In this document: piece by piece, positions 1-44,023 of the stretch | Layout: each line of letters starts with the position of its first letter | How positions within the stretch are numbered: position 1 is the first letter of the stretch | Origin: Granulosicoccus sp. | Lineage (GTDB): Bacteria > Pseudomonadota > Gammaproteobacteria > Granulosicoccales > Granulosicoccaceae | Reading direction: 5' to 3' | Length of the DNA: 44,023 nucleotides | NCBI GenBank assembly: GCA_023301795.1 | Contig: JALZVU010000069.1 | Span: 1 to 44,023, forward strand | Notes under the pieces: generated by a model | What the model was told of the DNA's origin: nothing | What the model saw: the letters and a program-made list of their open reading frames with translations, nothing else | Database searches by the model: none | Position numbers and translations under genes: made by a program

Positions 1-3000
1 ACCTGTGCAGCAGGATTGCCTGATCCGTTCGTAACCACTGGCGCTGGCGATCCGCCGTTGAGCGCTGAATGTGATGCACCATTCATGTGGCTATGACCAT
101 TGAGAGACGCAGCAGCTGGAGCTGCAGGTGCCGACGTGGCGACACTGTCTGTTGTTGGCATAGGGTTCGGTAACGCAATCTGCTCTGCTGGCATGGTCAA
201 CGCCGCACCAGCCCCGCCGCCCATTAATCCGGCTGCAATGTTCAAATACGATTGATGGGCTGCGGTAACCGCTGCCATGTAATCTGCATGTACCGCCGAT
301 ACATCATTAAACAGGGTTCGACGCATCGAATCTGATAACGCAGCAGGCTGCGCATGCGCCTCGCCCGTCACGTCGGTTTGGTGCGCACCATTAGTTTGCG
401 GTGTACTTGAAACGGGCTGCGACTGGTGACATTGAGCGGCCTGTGAGGATGCTGAAGATTGATTTTGCATGACCATAGTTGATTTAGCCGCAGCTGATGG
501 TTGATGAGAGGTAACGTCGACGGCGAAAGCGTGTTGCCTGGACTGCGTCGAGTGTTGTGTTTGTACTGCCGCAACTGCACGGGATCCGTTTGCAGATCCG
601 AATGATCGAGCTGCAGATAGTGTTCTGACGGAGACAGGTGCTTTGCGCATCCTTGCCAATCCGGACGACTGTGTCGTCCTGAGTATTGCAGCGCCGTTCG
701 ACTGCTGAGGTACAGGTACTGCCGGTTGAGCTACCTGAGCGACTAGCGATGCAGGCTTTGCGACAGCCGCAACCCCTGACTCAACTACTTTCAAACCGTG
801 TTCTTTCTGATTGGGTTCTGGCACCTGCTCACCTTGCGGCGGATAAGGCTTCTGATAGTTACTGCCCAGAATGTCCACCGCAAACTTACCGGGTTCTACA
901 CGCTCCAACGGTGCTGGCAGTCCTTCGTACAGACTGGCAATATCTACAGCTATGCCTGACACTGCCAGCTGCCCAACAGCACACAGCAAAGACGTCGTAC
1001 CGTTGCCGGCTTTGTCATCCAGTGCAATGGCGTTAACACCGATGTTGGGCAACGTTTTGCGAACAAGATTAGTGAGCACCGAGCCCGGGCCAACTTCCAG
1101 AAAGGTAGTAGCGCCTGCTGCATGCATGGCAAGCAGAGATTCGCGGAATTTTACTGACTCGCCAATTTGTCCACTTAAGAGCGTAACGATATCAGCGGCG
1201 TCTGATGGGTAAGGTTTTGCTGTGCTGTTGGCATACACCGACGTTGTCGGTGTGCCTAATGCATGCGATGACAATGTTTGAGCGAAAGGCTGTACAGCCT
1301 GAGCGACCTGTGGTGAATGGAAGGCTGCCGCCACGGGTAATGTCTGGCTGTTGATATCCTGGCTGGCAAGTAAGCTGGCAACGTGCTGCAAATTTGTCTT
1401 ATCGCCCGACAAAATGACTTGCTCTGGCGCATTGTCATTGGCTAGCGTAATTCCCTGACGCACCTCTGAAGGCATGCCAGCGAGCGCTTCTGCAGTCCGA
1501 TTTGCTGAGGCCTGCACGGCTAACATGCCGCCACTTGTTGACGCGGCTGCGGTGCTCATGGCGTTTGCACGTTCGCAGGCGATAGTCAGTGCAGTGGGTG
1601 CATCAAACACACCGGCACTGTGCAAAGCCATCACCTCACCAAAACTGTGTCCGGCCTGCATATCGGCACGCACACCCAGTTGTCTGAGCAGCGCCAGTTG
1701 CGACAATGCAACAGCGGCAATAGCAGGCTGCGCGTTTTGCATAGCCGTTAACTTTGCCGTGGCTGCAGAGGCAGCCTCATCGGTAAACATCGTAGGTGGG
1801 AATGCCAGATCGTGCAATTTCAAATCAGCGGTGGCAGGCAGATCACACGCAGAATCCCATACCGCTCTTGCTTGCCCAAAAGCCATAGCGATATCCGCGC
1901 CCATGCCCACGTACTGACTACCTTGCCCGGCAAACAGCAGTGCAAGCTTGCCGGGTACAGCGAGCCCTTCGTTATAGCGAATGTACTGATTGGGCAACAC
2001 AGGTGCGTGCTTGCCTTGACCAATCAATGTGATCAGCTTTGCTTTCAACGTTGTTAGATGCTGTGGTGTCTCAGCGACGATGGACGCACGGTGCGCATGT
2101 TTGGGATCAAACCCTGTCCACGTCTGAGATGCGACACGGGCTAGATCATCTTCATGCACGACGCCCAGTGTAATAGCCTCCACCTGCTCACACAGGCCCG
2201 ATGCCGTAAACGCCGAGAACAACAACAGCTCTGCAGGCATGACGCGTGTAGGTTGCACAGCGTTCTTGCCTGTGTATTCCTCAAGCGTTACGTGAAAGTT
2301 GCTTCCTCCAAAACCAAACGAGCTTACCGAAGCCCTGCGCGGATGGGCTGAGCCACGAATCCAAGGTCTGGCCTGAGTGCCAAGATAAAATGGCGTGTCT
2401 TTGCACAATGCTTCTGCAGGTTGGCGCACTTTAATAGTGGGTGGCAATATTTTACGACTCAGACCGCCAATCACTTTCAGCAATCCTGCAGCACCTGCGG
2501 CCGCTTTGGTATGACCTATCTGCGCTTTCACAGACCCTAACGCACACCAGGGAGTATCCGCATCCCCATCCGGGTCGAATACACTGTGCAAGGCTTCCAG
2601 TTCGGTTTTATCACCTGCGACGGTACCGGTACCGTGCGCCTCTACCAGCTCGACAGTTCTAGGCGAGTAGCCTGCCTTGCGATAGGCGCGTGTCAGTGTG
2701 CGTTCCTGGCCGCTGGCGAGTGGCGCGTAGACAGCCGTAGAGCGGCCATCAGATCCGCCGCCAAGGCCTTTGATGATGGCGTGAATTCTATTTCCGTCGC
2801 GTTCCGCATCAGACAGGCGTCGCAAGGCCATCATGCCAACACCTTCGCCCAGCATCGTGCCATCGGCGTCAGCAGATAAGGGGCGGCAGTCACCACTGGG
2901 GGATAGCGCTGGTGTCTTGGAGAAACACATGTACATGAAGATGTCGTTCAAGGCATCTACGCCACCTGTAAGTACAAGATCAGAATCTCCGGCATGCAGT

Positions 3001-3677
3001 TCATGCAACGCTATCTGCATTGCAGACAGACTTGAGGCGCACGCTGCATCAGTGACGTAGTTGCTCCCACCAAAATCTAATCGATTGGCGATACGTCCAG
3101 CAACCACGTTGCCAAGTAGTCCGGGGAATGTAGTCTCTTTCCATTCAACGAAGTTGGTACTGATTCGATCTGCAATGTCTTGTACTTGCGCCTCATCAAG
3201 ACCTGCTTCACGCATGCCTTTGACCCAGGCGGGACGCTGCAGTCGTCCAACCATTTGCCCTGCCAGCTCGGTAGCCGCAGCAACGCCAAGAATTACACTG
3301 GCGCGAGACTTGTCCAGTGGGCCATTAGTTTCGCGCTCCATATCATCAAGCACGCTACGCGCCGCTACCAGCGCAAGCAGTTGCGCGGTGTCGGTGCTGG
3401 AGAGGGAATTGGGAGGCACGCCGAACGCCAGTGGATCGAACGAGGTGGGCGGTAGGAATGCGCCCCGTGAGCCATAGGTTCGATCACGAGCGCTCTTGTC
3501 GCTATCGTAGAAGTCGCCCGTTAGCCAATGGGTGCTAGGCACCGATGTGAAGGTGTCAACGCCTTCAACGATGTCGCGCCAGAATCCTGTCGTATCGCCT
3601 CGGCCCGGAAAAATCGAGCCGATAGCAACGACAGCAATGGGCTCAGCTGCATTGTTCGGATGCTCACTACTTGTCAC
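1..3677 (-). CDS. Pfa-like type I polyketide/fatty acid synthase, KS-AT part (3' end beyond window)
   Basis: N-terminal 1225 residues of a multidomain synthase; the 3' end lies beyond the left edge. A ketosynthase domain (about residues 10-450) carries DAACASS with the active-site Cys near 213, VEAHGTGT with His near 348, and the GHTKAAAG motif. An acyltransferase domain (about 560-900) carries FAGQGSQ and GHSFGE with the nucleophile Ser near 678. About 300 residues of Ala/Gln/Ser/Pro-rich linker follow, as is usual before tandem ACPs in PfaA-type enzymes; no ACP is reached. The start is GTG at 3677, because an in-frame TGA lies four codons upstream and AGTAGG sits just ahead. It lies 25 bp behind the PfaD-type gene and is probably co-transcribed. 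KS and AT catalytic residues look intact. The product (PUFA or another secondary lipid) cannot be told from this part. Confidence 0.9.
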   Translation of the reverse strand, partial: MTSSEHPNNAAEPIAVVAIGSIFPGRGDTTGFWRDIVEGVDTFTSVPSTHWLTGDFYDSDKSARDRTYGSRGAFLPPTSFDPLAFGVPPNSLSSTDTAQLLALVAARSVLDDMERETNGPLDKSRASVILGVAAATELAGQMVGRLQRPAWVKGMREAGLDEAQVQDIADRISTNFVEWKETTFPGLLGNVVAGRIANRLDFGGSNYVTDAACASSLSAMQIALHELHAGDSDLVLTGGVDALNDIFMYMCFSKTPALSPSGDCRPLSADADGTMLGEGVGMMALRRLSDAERDGNRIHAIIKGLGGGSDGRSTAVYAPLASGQERTLTRAYRKAGYSPRTVELVEAHGTGTVAGDKTELEALHSVFDPDGDADTPWCALGSVKAQIGHTKAAAGAAGLLKVIGGLSRKILPPTIKVRQPAEALCKDTPFYLGTQARPWIRGSAHPRRASVSSFGFGGSNFHVTLEEYTGKNAVQPTRVMPAELLLFSAFTASGLCEQVEAITLGVVHEDDLARVASQTWTGFDPKHAHRASIVAETPQHLTTLKAKLITLIGQGKHAPVLPNQYIRYNEGLAVPGKLALLFAGQGSQYVGMGADIAMAFGQARAVWDSACDLPATADLKLHDLAFPPTMFTDEAASAATAKLTAMQNAQPAIAAVALSQLALLRQLGVRADMQAGHSFGEVMALHSAGVFDAPTALTIACERANAMSTAAASTSGGMLAVQASANRTAEALAGMPSEVRQGITLANDNAPEQVILSGDKTNLQHVASLLASQDINSQTLPVAAAFHSPQVAQAVQPFAQTLSSHALGTPTTSVYANSTAKPYPSDAADIVTLLSGQIGESVKFRESLLAMHAAGATTFLEVGPGSVLTNLVRKTLPNIGVNAIALDDKAGNGTTSLLCAVGQLAVSGIAVDIASLYEGLPAPLERVEPGKFAVDILGSNYQKPYPPQGEQVPEPNQKEHGLKVVESGVAAVAKPASLVAQVAQPAVPVPQQSNGAAILRTTQSSGLARMRKAPVSVRTLSAARSFGSANGSRAVAAVQTQHSTQSRQHAFAVDVTSHQPSAAAKSTMVMQNQSSASSQAAQCHQSQPVSSTPQTNGAHQTDVTGEAHAQPAALSDSMRRTLFNDVSAVHADYMAAVTAAHQSYLNIAAGLMGGGAGAALTMPAEQIALPNPMPTTDSVATSAPAAPAAASLNGHSHMNGASHSALNGGSPAPVVTNGSGNPAAQ

Positions 3678-3702
3678 GCGTATACCTACTCAATCCGGTT
3701 TT

Positions 3703-5355
3703 TTACTCAAAGACTTGAGGATTGTAACGGAACGCGCCCTCCGGCAGTGCTACGCCAAACGATCGAAGCTGTGCCGCACGGGTAACACGCGCCGCTCCTT
3801 CCAGCAAATTCCACGCAATTTGGCGCACAGTGCGGTTCTCCAAAGGCTCCAGACAGGTACCTTTGGCCCAGTGATTAAATGCACCCATGGCAGGCCCACA
3901 CCAGATCTGATAATCAGCCTCTCGTGCAGCTTCACCATCGCGCGCCCATTGCGAGGCCATGAATAGGTAACGGCGGCACAACAGTGCAAAACGATAGTTG
4001 CCATCGGTTTGCGCGCTGGCCAGAGCCTGGGGGTTGTTCTGCTGCAGGTAATCAGCCGTCTCACTCCAGGCGGTGTCGATGCTTTGCCCCAAACGCTTTT
4101 CGAACCATTCGCGATCAACAGTCGACAGGGCGTCCAATGTTGTGCCGGCACGGTAGAGCGTATGCAGACGCTTAGCGTACAGACCAAACAAGGTGCCGCG
4201 TTTAAGCACCTGTACGTCCACGCCCTGCTCGAACATATCAGCGGCTGGTGCCATCATCACATCAGCTGCACCCGCTTGCGCGAGCATCTGGCGCGCTTGT
4301 TTAGACAAGCCAGACTCCAACGCAGGTTGATTGACCGAGCCACTCAGCACATAGGCCGCACCCATTTGAAAAGCCCCAGCCACCGCCTGTGGGGTTGCAA
4401 TGCCCCCTGCCAGGCCAATTCGGATTGAGCGATCATCAAAGCCGTGTTGGCGAGCAATTCTGCCGGCAGTCTCGAGCAATGAACTGAACAATACCGAGGC
4501 TGGGCGGTTATCGGTATGCCCACCTGAATCTGATTCTGCAGTGATATCTGCTGCTACCGGCACCAACGCTGCCAGCTGCGCCTGTTGTTCGCTGATATCG
4601 CCTTTTGCGACAAGCTCACGCAGCATCTCAACAGGTGCGGGTGACATGAACTTCTCCGCTACCTCTACTCGCGAGACTTTGGCAAACACATGGGTATGAC
4701 GTTCGATGCGATCACCCGAGCGGCGCAAGCCCTGCGCGCTATAGCGTACGATTTCGGGTGAAAGCTGCATGAACGCAGATGCCGATACCCGTTTTACCTG
4801 TGTTTCCAGGAACAGATCCACAACAGCGCGCTCCATGTCAGGTTGCTGTGGAGAATGAATGAGATTAGCGCCCCAGGTGAATTCTGGTGACGGAAGCGCA
4901 GCCTTGATTTTTTCAATGCCAACGCGTACTTCAGTCAGTGGTAAGCCTGCACTGCCGTAGAATCCAAGGAGCCCTGCTTTGGCTGCGGCCACCACCATCT
5001 CAGGGGTGGCAATGCCACGCGCCATCTCGCCCACCACATAGGCAAAGCGGGTGTTGTGTACCGCTGTGAAACCGCGATCACCCAACCACTCAGGGTAGAC
5101 CGGTGGGATGCGAAAGCACTCGTCTGGGTTTAATCCAGAGGCTATTTGAGCGTCCACTACCGTGTAACCCCCCTCCACACTACAGTGGACATTGACGCTC
5201 TCGCGCGGTGTCTTTAGAGCGCTGACGAGTGGCGAGTCAATGACCGGTGCCATCGCTGGCATAGGAGTGAAAACTGGATTTGCGGCATCGGTCAATATCA
5301 TGTCGGACGTGGGGTCGATGTGGCGTGTCCTGACATTGTATAGCGAGATGAGCAC
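3703..5355 (-). CDS. pfaD: PfaD family enoyl reductase of a PUFA/polyketide synthase
   Basis: A 550-residue FMN-dependent TIM-barrel protein of the PfaD family (related to nitronate monooxygenases), which acts in trans as the enoyl reductase of Pfa synthases. Visible signatures include GEMARGIATPEMVVAAAKAG and GLLGFYGSAGLPL in the first third, WGANLIHSP, and the cofactor phosphate-binding stretch GLAGGIATPQAV followed by GAAYVLSGSVNQ. The C-terminal third (YQIWCGPAMGAFNHW) is typical of PfaD and absent from plain nitronate monooxygenases. The start is GTG at 5355, with GGAAAG eight bases ahead; an ATG lies 18 codons further in. It is the first gene of the cluster, followed 25 bp later by the KS-AT synthase. 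In Shewanella-type clusters pfaD comes last; the pfaD-first order is more like myxobacterial clusters. Confidence 0.93.
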   Translation of the reverse strand: MLISLYNVRTRHIDPTSDMILTDAANPVFTPMPAMAPVIDSPLVSALKTPRESVNVHCSVEGGYTVVDAQIASGLNPDECFRIPPVYPEWLGDRGFTAVHNTRFAYVVGEMARGIATPEMVVAAAKAGLLGFYGSAGLPLTEVRVGIEKIKAALPSPEFTWGANLIHSPQQPDMERAVVDLFLETQVKRVSASAFMQLSPEIVRYSAQGLRRSGDRIERHTHVFAKVSRVEVAEKFMSPAPVEMLRELVAKGDISEQQAQLAALVPVAADITAESDSGGHTDNRPASVLFSSLLETAGRIARQHGFDDRSIRIGLAGGIATPQAVAGAFQMGAAYVLSGSVNQPALESGLSKQARQMLAQAGAADVMMAPAADMFEQGVDVQVLKRGTLFGLYAKRLHTLYRAGTTLDALSTVDREWFEKRLGQSIDTAWSETADYLQQNNPQALASAQTDGNYRFALLCRRYLFMASQWARDGEAAREADYQIWCGPAMGAFNHWAKGTCLEPLENRTVRQIAWNLLEGAARVTRAAQLRSFGVALPEGAFRYNPQVFE

Positions 5356-5674
5356 TTGGCGTGCTTTCCAACGGTACTGGTAGGCGTCATTTTATTCACA
5401 GACGGTATTATCGAGATTGGTAACGCTACGACCGTCCAATTGAAACTCTTGCACATTACAACATCACAATACTGCGAAATTAGAATGACTGCCGCGTGTC
5501 ATGGAGTTTTCCCCGGCATGTCGCACGCAAGAACAACGTCATGCGATGGTTAGTGAATGCAATCGTCGGCTTGATAAGCTCTCTGGAATGCAAGAACATT
5601 GCTTGTATAGCATCACTGGCATAGTCGCTGGACAGTAAGCGCGAGCGCACTGTTTTTCGCCCCGCGCAAACGAG
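5356..5674. other. Intergenic region upstream of pfaD
   Basis: Both flanking genes run leftward, so this 319-bp gap should hold the end of the beta-barrel gene transcript and the promoter of the pfa cluster. I see no open frame with coding character, no clear intrinsic terminator with a T-run, and no convincing sigma-70 hexamer pair. Confidence 0.4.
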
Positions 5675-6253
5675 TCAGAACCAAACGTAACTCGCCGTGA
5701 CGCGCAAACTGGTGATCTCGTAGTCGGTATCAAATTCGAAGTTGTCGTCGTCGGTGACGTCCAGGTACATCACGCTTCCATCGACATGAAAACCACGCGT
5801 AAAGGCATAGCCTCCACCGAACAACAAACCGAAGCCGGTGGCGGTCTCGTAATCAAAGCGTCTGTTATTCCCAAATCGCTCTCTGTCAGAGAAACTGAGC
5901 ACTCCAAGGCCAGCTCCGCCGAACAAATAGGCACTCGGACCAGCGTCACGAAAATAGAACGTGCCACCGGGACCTAGCAGCCCGTAAACCGTGTCGTCAT
6001 CCTGCTCGATATCGTATATGCCGTAAACCGTGAACTTTTCGTTGATGCCCGCACCGACAGTCAGGCGAAGCACAGCGCCAAATTCAGAATCGGGTGAACC
6101 AGCGAAACCATTGTTGCTGGCATCGAAGTCCGTCGTGTGAAACCCTCCTCCAGCACCGATCATGAAGCCGCGTCGATCACCGTCGAACGCATGGATTGAG
6201 CCGCAGGCCGTGGCAAATATAATAGCCAGCACCAGTTGTTTCATTTGACGCAT
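5675..6253 (-). CDS. Small outer-membrane beta-barrel protein
   Basis: Encodes about 192 residues. An N-terminal signal peptide (hydrophobic core LVLAIIFATACG, probable cleavage after SIHA) is followed by alternating amphipathic strands rich in Gly and aromatics (GFMIGAGGGF, YLFGGAGLGVLSF, GFGLLFGGGYAF). It ends in SYVWF, a C-terminal Phe as recognised by the Bam machinery. This is the pattern of eight-stranded OmpW/OmpX/opacity-like barrels, but the exact family is not recognised. An upstream GTG would add 12 residues ahead of the signal peptide; I chose the ATG at 6253 because it places a short charged n-region before the hydrophobic core. It stands alone between the pfa cluster and the DUF3179 gene, and its role is unknown. 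Confidence 0.8.
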   Translation of the reverse strand: MRQMKQLVLAIIFATACGSIHAFDGDRRGFMIGAGGGFHTTDFDASNNGFAGSPDSEFGAVLRLTVGAGINEKFTVYGIYDIEQDDDTVYGLLGPGGTFYFRDAGPSAYLFGGAGLGVLSFSDRERFGNNRRFDYETATGFGLLFGGGYAFTRGFHVDGSVMYLDVTDDDNFEFDTDYEITSLRVTASYVWF

Positions 6254-6422
6254 AAAGAAGAATTTCCATATAGATTCTAGGATCGACACTTTAGCCGAAC
6301 TTCTCTAGTTTAGTACGAATCTTCCGGAGTCGTCATGCTCTGCGATCAATAATTGGTGTTGATACTGCTTCTCGTACCCAAGACTATTCAACAGCACCTT
6401 GATACATGAATCTATCATCAGG

Positions 6423-7400
6423 TCAATCTGCCTTAAACACCTCGGTTTTAGGATGAAACGCTGACCAGGCGAACCAGAACGCGATGGTGTGTACGCGTAT
6501 CTGACCATCTTCTGTCTTGGCCGTGGCCGTGTTGGTGTCTTCGTCCCAGACAATGGTGACCGGTTCACCAGAGAAGTCGATAGTAAATTCGTCTTTTGCT
6601 TGGCTCCTTAGCTCAACGAAGGGTATCGCCAGCGTTTGATCCCCCTCTACCAGACCCAACACGCGCTCTTTCGGATGATATGCCCCACGTTTCGGTCCAG
6701 CGACCTTAAAAAACAGTCGTCTGGTTTTCTCGTAACCTGAGTACGGGTCATCTTTATAGTTACGTGAGAAGCCTTGTTTGTTATCCAACACTTGAGACTG
6801 GGGATTTGCTTCGCGCCACTTTTTCCAAGTCGTGTGTTCCAATGGTAATTGTTGCAACTGGGTATCTTGCCAGCGTCCGGTAATAGCTTCGCGTTTTATC
6901 TGAGACCATAAGGAATCACTTTGGCGATCGTAAAAAAGTATATCGCTGTTATGCAGCAATCCAGAAACGCCAAAGTCTAAGCGCTCACCTTCAACCTCTG
7001 CATTGAAGGCCATGCCAGTTCCACACAAAGGACAAAAGCTGATCAATACGCCTTGATCACCAAAAACGTCGTTCACCAACTCATGCCAATTTAATATTTC
7101 AATGGGATAGGCTCGAGTTTGGTCGTTGTATTGCAGACCTAGAACTAGTGCATCATCCTCTAGCCAGTCAACTTCAGCCACGGCCACAAACTTCGGCTGA
7201 TCGATTGCTGGGATACCGTCTCGCGGCGGCCCCCCTTGACTAATTTCAGAGGCAGGCACGCTGGCACCACTTAGATCAAATCCGTTGACCGTCTTCGCCA
7301 GGACCGCGCTTGAGCATAGAACCAGCGCAAAAACCAACGCGAGTCTACCCAAGCAAGCGCAGATCATATCGGTTTGTTTGGTTAACGTAGGCAATATCAA
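6423..7400 (-). CDS. DUF3179 domain-containing exported protein
   Basis: A 325-residue protein with an N-terminal signal sequence (LALVFALVLCSSAVLA) and the DUF3179 fold. Recognisable stretches are RAYPIEILNWHELVND, SFCPLCGTGMAF, FGVSGLLHNSDILFYDR and SLWSQIKREAITG. The family is exported and of unknown biochemical role; the invariant CPLCGT pair suggests metal or redox chemistry. The start is probably TTG at 7400: GAGG lies seven bases ahead and the codon overlaps the stop of the DUF2141 gene. The first ATG (7367) would give a more compact signal peptide but has no Shine-Dalgarno. The overlap implies translational coupling with the DUF2141 lipoprotein. No enzymatic function is assigned. Confidence 0.88.
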   Translation of the reverse strand: MILPTLTKQTDMICACLGRLALVFALVLCSSAVLAKTVNGFDLSGASVPASEISQGGPPRDGIPAIDQPKFVAVAEVDWLEDDALVLGLQYNDQTRAYPIEILNWHELVNDVFGDQGVLISFCPLCGTGMAFNAEVEGERLDFGVSGLLHNSDILFYDRQSDSLWSQIKREAITGRWQDTQLQQLPLEHTTWKKWREANPQSQVLDNKQGFSRNYKDDPYSGYEKTRRLFFKVAGPKRGAYHPKERVLGLVEGDQTLAIPFVELRSQAKDEFTIDFSGEPVTIVWDEDTNTATAKTEDGQIRVHTIAFWFAWSAFHPKTEVFKAD

Positions 7401-7894
7401 AATGCTACCTCTATGGTTTCAACTGGGGTTTCTAATCCGCCCTCTGGTTTGGTGTCCAGCGCGGCATCCAAAATGGGTATGGAAAAAGACGCGTCGGCAA
7501 AACTAGGCGGTTTGCGCCACTCGCTGACATTGGAGAACGCAACGGGCTCTTTTGGAAACAGACCCAGCCAACGATCCAGCGAACCGTTATCGTTGGTATC
7601 TTGAAATGCTGCAATAGCGTAGGTACCGGCGGGCAGACCATAAAATGTGAATGACTCTAGCTCGCTGTTAGCGATAATCAAGCGGGCCTTAAAGACCCGG
7701 TCGCTCTTCAACCAGTCTGCATCCCGTTGATACAAAGCAACTCTGACTGCGTTATCACAGCACTGCAAACCCGTTAGGGATACCGTGACTTGATTAGGCC
7801 CCTCCGAAGCAGACGGTCCAGCACTAGGCTGCTTCGTTGCACATCCAGACAGCACCAGAACAACCAAGATCAAAAAAGTATACGTTCTGCTCAA
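7397..7894 (-). CDS. DUF2141 domain lipoprotein
   Basis: A 165-residue protein with a lipoprotein signal (LVVLVLSGC, lipobox Cys at about residue 18) followed by a Ser/Pro-rich tether. The DUF2141 domain includes FYGLPAGTYAIAAFQD and the Asp/Asn-rich DTNDNGSLDRW loop, which resembles a calcium-binding turn in a small beta-sandwich. The start is TTG at 7894 with TGGGGAC upstream; no ATG fits better. Its stop overlaps the start of the DUF3179 gene, so the two probably act as a pair at the envelope. Function is unknown; the fold suggests carbohydrate or surface binding, but this is inference. Confidence 0.85.
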   Translation of the reverse strand: MSRTYTFLILVVLVLSGCATKQPSAGPSASEGPNQVTVSLTGLQCCDNAVRVALYQRDADWLKSDRVFKARLIIANSELESFTFYGLPAGTYAIAAFQDTNDNGSLDRWLGLFPKEPVAFSNVSEWRKPPSFADASFSIPILDAALDTKPEGGLETPVETIEVAF

Positions 7895-8212
7895 GTCGGG
7901 GTCCCCAGCCGGTTAACTGCGCCTCAGACTCCACAAAGCCACAAAGGTTCAAAATATTTCAGCCGGCAGCCTAATGGTGCTCCTCACCACCAGCCCAATA
8001 GTACCAACGCGATATTGGGGTGAAGTTAAAAACACGTTTTCTTGAACCAATTCTCACGATTTCTGAGTTCTAGCTACGATTCTGCAGTTATCCACTTGAC
8101 GATCTAAACAGCACTGTAGTAACTTATTCTTTCTTGGGAATATACTCCCAAATAGACATGGAGAGCTCAATTGAGTTCACTTATCAACCAATATATAAAT
8201 GGAATACAAGCA
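7895..8212. promoter_or_regulatory. Divergent intergenic region with an 18-bp palindrome
   Basis: This gap separates the leftward DUF2141-DUF3179 pair from the rightward lipoprotein gene and must hold both promoters. A possible -35 (TTGACG, 8096-8101) is followed 18 bp later by a weak -10 (TAACTT, 8120-8125). Just downstream, 8134-8151 holds the inverted repeat TTGGGA-N6-TCCCAA, positioned like an operator. Promoter assignment is by eye only. Confidence 0.35.
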
Positions 8213-9190
8213 ATGCGATTTACGTGGGTAGTTTCAGCTTTAACTTTACTCGTCCTCACCGGCTGTAGTAGCGGAACCAGCCTCGGCACAGACGATTCCG
8301 CCCAGCAAACCCAACCAACAGACACGGCCCAAGAGCCAAACAACTCTCCAGAACTAAGCATTGCCCAATTTTCTGGTGCGACTTTTGTATCCACAAATCC
8401 GACACTACCTGGCATCGTCAGCTTCACCGAAGACACAGCTACCTGGGAGAATGCAGACATCGTTGAAGTCGCGTCGTATTCCAACACGGGTGAACAACAA
8501 TTGGCAGCCGTATTTTCAGATCGTGAGGTCGTTTTCGAATCTGATGGCAGCAACTTGATCTGGGACTCCGTTAGCTACCTGAGAGCCACGAGCTCATCGC
8601 AGTTCGACTCTCAAGAAAGCATGGAGCTGTATTTTGATGGACGCACATACAACACGATAGAACAGTTTGATATTGGCGAAGGCCCTTCAGGCGAACTAGC
8701 GATGGGGAATTGGTCAATACGATTTAACGGCAACGAAGTTTCGTGGAGCGTGCAGGACACCGTTGCAATTGGTACTGTCACCTACATCGATAACACGCGC
8801 TTCAAAGTAGATTTAGGCAATACAGACTTCACAGTGGTGCTTCTTGATAACGACAGGTTTATTATTAATTCCATCGAGTACCAAAGAGACGTATCCAATC
8901 AGTTTGATTCACAAGAAGAACTTCTAGCATTTTTCGATGGAGCTATTTATGAGTCTGTTAGCTTACAAGAACTGGGCAGACCCACGGCTGAGTCTGTCGC
9001 TTTAGGATATTGGAGTATTAGTTTCTCTAACAACTCTTTCACTTGGGTTTATCTGGATATCGCAGAAGCTGGCACCATCAGTTTCTCAGGCGTCAACAGC
9101 TTTAACGCCATTCTCACTGATCGGGAAATTGAAATCATAGTAGAGGGTAACGATATCTTGTGGGATGGACAAAGGTATACAAGAAAGTAA
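8213..9190 (+). CDS. Lipoprotein of unknown function with internal repeats
   Basis: A 325-residue protein with a type II signal peptide (hydrophobic run ending LVLTGC, Cys at about residue 18) and a Thr/Asp/Gln/Pro-rich spacer. About three related units of roughly 90-100 residues follow. The units share FDSQE near a boundary, F-D-G-x-x-Y, a GxWSIxF core, (V/T)W, GT(V/I), and an end like NxxIWDxxxYxR; compare GNWSIRFNGNEVSW with GYWSISFSNNSFTW. The first unit lacks the leading FDSQE-FDG part. I start at ATG 8213, which directly precedes the signal peptide; an upstream TTG would add 14 residues. No family is recognised. The repeats look like small beta-sheet modules facing the periplasm. Confidence 0.75.
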   Translation: MRFTWVVSALTLLVLTGCSSGTSLGTDDSAQQTQPTDTAQEPNNSPELSIAQFSGATFVSTNPTLPGIVSFTEDTATWENADIVEVASYSNTGEQQLAAVFSDREVVFESDGSNLIWDSVSYLRATSSSQFDSQESMELYFDGRTYNTIEQFDIGEGPSGELAMGNWSIRFNGNEVSWSVQDTVAIGTVTYIDNTRFKVDLGNTDFTVVLLDNDRFIINSIEYQRDVSNQFDSQEELLAFFDGAIYESVSLQELGRPTAESVALGYWSISFSNNSFTWVYLDIAEAGTISFSGVNSFNAILTDREIEIIVEGNDILWDGQRYTRK

Positions 9191-9231
9191 ATCCAGCACT
9201 GATTAATCCGCCACCGAAAGAAAAGACGATC

Positions 9232-9256
9232 ATGAGCAGCGATAGGGGCTGCTCAT
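9232..9256 (+). terminator. Hairpin after the repeat lipoprotein gene
   Basis: Perfect 9-bp inverted repeat ATGAGCAGC / GCTGCTCAT with a 7-base loop, 42 bp after the lipoprotein stop codon. It is well placed to end that transcript, but no T-run follows, so it may be a 3' stabilising stem rather than an intrinsic terminator. Confidence 0.4.
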
Positions 9257-9290
9257 CGATTGTTCCGGCAGTGGCAATAGCCTCACATAA

Positions 9291-9329
9291 AAAATCACAA
9301 AATCACATCGCTACCAGCTATGTGTTATG
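9291..9329 (+). promoter_or_regulatory. Candidate operator ahead of the first DeoR gene
   Basis: Immediately upstream of the regulator gene the 8-mer AAAATCAC occurs twice in tandem (9291-9298 and 9299-9306), followed by an ACAT...ATGT inverted pair up to the start codon. The AAATCAC half-site and the 8-mer TGTGTTAT (from 9321) recur in the ery divergent promoter near 20151-20188, which suggests shared regulation. Inference only. Confidence 0.3.
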
Positions 9330-10136
9330 TTGAATGTTACCAATATCACTCTAGCTCGGAATATCGTGTTGAAAGCTGATTCTCGGCGCCAAAAGATCGT
9401 TGAGTTGCTAGTAACAGAGGGCAGCGCCTCGCTGAATAGACTAGCCCAACACTTCGATGTCTCTATCATGACTATTCATAGAGATCTCGACGCTCTTGAG
9501 TCTCAGGGGTTGCTGCGCAAGCAACGCGGTGGCGCGACGGTAAAATCAAGCCTACAGTTCGAAAGCGATTTTCGCTATCGCGTGCAGATGTCGGCCAATG
9601 AAAAACGCAGCATTGCGCAGCGCGCTGCTGAATTCATCGAACCGGGCATGAGCGTCATGCTTGATGATGGCTCTACCTCTTTGGCGATTGCACCCTTTTT
9701 GATCGATAAAGCCCCCTTGACCATTATTACCAATAATCTTTCAGTAATTTCTGACCTAGGCGGCATTACGGGAATCACCGTGCTTGCGCTAGGCGGTACC
9801 TACTCAAAAAAATTCAATGGTTTCTTTGGCATATTGACTGAAAGCGCAATCGATGATCTACGCGCAGACGTCGCTTTCTTGTCCAGTTCTGCAGCTGACC
9901 CAGCATCCGCCTTTCATCAGGATCTGGAGGTAGTGGCGGTGAAGCGCCGTATGATCAAATCTTCGGCTCGCCGCTATTTAATTGTTGATCATCATAAATT
10001 TGAACGCACCGCGCTTTACTTCCTCGCCAAGCTAAGCGAATTTGATGGTGTAATCACAAACAGAGAACTGACGAGCTCTAACGCTGAGGCTCTGCAAAAC
10101 AATGGCATTTCACTTTATTATGCAGGTGACAATTGA
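9327..10136 (+). CDS. DeoR/GlpR family transcriptional regulator of the polyol locus
   Basis: A 269-residue DeoR-family repressor. The N-terminal winged helix-turn-helix (about residues 20-65) contains SRRQKIVELL and the family hallmark IMTIHRDLDALESQGLLRK. The C-terminal sugar-phosphate sensor domain (about 85-260) contains IEPGMSVMLDDGSTSLAI and LTIITNNLSVI. It heads a rightward set with EryH and EryI, and its stop is just upstream of the eryH start, so it probably controls erythritol genes through a phosphorylated intermediate. Codons GTG 9366 and TTG 9369 are possible alternative starts just before the HTH. A second, distinct DeoR regulator is encoded at 14804-15661. Brucella EryD fills the analogous role. 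Confidence 0.88.
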   Translation: MLNVTNITLARNIVLKADSRRQKIVELLVTEGSASLNRLAQHFDVSIMTIHRDLDALESQGLLRKQRGGATVKSSLQFESDFRYRVQMSANEKRSIAQRAAEFIEPGMSVMLDDGSTSLAIAPFLIDKAPLTIITNNLSVISDLGGITGITVLALGGTYSKKFNGFFGILTESAIDDLRADVAFLSSSAADPASAFHQDLEVVAVKRRMIKSSARRYLIVDHHKFERTALYFLAKLSEFDGVITNRELTSSNAEALQNNGISLYYAGDN

Positions 10137-10138
10137 GT

Positions 10139-10909
10139 ATGATCGACACCAAGAAGTTCTGGGTTGGCACCAGCTGGAAAATGAACAAGACACTGGCTGA
10201 GGCTGAAGGCTTTGCAACTGCATTGGCCACAACACAAGCTGAGCCAGCCATTCAACGCTTTATCATTCCTGCTTTTACAGCCGTTAGGCAGGTCAAGACG
10301 TTATTGGCAAACACCGACATAAAGGTAGGTGCTCAAAATATGCATTGGGCTGACGATGGGGCATGGACGGGTGAAATATCGCCATCAATGCTCACTGACT
10401 GCTCTGTCGATATCGTTGAGTTAGGACATTCCGAACGTCGCACCTATTTTGGTGAAACCAATGAGTCCGTAGGCTTGAAAACCGAGTCTGCGGTGCGTCA
10501 TGGCCTTATACCGTTAATCTGTTTGGGAGAAACGGCCGACGAAAAATCTACTGGGCGCGCCACCGAAATTCTTCGAAGACAAGTTGAGGCTGCGCTGGAG
10601 CGCTTAAGCGTGCAGCAGCATCAAGCCCCCATATTGCTGGCCTATGAGCCAGTATGGGCTATCGGTGCACACGGCAAACCAGCAACGCCCGAATACGCCG
10701 ATGAACAGCAGGCAAACATCATTGACGCGGCTGAAAACATTGTCGGTCGCGCATTGCCTTGCCTTTATGGAGGGAGCGTAAATCCTGACAACTGTACAGA
10801 GCTTACTAAGTGCCCCCATATTAATGGTTTGTTCATTGGTCGCTCTGCATGGCAGGTTGAGGGGTATCTGGACATCCTTTCCCGATGCAGGTCAGCTTTG
10901 ACAAACTAG
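10139..10909 (+). CDS. eryH: EryH: D-3-tetrulose-4-phosphate isomerase (TpiA2-type TIM homologue)
   Basis: A 256-residue TIM-barrel isomerase of the triosephosphate isomerase family. Catalytic residues are all present: Lys in TSWKMNK, His in ELGHSERR, Glu in AYEPVWAIG, plus the phosphate-binding YGGSVNPDN. The usual Asn of the NWKMN motif is Ser here, as I recall for the TpiA2/EryH subfamily. In Brucella, EryH moves the carbonyl of D-3-tetrulose 4-phosphate to give D-erythrulose 4-phosphate. ATG 10139 is preferred because AGGTGA lies nine bases ahead; a TTG at 10133 is only three bases from it. It follows the DeoR gene without a gap, and EryI follows. A housekeeping TpiA role is possible but unlikely in this setting. 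Confidence 0.88.
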   Translation: MIDTKKFWVGTSWKMNKTLAEAEGFATALATTQAEPAIQRFIIPAFTAVRQVKTLLANTDIKVGAQNMHWADDGAWTGEISPSMLTDCSVDIVELGHSERRTYFGETNESVGLKTESAVRHGLIPLICLGETADEKSTGRATEILRRQVEAALERLSVQQHQAPILLAYEPVWAIGAHGKPATPEYADEQQANIIDAAENIVGRALPCLYGGSVNPDNCTELTKCPHINGLFIGRSAWQVEGYLDILSRCRSALTN

Positions 10910-11032
10910 GCATCTTAGAAATAAATAAAATACAAACACAGCAGTAGCTGTCACATACCAATATCAGTACCGAATTACGAATCAGCACCATAGACATACA
11001 ACAATCAACCGAGTCTAACAAAGGTTAATACT

Positions 11033-11494
11033 ATGAGAATCGCGATTGCAGGTGATAGCGCTGGAGCGGCTATGGCAGAATCACTGGCCAAGCACCTGAG
11101 TGGCCGGGATGGTCTACAAGTGTTCGACGTCAGTAGCCCACCTGAAGGTTCTGAGAGCTATTATGCTGAGCTGGCAGACCGTGTTGCCAGTGCTGTACTG
11201 AACGGCAGCTATGATCGTGCCATCCTTTGCTGCGGCACTGGCATAGGCGTCTGCCTGTCAGCTAACAAGGTACCAGGCATTCGAGCAGCACAAACGCACG
11301 ATACCTATTCAGCACAGCGTGCTGCCCTGTCAAACAACGCCCAGATAATCACCATGGGTGCGCGTGTCATTGGCGCTGAGCTTGCCAATACAATTGCCGA
11401 TGCTTTTATAGCCTGTAATTTCGATCCTGAAGGTCGTTCCGCAGCAAATGTCGATGCTATCAATGCACTCGATGCTAAGTATCATGACCAATAG
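11033..11494 (+). CDS. eryI: EryI: D-erythrose-4-phosphate isomerase (RpiB/LacAB family)
   Basis: A 153-residue RpiB/LacAB family sugar-phosphate isomerase. Motifs are the N-terminal [27 protein letters not shown] (active-site Cys and anion hole), the [15 protein letters not shown] stretch, and TMGARVIG. In the Brucella erythritol route, EryI converts D-erythrulose 4-phosphate to D-erythrose 4-phosphate, which enters the pentose phosphate pathway. ATG 11033 is preceded by AAAGG. It lies 123 bp after eryH and converges with the GlpD-like gene, whose stop is only 24 bp away. A ribose-5-phosphate isomerase B function is the alternative; the neighbouring EryA, EryB, EryC and EryH argue for the tetrose role. 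Confidence 0.85.
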
Positions 11495-11517
11495 CCAGCT
11501 TTTATATTCTTCTCTGT

Positions 11518-13221
11518 TCACAAATGCATTCGATGTTTCTCGGCAAGTTGTTGAACGACATCTTCCATCTCTTGACGGGTACGCTCGGCACCCCAGCCAA
11601 GGGCGGCGTCTGCAACAGTCGATATCTGTTCCAGATCATAAGCTGTCAACGACCCGGTTATCGCTAGCGTTGTTCGTCTTAGAATGACATCAAGCAAATG
11701 CTCAACACATTCATTTTTTACTATGTAATCAAGTTCTGCGAAACTATAATGACTAGAGTCTCGCAGACGCACGTCGTCGCTCCACGGCCCCCGGTGGTGT
11801 GCAATAAGTAATGCACTAGTACCATACCGTTCTAATAACTGTACAACACGATCTTCTGCCAATCCGGTTTTGGCGGTAGCCTCATTCATCCATTGTTTAC
11901 GTGCGGCTGTATTTTGCGGAAATCCCCTGCCCCCACCAATGGGCAATGATTGTGTACTCATGACACGAGGACGCGCCAGTCTCTCCAGGATGACATCGGC
12001 AACCTCTTCAGCAAAACCACGAAACGTTGTCCATTTTCCACCTATCAGCGAAATAATCGGAAAGGCACGCTGGGTGTCCGCTTCAGCCACTGGCGCAGAA
12101 TGATCTCGGCTAATCAGGCCAGGTATGGATGCATTGCTCGCTGGCAGCGGCCGAATTCCACTATACGCATAGACCACCTGAGTGGCTTCAAACTGCAGCT
12201 CAGGCAGTAGCGCTCTTACACTATCCAGGAAATAGTCAACTTCCTCTGGCTCGCAGTACACCGCGTCAGGATCATCAGCTGCCGTGTCGGTCGAGCCCAC
12301 CATCGCAAGCCCAAGGTATTCGAATACTAGACAGATTCGGCCATCATCCGCTTCAAAATAGATCATCCTACCTGCCAGGCTTTGTACAAGCTCATCATGC
12401 TTCAACAGGATATGAGAACCCTTGGTACCTCCTATCATTTTCGAAGGAGCCCCCAGCACTGAGTTGACCTGATCAATCCATGGGCCAGCAGCATTCACCA
12501 CAATGCGCGGGCGCACTGTAAACGGTTCACACTCATGGGTTTTAAATTCTATTAATTCACCCTTGCATTGTTGGATTGAGGTGTAGTTCACCGCCGCAGA
12601 TAATGTATTGGCAATAAGGCCATCCGTAATCAATTCAAGAACAAGCCGCTCGGGATGGATAATTGTTGCGTCGTGATAGACACCAGCGGCGACAATTGAA
12701 GAGGTAATAGCAGGCATTTCCTGCAATGCCCGCTTTCGCCCTAACAGACGGTGACGCGGCATGACACGATGTCGCGAACCGTAAAAATCGTACATTGCCA
12801 AGCCAATCTTGATCAGAACAGCTCCCCGGCTACGAGGCGCAGTGGTTGATCCGAATAACGTGCGCAATGCCGCGAAAATACCTCGAGTCCAGGAAAATAC
12901 AGGAATCAATGTCTCAAGGGGCTTAACCAAATGTGCTGCGTTCTTGAGCAACAGATTTCGCTCAAGGGTAGATTGAGCCACCAGACCAAGCTCTCCGGTT
13001 TCCAGGTACTTGAGCCCTCCATGGATCAATCGGGAGGGGGCGGCACTAGTACCACCTCCAAAGTCACCCTTCTCCACCAGCAGACAAGTGACTCCCTGCA
13101 AACATAAATCACGGAACAAACCGACACCATTAATGCCACCACCGATAATGACAACATCAACTTCATGCTCGTGATCTGGAGCAATAATAGATCGTGCCCC
13201 AAACAACTGGTTTTTTTTCAT
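11518..13221 (-). CDS. GlpD-like FAD-dependent polyol-phosphate dehydrogenase (second copy)
   Basis: A 567-residue member of the FAD glycerol-3-phosphate dehydrogenase family. The N-terminal FAD-binding motif is VVIIGGGINGVG, followed by VEKGDFGGGTSAAPSRL and LIHGGLKYLETGE, the flavin/substrate region of the GlpA/GlpD group. Mid-protein NAAGPWIDQVN and GTKGSHILL, and LIGGKWTTFRGFAEE, are also family hallmarks. It should oxidise a polyol phosphate next to the phosphate carbon and pass electrons to the quinone pool. It starts at ATG 13221, overlapping the kinase stop by four bases (ATGA), so kinase and dehydrogenase are translationally coupled. It is clearly divergent from the EryB at 21877-23388. 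The substrate is unknown: threitol phosphate, ribitol phosphate or glycerol 3-phosphate are all possible. Confidence 0.85.
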   Translation of the reverse strand: MKKNQLFGARSIIAPDHEHEVDVVIIGGGINGVGLFRDLCLQGVTCLLVEKGDFGGGTSAAPSRLIHGGLKYLETGELGLVAQSTLERNLLLKNAAHLVKPLETLIPVFSWTRGIFAALRTLFGSTTAPRSRGAVLIKIGLAMYDFYGSRHRVMPRHRLLGRKRALQEMPAITSSIVAAGVYHDATIIHPERLVLELITDGLIANTLSAAVNYTSIQQCKGELIEFKTHECEPFTVRPRIVVNAAGPWIDQVNSVLGAPSKMIGGTKGSHILLKHDELVQSLAGRMIYFEADDGRICLVFEYLGLAMVGSTDTAADDPDAVYCEPEEVDYFLDSVRALLPELQFEATQVVYAYSGIRPLPASNASIPGLISRDHSAPVAEADTQRAFPIISLIGGKWTTFRGFAEEVADVILERLARPRVMSTQSLPIGGGRGFPQNTAARKQWMNEATAKTGLAEDRVVQLLERYGTSALLIAHHRGPWSDDVRLRDSSHYSFAELDYIVKNECVEHLLDVILRRTTLAITGSLTAYDLEQISTVADAALGWGAERTRQEMEDVVQQLAEKHRMHL

Positions 13222-14741
13222 GACACGGGATCCGCCAGACTCTCGATGTGTGGCCATTGCGCTTGAAGTGTCTGCGCAAGGCTTGTAAATATCGAAAAGC
13301 GCTTATTGTAAACTTCAGTTCTTGCACTGTCTGGCTGAAATAACCGCGCATCAGTATCAAACAAACGCGGACCATTGTGCACAGATGGGTATATTCCGAC
13401 AGCCGTACCCGCACAGATTGCTGCACCATAAGCTGCAGGCTCATCGCACGATGTGACCAGCACAGGCAGCCCAAGAACATCGGCAAACATCTGAGCAAAA
13501 GTCGTATTTCTCGATCCACCGCCTGTGAGCCGAACTTCGCGGAAATCAAAACTATCGTGAAGAGCTTCAACGTGGGTACGATGGTTAAAGCTAATCCCTT
13601 CTAGCACAGCTTTCAGCATATCGCCGCGATCATGCCAGCCGCGCAATCCTATAAAACTGCCACTGGCAACATCACCAAACGGCGAGCCAAAAAGATAAGG
13701 ATGAAAGAGTACAGTGGATGACCTGTGCATTGCCTGTTCGATTTCCTGCCCCAACAGTACGTGGATTGATTGTTGATTAGCGCATGCAATATCTTGTTCC
13801 AGACGACAAAAGGTATCGACAAACCAGTCATAATTTGCAGTTGATGCTGGGGAGATGGCCATGTGATTCCAGCGCGTTGGTTCAATCGCGCTACGACACA
13901 TCCAGCGCTGATCAATATGTGGTGTGGTATCAACTATTTCATTGATCGAATAGGTACCGGCAACAATACTCAACACATGATCATCGTGGCCACCCACACC
14001 TAATGCTGAAGCTGTGACATCGTGCAATCCGCTGGCAACAGGAAGGCCCGCAACAAGCCCAGTTAATTCGGCAGCCTCAACCGTCACATGTCCGATCACT
14101 TGGGCAGAATGCGTTACCGGTGGCAATGCATCGAACAAGCCTTCAAGCTCGTAAAGCTCCATTGCCAGCCGGGAGTAAGACTGAGAATGAACATCAGTGA
14201 AGGAGGCGCTAGCTTCGGTACGATCGGTTCCAATCGAACCACTGAGACAATAACGTAGCCAGTCTTTGCAACTCAGGATGTGCGCAATCTGGCGATAGCG
14301 CGTTGGCTCATGTTCTTGGATCCAGGCCAGTAATGCCGAGGGTGCTGAGACGTGAGGCACCTGCCCTGTTAAAGAGAGAGCCTTCTCAAAAACAAGTCCT
14401 GTTGACCAGCGTTCGATAATACCGCCGGCACGACTATCAAGCGACAGAATACCTGGACCTAGCGGTTGATTATGTTTATCAAGTAAGTAGAGCCCATCAC
14501 CGTGTGCAGTCGCGGCAACCGCCTTGATATCATCTGATGGCCTACCACTCAGAGCAAGCGCCTCCCTGATAGCCGCCGCTGTTTCCAGCCAGAGCACAGA
14601 CATATCGCGCTCAACATGCCTAGGTTGCGGCATTGACTGAGGTGTCCTGCGGCGGGCGACTGATAACTGCGTCCCGTCAACATCAAAGATCACAGCTTTG
14701 GTGACGGTGAGCCCATTGTCGATCCCGAGTAAGCTTGGCAT
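13218..14741 (-). CDS. FGGY-family carbohydrate kinase, LyxK-like (second polyol kinase)
   Basis: A 507-residue two-domain FGGY kinase. The first ATP-phosphate loop is GIDNGLTVTKAVIFD, then AATAHGDGLYLLD, SCKDWLRYCLSG and, in the second domain, VRLTGGGSRNTTFAQMFADV with DEPAAYGAAICAG (adenosine region). The overall pattern resembles L-xylulose/3-keto-L-gulonate kinase (LyxK) more than EryA, with which it shares the family but few signature stretches. It presumably phosphorylates the polyol brought in by the ABC transporter encoded upstream, for the coupled GlpD-like dehydrogenase downstream (ATGA overlap). ATG 14741 is the only good start. The substrate cannot be read from sequence. Confidence 0.87.
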   Translation of the reverse strand: MPSLLGIDNGLTVTKAVIFDVDGTQLSVARRRTPQSMPQPRHVERDMSVLWLETAAAIREALALSGRPSDDIKAVAATAHGDGLYLLDKHNQPLGPGILSLDSRAGGIIERWSTGLVFEKALSLTGQVPHVSAPSALLAWIQEHEPTRYRQIAHILSCKDWLRYCLSGSIGTDRTEASASFTDVHSQSYSRLAMELYELEGLFDALPPVTHSAQVIGHVTVEAAELTGLVAGLPVASGLHDVTASALGVGGHDDHVLSIVAGTYSINEIVDTTPHIDQRWMCRSAIEPTRWNHMAISPASTANYDWFVDTFCRLEQDIACANQQSIHVLLGQEIEQAMHRSSTVLFHPYLFGSPFGDVASGSFIGLRGWHDRGDMLKAVLEGISFNHRTHVEALHDSFDFREVRLTGGGSRNTTFAQMFADVLGLPVLVTSCDEPAAYGAAICAGTAVGIYPSVHNGPRLFDTDARLFQPDSARTEVYNKRFSIFTSLAQTLQAQWPHIESLADPVS

Positions 14742-14803
14742 GTTCGCGTCTCGCTCCGTTTACTGGGTTACTGACCGACAATCCATGAAATTACTCGCCC
14801 AAG

Positions 14804-15661
14804 CTATTGTTCAGACAATTGCCGAGTAGATTCAAGCGGGCCGCTATTGACGGGGGCGACGACAATATTGATACCCTTATTACGCATGCGATTCAAGTGT
14901 TCAATAGGCGTTCCATCATCAAAAATGACAATATCAAAATCGCTTAGCGGCAGAAAACTATGCAATGCCCGTCGCTCAAGCTTAGAGTGATCCATTAGCA
15001 GGATGCGCCTGGACGCCGAATCAAACATGGCTTTCTTGCTTTCGATCATATCGGGTGATTGATGAAAACCGATGTCATCTGTAATAGCAGCCATTGACAT
15101 AATTAATGTATCTGCGCGTAAACCTGCTATTTCGTTGTTGGTCATATGCCCCATGAATGCGTTACACCAGCTGTAGTGCTGACCACCCAGTGCAAGCAAT
15201 GTCAGGTCACGTACATCTTTTAGCTCATTCATTAAAGTCAGAGAGTTTGTGATGACAGTCAACGGTACCTTCGAGGGCAGCAAAGCTGCCATCTGTAGCA
15301 CCGTCGTGGAGTCATCAAGAAAAATAGCGTGGCCAGGCTCCACATAATTCATTGCCATCTTTGCAATAGCGTATTTTTCAGTAGCCTGTCGACTGGAGCG
15401 GTAAACATCGCTAGCTTCTATCAGGCTGGTAGGTGCAGCGGAAGCTATACCACGGGACTTGCGTAACAATCCTCTATTAACCAACTCATCAAGATCACGA
15501 TGGATGGTCATTAAACTGATTTCGAAGCGTTCAGCCAGATCATCAATCCGCACTGAACCCTCACTCATCACAAGCTCAGCTATAGATTGCTGCCGTGTAA
15601 GTTGACGGGCCTGTCGATTATCAACCGGTAATACGTCGGGCTTTGGGGTATCAGTATTCAT
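14804..15661 (-). CDS. DeoR/GlpR family transcriptional regulator (second copy)
   Basis: A 285-residue DeoR-family regulator. The winged HTH (about residues 20-75) includes RQQSIAELV, VRIDDLAERFEISLMTIHRD and LVNRGLLRKSRG; the effector domain includes VEPGHAIFLDDSTTVLQ and LTVITNSLTLMNEL. It lies inside the leftward operon, between the sugar-binding-protein gene and the kinase, so it is probably auto-regulated through the operon promoter near 20109-20247. It is related to the regulator at 9327-10136 but clearly different, so the two may respond to different polyol phosphates. A C-terminal Ser/Glu-rich tail is of no obvious significance. Confidence 0.87.
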   Translation of the reverse strand: MNTDTPKPDVLPVDNRQARQLTRQQSIAELVMSEGSVRIDDLAERFEISLMTIHRDLDELVNRGLLRKSRGIASAAPTSLIEASDVYRSSRQATEKYAIAKMAMNYVEPGHAIFLDDSTTVLQMAALLPSKVPLTVITNSLTLMNELKDVRDLTLLALGGQHYSWCNAFMGHMTNNEIAGLRADTLIMSMAAITDDIGFHQSPDMIESKKAMFDSASRRILLMDHSKLERRALHSFLPLSDFDIVIFDDGTPIEHLNRMRNKGINIVVAPVNSGPLESTRQLSEQ

Positions 15662-15719
15662 GCAAACAAATTATTGATCTTCGATTTGCCTGTGAGCATT
15701 GTGCAGGTCGCATTACGAT

Positions 15720-15746
15720 GGGGAGTGCAGCTATGCTGCACTCCCC
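15720..15746. terminator. Perfect 12-bp stem with triloop after the binding-protein gene
   Basis: GGGGAGTGCAGC-TAT-GCTGCACTCCCC, a very stable hairpin 9-35 bp past the stop of the sugar-binding protein and upstream of the DeoR gene. No T-run follows on the transcribed (minus) strand. It may be a partial terminator or, more likely, a stem that protects the abundant binding-protein mRNA and lowers expression of the distal genes. Confidence 0.6.
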
Positions 15747-15754
15747 TCCTACGA

Positions 15755-16714
15755 TCACTCAGACAGCGTGAAAGGAGCTGTCATTTTATCTACATTTTCC
15801 GTTGTAATAAGCAGGCAATCGAATAACTGCTTTTCACTGTCAGCACCTGTTTCACCCGTTTTCAGGAACGAATCAGCTTGCATTACAGCTTCTCTGGCAA
15901 ATACCGCAACTGGCTGCAATACAGAATACTGCATGGTGCCTGCTTTGATCGCTGCTACTGCATCAGGAGAACCGTCGAAGCCGCCGACCTTCACCATGTC
16001 CAGCTTTCCCGCTTCCTTGAGAGCGGCGATAGCGCCTAGTGCCATTTCGTCGTTACCACTAATCACTCCGATAATATCAGGGTTGGCCTGCATCAGATTC
16101 TGCATCTTGTTGTAGCCCTCTGTTCGATTCCAGTTAGCTACTTCAGAACCTGCTTTTTCCAGATCCGGGTATTGGCTGAGCACCGTGTCGTAACCGTTTG
16201 AGCGAGTCGCCGCATTGTTATCAGACGGTGCACCAAAAAGCTCAACGTACTTCCCAGCATCTCCAACAGTCTCTACCCATTGCTGTGCTCCTAGCGCTGC
16301 ACCCTGTGCGTTATTCGATACCAACTGCGCAGTTGCAATGCCTTCTTCGTTGATTTCAGCGTTGACCAGAAAAACCGGAATGTTGGCTGCAACTGCTTTC
16401 TTGACTGCACCAATCGAACCACTGGCATCGGCAGGATCAAGAATGATCGCAACCGACTTGTTGGTTATTGCCGTATCGATCAAGTTGCTCTCTGCGTTTG
16501 TATCACCCTTGTGTGCACCCACAGTAGACTCATAGCCCAGCTCCTCTGCAGTAGCTGCAGCAACGTTGCCTTCAGTCAGCCAGTAAGGATTCGCAGGGTC
16601 GTTAACGATGATCGAGATAAGACCTTCGGCTGAGGCCGTGCTGGCAGCTCCGGCAAGTCCGAGAGCTGTCAGAGCGATGGCTGCATAGCGAATGATAGGT
16701 TTATGTTTGAACAT
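15755..16714 (-). CDS. Periplasmic sugar/polyol-binding protein of ABC transporter
   Basis: A 319-residue type I periplasmic binding protein (RbsB-like). A signal peptide (AAIALTALGLAGAASTASA) precedes the mature start EGLISIIVNDPANPYW, in which the NPYW motif binds the ligand in ribose/galactitol-type receptors. Later hallmarks are AIILDPADA, IGVISGNDEMALGAI and VGGFDGSPDAV. ATG 16714 is chosen for AAAGGA nine bases upstream and the immediate signal peptide; the frame stays open further upstream without one. It works with the permease and ATPase encoded just before it. The ligand is inferred from context to be erythritol or another short polyol; rhizobial EryG/Mpt systems are analogous. A stable hairpin follows the gene. 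Confidence 0.88.
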   Translation of the reverse strand: MFKHKPIIRYAAIALTALGLAGAASTASAEGLISIIVNDPANPYWLTEGNVAAATAEELGYESTVGAHKGDTNAESNLIDTAITNKSVAIILDPADASGSIGAVKKAVAANIPVFLVNAEINEEGIATAQLVSNNAQGAALGAQQWVETVGDAGKYVELFGAPSDNNAATRSNGYDTVLSQYPDLEKAGSEVANWNRTEGYNKMQNLMQANPDIIGVISGNDEMALGAIAALKEAGKLDMVKVGGFDGSPDAVAAIKAGTMQYSVLQPVAVFAREAVMQADSFLKTGETGADSEKQLFDCLLITTENVDKMTAPFTLSE

Positions 16715-16769
16715 GAAGTTTATTCCTTTAGATGGTGGGTTGTGCCGCCAGTCACCCGGCGATTTTCTC

Positions 16770-17888
16770 TTAAGCAGAATCAGCCGACTGCGCCTTGGCT
16801 CCCTGCGGTGGAGAATTGGGTTGAGGAGCTGAGGACTCCGGTTTTTTGGATTTCGCTGTGTATTGGACGCTGTTGAGCAGCACTGCCAGCACGATGACGG
16901 CGCCAGTGAAAACAGTTTGCCAGTAGGACGAAATTCCGATGATAACGAGCCCATCAGACAAAAAACCAATGACAAATGCACCCAGCAAAGTACCTTGAAC
17001 ACTGCCGCGACCTCCGGTCAGCGCAGCGCCTCCAATGACAACAGCAGCAATCGCTGTGAGTTCGTACGTTGTACCTGCCGTTGGACCCGCTGAGGTGAGT
17101 TGGGATGACAGGATAAGGCCAGCTATTGCGGCACAAATACCGGATAGCATGTAGACAGATACCTGTACCCCCTTAACGGGTACGCCAGATAGCTCTGCTG
17201 CACGCTCGTTACCGCCCGATGCATATAGCCAGCGACCAAAGGCTGTGCGACTTAGTACGAGACCGAAAATGAGCGCAATGACTGCCAGCAAGATCACACT
17301 GATGGGTACGCCGAACAAACGCTCAAAGCCAAGCCAATCAAACCCCGTGTTGCCTAGTTCAGGTTTGCCACCAAGGTTGTTATACGTTAGCCCGTTAGTC
17401 ATCAGCAAAGCCACCCCTCGGGCAACGTACAACACACCCAGCGTAGCCACAAACGCAGGCACCTTGAAGTACGCGATTAGTACGCCGTTTATCAATCCAA
17501 CGAAAGCACCCATTGCACACGTAAGCACCACCACCACCCAGAGTGACGGATAGAGCACAACTCCGAAAACATCGAGGGTAATGCCCTGCATGAGAAATCC
17601 GGCGAACACACCTGACAGCCCGAGCGTGGAACCTACCGACAAATCAATGCCGCCGTTCAATATAACCAGCAACATTCCAATGGCGAGAATGCCAAATATC
17701 GCAACGTGCGATGACATAACGAGGAAATTGTTCAGTGAAAAATAATTGGGCGACAAGATTGAAAACACAATAATGATGACAATCAATGCAAAGAAAGCAC
17801 GCCCTTCAAGCAATAATCTGATCAGATTGAAATCCTTACCTGCAGAATTGGCAGGCGTGGAAATTGTGTCTGTACTACTGTCACTCAT
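16770..17888 (-). CDS. Sugar/polyol ABC transporter permease (RbsC family)
   Basis: Inner-membrane permease of about 372 residues with roughly ten hydrophobic segments. Family marks include LSPNYFSLNNFLVMS, NGGIDLSVGSTLGLSG, PAFVATLGVLYVARG, and the EAA-like loop near GGAALTGGRGSVQGTLLGA. A hydrophilic Pro/Gln/Ala tail ends the protein. ATG 17888 has GGAG nine bases ahead; an ATG five codons earlier (17903) has no Shine-Dalgarno. It lies between the ATPase and binding-protein genes, and a single permease probably forms a homodimer. It should carry the polyol across the inner membrane. Confidence 0.9.
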   Translation of the reverse strand: MSDSSTDTISTPANSAGKDFNLIRLLLEGRAFFALIVIIIVFSILSPNYFSLNNFLVMSSHVAIFGILAIGMLLVILNGGIDLSVGSTLGLSGVFAGFLMQGITLDVFGVVLYPSLWVVVVLTCAMGAFVGLINGVLIAYFKVPAFVATLGVLYVARGVALLMTNGLTYNNLGGKPELGNTGFDWLGFERLFGVPISVILLAVIALIFGLVLSRTAFGRWLYASGGNERAAELSGVPVKGVQVSVYMLSGICAAIAGLILSSQLTSAGPTAGTTYELTAIAAVVIGGAALTGGRGSVQGTLLGAFVIGFLSDGLVIIGISSYWQTVFTGAVIVLAVLLNSVQYTAKSKKPESSAPQPNSPPQGAKAQSADSA

Positions 17889-17916
17889 CCGTCCAGGCTC
17901 CATAATTGTTGTCGTT

Positions 17917-19455
17917 TCATGCAGCTACGGACTCACCAGACGCTGCCATAATTTTTTCTTTGGAAACATCTGCGCCAAACTGCGCCGCTATCCTGCCTCG
18001 GCGCATGACAACAATTCGATGAGCAATACTCAAGCATTCGGTAACCTCAGAGGTTGAGAACACCACAGCGAGTCCTTGTTTGGCGCGTTCACTCAACAAT
18101 CGGAATACTTCGGCCTTGGCGCCTACATCAATTCCACGGCTAGGTTCATCGAGCAGCAATACCCTAGGATGGGTGGTCAGCATTTTGCCAATAACAACTT
18201 TTTGCTGGTTGCCTCCAGACAACGACCCTATCGCAGCCTCAGGACCCGAGGTCTTGATGTGCACTTTGGCAATCGAATTTTCTATCAACACATTTTCCAT
18301 TGGGCGGTTCAGAAAAAAAGCACGTACAAACGCACCAATACTGGCCAGCGACAGGTTCCGGCCCACAGACATGGTCTGCACAAGACCGTCGCGCTGCCGA
18401 TCTTCAGGTACGAGCACCAGGCCGTTGCCAATACGCTGCGCTATGCTCTGCTGCGCGATATTGCGGCCTTCCAGCACCACCGTGCCACCCGCTATCGGAA
18501 CACGCCCAGCAACAGCTTCAAGCAGCTCAGTGCGGCCAGCGCCCATCAAACCGTAAATACAGACAATCTCTCCAGCTCGCACATTCAATGAAAGATGATC
18601 TACCACCAGATGCCCTCGCCCATCATCGACACTGACATCATCAACAGACAACGCAACGTCACCAAAGTCATAACCGCCTGGTGGCCTCCCCAAATCAAAA
18701 TTCTCACCGACCATGTTGCGCACTATCCATTGCAGATCAATGTCTTTGCGAGAGGCTGCAGCGGTCATCGCGCCATCACGCAACACCACAGCATGATCAG
18801 TGATTTGCAGGGCTTCTTCGAGATGGTGTGAGATATAGACGATGGAAACACCCCGACTGGTAAGGTCACGAATCACCTTAAACAGCACCTCGACTTCAGT
18901 AGCACTGAGTGCTGAAGTAGGCTCATCCATGATCAGAATTCGCGAATCTACCGAAAGAGCCCGCGCAATCTCGACAATTTGTTGCTGCCCAAGCCGAAGA
19001 TCCTCGACCAGTGTCATCGGATTAATATCTTCTTCGAGTTCGGCCATAAGAGCGCTCGCCTGACGAGCTTCTTCAGCAAAATCGACCCCGGTAGCAGATC
19101 GCAGTTCGCGTCCCATAAAGATATTGTCTCGAACGCTCAAATTGGGTGCAAGACTAAGCTCCTGGTGAATAATAGAGATTCCATGGTCACGCGCATCAGT
19201 GGAAGATGAAAAAGTAACTCTGTTGCCATCGAGGATAATGCTGCCAGATGTCGGAGTGACCACACCGGAGAGAATTTTCATAAGCGTGGATTTCCCCGCG
19301 CCATTCTCACCGAACAAGGTGGTGACCTGACCCCGTTGAATCTCGAAATTTACGCCTCGCAACGCTTGCACAGCACCATAGGATTTTGCAACGTTATGGG
19401 CTGCAAGAACGACGTTATCGTCGAACGCTAGCGCTTCACCTGTTGCACCCATCAT
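17917..19455 (-). CDS. Sugar/polyol ABC transporter ATP-binding protein (RbsA/MglA family, duplicated NBD)
   Basis: A 512-residue fused double nucleotide-binding protein. NBD1 (about 15-250): Walker A GENGAGKST, signature LRLGQQQIVEIARAL, Walker B ILIMDEPTSAL, and His in ISHH. NBD2 (about 260-505): a degenerate A loop GLMGAGRTELL, signature LSGGNQQKV and VLLLDEPSRGIDVG. Such asymmetry is standard for the CUT2 sugar importer class. ATG 19455 overlaps the stop of the DUF2291 gene (ATGA), so it is translationally coupled. It energises the RbsC-type permease encoded next. Confidence 0.93.
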   Translation of the reverse strand: MMGATGEALAFDDNVVLAAHNVAKSYGAVQALRGVNFEIQRGQVTTLFGENGAGKSTLMKILSGVVTPTSGSIILDGNRVTFSSSTDARDHGISIIHQELSLAPNLSVRDNIFMGRELRSATGVDFAEEARQASALMAELEEDINPMTLVEDLRLGQQQIVEIARALSVDSRILIMDEPTSALSATEVEVLFKVIRDLTSRGVSIVYISHHLEEALQITDHAVVLRDGAMTAAASRKDIDLQWIVRNMVGENFDLGRPPGGYDFGDVALSVDDVSVDDGRGHLVVDHLSLNVRAGEIVCIYGLMGAGRTELLEAVAGRVPIAGGTVVLEGRNIAQQSIAQRIGNGLVLVPEDRQRDGLVQTMSVGRNLSLASIGAFVRAFFLNRPMENVLIENSIAKVHIKTSGPEAAIGSLSGGNQQKVVIGKMLTTHPRVLLLDEPSRGIDVGAKAEVFRLLSERAKQGLAVVFSTSEVTECLSIAHRIVVMRRGRIAAQFGADVSKEKIMAASGESVAA

Positions 19456-20108
19456 TGGACTTCAAGCCGCACTGGTGTCACCAACCAGCTTTTGGGATTG
19501 ATCAAAGTGAATGCTCCAACGACAAGAATCGTCTTGCCAGTCAGCTCATCAGTGTCTATGGGAGACAACACAGCCTCTTTCATTGCGTTGTTTATCGCTG
19601 ATCCGGCATCCTGATATTCGATCTGGTTTGTAAATTGGCCAAATTCGATGTTACCCGTTGCATCTCGCAATTCAGTCCCGTTGATTGCCGGACCTGTCTG
19701 CACTCGGACAGTAATGCTCTCCGGCATGCCAGCAACGTCGACCTTGTAAAGACCACGCTTGCCCTCACCCACAACGCCAGAAAATTTCACCGACATGAAC
19801 GGACCGATACTTCCTGGTGTTCCATAGAGCCCAACCGCTGCTGACTTATCCTCGTCCAACGCAGCAACCAGTGCCAACGCATCAGCAGCACGCTCCTCTA
19901 TAAACGCACGAACAATCGGGAACTCAGCATCACCAAATGCTTTTGGCGAAAATTTCTCAGCCTGCACATCCTCGGCGGAACCCATTACAACCACTTTGGT
20001 ATCCATGGCCATAAAAATCACCAAGACCACCGAGATACCAGCAATGAGAATATTGCGCAGCCCAGCTCTGGAGTTCAAAGTCGTCAAAGCACTCGCCTGT
20101 GTTGTCAT
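19452..20108 (-). CDS. DUF2291 family protein, accessory to the polyol ABC transporter
   Basis: A 218-residue protein with one N-terminal membrane anchor (about residues 20-37, ILIAGISVVLVIFMAMDT) and a periplasmic part of the DUF2291 family. Recognisable features are AEKFSPKAFGDAEFP near the front, GLYGTPGSIGPFM in the middle and the INPKSW...PVRLEVQ end. This family is encoded with CUT2-type sugar ABC transporters and polyol operons, but its biochemical role is unknown. It is the first gene of the leftward operon and overlaps the ATPase start. ATG 20108 has AAGG seven bases ahead. Confidence 0.82.
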   Translation of the reverse strand: MTTQASALTTLNSRAGLRNILIAGISVVLVIFMAMDTKVVVMGSAEDVQAEKFSPKAFGDAEFPIVRAFIEERAADALALVAALDEDKSAAVGLYGTPGSIGPFMSVKFSGVVGEGKRGLYKVDVAGMPESITVRVQTGPAINGTELRDATGNIEFGQFTNQIEYQDAGSAINNAMKEAVLSPIDTDELTGKTILVVGAFTLINPKSWLVTPVRLEVQ

Positions 20109-20247
20109 GGGTACCTTGTTTCACCTCAACATGCCGTCGTGATATATTTGTGTTATCAACTTTACTTAATATGTGATAATTAAATCACGATGTCAACAGT
20201 ATCATGACGATGCATCAACAATAATACTAATGTCCCTGTAAAAACAA
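20109..20247. promoter_or_regulatory. Divergent promoter/operator region of the polyol island
   Basis: This 139-bp AT-rich spacer must hold the promoters of both the transport operon (left) and eryABC (right). It has the palindrome GTGAT-N6-ATCAC (20173-20188), and TTATCA (20153-20158) forms an inverted pair with TGATAA (20174-20179). A further GTGAT lies at 20139-20143. Such repeated half-sites are expected for DeoR-family binding. The N8 gap between TGTGA and TCAC does not fit a CRP site (N6). Confidence 0.55.
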
Positions 20248-21804
20248 ATGACTATGGCTAAAGCAGACATCTTGATTGGTATTGATGCGGGGACGTCGAT
20301 GATCAAAGCGGTGGCGTTTGATTTGTCCGGGGTACAAATAGCGATTGCCTCACGTCAGAATCGTTACACATCCGGGCGTGACGGAGCGACAACTCAGTGC
20401 ATGGATCAGACTTGGGCAGATTGTGTTCTGACGCTGCATGATCTTGCAACAAAGATCGAGGATCTGGCAGAACGCACCGCAGCACTTGGCGTTACCGGTC
20501 AGGGCGATGGCACTTGGTTAGTGGGCAAGGATGACAAACCAGTATGCGACGCCTGGCTGTGGCTAGATGCCCGGGCTGCGACCACTGTAGAAAACCTTCG
20601 AGCCACAACTCTGGAGCGAACACGTTTCGAAACAACGGGAACGGGCATGTCGGCGTGTCAACAGGGTCCGCAGATCGCCCATATGGCAGCCACCGAACCT
20701 GGCCTCCTGGACAAAGCCGAAGTAGCACTGCATTGCAAAGACTGGTTGTACTTAAACCTTACCGGAATACGGGCAACCGACCCCTCAGAAGCATCCTTCA
20801 GCTTCGGTGATTTTCGCACTCGTCAATACGATGATACCGTTATCGCAGCACTTGGCTTGACGGAACGCAGCCACCTGTTGCCACAAATCGTTGACGGTAC
20901 GCAGCAGACACATGTTGTTTCCCACGCTGCGGCAGCATCCACAGGTTTACTCGCTGGTACACCAGTGAGCCTTGGATTCGTAGATATGGCCTGCACGGCA
21001 CTTGGTGCCGGAGTACACACTGGAACCCCATCGGCGGCCTGTTCAATTATAGGCTCCACGGGTGTTCATATGAAAGCAACGCTTGCAAGTGGCGTGCAAC
21101 TTAACAGCGAAGGAACCGGCTATGTCATACCTCTTCCACTACCCGACATGGTGGCGCAAACTCAATCCAATATGGCTGCATCACTGAATATCGACTGGGC
21201 GTTGCATGTTGCGGCCGATCTACTTACAGAGATGGGACACACAACATCTCATAGCGAGCTTGTCACACGCATCGACAACTGGATGTCAACAAGCCAGCCT
21301 GGTCAGCTGATATATCACCCTTATATTTCATCAGCGGGTGAACGAGGTCCGTTTGTCAATGTTAATGCAAGATCCAGCTTCATCGGCTTGCATAGCGAGC
21401 ACCGATTCCCCGATCTGATCCGAGCGGTGGTTGAAGGACTGGGCATGGCCACCCGCGACTGCTATGCGGCAATGGGTTCCATGCCTGCAGAACTGCGCCT
21501 GTCAGGTGGTGCAGGAGCATCGCCTGCTGTACGCAAAGTATTGTCAGCCTCGGTAGGCTCTCCCACTCGTGTATCAACCAGACAAGAAGCCGGAGCAGCA
21601 GGCACCGCGATGATGGCAGCAGTTGCCATCGGTGCCTTTTCCAGTATGGATACCTGTATCGCCAAGTGGGTGACACCACTACTGGGTGAACTCGAACAAC
21701 CCGACCGTAAACTCGTACAAGTGTACGAACAGCTGTTCCCTGCTTATCGTGGAACACGTCATACGCTGCAGCCAGCCTGGGATCAGTTGGCTCAAATGCA
21801 CTAA
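20248..21804 (+). CDS. eryA: EryA: erythritol kinase
   Basis: A 518-residue FGGY-family kinase that fits erythritol kinase closely in length and in motifs recalled from Brucella EryA. Examples are GIDAGTSMIKAVAFD (phosphate loop), ALGVTGQGDGTWLVG, DAWLWLDARAATTVENL, FETTGTGMSACQQGPQ, ALHCKDWLYLNLTG, IRATDPSEASFSFGDFR and GAGAS near the second phosphate loop. It makes L-erythritol 4-phosphate from erythritol and ATP. First gene of a rightward operon with eryB (72 bp later) and eryC. No strong Shine-Dalgarno precedes ATG 20248; ATG 20254 is an equal candidate. Divergent from, and much closer to EryA than, the kinase at 13218-14741. Confidence 0.9.
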   Translation: MTMAKADILIGIDAGTSMIKAVAFDLSGVQIAIASRQNRYTSGRDGATTQCMDQTWADCVLTLHDLATKIEDLAERTAALGVTGQGDGTWLVGKDDKPVCDAWLWLDARAATTVENLRATTLERTRFETTGTGMSACQQGPQIAHMAATEPGLLDKAEVALHCKDWLYLNLTGIRATDPSEASFSFGDFRTRQYDDTVIAALGLTERSHLLPQIVDGTQQTHVVSHAAAASTGLLAGTPVSLGFVDMACTALGAGVHTGTPSAACSIIGSTGVHMKATLASGVQLNSEGTGYVIPLPLPDMVAQTQSNMAASLNIDWALHVAADLLTEMGHTTSHSELVTRIDNWMSTSQPGQLIYHPYISSAGERGPFVNVNARSSFIGLHSEHRFPDLIRAVVEGLGMATRDCYAAMGSMPAELRLSGGAGASPAVRKVLSASVGSPTRVSTRQEAGAAGTAMMAAVAIGAFSSMDTCIAKWVTPLLGELEQPDRKLVQVYEQLFPAYRGTRHTLQPAWDQLAQMH

Positions 21805-21876
21805 ATCAAGAGCATGTACCTCAAGAACAGTTTCCAATGCTCTGAGCAACTAGAGCCAGTACCAAAGGATTTATAA

Positions 21877-23388
21877 ATGACAGACTCCAAGACAGTTGAT
21901 CTTTTCGTCATCGGCGGAGGAATAAACGGTGCAGGTGTTGCCCGTGACGCTGCAGGGCGCGGTCTGTCAGTTATTCTATGTGAAAAAGATGATCTGGCAG
22001 AGGGAACATCCTCACGCTCCGGCAAACTGGTTCATGGAGGACTTCGATATCTTGAGTACTACGAATTCCGCCTTGTGCGCGAGGCGTTGATTGAACGCGA
22101 AGTGCTGCTCAACTCTGCAAGTCACATCATATGGCCCATGCGATTCGTGCTCCCGCACAGTCCTGAAGACCGGCCAGCCTGGCTGGTTCGACTGGGATTG
22201 TTTCTCTACGATCATCTTGGAGGGCGCAAAAAACTCCCGGGCACCCGCACACTGAATCTGCGTCAGGACCCTGAAGGTGCAGCCATTCTTGACAAGTACG
22301 CACGAGGCTTTGAGTATTCCGATTGCTGGGTTGATGATTCACGTCTGGTTATTCTCAATGCGCTGGCAGCAGCAGAGAAAGGTGCTGAAGTGCTGGTACG
22401 CACAGCCTGCATCAGTGCTAAACGTGAAGATAAGTATTGGGTCATTGAAACCAAGGATCAGCGCACTGGCCGCATACGCTCAATAAAAGCGCGCGCCATC
22501 ATCAACGCAGGCGGCCCATGGGTCAACGATATCATCTCTCGGGTAGCACATTCGAACAGCAAGCGAAAAGTTCGACTCGTCAAAGGAAGTCATATCATCG
22601 TGCCAAAATTCTGGGAGGGCACGCATGCCTATCTGGTACAAAACAACGATAAGCGCGTGATTTTCATCAATCCCTACGAAGGCGACAAAGCTCTGATCGG
22701 CACAACCGATATCGCTTACGACGGTGCTCCTGAAGATGTTAAAGCCGATGAGTCCGAGATTGAGTATCTACTTACCGCCGTTAACAGATTTTTCAAGGAG
22801 AAGCTGCGGCGCGAAGATGTGTTGCAAACATTCTCCGGAGTACGTCCGTTATTCGATGACGGCAAGGGGAATCCATCAGCAGTAACGCGCGACTACACAT
22901 TTGATCTCGACAACTCCGGTGGCGCACCGTTGCTCAATGTATTCGGCGGCAAGATCACCACATTTCGAAGATTATCTGAAGAGGCGTTGGACAAACTTGG
23001 AATGGTTTTCCCCACCATGGGCAAACACTGGACTGCTCACTCACCATTGCCTGGCGGGGAAATACCAGACGCAGACTACACAACGTTTGCTGAAACATTG
23101 CGATCACAATATCCGTGGATGCCGCGACCGCTGGTTCATCACTTTGGCAGGCTCTACGGTGCTCGTACAGAGAAGGTCGTCGGGAATGCCTCCTCCCTTG
23201 AGCAACTTGGAAAACATTTTGGTGGCAACCTCTTTGAGGCCGAGGTGCGCTATCTGGTCGACACAGAGTGGGCAGTTTACGCGGACGACATACTGAAACG
23301 ACGAACAAAGCATGGCCTGCACCTCAATGCAATTCAGCAACAGACATTTACCGAATGGTTTGACCAGATTTATACCAAAGCTGCATGA
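21877..23388 (+). CDS. eryB: EryB: L-erythritol-4-phosphate dehydrogenase (FAD)
   Basis: A 503-residue GlpD-family flavoenzyme with the lengths and motifs of EryB: FVIGGGINGAGVARDAAGRG (FAD-binding), EGTSSRSGKLVHGGLRYLE, EYYEFRLVREALIEREVLL, IWPMRFVLPHSPEDRPAW, NAGGPWVND, LVKGSHIIVPKFW, and FGGKITTFRRLSEEALDKL. It oxidises L-erythritol 4-phosphate to L-3-tetrulose 4-phosphate, probably feeding the membrane quinone pool. The start at 21877 is clear, with AAAGGA seven bases ahead. EryC follows after 13 bp. The second GlpD-like protein at 11518-13221 is longer and lacks the EryB-specific EYYEFRLVREALIERE stretch. Confidence 0.92.
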   Translation: MTDSKTVDLFVIGGGINGAGVARDAAGRGLSVILCEKDDLAEGTSSRSGKLVHGGLRYLEYYEFRLVREALIEREVLLNSASHIIWPMRFVLPHSPEDRPAWLVRLGLFLYDHLGGRKKLPGTRTLNLRQDPEGAAILDKYARGFEYSDCWVDDSRLVILNALAAAEKGAEVLVRTACISAKREDKYWVIETKDQRTGRIRSIKARAIINAGGPWVNDIISRVAHSNSKRKVRLVKGSHIIVPKFWEGTHAYLVQNNDKRVIFINPYEGDKALIGTTDIAYDGAPEDVKADESEIEYLLTAVNRFFKEKLRREDVLQTFSGVRPLFDDGKGNPSAVTRDYTFDLDNSGGAPLLNVFGGKITTFRRLSEEALDKLGMVFPTMGKHWTAHSPLPGGEIPDADYTTFAETLRSQYPWMPRPLVHHFGRLYGARTEKVVGNASSLEQLGKHFGGNLFEAEVRYLVDTEWAVYADDILKRRTKHGLHLNAIQQQTFTEWFDQIYTKAA

Positions 23389-23401
23389 ACAGGAAATCCC
23401 A

Positions 23402-24337
23402 ATGGCACTGACGTTGTCACTAAACACCAACCCACTGGTAAACCGCTTTGCAGAACCTGTACAGCTGATTGAGACGATCGCTCATGACCTGCGCATTCGC
23501 GATGTTCAGCTCACCCACGAATTCATTAATCCTTCATGGCCTGCTCCACTCATCAGGCGCTTGACCCGTTCTATGCGCACTGCTATGGACCGTACTGGCG
23601 TGCGTATTACATCTGGTATGACTGGGCCTTACGGCAGACTCAATCACTTTGGCCACCCTGACAAAGATGTGAGGCGCTATTACATAGACTGGTTCAAAAC
23701 CTTTGCCGATATTTCAGCTGAGCTGGGGGCAAAATCTGTTGGCACTCAGTTCGCTATTTTCACCTATAGCGACTTTGATAATGTCCAAAGACGAGAGGAG
23801 CTAACGTGCATTGCAATTGATTGTTGGGCCGAAGTGGCAGAACACGGGCGAGCAGCCGGACTCGACTATGTTTTCTGGGAACCCATGTCTGTTGGCCGAG
23901 AGTTCGGCCACACTATTAGTGAGTCCCTGGATCTGCAAAAGCGATTGAGTGATGCTGATTTGGCCATCCCAATGTGGATGATGGCCGACATAGATCATGG
24001 GGATGTAAGCTCAGTGAATCCAGACGACACAGACCCTTTCGCTTGGGCACGCGCTGTACCAACAGTGTCTCCCATCATCCATATAAAACAAAGCATGATG
24101 AACAAGGGCGGCCATCGACCTTTCACTACCGAGCATAATGCAGCAGGCCGAATACAGCCAGAACCTCTGCTTAAGGCGCTTGCAGAAGGTGGCGCACACA
24201 ATAACGAAATTTGCCTAGAACTGTCCTTTAAGGAACGTGAACCTGATGATCGCAACGTTATCGCGGACATAGCCGAGAGCATAGCGTTTTGGGAGCCACA
24301 TATTAATACAGGCCGAGACAGCTTGAATAACATCTGA
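23402..24337 (+). CDS. eryC: EryC: tetrulose-4-phosphate racemase (xylose isomerase-like fold)
   Basis: A 311-residue sugar-phosphate isomerase/epimerase of the xylose isomerase-like TIM-barrel superfamily, matching the length of Brucella EryC. Likely metal ligands lie in FWEPMSVGREFGHT (Glu), MADIDHGD (Asp/His), IHIKQS and ICLELSF (Glu). In Brucella, EryC interconverts L- and D-3-tetrulose 4-phosphate, giving the D form to EryH. ATG 23402 is chosen because AGGA lies eight bases ahead and it follows the eryB stop by 13 bp; the frame is open further upstream, but only through eryB. With EryA, B, H and I in the window, the published pathway is complete. Confidence 0.88.
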   Translation: MALTLSLNTNPLVNRFAEPVQLIETIAHDLRIRDVQLTHEFINPSWPAPLIRRLTRSMRTAMDRTGVRITSGMTGPYGRLNHFGHPDKDVRRYYIDWFKTFADISAELGAKSVGTQFAIFTYSDFDNVQRREELTCIAIDCWAEVAEHGRAAGLDYVFWEPMSVGREFGHTISESLDLQKRLSDADLAIPMWMMADIDHGDVSSVNPDDTDPFAWARAVPTVSPIIHIKQSMMNKGGHRPFTTEHNAAGRIQPEPLLKALAEGGAHNNEICLELSFKEREPDDRNVIADIAESIAFWEPHINTGRDSLNNI

Positions 24338-24424
24338 GCTATGTAAATCAGTTTGTAATGTAGACTACGCGGATCAAACCTCGAAGTATCAAAGCTTGAA
24401 TCATATGCATAGCTACCCACTACC

Positions 24425-25102
24425 GTGGACCTGACGTTTCTCTCGGTAAAACGCGTTCCAACGTTATTCTGGAGCTCTAAAACCCCGCTGACACTGCGGC
24501 CACCGCTAGTGACACTGACCATGCTGGTCCTAGGGCTCTTCCTCTTCGGCCTAGGCGAGGCGCTATTGGTCGCAGCCGGAGTTGGCGTCAGTCCCTGGAC
24601 GGTATTTGCGCAAGGTGTTACCCATCAAACCAGCTGGAGCCTTGGCTGGGCCACGTTTGTTATTAGTGTAGCGGTGCTACTTTTGTGGATTCCGTTAAAG
24701 CGAATACCGGGGCTTGGAACCGTGTTGAATACCATCATCGTGGCTCTGGTACTCCAATATGCTCTACCCTACCTTCCACACCCTGACAACACGCTTGTCT
24801 CTTTCTTGCAAGCAGCAGCTGGCGTTTTGATCACAGGAGCTGGTGGTGCCATCTATCTGATAGCCAATCTTGGCCCAGGCCCGCGCGATGGACTGATGAC
24901 TGGATTGCAGGAACTTACCTCACTTCCGATAGCACAGGTACGCGCCGCATTGGAAATATCTGTCGTAGCGATGGGTTGGATGCTTGGCGGTTCAGTAGGC
25001 ATAGGCACCTTGATGTTTGCGTTTGGTATTGGCCCCTCATTGGCATTAGGACTACATGCGGCAGGCAAATACTTTCCCACACAGATCCCACCACAAACAT
25101 GA
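24425..25102 (+). CDS. YczE/YitT-like integral membrane protein
   Basis: About 225 residues with five or more hydrophobic segments. Recognisable pattern: LVLGLFLFGLGEALLVAAGVGVSPWTVFAQGV at the first helix and loop (positions about 35-66), then GLGTVLNTIIVALVLQ, GAGGAIYLIANLGPGPRDGL and GWMLGGSVGIGTLMFAFGIGP, as in the YczE family of unknown-function membrane proteins. Start GTG 24425 lacks a Shine-Dalgarno; an ATG at about residue 33 would remove the first hydrophilic part only. It lies 87 bp after eryC and overlaps the next gene (ATGA). It may move a substrate of the locus, but this is a guess from context. Confidence 0.78.
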   Translation: MDLTFLSVKRVPTLFWSSKTPLTLRPPLVTLTMLVLGLFLFGLGEALLVAAGVGVSPWTVFAQGVTHQTSWSLGWATFVISVAVLLLWIPLKRIPGLGTVLNTIIVALVLQYALPYLPHPDNTLVSFLQAAAGVLITGAGGAIYLIANLGPGPRDGLMTGLQELTSLPIAQVRAALEISVVAMGWMLGGSVGIGTLMFAFGIGPSLALGLHAAGKYFPTQIPPQT

Positions 25103-26367
25103 ACCAAACCTGGTATCACCAGACCCTTGAAGAGTTACCACTGCGCACCCGTGTACAAAGCACAGACGTCGATGTCTGCATCATCGGTGGTGGACTTGCT
25201 GGCCTGACAACAGCGCTTGAACTGTCAAGAATGGGCAAGCGCGTATTGGTGCTGGAAGCCAATGCCATTGCCTGGGGTGCGTCAGGACGTAATGGCGGAT
25301 TTGTATCACCAGGGTTTGCCCAAGGCTATGACCAGATCGAGCGTCGTGTTGGCCAGTCGCACGCCAATGATCTGTTTGCGATGTCAATAGAAGGTATGGC
25401 AGCTGTAAAGCACAACATACACACTCTGAACATAACTGACGCAAACCCTGTTACAGGAATAATCAGCGCGTGTCGCTATAAAGCCGCCGACTCGTTGCGT
25501 GCTCGCCAGTCCTGGCTAGAACACAGCCATCACTACAATGTAGATTATCTGAACACGCAGGCTATTAGTCAACATGTAGTATCTAACACCTACCACGACG
25601 CCCTCATAGATAACAACGCGTTTCACTTTAATCCACTAGCGTACGCACGCGGCCTTGCCAGCGAGATTCGCAAGCTGGGAGGCGAAATCTGCGAGCAAGC
25701 CCCAGTACAAGAAATTAGTGGTAGCAAAGGCCAATGGCAGATCACCACACCCACAAGCAGTGTCACAGCCGCCGAGCTTGTCGTTGCAACAGGTGGATAT
25801 ACAGGAAAGCTAGTAAGCAATTTACACAATAGTTTTTTACCTATCGCCACTTACGTGATGCTTACCCAGCCTGACCCGGAGCTTATTGCTACAGCGATTA
25901 CTACATCAGCAGCCATCATCGACGACAGACGCGCTGGAGACTATTACCGTGTTGTGGACAACGGACGCAGGATTCTCTGGGGTGGATGCATAACCACTCG
26001 CACATCTGAGCCACGAGCGCTGGCCACTATCTTACATAAAAGCATGACTGCAACTTATCCGCAATTAGGATCTCTGCAAGTAGATTATGCGTGGTCTGGG
26101 CTTATGAGTTACGCACGGCATAAGATGCCTCAAATAGGCCAACTTGAGAATGGCATCTGGTATTGCACTGCATTCGGTGGGCACGGTATGAACACCACAG
26201 CCATTGGTGGTCGTGTTATTGCTGAAGGCATTGCGGATCACAGTGACCGTTACCAGCGTTTTGCACCGTTCGGCCTTACCCCCACATACAGCTTACTCGG
26301 GCGTGCAGCCGTGCAAAGTACGTACTGGGGCTATCAAATAGCAGACCAATGGCGCGAACGGGTGTAA
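25099..26367 (+). CDS. FAD-dependent oxidoreductase, DadA/PuuB-like
   Basis: A 422-residue flavoprotein of the DAO/gamma-glutamylputrescine oxidase group. A short N-terminal WYHQTLEELPLR precedes the FAD dinucleotide-binding motif CIIGGGLAGLTTALEL (about residues 27-42), then WGASGRNGGFVSPGF, the flavin-site stretch of PuuB/OrdL proteins. LVVATGGYTG and the C-terminal WYCTAFGGHGMNTTAIGG complete the flavin pocket. The reaction is oxidative deamination or N-demethylation of a small amine or amino acid. Starts at ATG 25099, overlapping the YczE-like gene stop (ATGA), so it is coupled to that gene. The exact substrate is unknown; it does not belong to the known erythritol pathway. Confidence 0.85.
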   Translation: MNQTWYHQTLEELPLRTRVQSTDVDVCIIGGGLAGLTTALELSRMGKRVLVLEANAIAWGASGRNGGFVSPGFAQGYDQIERRVGQSHANDLFAMSIEGMAAVKHNIHTLNITDANPVTGIISACRYKAADSLRARQSWLEHSHHYNVDYLNTQAISQHVVSNTYHDALIDNNAFHFNPLAYARGLASEIRKLGGEICEQAPVQEISGSKGQWQITTPTSSVTAAELVVATGGYTGKLVSNLHNSFLPIATYVMLTQPDPELIATAITTSAAIIDDRRAGDYYRVVDNGRRILWGGCITTRTSEPRALATILHKSMTATYPQLGSLQVDYAWSGLMSYARHKMPQIGQLENGIWYCTAFGGHGMNTTAIGGRVIAEGIADHSDRYQRFAPFGLTPTYSLLGRAAVQSTYWGYQIADQWRERV

Positions 26368-26400
26368 CGTGCGGGCAATCACTCTACCCACAAAATTGCG

Positions 26401-27933
26401 TTAACTATCACCCATTGCACTAAGCTCTTTGGCAAACGTCGCTATTAACTTATGCTTCAAAATCTTGCCCGTGGCAGCAGCCGGCAAACCCGTTGTAACA
26501 ATAATTCGGCTGGGACGTTTATAGCTTACCAACCTGTCTGACACAAATGCCGTCAACACAGCAGGGTCGAAATTGTCAGGATCAACGCACTGAACAAAGG
26601 CCAATATTTCTTCATCAGCATTGTCCACCCTGCGACCAATTACCGCGCATTGAATCACATCGGGATGATCATTTAACGCAGCTTCCACCTCAGGTGGGTA
26701 GACATTAAATCCGCCACGAATGATCAACTCTTTGCAACGGCCAACAATATGCAGATTGCCCTGCTCATCAATTTTGCCAAGATCACCCGTCCTTAGCCAA
26801 CCGTCACTATCAATCACTTGAGCCGTCTCCTCAGGATTGTTGTAGTAGCCTTTCATGATATGCGGCCCCCTGGTTAATACCTCGCCCGTATCAGGATCAC
26901 TATTGCCAGCAACAGATGTATCAAGGCGAATGGAGACGCCCGGCAATGCTGGGCCAACACTTGTGTCGCTGGTACCTATGACATTGCGGGTAGCGCAAAT
27001 GCCAGCGGTACACTCGGTCATCCCATAGCCATTTTGCAAGGCAACGCCATAAAATGATTCTGCCTTTCGCTTCCATGCTGGATCAAGGGGAGCTGCACCC
27101 GATGAAACGTACCGCAACTGACTATTTCCTAACGTGGTCAGACCCTGTTCACGTGCATATTGCATCACCAACGCATGCATTTGAGGAACCCCGGGGAAAA
27201 CGGTGACACCACTCATCAAAGATTTGAAAACACGTTCAGGTTGAAAACGTGTCTCTAGCTGCACACAAGCTCCAACATGACTGCCAGCCATCAACATGGA
27301 AGCAAGCCCGAACACATGCGTCAGCGGCAACACACCATAAACACGATCCTGCGGTACAAGTGAACGCAATTGGGCAGACGTCATGCCACAAAAGCGCAAG
27401 TTGGCGTGAGTCAACATCACCCCTTTGGGCGCACCAGTAGTGCCTGTCGTATACAGAATCACCGCCGTTTCATCAGCGTCATCAGGTGTCGGGTTGCTGG
27501 GCCCCATGACGGCAAACGCGAAGCGCCCAAACTCAGTCTCGTGAATCGACGCATTCGCAGCAGTTGCATGGTGCGATGCCTCCACAGAGACACCAATGGT
27601 ATACAGCGTAAGGCGCGGTGTTGCATGAGCCAGTACTCGCCCAATTTCCGTCTCGGTCATGCGCGCATTAATGGGGATGGCGTGCGCACCCACAATACTC
27701 GCGCCAAAGATAAACGCAGCCGTACCCATGCAATTCTCTGAAACAATTACTACACGATCGCCCGGATTCACACCCTGTTCACGCAACAACCGTGCAGCAT
27801 CTTCGATAGCGCTATACGACTGAGCAAAACTGTAGGCGCTTCCGTCTGAGTCAATGATAGCAACACGCTCAGGCGTTAATTTAGCGTGCTGCTCAACAAG
27901 GTGATGTATACGCAACGGCTGTTCAGATTCCAT
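26401..27933 (-). CDS. Acyl-CoA ligase, class I AMP-forming (fatty/dicarboxylic acid type)
   Basis: A 510-residue adenylate-forming enzyme. Core motifs A3 YTTGTTGAPKGVMLTH, A5 NGYGMTECTA, A7 WLRTGDLGK, A8 ELIIRGGFNVYPPEVE and A10 AATGKILKHK (catalytic Lys) are intact. It activates a carboxylic acid to the acyl-CoA for the beta-oxidation enzymes encoded upstream in the same operon. ATG 27933 shares its A with the TAA of the hydratase gene (TAATG). It is the last gene of the leftward TRAP/beta-oxidation operon and converges with the FAD oxidoreductase 33 bp away. A pimelate:CoA ligase (PimA-like) role is possible, but substrate specificity is not readable. Confidence 0.88.
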   Translation of the reverse strand: MESEQPLRIHHLVEQHAKLTPERVAIIDSDGSAYSFAQSYSAIEDAARLLREQGVNPGDRVVIVSENCMGTAAFIFGASIVGAHAIPINARMTETEIGRVLAHATPRLTLYTIGVSVEASHHATAANASIHETEFGRFAFAVMGPSNPTPDDADETAVILYTTGTTGAPKGVMLTHANLRFCGMTSAQLRSLVPQDRVYGVLPLTHVFGLASMLMAGSHVGACVQLETRFQPERVFKSLMSGVTVFPGVPQMHALVMQYAREQGLTTLGNSQLRYVSSGAAPLDPAWKRKAESFYGVALQNGYGMTECTAGICATRNVIGTSDTSVGPALPGVSIRLDTSVAGNSDPDTGEVLTRGPHIMKGYYNNPEETAQVIDSDGWLRTGDLGKIDEQGNLHIVGRCKELIIRGGFNVYPPEVEAALNDHPDVIQCAVIGRRVDNADEEILAFVQCVDPDNFDPAVLTAFVSDRLVSYKRPSRIIVTTGLPAAATGKILKHKLIATFAKELSAMGDS

Positions 27934-28739
27934 TATCCCGCGTCTCGCAAACTCTTGAAATCCACAACACGTTTTTCAAAAAAAGCACCAATACCCTCTG
28001 CCGCTTCTGGCGAGGCTATTGCATCAGCCATGGCATCACGTTCGGCATCCATCTGTGCATCACAAGGCGTGGTCTGCGCGCTATTGATCAATGCCTTAAT
28101 CGCCCCTTGGGTAGCACTCGGTCCATTCGATATTTTATCTGCAAGCTTCTGGGCTGTATCGAAGACATCATCCTGAGGCACAACCTGAGTAATCGCACCA
28201 AGCTCGTGTAGCTGTTTGGCGGACACAGGCTCGCCCAACAATGCCATCCGCATGACTAGCGCACGTGGAAGCTGTGCGCAAAGCGTACTGGTAACACCGC
28301 CATCAGGCACCAAACCGGCGTTCACATAAGCCACAGTAAAGTATGCGTCCTCATCGGCTACGATAAAGTCACAAGCAAAGGCCAGAGACACCCCGGCTCC
28401 TGCAGCGCCACCTGTCACTGCAGCAATCACAGGCGTTGGGCAGTTCATAATCGCGCGGATAACATCATGCAGCTCATCGATTTTCTGTAGCCGCTCTGAA
28501 CGCGGTGAATCACGACGCGAAGCCAATAAACCAAGATCACCTCCAGAGCAAAAGAATCCGCCAAGTCCTGTCAGAATCACCGAGGTAATTCTGGACTGCG
28601 CCGTTGCCAGATCCATCGCTTCAACCACAACACGGTAAAGCTCCGGTGACAAGGCATTACGTTTGGACGTGTTGGCATTAACGACAACCAAGCTGTCGCC
28701 ATGATCCTCAACATACGCTAGTTCATCCGTCATGCTCAC
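27933..28739 (-). CDS. Enoyl-CoA hydratase/isomerase (crotonase family)
   Basis: A 268-residue crotonase. CoA-binding/oxyanion pieces are NTSKRNALSPELY, GGFFCSGGDLG and GGAAGAGVSLAFACDF. At the second catalytic position it has GLVPDGG, with Asp rather than the hydratase Glu, as in PaaG-like and delta3,delta2-enoyl-CoA isomerases. It is therefore more likely an isomerase for mislocated double bonds than the main hydratase, which is in the fused enzyme at 31103-33202. The start is GTG 28739, overlapping the stop of the acyl-CoA dehydrogenase gene (GTGA); ATG 28733 is an alternative. PimE is the analogue in the pim operon. Confidence 0.85.
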   Translation of the reverse strand: MSMTDELAYVEDHGDSLVVVNANTSKRNALSPELYRVVVEAMDLATAQSRITSVILTGLGGFFCSGGDLGLLASRRDSPRSERLQKIDELHDVIRAIMNCPTPVIAAVTGGAAGAGVSLAFACDFIVADEDAYFTVAYVNAGLVPDGGVTSTLCAQLPRALVMRMALLGEPVSAKQLHELGAITQVVPQDDVFDTAQKLADKISNGPSATQGAIKALINSAQTTPCDAQMDAERDAMADAIASPEAAEGIGAFFEKRVVDFKSLRDAG

Positions 28740-29869
28740 GCCACCGCCAGATCAATGAATCGTTCAAGATGAAATGTGGCGTCGCCCAGACGATGATCCA
28801 CCATGATCAGTCGTCGGGCCAGATGGGCCAGCTCGTATTCTTGAGTCATACCTATACCACCGTGCATCTGGATACTTTCTTCGGCCACCCGTTTAGCGAC
28901 AATACCAATAAGGTTTTTTGTAGCACTCACGTGTTTTTCACGTTCGTCACGCTCGCCATCGACATGCCCGGCAAGATTAATTACCGCTGAGCGCGCCTGC
29001 TCAATGTCTATCAACACATCAGCCATTCGATGCTGCAACACCTGAAATTTTCCGATCGGTTTGCCAAACTGTTTGCGCATCCGCAGGTAGTCGGCCGTCA
29101 GAGTACGAATAGTTTCCATTAACCCCAGTGCTTCAGCGCAAATAGCCACGGTAGCTTTTGCGTGCACAAGCTCAAGCGTTGCAAAACCATCGCCCTCGTC
29201 ACCCAACAGAGCATCACCCTCAACACGCACATTCTCAAGCAGCACCTCGGCAGCACGACCACCCCCGCTCAACGGATAGTCTCTTAGGGTCAGCCCCTTG
29301 GTATCAGCTGGCAACAGAAACAAACTAATACCGGCAGATGAACTCAGCTCTCCCGAGGAGCGCGCACTGACAATAAGATGGTCAGCGGCCGATGCATTCA
29401 CAACAACAGATTTCTGCCCGTCTAGTACAAAACTGCTGCCCTCACGCCGCGCTGTAGTCTCAACATGCGCTAAATCGTAACGGCTCCTCGGCTCTGCATG
29501 GGCAAGCCCAAGTTGCACAGAGCCCTCAATAATCGATTCGATCAACGAGCGCTGCTGCTGACCACCCAGGGCAGCCAGCACGCCACCACCCAGTAATGCG
29601 GTATCCAGTAACGGATCCACTGCGCCCACTCTGCCCAGCTCCTCGAATATCACACTGCTATCAAAGCCTGCACCGCCATAGCCACCATCCGCTTCAGTAA
29701 ACAGCGCACCGACAACACCCAAGTTGGCTAGTCCTGCCCAGGTATCTTGCGAGAAGCCCAGTGCACTGTCATTGAGGACGCCTATCTTATCGTTTGAATA
29801 ATGCTCAGCCAGAAAGCGGCGCAGTGAATCCTGCAACATCTGGCGCTCGTCAGTCAGCTCAAAATTCAT
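28736..29869 (-). CDS. Acyl-CoA dehydrogenase, small subunit (PimD-like)
   Basis: A 377-residue acyl-CoA dehydrogenase beginning MNFELTDERQMLQDSLRRFL. It has the usual helical N-domain, a beta-domain (QLGLAHAEPRSRYDL, SFVLDGQKSVVVNA) and a C-terminal helical domain with RKQFGKPIGKFQVLQHRMAD and IQMHGGIGMTQEYELAHLAR. The size and N-terminus match the smaller partner of paired dehydrogenases such as PimC/PimD. AGGA lies eight bases before ATG 29869. The gene lies 11 bp after the larger dehydrogenase, so the two probably form a heteromeric flavoenzyme. Confidence 0.88.
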   Translation of the reverse strand: MNFELTDERQMLQDSLRRFLAEHYSNDKIGVLNDSALGFSQDTWAGLANLGVVGALFTEADGGYGGAGFDSSVIFEELGRVGAVDPLLDTALLGGGVLAALGGQQQRSLIESIIEGSVQLGLAHAEPRSRYDLAHVETTARREGSSFVLDGQKSVVVNASAADHLIVSARSSGELSSSAGISLFLLPADTKGLTLRDYPLSGGGRAAEVLLENVRVEGDALLGDEGDGFATLELVHAKATVAICAEALGLMETIRTLTADYLRMRKQFGKPIGKFQVLQHRMADVLIDIEQARSAVINLAGHVDGERDEREKHVSATKNLIGIVAKRVAEESIQMHGGIGMTQEYELAHLARRLIMVDHRLGDATFHLERFIDLAVA

Positions 29870-29880
29870 GATGTTATCCT

Positions 29881-31077
29881 CTACAGATCCAGCAGTGATT
29901 TGCTGATTATGGTGCGCTGAATCTCATTGGATCCGCCGTAGATAGACAGCTTGCGATTATTAAGATACGTGCCAGTAACAGAGTTGGCGTATTCCGGTCC
30001 TACCGGTAAGGCATTACTGCCGCGTTCCAGCTCTTCCGATACAAACGGCATGGCATAAACACCTACTGCTGAACGTGTCAGGGCATTGATCTCCTGCCGA
30101 ATCTCAGAACCTTTGATCTTTAACATTGAGCTTTCAGCCCCGGGGGCCTTACCCGCTGCCGCTTTCGAGACAACCCGTAAATTGGTGGTAGTCATAGCCA
30201 TAAGATCAATCTCGATGCGCGCTATCTGGGCAGCAAAATAGGGATTCTGGATAAGTGGTTTCCCCTTGCACAGCTCGGTACGCGCAATGCGTTTCAAACT
30301 CTCCAACCCTTCAGTGGCAAAGCCAACACCGGCAATATTCGTTCTCTCATGGGTGAGCAGATATTTGGCATACGTCCAACCCATGTTTTCCTCACCCACT
30401 AGGTTCTCCACCGGCACTTTCACATCGTCGAAGAACACCTCATTAACCTCGGGCTCTCCATCAATCAGCACAATGGGCCGTACCTTCACACCTTCGGTAT
30501 TCATATCAATCAACAGAAACGAAATACCTTCTTGTGGCTTGCCTTCTTTAGCAGTGCGCACTAGACAAAAGATCATGTTGGCGTGCTGGCCAAGCGTGGT
30601 CCATGTCTTTTGGCCGTTAACAATGTAGTGATCACCAGCGCGTTCAGCACGGGTTTTCAATGACGCAAGGTCAGAGCCAGCACCTGGTTCGGAATAGCCC
30701 TGACACCACCAGTGCTCGCCATTGAGAATCTTGGGCAAGTAATACGCCTGTTGCTCACTGGATCCGAACTCTTGCAAAACCGGACCGAGCATCGCCAGAC
30801 CAAAAGGCACAATGCGCGGTGCATGTGCGCGCGTCATCTCCTCTTCAAACACATGACGCTGAACCGCATCCCAGCCGGTGCCCCCATGAGCTTTTGGCCA
30901 ATTTCCCGCCAACCACCCTTGCTCATTGAGTATGGCGTGCCATTGCTCATGGTCCGCTTTGCTCAGCGTTTTGGAAGCAGATACTTTGCTCGACAATGTG
31001 CTCGGCAGTTTCGCCTTCATGAAGGCTCGCACCGAGTCGCGAAACTCAGCTTGCTCAGTCGTGTAATTTAAGTCCAT
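29881..31077 (-). CDS. Acyl-CoA dehydrogenase, large subunit (PimC-like)
   Basis: A 398-residue acyl-CoA dehydrogenase. It opens MDLNYTTEQAEFRDSVRAF and has the hallmarks NWPKAHGGTGW, WWCQGYSEPGAGSDLASLKT (flavin-binding) and SIYGGSNEIQRTIISKSLL. This layout, with the long loop after the N-terminal domain, is characteristic of PimC-type large subunits. ATG 31077 has GGGGAG six bases ahead; an in-frame TTG two codons earlier is directly abutting that sequence. It lies 25 bp after the bifunctional enzyme. In pim operons the enzyme acts on pimeloyl-CoA and related medium-chain dicarboxylyl-CoAs; for this pair, substrate is an inference. Confidence 0.88.
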   Translation of the reverse strand: MDLNYTTEQAEFRDSVRAFMKAKLPSTLSSKVSASKTLSKADHEQWHAILNEQGWLAGNWPKAHGGTGWDAVQRHVFEEEMTRAHAPRIVPFGLAMLGPVLQEFGSSEQQAYYLPKILNGEHWWCQGYSEPGAGSDLASLKTRAERAGDHYIVNGQKTWTTLGQHANMIFCLVRTAKEGKPQEGISFLLIDMNTEGVKVRPIVLIDGEPEVNEVFFDDVKVPVENLVGEENMGWTYAKYLLTHERTNIAGVGFATEGLESLKRIARTELCKGKPLIQNPYFAAQIARIEIDLMAMTTTNLRVVSKAAAGKAPGAESSMLKIKGSEIRQEINALTRSAVGVYAMPFVSEELERGSNALPVGPEYANSVTGTYLNNRKLSIYGGSNEIQRTIISKSLLDL

Positions 31078-31102
31078 GACCAACTCCCCGTATCAATAAA
31101 TT

Positions 31103-33202
31103 TCAAGTAGAAAGGTCAAGGCTGGCGAACTTGCGTTTCTGATCAACCAACGTTTTCAGCAAAGGCGCAGGCTGCCAGAAGTGATCGTCTTCCTCAGCGA
31201 ACTCCATGATGTTCGCAAGGATAGTATCCAGTCCCAGTTGATCAGCGACGTGCATCGGCCCACCGCGCCAGCGAGGAAATCCATAACCTGACAGCAAAAC
31301 CACGTCAATATCCGATGGCCGCAATGCTATCCCTTCATCTACGATACGTGCAGCCTCGTTTACCATAGCGGTGATATACCGACGCACAATCTCCTCATCA
31401 GTGAACGTGCGGCGCTCAATGCCCAAGCTCTTGCGCGTCTGCTCAATTAACGCATCTACCTCTGGATCTTCAACACCCTGCCGGCTGCCTTCTGGATACA
31501 GGTAATACCCCTTACCCGTTTTTTGCCCAAGCCGCCCTAAGTGATACAACTCATCAGCCCAAGCCGGATAACGATCACGCGGGTGCCTGTCTGGTGCCTT
31601 GCGCTGGCGTGTGGCATAGCCGATGTCCAGACCCGCAAGATCCCCCACTGCATAGGGTCCCATGGCAAAACCATAGGCCTTCAGTGCTTTATCTATCTGA
31701 TACGGACTGGCTCCATCAAGCACCATGTGATCTGCAGCCGCACGATAGTGAACGAGCATACGGTTTCCAATAAACCCATCGCAAACCCCAGAACGCACTG
31801 CTATTTTTCCCAGACGCTTTGCCAATGAAAAGGCAGTACTGACCACCTCAGGCGATGTCTTATCCGCCACGACCACTTCCAATAGCTTCATGACATGAGC
31901 CGGTGAAAAGAAATGCAAGCCAAGCACCGCTTCAGGACGCTTTGTCATGGCAGCGATCTCATCAATATTCAAATAAGAGGTGTTGGTGGCCAGAATAGCA
32001 CCGAGTTTGGCAACACGATCGAGCGCTTCGAACACAGCCTTTTTCACCTCCATACTCTCGAACACCGCTTCGATGATCAGGTCAGCATCCTGCAGTGCCT
32101 CATACTCACTTACCGTAGAGAGTTGATGCTCAAGTATCTGATCACGCTGCGCATCGTTCAGCTTGCCCCGTTTGATGCCCGCAGCCAGATTGCCTGCAAT
32201 CGTATTACGCGCCTTGTCAGCAGAAGCTTGATCACGCTCAACCAGTGTCACGACAAAACCATTCAACACTGCGGATGTGGCAATGCCTGCGCCCATGGTG
32301 CCACCGCCAATCACACCAATATGCGCAATCGGTTGCGCCTTGATATCCCTAAGCTCAGGCAGTTTCGACACGCGTCGCTCGGCAAAAAATGCATGAATCA
32401 GACTGGCGCGTTGCGGGGTATCCATGAGAGCTTGAAACAACCGTCTTTCCTCAACAAGTCCGTCACCAATGTCCATCCGCGTAGCGGCCTCAACAGAGGC
32501 CATTGCCGATAATGCCGCCACCTCGCCACGTGCTGATTTTTCAAGACGTGTGCGCCACTGTTGTATCAGCTCAGCACTGGCTTCAGGACGCGGTAACTCA
32601 CCAGTGCGTCGTATTGCTCCACCCTGAGCCTGAATTTCTTGCGCAAATGCAACTGCTGCCGGTCGAATGTCTGGGCCCGACTCCACACGATCCACCAGGC
32701 CAAGCTCAAGCGCTCGCGTTGCAACAATCGGAGCACCGCTGCTAATCATGGACAACGCCTGATCAACGCCGATCAATCGCGGCAATCGTTGAGTACCACC
32801 AGCACCGGGCAGAAGTCCAAGCTTCACCTCCGGTAACCCGAGCTTTGTGTCCGTCTGGGCAATGCGGTAATGAGCACCCATTGCTACCTCTAGACCGCCA
32901 CCAAGCGCTGTGCCATGAATAGCAGCCACTACCGGCTTTTCACAACGCTCAATTGCACTGATAACCTCAGGCAAGCTGGGCGACACCAGAGGCTTGCCGA
33001 ATTCGGAAATATCCGCACCGCCAATAAACAATCGACCACCGCCAACAATCACAGCAACGTCGGCTGCATCATCAGCATTGAATTGTTGTATGGCATCGAA
33101 CAACCCACCTCGGACATGTCGGGACAAGGCATTAACAGGCGGGTTGTTAATAGTGATAACAACGATACGCTGATCGTGTTCGTATGATACCGGCTCACTC
33201 AT
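31103..33202 (-). CDS. Bifunctional enoyl-CoA hydratase/3-hydroxyacyl-CoA dehydrogenase (FadJ/PimF-like)
   Basis: A 699-residue fusion. An N-terminal crotonase domain (1-190) with AIHGTALGGGLEVA (Glu about 105) and LGLPEVKLGLLPGAGGTQ (Glu about 125) is followed by a linker helix and an NAD-binding domain from about 294, IGVIGGGTMGAGIA. The dehydrogenase motif GLHFFSPAHVMKLLEVV holds the catalytic His, and two C-terminal dehydrogenase domains follow, including GYGFPRWRGGPM. It hydrates the enoyl-CoA and oxidises the 3-hydroxy product in beta-oxidation. ATG 33202 overlaps the IclR stop; AGGA lies eight bases ahead. No thiolase gene is present in the operon. Confidence 0.93.
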   Translation of the reverse strand: MSEPVSYEHDQRIVVITINNPPVNALSRHVRGGLFDAIQQFNADDAADVAVIVGGGRLFIGGADISEFGKPLVSPSLPEVISAIERCEKPVVAAIHGTALGGGLEVAMGAHYRIAQTDTKLGLPEVKLGLLPGAGGTQRLPRLIGVDQALSMISSGAPIVATRALELGLVDRVESGPDIRPAAVAFAQEIQAQGGAIRRTGELPRPEASAELIQQWRTRLEKSARGEVAALSAMASVEAATRMDIGDGLVEERRLFQALMDTPQRASLIHAFFAERRVSKLPELRDIKAQPIAHIGVIGGGTMGAGIATSAVLNGFVVTLVERDQASADKARNTIAGNLAAGIKRGKLNDAQRDQILEHQLSTVSEYEALQDADLIIEAVFESMEVKKAVFEALDRVAKLGAILATNTSYLNIDEIAAMTKRPEAVLGLHFFSPAHVMKLLEVVVADKTSPEVVSTAFSLAKRLGKIAVRSGVCDGFIGNRMLVHYRAAADHMVLDGASPYQIDKALKAYGFAMGPYAVGDLAGLDIGYATRQRKAPDRHPRDRYPAWADELYHLGRLGQKTGKGYYLYPEGSRQGVEDPEVDALIEQTRKSLGIERRTFTDEEIVRRYITAMVNEAARIVDEGIALRPSDIDVVLLSGYGFPRWRGGPMHVADQLGLDTILANIMEFAEEDDHFWQPAPLLKTLVDQKRKFASLDLST

Positions 33203-34043
33203 GTGACAGTCCTGATGTTTGTGCTGCGCGTGTCGTATTAACCCTGACTGGGCTCTGCCCCATCATCTGCTCCAACGCCGTCACGCTCTGCAGCAACGCA
33301 GGCCCAACAGTTTGTCGCATTCTAGATAAGGTTAAATCATTAGGCACTGCTCCGCATGTGAACACAACCGGTTCTCCATGATTCGGCGGCAGGAACGGTA
33401 CTGAAACAGCGTGAATATTGGAGGTAAAGTACTCATCGGGTTCGGCCACGACAAAACCAGAAGTCTGTAGTTGGTCAGTGGCATCATCGCGAATCTGTAG
33501 CGCACGTTCAGATGTCAGTTGATGATCGCCTTCAACCCGACCCACTACATCATCGAATCGCTGCGCGGATAATGCCGCCAGTAATGTGTGTCCTGATGAC
33601 GAACCATTAAACGGCACACGCTGCCCAACCTCTAGCCACAACGATGAGCGACCCGCAGGACGCCATGTCTTGACTAGTAACATCTTGCGATCATCACGTA
33701 CCAACAGGACACTCATGGTACCTGTCTCGTCTGCCAGTTGTTGCATGATAGGCGTGGATAGATCGACATACGACATTGAGGCATTTGCAAGGTTGCCTAA
33801 AGCCAGCAACGCAGGACCGGGCCGGTATCGATCGCGGCGACCCGGATTACTGAGATAACCCAACGATTGCAGTGTGAATGTCAATCTGGATACCGTTGAT
33901 TTAGGCAAGCCTGTACGCTGGGCAATATCACTATTGCCCAGCCCACCATCATCCGATATGCGGAAAGCCCGCAACACGCTAAGCCCGCGAGCAAGGGTCG
34001 TAGCAAACCGACGATCTTTCTCTGGTGCACTATCCGTTTGCAC
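33195..34043 (-). CDS. IclR family transcriptional regulator
   Basis: A 282-residue IclR protein. The N-terminal HTH (about 15-70) reads TLARGLSVLRAF, LGNSDIAQRTGLPKSTVSRL, then LQSLGYLS; the effector-binding GAF-like domain (about 85-260) contains WLEVGQRVPFNGSSSGHTLLA and AVSVPFLPPN. The start is GTG 34043, which shares a base with the TAG of the TRAP large permease (TAGTG). It lies inside the operon, between transport and catabolic genes, and likely senses the transported acid or a CoA ester. Its stop overlaps the start of the bifunctional enzyme. Confidence 0.9.
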   Translation of the reverse strand: MQTDSAPEKDRRFATTLARGLSVLRAFRISDDGGLGNSDIAQRTGLPKSTVSRLTFTLQSLGYLSNPGRRDRYRPGPALLALGNLANASMSYVDLSTPIMQQLADETGTMSVLLVRDDRKMLLVKTWRPAGRSSLWLEVGQRVPFNGSSSGHTLLAALSAQRFDDVVGRVEGDHQLTSERALQIRDDATDQLQTSGFVVAEPDEYFTSNIHAVSVPFLPPNHGEPVVFTCGAVPNDLTLSRMRQTVGPALLQSVTALEQMMGQSPVRVNTTRAAQTSGLSHE

Positions 34044-35380
34044 TACATTGATCCTGGAATCAACAGAGAAATAATGGGGAAGGCAATAATCAAAATAAGC
34101 ACCAAAACATCAATGGTTAGAAAGCGAAGAATCCCGGCAAAGATGGTTTCGCTAGGCACCTCTTTACCCACTACATTAGCAATCACAAAAACATTCAGAC
34201 CTACCGGTGGAGTAATTAGACTTATCTCCAGTAACTTGATAACCACAACACCGAACCAGATCAAGTCAAAACCATAGTTCTCTACCAAAGGAATCATCAA
34301 CGGCAGGGTCAATACCATAATACCAATAGGATCCAGAAACATACCCAATATCAAATAAATGGTGGATATAGCCAGCAACAAATAGAAAGAAGATAAATCT
34401 GCAGCAGTAACAAATTCCACAATCGCAGGTGCCACACCCGTCAAAGCGATAAACGCCACAAAGATCTTTGCAGCAGCTGCAATAAGAAAAATACTGGACG
34501 TCTGAATACAGGTTTCGCGCAATGATTCCAGCAAGCCTGAAAAAGTCAGTTTACGCTGTGCAAATCCGATTAAAATTGCCACCGACACACAAACAGCCGC
34601 AGCTTCCGTAGCCGTAAAAAAGCCACCGTAGATACCTCCAACAATCACGCCGAACAACGCGATGGCAGGCCATGCATCGGTAGCAGCTTTCAATTTATCT
34701 GCAGCGGTTATCTCGCCCTGAAAAGGCGGTGCAGCGGCGGGATCACGCCAAACCCACAAATAGATCACCAACAAAAAACCGAATAGGGAAAGAATCCCTG
34801 GCAGGATGCCAGCCAGAAACAGCTTGCTAATGGATGTTTCAGTAAAGATGCCGTAGATAATAAACAACACTGACGGTGGAATCAGCGAACCCAAGGTACC
34901 GCCTGCTGCCACACTGGCTGTGGCTAGACGCTTGTCGTACCCCATACGCAGCATCTCGGGTGAACAAATACGCCCCATGGTCGATGCGCAGGCAATGGAG
35001 GAACCGGTAATGGCCGAAAACCCGCCACACCCAACCACCGAAGCCATAGCCACGCCACCGGGTACACCCACCAGCCACACCCTGGCTGCATGATAGATTT
35101 TCGTGGTGATGTCCGCACGATAGGCTATGTGACCCAACGCGATAAACAATGGAATCATTGATAGATCATAAGAATGAATCAGATCAAATGAATTTGAGAA
35201 CACCAGGGAGCTTGTTGGGCGAATGGCACGCTCGCCCATAAAGGTGCCAGTACGAAAGGCAAACATCGTGAACGTGCCGACCGTTGCAACGCCAGCCAGT
35301 GCGAATGCAATCGGCACACGAACAGCCAGCAAACCGATAACCGCAGCAAATGCCACGATACCCACCACAGTGCCATCCAT
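34043..35380 (-). CDS. dctM: TRAP transporter large permease (DctM)
   Basis: A 445-residue integral membrane protein with about 12 hydrophobic segments. Characteristic stretches are SMIPLFIALGHIAYRADI, GCGGFSAITGSSIACASTMGR, GGTLGSLIPPSVLFIIYGIFTE and LITPPVGLNVFVI. It is the main sodium-coupled channel of a TRAP importer of organic acids. ATG 35380 shares its A with the TGA of the DctQ gene, so the two are coupled. The substrate is inferred to be a carboxylic acid handled by the downstream CoA enzymes. Confidence 0.94.
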   Translation of the reverse strand: MDGTVVGIVAFAAVIGLLAVRVPIAFALAGVATVGTFTMFAFRTGTFMGERAIRPTSSLVFSNSFDLIHSYDLSMIPLFIALGHIAYRADITTKIYHAARVWLVGVPGGVAMASVVGCGGFSAITGSSIACASTMGRICSPEMLRMGYDKRLATASVAAGGTLGSLIPPSVLFIIYGIFTETSISKLFLAGILPGILSLFGFLLVIYLWVWRDPAAAPPFQGEITAADKLKAATDAWPAIALFGVIVGGIYGGFFTATEAAAVCVSVAILIGFAQRKLTFSGLLESLRETCIQTSSIFLIAAAAKIFVAFIALTGVAPAIVEFVTAADLSSFYLLLAISTIYLILGMFLDPIGIMVLTLPLMIPLVENYGFDLIWFGVVVIKLLEISLITPPVGLNVFVIANVVGKEVPSETIFAGILRFLTIDVLVLILIIAFPIISLLIPGSM

Positions 35381-35862
35381 CAGCGTTGGCCGCCTACGCG
35401 TATCTTGCGCACATCCTCAATAACCAACAACAGCAATCGCAACCAACAGAATGAAATCCCCACCAGAAAGATCACCCGGCCAGGCCACTTCGGAAGATTC
35501 AACACGCCAAAATAAAACCCACCGCTTTGCAATGTATGCAGTGCTTCATTCCAGCTGGCGTAAATCAAAGGCGTTATAGCCAGTACACCAAACCCTGTAC
35601 CAAAAACCACGAACCAACCATGAAAACGCAAGGGCAATCGGTTAGTCACAAACTCCACCACAATATGCGCACGCGCGGTACTGGCTGCGGCCAGTGGTAA
35701 TACAATGGCTGCCACCATAAGCTCACGCACTATGACAATCGAATCTGGTACCCCAGAATTGAAGAACACTCTCAGGACCACGCTGGTGGTGATAAGCAGA
35801 CCAAGCAGCAATACCGCAAACATGGCTAGCTCAAGCAGAAGCTTTTCGATTCGTTTTAGCAT
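35380..35862 (-). CDS. dctQ: TRAP transporter small permease (DctQ)
   Basis: A 160-residue membrane protein with four hydrophobic helices. The FNSGVPDSIVIVRELMVAAIVLPLAAA segment, followed by TARAHIVVEFV, is typical of DctQ subunits. It partners DctM. It starts at ATG 35862, 20 bp after the binding-protein gene, and overlaps the DctM start by one base. Confidence 0.9.
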   Translation of the reverse strand: MLKRIEKLLLELAMFAVLLLGLLITTSVVLRVFFNSGVPDSIVIVRELMVAAIVLPLAAASTARAHIVVEFVTNRLPLRFHGWFVVFGTGFGVLAITPLIYASWNEALHTLQSGGFYFGVLNLPKWPGRVIFLVGISFCWLRLLLLVIEDVRKIRVGGQR

Positions 35863-35882
35863 TGACGATTACATACGCAGTT

Positions 35883-36959
35883 CTATCGTGTCCACGGATA
35901 GCCTTTTTCATCTCGCTCGGCACTGTATTTCTCGATCAAACCGCGATAATCGGCAAGTAAGGTGGCCCCATCAAAACCAATGGCGTCTGCTCGCTCGACC
36001 CACTCCTCAACATAGGGTGCACCCATGTCGATCAGTTTCTGCCGCTCGGCAGCGGGTAGTTCAACGATGTCTACCCCGGCACTCTTCAACGTCTCAATGG
36101 CCTTATCGTTGTCAGCTGTAATAAGCTCGCCTAGTGTGTCCGACATGGCTAATCCGGATTCATCCAGCACGCGACGTACATCAGGCTCAAGCGAGTCATA
36201 GATTTCCTTGTTCATAAAAATGCCCACGGCACCCACCTGCCCCCAATTCAATAATGTATAGCTATCCATCACTTCGTGCTGTTTCAGCGCTGCCACGGCA
36301 TAGGAATAGCCCTGTGAACAATCGATCAAGCCAGAATCAAGCGCCTGATAAGCATCGTAAATTGACAGGCTCACCATGTTGGCGCCGAAGTCTTTAAAGG
36401 TGTTGCCGTAGGCTCCCACGCCGCGCACTTTCAAGCCTTTGATGTCGTCTACCGTATTGATAACCGTTCCCTGGCAAGCGATGTTTACGGCAGATGTAGT
36501 GAAGGTACCGATGTACACAAGGTTATTGGCGGCCAGATTTTCCTGCACAGAGCCCGCACTACGCATGAGCTCATCGGTTGCGCGCATGCCTACCCAGGCA
36601 TCAGGGTTTTCCATCGGCAAGTCGGCGATACCATAGCCCAGCATTTCCTGCGGAAAGTAAACGCCGATAATGGTGCCAAGGTCTGCTACACCGTCTGAAA
36701 TTGACTGCAAGGCTGCGCCAGACTTGAACAATGCACCGCCCCACTGAATGTTGATAGTGACCTCACCCTCAGAGCGTGCTTCTACATCATCAGCGAAGGA
36801 CTGAAGAGCCGCAGCTCTGGCCCCTCTGTTAGGACCAGCCTCACCTGCAATCAATGTCACCTGTGCAGCAACGATGGAGGTCGATGCACACAGTGCCGCC
36901 AGACTGACACCCACAATACTGCGCTTTATGCGTGTTGCCAGATTACATTGATCGCTCAT
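35883..36959 (-). CDS. dctP: TRAP transporter solute-binding protein (DctP)
   Basis: A 358-residue periplasmic protein of the DctP family. A signal peptide (VGVSLAALCASTSIVAAQ) leads into LIAGEAGPNRGARAAALQSFA, then GALFKSGAALQSISDGVADLG, and the conserved GLKVRGVGAYGNTFKDFGAN with the substrate-carboxylate Arg. ATG 36959 is preferred for AGGAGA just ahead; an upstream ATG at 37007 would add 16 residues before the signal sequence. First gene of the leftward operon. The ligand is an organic acid, not identifiable from sequence. Confidence 0.92.
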   Translation of the reverse strand: MSDQCNLATRIKRSIVGVSLAALCASTSIVAAQVTLIAGEAGPNRGARAAALQSFADDVEARSEGEVTINIQWGGALFKSGAALQSISDGVADLGTIIGVYFPQEMLGYGIADLPMENPDAWVGMRATDELMRSAGSVQENLAANNLVYIGTFTTSAVNIACQGTVINTVDDIKGLKVRGVGAYGNTFKDFGANMVSLSIYDAYQALDSGLIDCSQGYSYAVAALKQHEVMDSYTLLNWGQVGAVGIFMNKEIYDSLEPDVRRVLDESGLAMSDTLGELITADNDKAIETLKSAGVDIVELPAAERQKLIDMGAPYVEEWVERADAIGFDGATLLADYRGLIEKYSAERDEKGYPWTR

Positions 36960-37295
36960 ACGTTCTCCTGTCAATTCCACTATGCGGTTATTTGTTTTGC
37001 TATGCAAACCATACAGGCATCACACAATTTGAACAAGTGTTGGTAGGATAATTCACAGATAGATCGTATCGAGACAACTAATAGGCACCAGCGCTTCCTA
37101 TACCAACGGTGAGGGCTTATGATAGTGGCGGTAAAAATCATCGTCGCGGGTGCTAACTAACAGATGCATCTCGTTGATAGCGCGCGCCGTAACCGCGTTA
37201 CAGGATGTCTGATGATGTGTCATGCGATACCAGAACGCCCCGGGGTCTCGCAACGCCAACGGAAAGGGGCAACGTGAACGTTCTTGGAAAACTAC
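36960..37295. other. Divergent intergenic region between TRAP operon and betaine ABC operon
   Basis: The 336 bp must hold both the dctP promoter and the proX-like promoter. I see no clear hexamer pair. A 41-codon minus-strand frame (37098-37223, ATG to TAG) is open and ends ...RDDDFYRHYHKPSPLV; it lacks a strong Shine-Dalgarno and is not called as a gene. Confidence 0.35.
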
Positions 37296-38270
37296 ATGAA
37301 ACGACTATTAAAATTTTTTACAGGCGCTGCTGCGCTCGCCGTTATGTCAATCACCTCACCCGCTCACGCAGAGTGCGGCAAAGTATCCATTACTGAAATG
37401 AACTGGGCATCGTCCCAGATCGTCACAGAAGTCTCCAAGTTCCTACTGGAGCAAGGCTATGGCTGCACGGTAGAAACAGTTCCTTCTGCCACAGTCACAT
37501 CCGTGGCTTCTTTGTCAGAAAACGGCGAACCCGATATCGTCACTGAACTGTGGCTGAACTCCACTGGCGATGCTTTCGCCAAGATGGAAGCTGACGGTAA
37601 AGTGCAGCGCCTGACTGACGTATTAAGCCCGGGTGGTGTTGAAGGTTGGTGGATACCTGCCTATCTGGCAGAGGCACACCCTGAGCTACTAACGATTGAA
37701 GGCGTTATGGCAAACCCTGAGTTAGTCGGTGGAACGTTCAACAACTGTCCTGATGGCTGGGGCTGCCGGATTGCCAACGACAACCTGATCAATGCTTTGA
37801 ACTTGCGCGATAGCATGGAAGTGTTTGACCACGGATCAGGCGAGACACTGGGCACTTCAATTGCTGCAGCTTACGAAGATGAAAAGCCGTGGTTTGGTTA
37901 CTACTGGGCACCAACAGCTGTATTGGGTAAATACCCAATGGCTAAAGTGAGTCTGGGTGACATTGATGAGGAAGTACATGCCGCTAACGCTAATGTAGAC
38001 AACAGCAACCCAGGCGTCTCTGACTTCCCACCAGCGCCTGTACTGACCGTTGTTACATCAGAACTTGCAGAGCGTGAGCCTTCTGTTACGGCGCTTATGA
38101 GCAATGTCAGCTTTGACGTCGACTTGCTTAACGGCGTGTTGGCATGGCAAGAAGCCGAAAGTGCTTCAGCCGAAGAAGCTGCCGTGTACTTCCTGACCAA
38201 TAACTCAGATGTATGGTCAACGTGGGTAGATGATGCTGCGCGTGAAAAACTGAGCGCATTGATCAAGTAG
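37296..38270 (+). CDS. Betaine/choline-type ABC transporter substrate-binding protein (ProX/OpuAC family)
   Basis: A 324-residue periplasmic protein. A signal peptide (LLKFFTGAAALAVMSITSPAHA) precedes ECGKVSITEMNWASSQ. The OpuAC-type fold shows in ASSQIVTEVSKFLLEQGYG, DIVTELWLNS, EGWWIPAYLAEAHPEL (Trp pair of the quaternary-ammonium cage) and WFGYYWAPTAVLGKY. ATG 37296 is used, with TTGGAAAA ahead; an in-frame TTG four codons earlier is less likely. Binds glycine betaine, choline or a related methylated compound; the exact ligand is unknown. Followed by a strong hairpin, then the permease. Confidence 0.88.
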   Translation: MKRLLKFFTGAAALAVMSITSPAHAECGKVSITEMNWASSQIVTEVSKFLLEQGYGCTVETVPSATVTSVASLSENGEPDIVTELWLNSTGDAFAKMEADGKVQRLTDVLSPGGVEGWWIPAYLAEAHPELLTIEGVMANPELVGGTFNNCPDGWGCRIANDNLINALNLRDSMEVFDHGSGETLGTSIAAAYEDEKPWFGYYWAPTAVLGKYPMAKVSLGDIDEEVHAANANVDNSNPGVSDFPPAPVLTVVTSELAEREPSVTALMSNVSFDVDLLNGVLAWQEAESASAEEAAVYFLTNNSDVWSTWVDDAAREKLSALIK

Positions 38271-38280
38271 ATCAAGCCAT

Positions 38281-38320
38281 GCTGGCGGGGGCACACTTGC
38301 TCTCGCCAGCACATTTTTTT
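38281..38320 (+). terminator. Intrinsic terminator/attenuator between binding protein and permease
   Basis: GCTGGCGGGGGC - ACACTT - GCTCTCGCCAGC (38281-38310) forms a 12-bp stem with two G-T wobbles and a six-base loop, followed by ACA and seven T. It lies 10 bp after the binding-protein stop and about 40 bp before the permease start. It should cut transcript levels after the binding protein while allowing some read-through. Confidence 0.8.
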
Positions 38321-38360
38321 GTAACTCGCCTATCGCAAAACCTGCAAGGAACTTTTACAC

Positions 38361-39392
38361 ATGGCTTATTATGATTTTGTATTTGACAAAATTGGCCTAC
38401 GCGAATGGTGTGATGCAGGTAAAAGCGCAGACGGGCCAGTATCCATGGCCGATCTTCTCGCCAGAGCTGGTGTAGAACAAGAAACTTCTGCTCTGAATGT
38501 ACCCTTTCCCTCTCTAGACGAACTGCACAAAGCCTGTGGCTCCATTGCCCAGTCTCGCGATGTCACCAAAGGCGTTGAGACCGGCTTTCTTGCCATCAAA
38601 GATGTACTACGTTTTGTACTGGATCCCTTAACTCAACCGTTAAGTTGGATTCTAAACTCGGCACTGTCAGGCATAGAGGCCACGCCCTGGTGGATCATGC
38701 TACCGATTCTGGCACTCGTTGTTTATTTCGCATCACGCTCCGCGCGTCTTGTCGTGTTTGTCATGAGTTGCCTGATGTTTCTGGCGTTCGTTGATCACTA
38801 CGACTATGCCATGCAGACACTGGCCATCATTTTTGTATGCGCCGCCCTGTGCGTCTTGCTCGGAGTACCCATTGGCATTGCCATGTCGCGCAGTGATCGG
38901 CTGCAGAGGATGATTATTCCAGTGCTTGATATGCTGCAAACCCTGCCACCGTTCGTCTATTTGATACCCCTTATTTTTCTGTTCTCAATTACCGAACCCA
39001 AGCTCTACGGTATCGCCATTATTCTCTACGCGATCGTTCCAGTCATACGCTTGACCAATCTTGGCATTCGGCTGGTGGACAAAGACGTTATCGAGGCAGC
39101 AGATTCTTTTGGTATGACGGACAGACAAAAACTGTTCGGCGTACAAATTCCACTAGCGCTGCCCAATATCATGGCAGGCGTCAACCAGACCATCATGATG
39201 AGCCTTGCCATGGTGGTTATTGCCTCACTGGTTTCAGCCCCGGGACTGGGCGTTTTAGTACTGCGCGGCATTCGTAATCTTGAACTGGGTGTGGGTCTGG
39301 TGGCAGGCTTTGGCGTCGTGTTACTTGCCATTGTGCTTGATCGTGTTACCAAAGCGGCACTGGATCGTGTCAACTCAGCACAGCCACGCTAG
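38361..39392 (+). CDS. Betaine/choline-type ABC transporter permease (ProW family)
   Basis: A 343-residue permease. About 85 soluble N-terminal residues precede helices starting at WWIMLPILALVVYFA. The ProW core includes IAMSRSDRLQRMIIPVLDMLQTLPPFVYLIPLIFLF, and the ATPase-contact loop is ADSFGMTDRQKLFGVQIPLALPNIMAGVNQ. The start is ATG 38361 with AAGGA ten bases ahead. The long N-terminal extension is a little unusual, but it is seen in E. coli ProW-like proteins. Works with the ATPase encoded 12 bp later. Confidence 0.9.
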   Translation: MAYYDFVFDKIGLREWCDAGKSADGPVSMADLLARAGVEQETSALNVPFPSLDELHKACGSIAQSRDVTKGVETGFLAIKDVLRFVLDPLTQPLSWILNSALSGIEATPWWIMLPILALVVYFASRSARLVVFVMSCLMFLAFVDHYDYAMQTLAIIFVCAALCVLLGVPIGIAMSRSDRLQRMIIPVLDMLQTLPPFVYLIPLIFLFSITEPKLYGIAIILYAIVPVIRLTNLGIRLVDKDVIEAADSFGMTDRQKLFGVQIPLALPNIMAGVNQTIMMSLAMVVIASLVSAPGLGVLVLRGIRNLELGVGLVAGFGVVLLAIVLDRVTKAALDRVNSAQPR

Positions 39393-39404
39393 GCGAGAAT
39401 ACAA

Positions 39405-40466
39405 GTGACTAACGACATCAAAGTATCCATCAAGAACCTGTACAAGATATTCGGTTCAGATCCGGTCATGGCACTGGAGCATGTAAAAAACGGCACCTCC
39501 AAAACAGATTTGCTAAGCCAGCATAATCATGTGCTAGGACTTCAGGATATCAATATCGATATCCGCTCCGGTGCTATAACCGTCATCATGGGCTTATCCG
39601 GTTCAGGCAAATCAACACTCATACGCCACTTGAATCGACTGATCGAGCCCACCGCTGGGCAAATCGATGTTGATGGTGACAACGTGCTCGCCTATGACGA
39701 AGCGCAACTGCGAAATTTGCGCCGGCAAGTCATGTCGATGGTATTCCAGAAGTTCGCTCTACTGCCGCATCGCACGGTTGCACAAAACGCAGGCACCATG
39801 CTCAAGGTGCGTGGTGTCGGCAAACGTGAGTACATGGCAGAAGCTGAAAAATGGCTGAACCGTGTGGGCCTGGAAGGCTTCGGTGAACGCTATCCTCACC
39901 AGCTCTCTGGCGGCATGCAACAGCGTGTGGGTATCGCACGGGCCCTAACATCAAACTCACCCATTATGCTGATGGATGAAGCATTCTCTGCACTGGATCC
40001 ACTTATCCGAACCGACATGCAGGACTTGTTGCTCGAGTTGCAACAAGAGTTACTCAAAACTATCGTGTTCATTACCCATGATCTAGATGAAGCCCTGAAA
40101 CTGGCTGATCATCTCGTGATACTCAAAGACGGCTTTATTGTCCAGCAAGGTGAACCTCAGCATATTCTGCTCAATCCTAACGATCCTTATATCGAGGATT
40201 TTGTGAGCGACATTAACCGCGCCCGCGTGTTGCGTATTCGTTCAATCATGGCACCTCTGGAGCACGGTGTGGTGCCCACCGGCACACACGGTGAAGTGCA
40301 GTTTGACGATACTCTTGAAAGTGTCATCGCCCTTTCAGACGGAGATACATCGCAAACCTTTGTGGTTGTGCAAAACCAACAACCCGTAGGCACACTGACA
40401 ATGAAAGATCTTGTAAAGGCACTGGTACCACGAGTAGCCTCGCAAGCAGGCGCTCGCAAGTACTGA
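39405..40466 (+). CDS. Betaine/choline-type ABC transporter ATP-binding protein (ProV/OpuAA family)
   Basis: A 353-residue ATPase. Walker A GLSGSGKST, Q-loop MVFQKFALLPHRTV, signature LSGGMQQRVGIARAL, Walker B IMLMDEAFSALDPLIR, and His in ITHDLDEAL. A C-terminal region of about 90 residues (residues 265-353) is CBS-like, as used for ionic-strength sensing in OpuA-type importers. The start is GTG 39405; no better start is near. It closes the three-gene importer. Confidence 0.93.
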   Translation: MTNDIKVSIKNLYKIFGSDPVMALEHVKNGTSKTDLLSQHNHVLGLQDINIDIRSGAITVIMGLSGSGKSTLIRHLNRLIEPTAGQIDVDGDNVLAYDEAQLRNLRRQVMSMVFQKFALLPHRTVAQNAGTMLKVRGVGKREYMAEAEKWLNRVGLEGFGERYPHQLSGGMQQRVGIARALTSNSPIMLMDEAFSALDPLIRTDMQDLLLELQQELLKTIVFITHDLDEALKLADHLVILKDGFIVQQGEPQHILLNPNDPYIEDFVSDINRARVLRIRSIMAPLEHGVVPTGTHGEVQFDDTLESVIALSDGDTSQTFVVVQNQQPVGTLTMKDLVKALVPRVASQAGARKY

Positions 40467-40479
40467 GTATTTGGCCCCC

Positions 40480-40926
40480 ATGAAAATACCTTCAATCCTG
40501 TTAGTAGCCTTACAGATGATGTTCATCGTCTTGCTGGCATCCCCACTCAGCAAATTCATCCCAAACACGCTACCTGCACTATCCGGATTAATATTGCTAA
40601 TGGGTGGAATCCTGATAGCCCTTTGGGCAGCATTCAGCCTAAGCCGCTCCAATTTCACCGTGATGCCAGAACCCGTTGCACAAGGCACATTAGTCCAACG
40701 TGGCCCCTACCGCATTATTCGCCACCCTATGTACACAGCCGTCATCCTGTGTGGAATAGGCGCATTCATCGCCCACAGTTCTGTGTTGAACGCGATGTAT
40801 GTAGTAGCGCTTATCGCTATTCTTTGTTTCAAACTCAAACGAGAAGAGTCATTGCTCAAGGTTGCTTACGCTGACTATGAAAACTACATGAGCCGCACAA
40901 GTGCGCTGGTACCGGGTGTTTATTGA
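40480..40926 (+). CDS. Isoprenylcysteine/phospholipid methyltransferase-like membrane protein
   Basis: A 148-residue membrane protein with about four hydrophobic helices. LVQRGPYRIIRHPMYTAVIL is the substrate/SAM-side motif of the isoprenylcysteine carboxyl methyltransferase and PEMT group, and YADYENYMSRTSALVPGVY is the usual C-terminus with EE-containing preceding helix KREESLLK. In bacteria such proteins are mostly of unknown substrate. ATG 40480 lies 13 bp after the ABC ATPase, so it is probably in the same transcript; an earlier TTG (40471) is unlikely. Confidence 0.82.
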   Translation: MKIPSILLVALQMMFIVLLASPLSKFIPNTLPALSGLILLMGGILIALWAAFSLSRSNFTVMPEPVAQGTLVQRGPYRIIRHPMYTAVILCGIGAFIAHSSVLNAMYVVALIAILCFKLKREESLLKVAYADYENYMSRTSALVPGVY

Positions 40927-40946
40927 TTTTTAAAGGATGCAGTAAA

Positions 40947-41567
40947 TTGAGAAAAATAACTAAAACCAAAACGATACTGTTGGCAGCGACGATCTCCCAG
41001 TTGGTCCTCAGCTACTCTGTGTATGCATCTAATGTGTACGATGTTGAGGAGTTTGACGTAAATGGTATAACGGTGGGAATGACCAGAGAAGAAGTGCTTC
41101 AGGTTCTTACAAGTCAATATCCAATAACTGCAGATGATTTTACTTATAAAACGGAATCAGGCCCCTCTACGCCAAAAGTAGTTATGCGTATGTCTTATAG
41201 GTCCCGTGATCTTAGTATTACTGTGCAACTTAGACCAAATATCGAAGCAAAAGAAACTGGATACACGACAGTTCGGGATATAACAATTAGGGACAGTCGG
41301 CTTACTTTTGAAGATGCACTTGCAGAAAAAATTGCGATGTTTGGCCCTCCCAGCGTGGCATTGAAGTACTACAAACAAAAAGATAAGTGGACCTACAGAT
41401 GGTGTTCAGAGATTCTAGAAAGCGAGGCCGAATGTGGGGATAAATCAGACGTTTACACCTTTTCCTATGCTCAAGGAGCATACCTCAAACTAGGTGCTGC
41501 AAAAAGTTTTGCCATAACACTCAAAGCTCGAGGAATGATGCAAGAGTTAGGCATTCCAAACTGGTAA
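40947..41567 (+). CDS. Exported protein of unknown function
   Basis: About 206 residues. A short basic start and hydrophobic core (ILLAATISQLVLSYSVYAS) suggest a signal peptide. The mature part begins with FDVNGITVGMTREEVLQVL, a pattern seen in several exported helix-strand proteins that carry a short SmpA/BamE-like 'VGMTREEV' motif; the rest is not recognised. A Cys pair near the C-terminus (WCSEILESEAECGD) could form a disulfide. The start is TTG 40947, with AAAGGA nine bases ahead; an upstream in-frame TTG (40923) has none. AT content is slightly higher than in the neighbouring operons. Confidence 0.6.
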   Translation: MRKITKTKTILLAATISQLVLSYSVYASNVYDVEEFDVNGITVGMTREEVLQVLTSQYPITADDFTYKTESGPSTPKVVMRMSYRSRDLSITVQLRPNIEAKETGYTTVRDITIRDSRLTFEDALAEKIAMFGPPSVALKYYKQKDKWTYRWCSEILESEAECGDKSDVYTFSYAQGAYLKLGAAKSFAITLKARGMMQELGIPNW

Positions 41568-41635
41568 GTGCCACTGCGAATACCTCAGATTCCTGCCAGA
41601 TGATTTTCCAAAGCTAGCGCCTTCCCCGCCCCAAA

Positions 41636-41767
41636 CTAATCATCAGGCCAGGCATCAAACGTAGCCCGCTTACCCGCAAAATACTCTTCCATCGCGCCCT
41701 CTTTCTGCATCATGGCTTGGTATCCTTCCACGCCGCTCTTTGCCGCTGCCGTAGCGCTTGCGACGCT
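41636..41767 (-). pseudogene. 3' tail of a truncated gene fused to the IS30 remnant
   Basis: On the minus strand one frame is open from a TAA at 41768-41770 to a TAG at 41636-41638. It reads ...GYQAMMQKEGAMEEYFAGKR and ends in TFDAWPDD. This looks like the genuine C-terminus of a protein, possibly a crotonase-type CoA enzyme, but I cannot name it. The upstream part overlaps the IS30-derived reading frame at about 41725-41767, so the gene was cut when the insertion element moved in or was deleted. Not functional. Confidence 0.45.
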
Positions 41768-42169
41768 TTACGCGTTCACGGAAATACGTGTACAGATCAC
41801 CCCCAGCCTGCTTGTCCAAAATGATGTGCTGATAGATTCTCTCGTGACTGATCTCCAGTATGTCATCCTCCTTCAAGCGCAGACAAATCTGCTCTAGGCA
41901 ACACTGTTGCTCGCTCAGCAAGTGCTCGATTAAATGCCAGTCACTGGCTGAGAAACGTCCGGTGTACTTTCCCTGTTTTCGTTGATCACAAAGCCGTTGT
42001 GCTTGTAACGGGCGGTAGCGCGGGCACTAGTATTACGGGCAATCTCGCAACTGATAGTGGACTTGTGTTTGCCCACAACCTCTGCGATAAAGGTCAACGT
42101 GTGTTCTGCTTTCAGAAATGCGTATATCTGGTATCGTTGCTCACTGGTGAGCTGCGTATAGCGTTCCAT
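41725..42169 (-). pseudogene. IS30-family transposase remnant, frameshifted and truncated
   Basis: The N-terminal part of an IS30 transposase. Frame one (42169 to about 41995) begins MERYTQLTSEQRYQIYAFL and carries the HTH stretch IAEVVGKHKSTISCEIARN. A one-base loss near 41993 moves the frame; frame two continues DQRKQGKYTGRFSASDWHLI, EQICLRLKEDD, ISHERIYQHIILDKQAGGDL and YGSGKERRGRIP. Homology stops at about 41725, so the catalytic DDE half is gone. A candidate terminal sequence ATTCAACAGTTAAGTGCAAC (rc of 42247-42266) may be the outer inverted repeat. Non-functional. Confidence 0.8.
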
Positions 42170-42388
42170 CTGTGCCTCTCAATTCTTGCCGGAATGAAGG
42201 TGGTGCAGAAGCTATCGTAGCTCACCTTCTTTATCCGGTGGGTTGAGTTGCACTTAACTGTTGAATCCAAGAAGTCTCAATATCAACCAAGGCGACGATT
42301 ATAGAACGGCATTTTTCATAGGCAACATAACCTCTGTAACAGCATTTTGCCATTCAGAGTAACCTAGTCACGTAGGTGTCCACTCTGT

Positions 42389-42715
42389 CTACTTCTCGAT
42401 TCGATAGAATTCTGGCGCGAGATTGGCTTCTAGCAAGGCAATTACGGATGGAACAAGCGGCACCAGATCGACTAATCTATTCATGACTGGCGCTAGCACG
42501 ATCACGGCAATTGCCAGTTCCGTTGAGGATTGCTGGTACTTCATGTTTTTGTCAGCCGACAACAGTGCGACAAACCCGTCCGAAGCCGCCAGTTTCAACA
42601 GTTCGCCATTCTTCGTTGGAGCCCAGCCCATTTTCTGAACTGTGTGAACATCATAATTTTCAGGGAACTCGCGCGCAAGTCGCGCAGGTACCTGCTCGTC
42701 AAGCAGCAGCTTCAT
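42389..42715 (-). CDS. DUF5615 PIN-like protein (putative toxin)
   Basis: A 108-residue protein of the DUF5615 PIN-like group. It opens MKLLLDEQVPARLAREFP, with a PIN-like acidic residue in LLLDEQ, and has the second acidic site in LLSADKNM. Such proteins are encoded beside DUF433 proteins and are considered toxin-like nucleases, by analogy with VapC. Its start overlaps the end of the DUF433 gene by 17 bp, so the pair is coupled. Activity is untested in this family as far as I know. Confidence 0.8.
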   Translation of the reverse strand: MKLLLDEQVPARLAREFPENYDVHTVQKMGWAPTKNGELLKLAASDGFVALLSADKNMKYQQSSTELAIAVIVLAPVMNRLVDLVPLVPSVIALLEANLAPEFYRIEK

Positions 42716-42920
42716 CGCTCGAAGTCAATTGCAGCAAAGCGTGTTCAAGAAGCCTAGTGGCTTGTTCACGACTGACAGACGGAAAATCCTCTAGGAAAAC
42801 TTCAAGGCTATCTCCAGCCTCCAGGTGTTCAAAGAGAATTCGAATAGGCACGCGGGTGCCACAAAACACCGCTGTTCCGTTGAGAATTTCTGGGTCTTTG
42901 TGAAATATGTTTTCTGACAT
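42699..42920 (-). CDS. DUF433 protein (putative antitoxin)
   Basis: A 73-residue DUF433 protein. The core reads FHKDPEILNGTAVFCGTRVP and ILFEHLEAGDSLEVFLEDFP, followed by a helical tail VSREQATRLLEHAL. The domain has a winged-HTH-like fold and is found upstream of PIN-like partners, where it is thought to be the antitoxin. GGAGG precedes ATG 42920. The downstream DUF5615 gene overlaps its end. Confidence 0.82.
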   Translation of the reverse strand: MSENIFHKDPEILNGTAVFCGTRVPIRILFEHLEAGDSLEVFLEDFPSVSREQATRLLEHALLQLTSSDEAAA

Positions 42921-42971
42921 AGCAGTAGCCTCCAGCTTCAGTATACAGCGGACTGGTGATCTGTGACTTGG

Positions 42972-43000
42972 CCTTTCGAACGGCCGGATTGGGCCGTTCG
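42972..43000. repeat. GC-rich palindromic repeat, copy 1
   Basis: Holds the 16-mer AACGGCCGGATTGGGC (42979-42994), which recurs at 43830-43845 (direct, within a 25-bp identity) and 43947-43962 (inverted). This copy forms a 9-bp stem CGAACGGCC / GGCCGTTCG around a six-base loop. It lies between the two toxin-antitoxin-like gene pairs. Confidence 0.75.
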
Positions 43001-43040
43001 CTTCAAAAATCTAGTAAGCAAAAGGGGGATGACTGGACAT

Positions 43041-43337
43041 TCACGCTGCATCTCCAAACAATTCAATAAGAACCTCTGGCCGTTGAATAGCAATCTGAAT
43101 CAAACGCTGAGCAGCCTGTGAGGGCTCTCTTCGCTCTTGCTCCCATTGTTCAAGGGTACGCTTTGACACACCCAGCAGTATCGCAAATTGACTTTGTGAT
43201 AATCCGAGATTTCTACGTGCAGTTATGATGTCATTTTTTACAACTTTCGGATGTAATCGACCTTCTTTGTGTGCCTTGATTTCCTTGGCAGCCTCGATCA
43301 GCTCCTCGCTGATACTGCGCTCATCTTTCTTGCTCAT
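43041..43337 (-). CDS. HTH antitoxin (NadS/HigA-type, XRE family)
   Basis: A 98-residue protein. A basic N-terminal part is followed by the XRE helix-turn-helix: IITARRNLGLSQSQFAILLG, VSKRTLEQWEQERREPSQAA. The arrangement, with a RelE-type gene upstream that overlaps its start by four bases, matches the NadS/HigA antitoxin of higBA-type modules (toxin gene first). It should neutralise the toxin and repress its own promoter at the 43649-43667 palindrome. Confidence 0.88.
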   Translation of the reverse strand: MSKKDERSISEELIEAAKEIKAHKEGRLHPKVVKNDIITARRNLGLSQSQFAILLGVSKRTLEQWEQERREPSQAAQRLIQIAIQRPEVLIELFGDAA

Positions 43338-43639
43338 TCGATCAGCTCCTTAATAATTTTTAGTTCTTTTGCTGAGATATCAGACTGTTGGTTCTTTGCG
43401 TAGATAGTCATCAGATAGATGTTACTGGTGTTAGCAGAATAGAAAATAACTCTCGCGCCACCTCGTTTACCGTGGCCACTGCTTGCCCAACGTATTTTGC
43501 GGACGCCACCACTGCCTTTGATAACATCTCCAGATTTTGAATTAGCGGCTATCCATTTAATAAATTCGTTGTATTCGCCTTCGCTCCAAACGGCAGACCA
43601 GTTTCGATTAAATGGTGATAATTCGATCACTGTTTGCAT
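43334..43639 (-). CDS. RelE/ParE superfamily toxin
   Basis: About 101 residues. It begins MQTVIELSPFNRNW, then YNEFIKWIAANSKSGDVI, GSGGVRKIRWASSGHGKRGG, ARVIFYSANTSNIYLMTIY and AKNQQSDISAKELKIIKELI, the standard RelE-like mRNA interferase pattern. ATG 43639 is chosen because the upstream in-frame start (43699) lies beyond the palindromic operator. Overlaps the antitoxin gene by four bases. Expected to cleave mRNA on the ribosome; the Arg and Lys residues in the central loop fit. Confidence 0.87.
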   Translation of the reverse strand: MQTVIELSPFNRNWSAVWSEGEYNEFIKWIAANSKSGDVIKGSGGVRKIRWASSGHGKRGGARVIFYSANTSNIYLMTIYAKNQQSDISAKELKIIKELIE

Positions 43640-43648
43640 AACGATGAC

Positions 43649-43667
43649 TATACGCCAATGGCGTATA
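43649..43667. promoter_or_regulatory. Perfect 19-bp palindromic operator of the toxin-antitoxin operon
   Basis: TATACGCCA-A-TGGCGTATA, nine bases before the toxin start codon. A perfect palindrome at this place is the expected binding site for the HTH antitoxin in autoregulation. Confidence 0.7.
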
Positions 43668-43822
43668 TTTTTCAAGCAAATATAGCCTACCTGAATCAAC
43701 TAAACCCTCAACCACTGGCATTCAATAACTGAAAATTCTAACGGATGAGAAACCTGAGGTTGACAACCTGCATGGACACTCAAAAATCTGGTCACCACAC
43801 TATGCTTGACTAAGTTTCAGCA
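43668..43822. other. Non-coding stretch at the right end
   Basis: Upstream of the toxin-antitoxin pair, I see no gene, RNA or terminator in this stretch. It ends at the second copy of the GC-rich repeat. Confidence 0.4.
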
Positions 43823-43962
43823 CCTTTCGAACGGCCGGATTGGGCCGAGACACGCCTGTCGCTGCCGTTCAGAATACCTAAGAGTTCCACTGGATAGGCC
43901 TCCAGACCTGCCGTTGCCCACGATTCAAGCCAATCGTCTCTGAAGTGCCCAATCCGGCCGTT
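43823..43962. repeat. GC-rich repeat, inverted pair (copies 2 and 3)
   Basis: The 16-mer AACGGCCGGATTGGGC (43830-43845) and its exact reverse complement (43947-43962) face each other across 101 bp, with a further short match GAGAC/GTCTC just inside. The unit could fold into a long hairpin. It looks like a small mobile or cassette-type repeat; no coding sequence is seen inside or to the window end. Confidence 0.7.
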
Positions 43963-44023
43963 GTCCATGAATTTAGATCAGATTTTCGCTGTACCTTACC
44001 TACGGCGACAATCAGCTTGAAGC

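Follow-up and report, generated by a model that had tools for sequence, protein, structure and literature searches.

Pfa-type synthases have been defined by at least one KS, one ACP and one KR together with combinations of MAT, AT, CLF, DH/I and ER domains (PMC3098273); multiple tandem ACPs are a distinguishing feature of these enzymes, but not a required one, and the ars clusters have one ACP (PMC3098273). How PUFA synthases choose, at each cycle, between a saturated bond and a retained cis double bond is unsettled. In the model summarised in the available part of PMC9702510, the saturating cycles are assigned to a PKS-type dehydratase. According to the accessible text of PMC6731297, exchange of such a domain (DH1 of Pfa2) moved the output between omega-3 and omega-6 products, and exchange of the ER protein left the product unchanged. 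An order with pfaD first has been on record since 2011, for Types J and L (PMC3098273), and myxobacterial clusters having this order produce ARA, EPA and DHA (PMC4882568); therefore, the order is no argument against these products.

The window, a stretch of 44,023 nucleotides from Granulosicoccus sp., contains at its left edge the first part of a cluster that continues on contig C280 (Table 1). Read across the two contigs of a draft genome that is 97% complete, the cluster comprises four genes in about 13.5 kb, in the order pfaD (ER), pfaA1 (KS-AT-one ACP), pfaA2 (KR alone) and pfaBC (KS-CLF-AT-DH-DH). The gene order is known already; the unusual features are the single ACP, the KR on its own gene and a PKS-type dehydratase not found in the genome.

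Table 1. Features of the pfa cluster in the window and on contig C280 (positions refer to the window unless preceded by C280)
Feature	Position	Strand	Remarks
pfaD, enoyl reductase (ER)	3703..5355	-	ORF of 550 aa from upstream GTG; TIGR02814
pfaA1-like gene, 5' 1225 codons (KS-AT-linker-ACP)	1..3677	-	open at window edge; ends at C280:30177; full protein 1354 aa
Ketosynthase domain and C-terminal extension	2085..3644	-	residues 12-531; Pfam; motifs DAACASS, EAHGTGT, IGHTKAA
Acyltransferase domain	1044..1937	-	residues 581-878; Pfam; GHSFGE motif
Ala-rich linker, AT to ACP	1..842	-	residues 946-1281; final part on C280
Short conserved segment within linker	162..302	-	residues 1126-1172
Exact overlap with right end of contig C280	1..99		99 bp
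KR gene (pfaA2)	C280:28636-30066	-	476 aa, KR alone
PfaBC (KS-CLF-AT-DH-DH), fused	C280:22373-28633	-	2086 aa
RND adaptor	C280:21089-22288	-	downstream of pfaBC
RND permease	C280:18027-21092	-	after RND adaptor

The comparison with the described types places the cluster close to Type L, the myxobacterial pfa1-pfa2-pfa3 systems of Aetherobacter, Minicystis and Sorangium, as presented in the parts available of PMC3098273, PMC4882568, PMC8436480 and PMC6731297. In these, as here, pfaD (pfa1) comes first and is followed by a KS-AT-ACP protein and by a fused KS-CLF-AT-DH-DH protein (in the Aetherobacter form); their PPTase lies at a separate locus, as may be the case here. By contrast, in Type L the KR lies inside the PfaA homologue, and our cluster differs also in its only ACP, in the PKS-type DH not found after the KR and in having no AGPAT at the PfaBC/pfa3 end, where the FabA match of the Pfam scan runs to residue 2075 of 2086; Tahibacter L095, whose fused pfaBC has the same KS, CLF and two FabA-like DH, likewise shows none in the Pfam families listed. 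A split pfaA and a fused pfaBC are described for Type D (Psychroflexus torquis) and Type H (Agrobacterium vitis) (PMC3098273), compared here by description only; Type D shares pfaA1 (KS-AT-ACP), pfaA2 (KR) and the pfaBC order KS-CLF-AT-DH2, but has five ACPs. Types A and B (Shewanella, Moritella; PMC3098273) have the same set of KS, MAT, ACP, KR, KS-CLF, AT, two FabA-like DH and ER, whereas the terminal pfaD, the separate pfaB, the four to six ACPs and the KR inside PfaA of Type A are all absent here.

The junction with C280 is supported by relative L026, which carries a whole pfaA1-type protein (1297 aa) uninterrupted in a single contig; moreover, a genome search with positions 1-3000 of the window found no third place beyond this contig and C280. 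The preliminary description had noted that no ACP is reached in the first 1225 residues, which is literally true but is an effect of the contig end, since the same frame on C280 reaches an ACP (PF00550, 3.9e-10; profile match at residues 1282-1352, stop after 1354), and a synthase without ACP was thus dropped. By profile search, pfaA1 has one ACP. The same description had called the linker after the AT long and Ala/Gln-rich: with 336 aa and 22% Ala it is indeed long and Ala-rich, but Gln is only modest (8%, with Ser 11%, Pro 9% and Val 9%). The conserved segment within it recurs in 72 of the 91 linker segments compared, counting that of the window. The KS matches PF00109 (4.5e-52), and the AT, which is probably malonyl-specific, matches PF00698 (8.4e-36). 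Against omega_3_PfaA (TIGR02813) the window part of pfaA1 scored 805.5 bits (817.7 in a further search), under the cut-off of 1010.1, a shortfall that the split of the protein explains at least in part. On C280, the search for the remaining domains revealed the stand-alone KR gene and the fused PfaBC with its DH-DH pair. Active-site motifs are present in KS1, AT1, ACP, KR, KS2, AT2, DH1 and DH2, the CLF is without Cys, and DH2 can be aligned to FabA-type dehydratases of known structure (2cf2, 4b0b) through HF..DP..PG..GLDA.

As for pfaD, its product exceeds the cut-off of TIGR02814 (533.9 bits against 449.25), matches the PDB chains named PfaD 6lkc (3.5e-126) and 4yx6 (4.8e-123), and is 78-80% identical to those of two congeneric relatives. 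Translation probably begins at the Met at about 5301 (532 aa), since the alignment to relatives of 536 aa starts near there. At E 0.001, the genome yielded no PfaD match other than the copy at 3703-5355. It is transcribed ahead of the KS-AT gene with a gap of 25 bp, and the direct precedence described earlier, from reading frames at 3703-5355 and 3-3677 on the minus strand, was borne out. What found no support is the conclusion once drawn from it, namely that the order suggests a subtype that may make a lipid other than EPA or DHA: among the 80 named loci that match best, 68 have pfaD at most 3 kb upstream of the KS-AT gene (omitting L060, L076 and L112, with too little upstream DNA), and this is the usual order among the relatives. 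The pfaD-first order, common and already described, was therefore dropped as a marker of a distinct product. Six loci of this class with pfaD first (G279, G281, G166, G346, G060 and G377) exceed the cut-off for omega-3 PfaA, in five cases only with neighbouring matches added. The pfaD-first rows do not form a single clade: L142-L144 are pfaD-first yet branch outside the window's group, and inside it stand two rows with pfaD downstream, L149 and L150.

Better grounds than gene order for any product other than EPA or DHA are offered by the single ACP and the lack of a PKS-type dehydratase. The profile of the latter gave no match in the loci of the window's clade and was silent genome-wide in this genome and in two Hyphomonas genomes; it was positive in 4/4 control genomes, two of them outside the profile. 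Nine rows were held out of the first DH profile, and the six tested were those in the loci searched. The KR gene stops close behind its KR: its TIGR02813 match reaches residue 472 of 476, at profile position 2270 of 2582. In the other clade rows whose KR gene is complete, 15 of 15, the gene ends 0-12 aa past the KR match (L035, L046, L025 and L043, cut by the locus end, were left out); outside the clade, 243-322 aa follow the match in 47 of the 53 Pfa rows. Tandem ACPs and a PKS-type dehydratase are usual in PUFA synthases, and their absence counts against reading the cluster as one.

The KS tree, a quick search run without the long or partial rows L029 and L153 and rooted on four of nine other PKS rows, placed the window within a 97-row Pfa clade (SH-aLRT 100; no verified reference Pfa proteins among the rows), with the nine other PKS rows outside. 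Together with the domain content, which agrees with the definition of PMC3098273 apart from the tandem ACPs, this supports the assignment of the window to the Pfa-type synthases, as proposed earlier: its clade is distinct from non-lipid PKS rows and from L138 and L139 (terminal pfaD, score above the TIGR02813 cut-off, fused PfaBC), although these two are stand-ins, not verified Shewanella-type pfaA-B-C-D clusters. The link of the trees to the characterised enzymes of Aetherobacter, Minicystis and Shewanella goes through named relatives and the literature.

Within this group, which is mostly pfaD-first, the window belongs to a 20-row Granulosicoccus/Hyphomonadaceae-type clade (SH-aLRT 100), recovered with the identical 20 rows in the KS-AT tree. 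Its Hyphomonas/Henriciella-type clusters (L035-L048, L050-L052) are 55-58% identical to the window in KS-AT and, where complete, resemble it in architecture, with no PKS-type DH found; they have two ACPs (15/15 intact rows; L025 and L043, cut by the locus end, and L036, whose PfaA ORF stops before the ACP, were not counted) against one in the window. A single ACP was found by profile also in L034, and in further rows of the wider group such as L062, L077, L081 and L102. Seven Hyphomonas-type loci share a gene family beside pfaBC, the one member tested being a PPTase; a search of these loci for the PUFA-PPTase motif gave no match, though L038 carries a PPTase domain. To our knowledge, no member of the 20-row clade has an assigned product. 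No published product was found for the Hyphomonas/Henriciella-type clusters, and no literature on Granulosicoccus or Hyphomonas copies of these genes was among the matches listed. The single paper among these matches to mention both Granulosicoccus and polyketide synthases, PMC8547425, reports in its available part Granulosicoccus MAGs and PUFA-type KS domains from a seagrass metagenome; the PUFA-type domains are linked there to a MAG of a myxococcal bacterium rather than to Granulosicoccus.

Taken together, we consider it probable that the cluster encodes an iterative type I, PUFA-synthase-like secondary lipid machine from a lineage that resembles Type L and mostly has pfaD first, in a reduced design that Hyphomonadaceae share; the product is most likely a long-chain unsaturated fatty acid. 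In the mechanism that we propose, the AT would load malonyl onto the single ACP, KS1 and KS2-CLF would extend the chain and the KR would carry out the reduction step. The two FabA-like dehydratase/isomerases would handle all dehydrations, including those performed elsewhere by the PKS-type domain; PfaD would reduce the trans-2-enoyl intermediates destined for saturation, while isomerised cis bonds would persist. The PfaB-like AT2 would then unload the chain. The DH-type and ER roles are drawn from the accessible parts of PMC9702510, PMC9667614 and PMC6731297, and that of AT2 from the part available of PMC12895367. The ACP may be activated by an Sfp-type PPTase encoded elsewhere in the genome, where PPTases of 255 aa (C274, with FNISH) and 238 aa (C89, without the (F/S)NxSH motif) were found. 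The expected output would be, at low flux, a long-chain fatty acid with one or more double bonds. The missed TIGR02813 cut-off, the two-contig draft assembly, the spread of pfaD-first rows over more than one clade and the absence, among the annotated genes, of a PPTase or thioesterase adjoining this copy count against this reading.

A natural synthase kept under selection without the PKS-type dehydratase offers a direct test of the model in PMC9702510, as far as it is set out in the available text: should it make a known PUFA, the model would have to be revised; otherwise, the lipid is new. The former case, an ordinary Type-L synthase making ARA, EPA, DHA or linoleic acid, in which loss of the PKS-type DH and of extra ACPs alters yield only and the gap is filled by enzymes of FAS II or by the FabA-like domains, has an appreciable chance, if below even. 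The window lies in the same wider group as the pfaD-first clusters, with Azospirillum melinis (L054) and Tahibacter aquaticus (L095), which are syntenic with the Minicystis cluster (PMC8436480), in the tree; ACP number affects yield, not profile, in the available part of PMC5067506, and the genome has a stand-alone FabA-like protein (on C18; 40% identity to the DH query). However, the omega-3/omega-6 shift caused by the DH1 swap indicates that complete absence could change the product, and absence across the clade suggests a settled, different programme. That the 20-row clade is an undescribed minimal subtype with one or two ACPs, whose FabA-like DHs do every dehydration and give a double-bond pattern unlike that of known PUFA synthases, we hold to be rather unlikely. 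Less likely still is a secreted specialised lipid or lipid-derived metabolite, of zeamine-like logic and exported by an RND pump: the RND adaptor and permease follow pfaBC in the same direction after 84 bp, at the Hyphomonas locus L050 a distant RND permease (25% identity) is encoded some 2 kb upstream of pfaD, and RND genes adjoin zeamine clusters in Dickeya (PMC13291983, in the part available), but the pump was not found beside the cluster of relative G020, and the neighbouring genes scanned hold no PKS, NRPS or aminotransferase domain. Finally, a decaying or non-functional remnant, to which the missing PKS-type DH, the one ACP and the patchy occurrence (within the genus, 3 of 27 genomes, this one counted, some incomplete) could point, is very improbable, as all four ORFs are open, active-site motifs are retained, dN of 0.08-0.09 against dS of 0.96-1.18 (G020 v G008) shows strong purifying selection between species, and the same reduced design recurs in the two-ACP Hyphomonadaceae-type rows, one with a tested PPTase beside pfaBC.

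The small size of the cluster (four genes, one ACP) favours heterologous expression. The flanking genes were rejected as part of a conserved core: those upstream of pfaD differ between this genome and the G008/G020 pair, and the downstream genes for the RND pump, a HAD hydrolase and TetR have no match beside the G020 cluster, where pfaBC is followed by a PhnA-domain protein and then by a 4HBT thioesterase and phenylacetate genes; an exact overlap between the two pfaBC-bearing G020 contigs was sought and not found. In a plasmid search, 24 of the best 40 of 153 records were annotated as type I polyketide synthase. Among six plasmid places examined, no pfaD was seen at L158-L160, it lies downstream at L162, and L157 and L161 are pfaD-first Pfa clusters with the KR inside PfaA.

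The synthase encoded across the window and a second contig (C280) of the same genome is a genuine, intact, reduced member of a known Pfa lineage. The source genome (G000) is a draft of 5.78 Mb in 313 contigs, 97% complete, and the window is the whole of one of them (C69). pfaD and the KS-AT gene were both found where the preliminary description had placed them, and the first 99 bases of the window are the final 99 bases of C280; when window positions 1-3000 were searched against the genome, no place was found beyond the window itself and C280. The KS-AT frame remains open across the overlap and stops 129 residues further on, with one ACP (PF00550) before the stop; thus, the absence of an ACP from the first 1225 residues holds within the window, but not on the continuation. 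The KR, DH and PfaB/C-type domains that had been sought were also found on C280, although the PfaB-like AT scored 57.9 bits, below the TIGR02816 cut-off of 144.3. In a relative (L026) an equal layout runs uninterrupted on a single contig, with pfaD of 536 aa, KS-AT-ACP of 1297 aa, KR of 479 aa and the start of PfaBC.

Features of the synthase cluster and of the remaining window
Feature	Window position (strand)	Residues or length	Remarks
pfaD	3703-5355 (-)		
KS-AT gene, part in window	3-3677 (-)		open at the edge
KS-AT-ACP protein		1354 aa	first of the three C69/C280 synthase proteins after pfaD
Linker segment	162-302	1126-1172	conserved, short, in the low-complexity AT-ACP linker; roughly S..H..YL......H..YLN.A
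ACP		1282-1352	profile match, on C280
KR protein		476 aa	after KS-AT-ACP
PfaBC		2086 aa	2 bp after KR gene; KS, second KS-like region, PfaB-like AT, FabA-like domains
Candidate polyol region	9327-25000		
Candidate acyl-CoA region	26401-37007 (-)		

A motif check revealed the Cys and His motifs of both KS domains, the serine motifs of the first AT and of the ACP, and the KR motifs. The second AT carries GLSLGE, the first DH a His and an acidic residue (TLMAEA), and the second DH a His and an Asp (SLGLDA), the latter domain aligning with FabA-type dehydratases of solved structure (2cf2, 4b0b); the CLF region reads YSVSAEELS, without Cys, at the position judged to be the active site. We take the KS, AT, ACP, KR and DH motifs to be active sites from general knowledge of these families. 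In the comparison of the relatives G020 and G008, pfaD has a dN/dS of about 0.07 and KS-AT-ACP one of about 0.10; between G000 and G020, dS was saturated. The GC content of the cluster genes (53-56%, versus 45-50% in the C280 flanks and the remaining window) is compatible with a horizontal origin, without proving it.

The pfaD-first order, previously taken to suggest a separate subtype, proved to be ordinary, and the point worth testing is rather the domain losses. The named genome collection gave at least 584 pattern matches, at least 521 of them confirmed. Of the best 80 of these, which are the nearest to the window and therefore bias the count toward its own lineage, 68 have pfaD in the same orientation and no more than 3 kb upstream (the median gap is 17.5 bp, and two gaps exceed 1 kb); by the script's criteria pfaD was lacking in nine, and three were too short to judge. 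In three of the nine (L063, L092, L104) an upstream pfaD is visible beyond the gap limits; none was found in the six loci L077, L081, L082, L098, L102 and L107. In 26 further rows pfaD was upstream in 11, downstream in 5 (L138, L139, L149, L150, L162) and not found in 9, with one too short. A class-wide search matched 17 of 369 genomes at 1e-150, 10 of them above the omega-3 PfaA cut-off; six loci above it are pfaD-first (L140, L142, L143, L141, L031, L144), five of which pass only when neighbouring matches are added. The order is described as that of Types L and J (PMC3098273), and Aetherobacter, a producer of ARA, EPA and DHA with an upstream pfaD homologue, is assigned to Type L (PMC4882568). 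A further report names pfaD, pfaA and pfaC as pfa1, pfa2 and pfa3 and reports synteny for Azospirillum melinis and Tahibacter aquaticus (PMC8436480); these are L054 and L095 in the present locus set.

The near kin of the window were the same in the KS-AT tree (108 rows by 946 columns) and in the KS tree (106 rows by 459 columns under LG+C20, with four PKS rows of our choice as outgroup), both quick searches with mixed deep support. The three Granulosicoccus rows form one group (SH-aLRT 100) and, with 17 Hyphomonadaceae-type rows (two labelled only Alphaproteobacteria, two Acidobacteria), a 20-row clade (100). The Acidobacteria-labelled MAG contigs (L044, L046) are nested among Hyphomonas rows, and the cluster of a MAG labelled Klebsiella pneumoniae (L108) groups with myxobacterial rows; all three contigs are probably misbinned or mislabelled. 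In the KS tree the 20-row clade lies inside a 97-row Pfa clade (100), which excludes nine other PKS rows, and inside a 91-row group (95), outside of which fall L138 and L139 (pfaD last, above the TIGR02813 cut-off, PfaBC fused) and L162 (Rhodococcus plasmid). The proposed separateness is thus upheld as regards the nine PKS rows and L138/L139, in a tree without verified Shewanella, Moritella or myxobacterial reference proteins. Order and branch are not strictly linked, since pfaD-first L142-L144 lie outside the 91-row group and pfaD-downstream L149 and L150 inside. pfaD scored above cut-off in 3 of 27 genomes of the genus, some incomplete, counting the source genome. In G041, of the same family but another genus, a pfaD-first cluster of a different branch (L028, cut by the contig end, at least two ACPs) has a KS-AT grouping with an Acidimicrobiales MAG row (L113), away from the window, which suggests that pfa clusters move between lineages.

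One loss is that of the PKS-type DH after KR. With the window's KR as query, the KR protein ended 0-12 aa past the match in every other clade row whose KR gene is complete (15 rows). The match of the window's own 476-aa KR to TIGR02813 reaches residue 472, at position 2270 of the 2582 in the profile. Outside the clade, 243-322 aa follow KR in 47 of 53 scored Pfa rows, and are missing in L054, L056, L161, L069, L113 and L149. For a first profile of this domain, 9 of the 50 rows were set aside; the profile recovered all six of these that lay within the searched loci, and did not match in the window, L003, L004, L025, L026, L169, L034-L048 or L050-L052. In the Azospirillum loci L054 and L161 it matched PfaBC weakly (46-51 bits). 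Searched genome-wide, a second profile gave no match in G000 or in the Hyphomonas jannaschiana and H. atlantica genomes that carry L042 and L047, and matched four of four controls (L095 and L089, in the profile; L101 and L059, not in it). On the KS tree, presence and absence of the domain require at least four changes; a tree constrained to unite the 20 rows and Azospirillum in one clade was not rejected (p-AU 0.675) and surpassed the quick tree by 12.3 log units, so that a single loss shared by these rows is possible. In a published model, the PKS-type DH, together with ER, feeds the saturating cycles, and FabA-like DHs yield the retained cis bonds (PMC9702510, PMC9667614); swapping the PKS-type DH of a myxobacterial Pfa2 shifted products between omega-3 and omega-6, and an ER swap is reported to have caused no such shift (PMC6731297). 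In view of this role and of the swap result, the missing DH would be the best sequence-based ground for predicting that the double-bond pattern is altered.

By profile, one ACP is present in the window protein and L034, and two in every other clade row whose ORF is intact (15 rows); the single ACP is below the range of two to over ten given for PUFA synthases (PMC4882568). It is not a unique trait, as the same profile gives one in L062, L077, L081, L082, L100, L102, L107 and L111, among others. If ACP number governs yield and not product profile, as reported (PMC5067506), the single ACP would suggest low flux. An iterated profile, trained on its own matches, picked out the conserved segment in 72 of 91 linker stretches, one of them that of the window, and did not find it in the pfaD-last rows L138, L139, L149 and L162, nor in L142-L144, L031, L069, L092, L097, L109 and the other PKS rows.

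Downstream of the cluster lie an RND pump and a HAD gene, for which no match was found beside the cluster of G020, where a PhnA-domain protein, a 4HBT thioesterase and phenylacetate genes follow; a distant RND permease (25% identity) is upstream of pfaD in L050 (Hyphomonas). In Hyphomonadaceae-type loci a gene family adjoining pfaBC recurs in seven loci, and the one member tested (L038) is a PPTase. The PPTases of G000 lie away from the cluster, on C274 (FNISH), C89 and, as an AcpS-like 126-aa protein, C176.

In L029 (G079:C18, 10351-12621) a PfaD-like enoyl reductase is fused behind an acyltransferase-like domain and adjoined by a large KS/KR protein; the layout of this gammaproteobacterial locus resembles that of a trans-AT PKS. 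Elsewhere in the window, a DeoR regulator, a FAD-dependent glycerol-phosphate-oxidase-type protein, two FGGY kinases, a sugar-binding protein, a DUF2291 lipoprotein and, from our reading of the translations, TpiA-like and RpiB-like proteins look like a polyol catabolic locus, perhaps of the erythritol type. The minus-strand run, with an AMP-binding ligase and a fused enoyl-CoA hydratase/3-hydroxyacyl-CoA dehydrogenase, looks like acyl-CoA catabolism.
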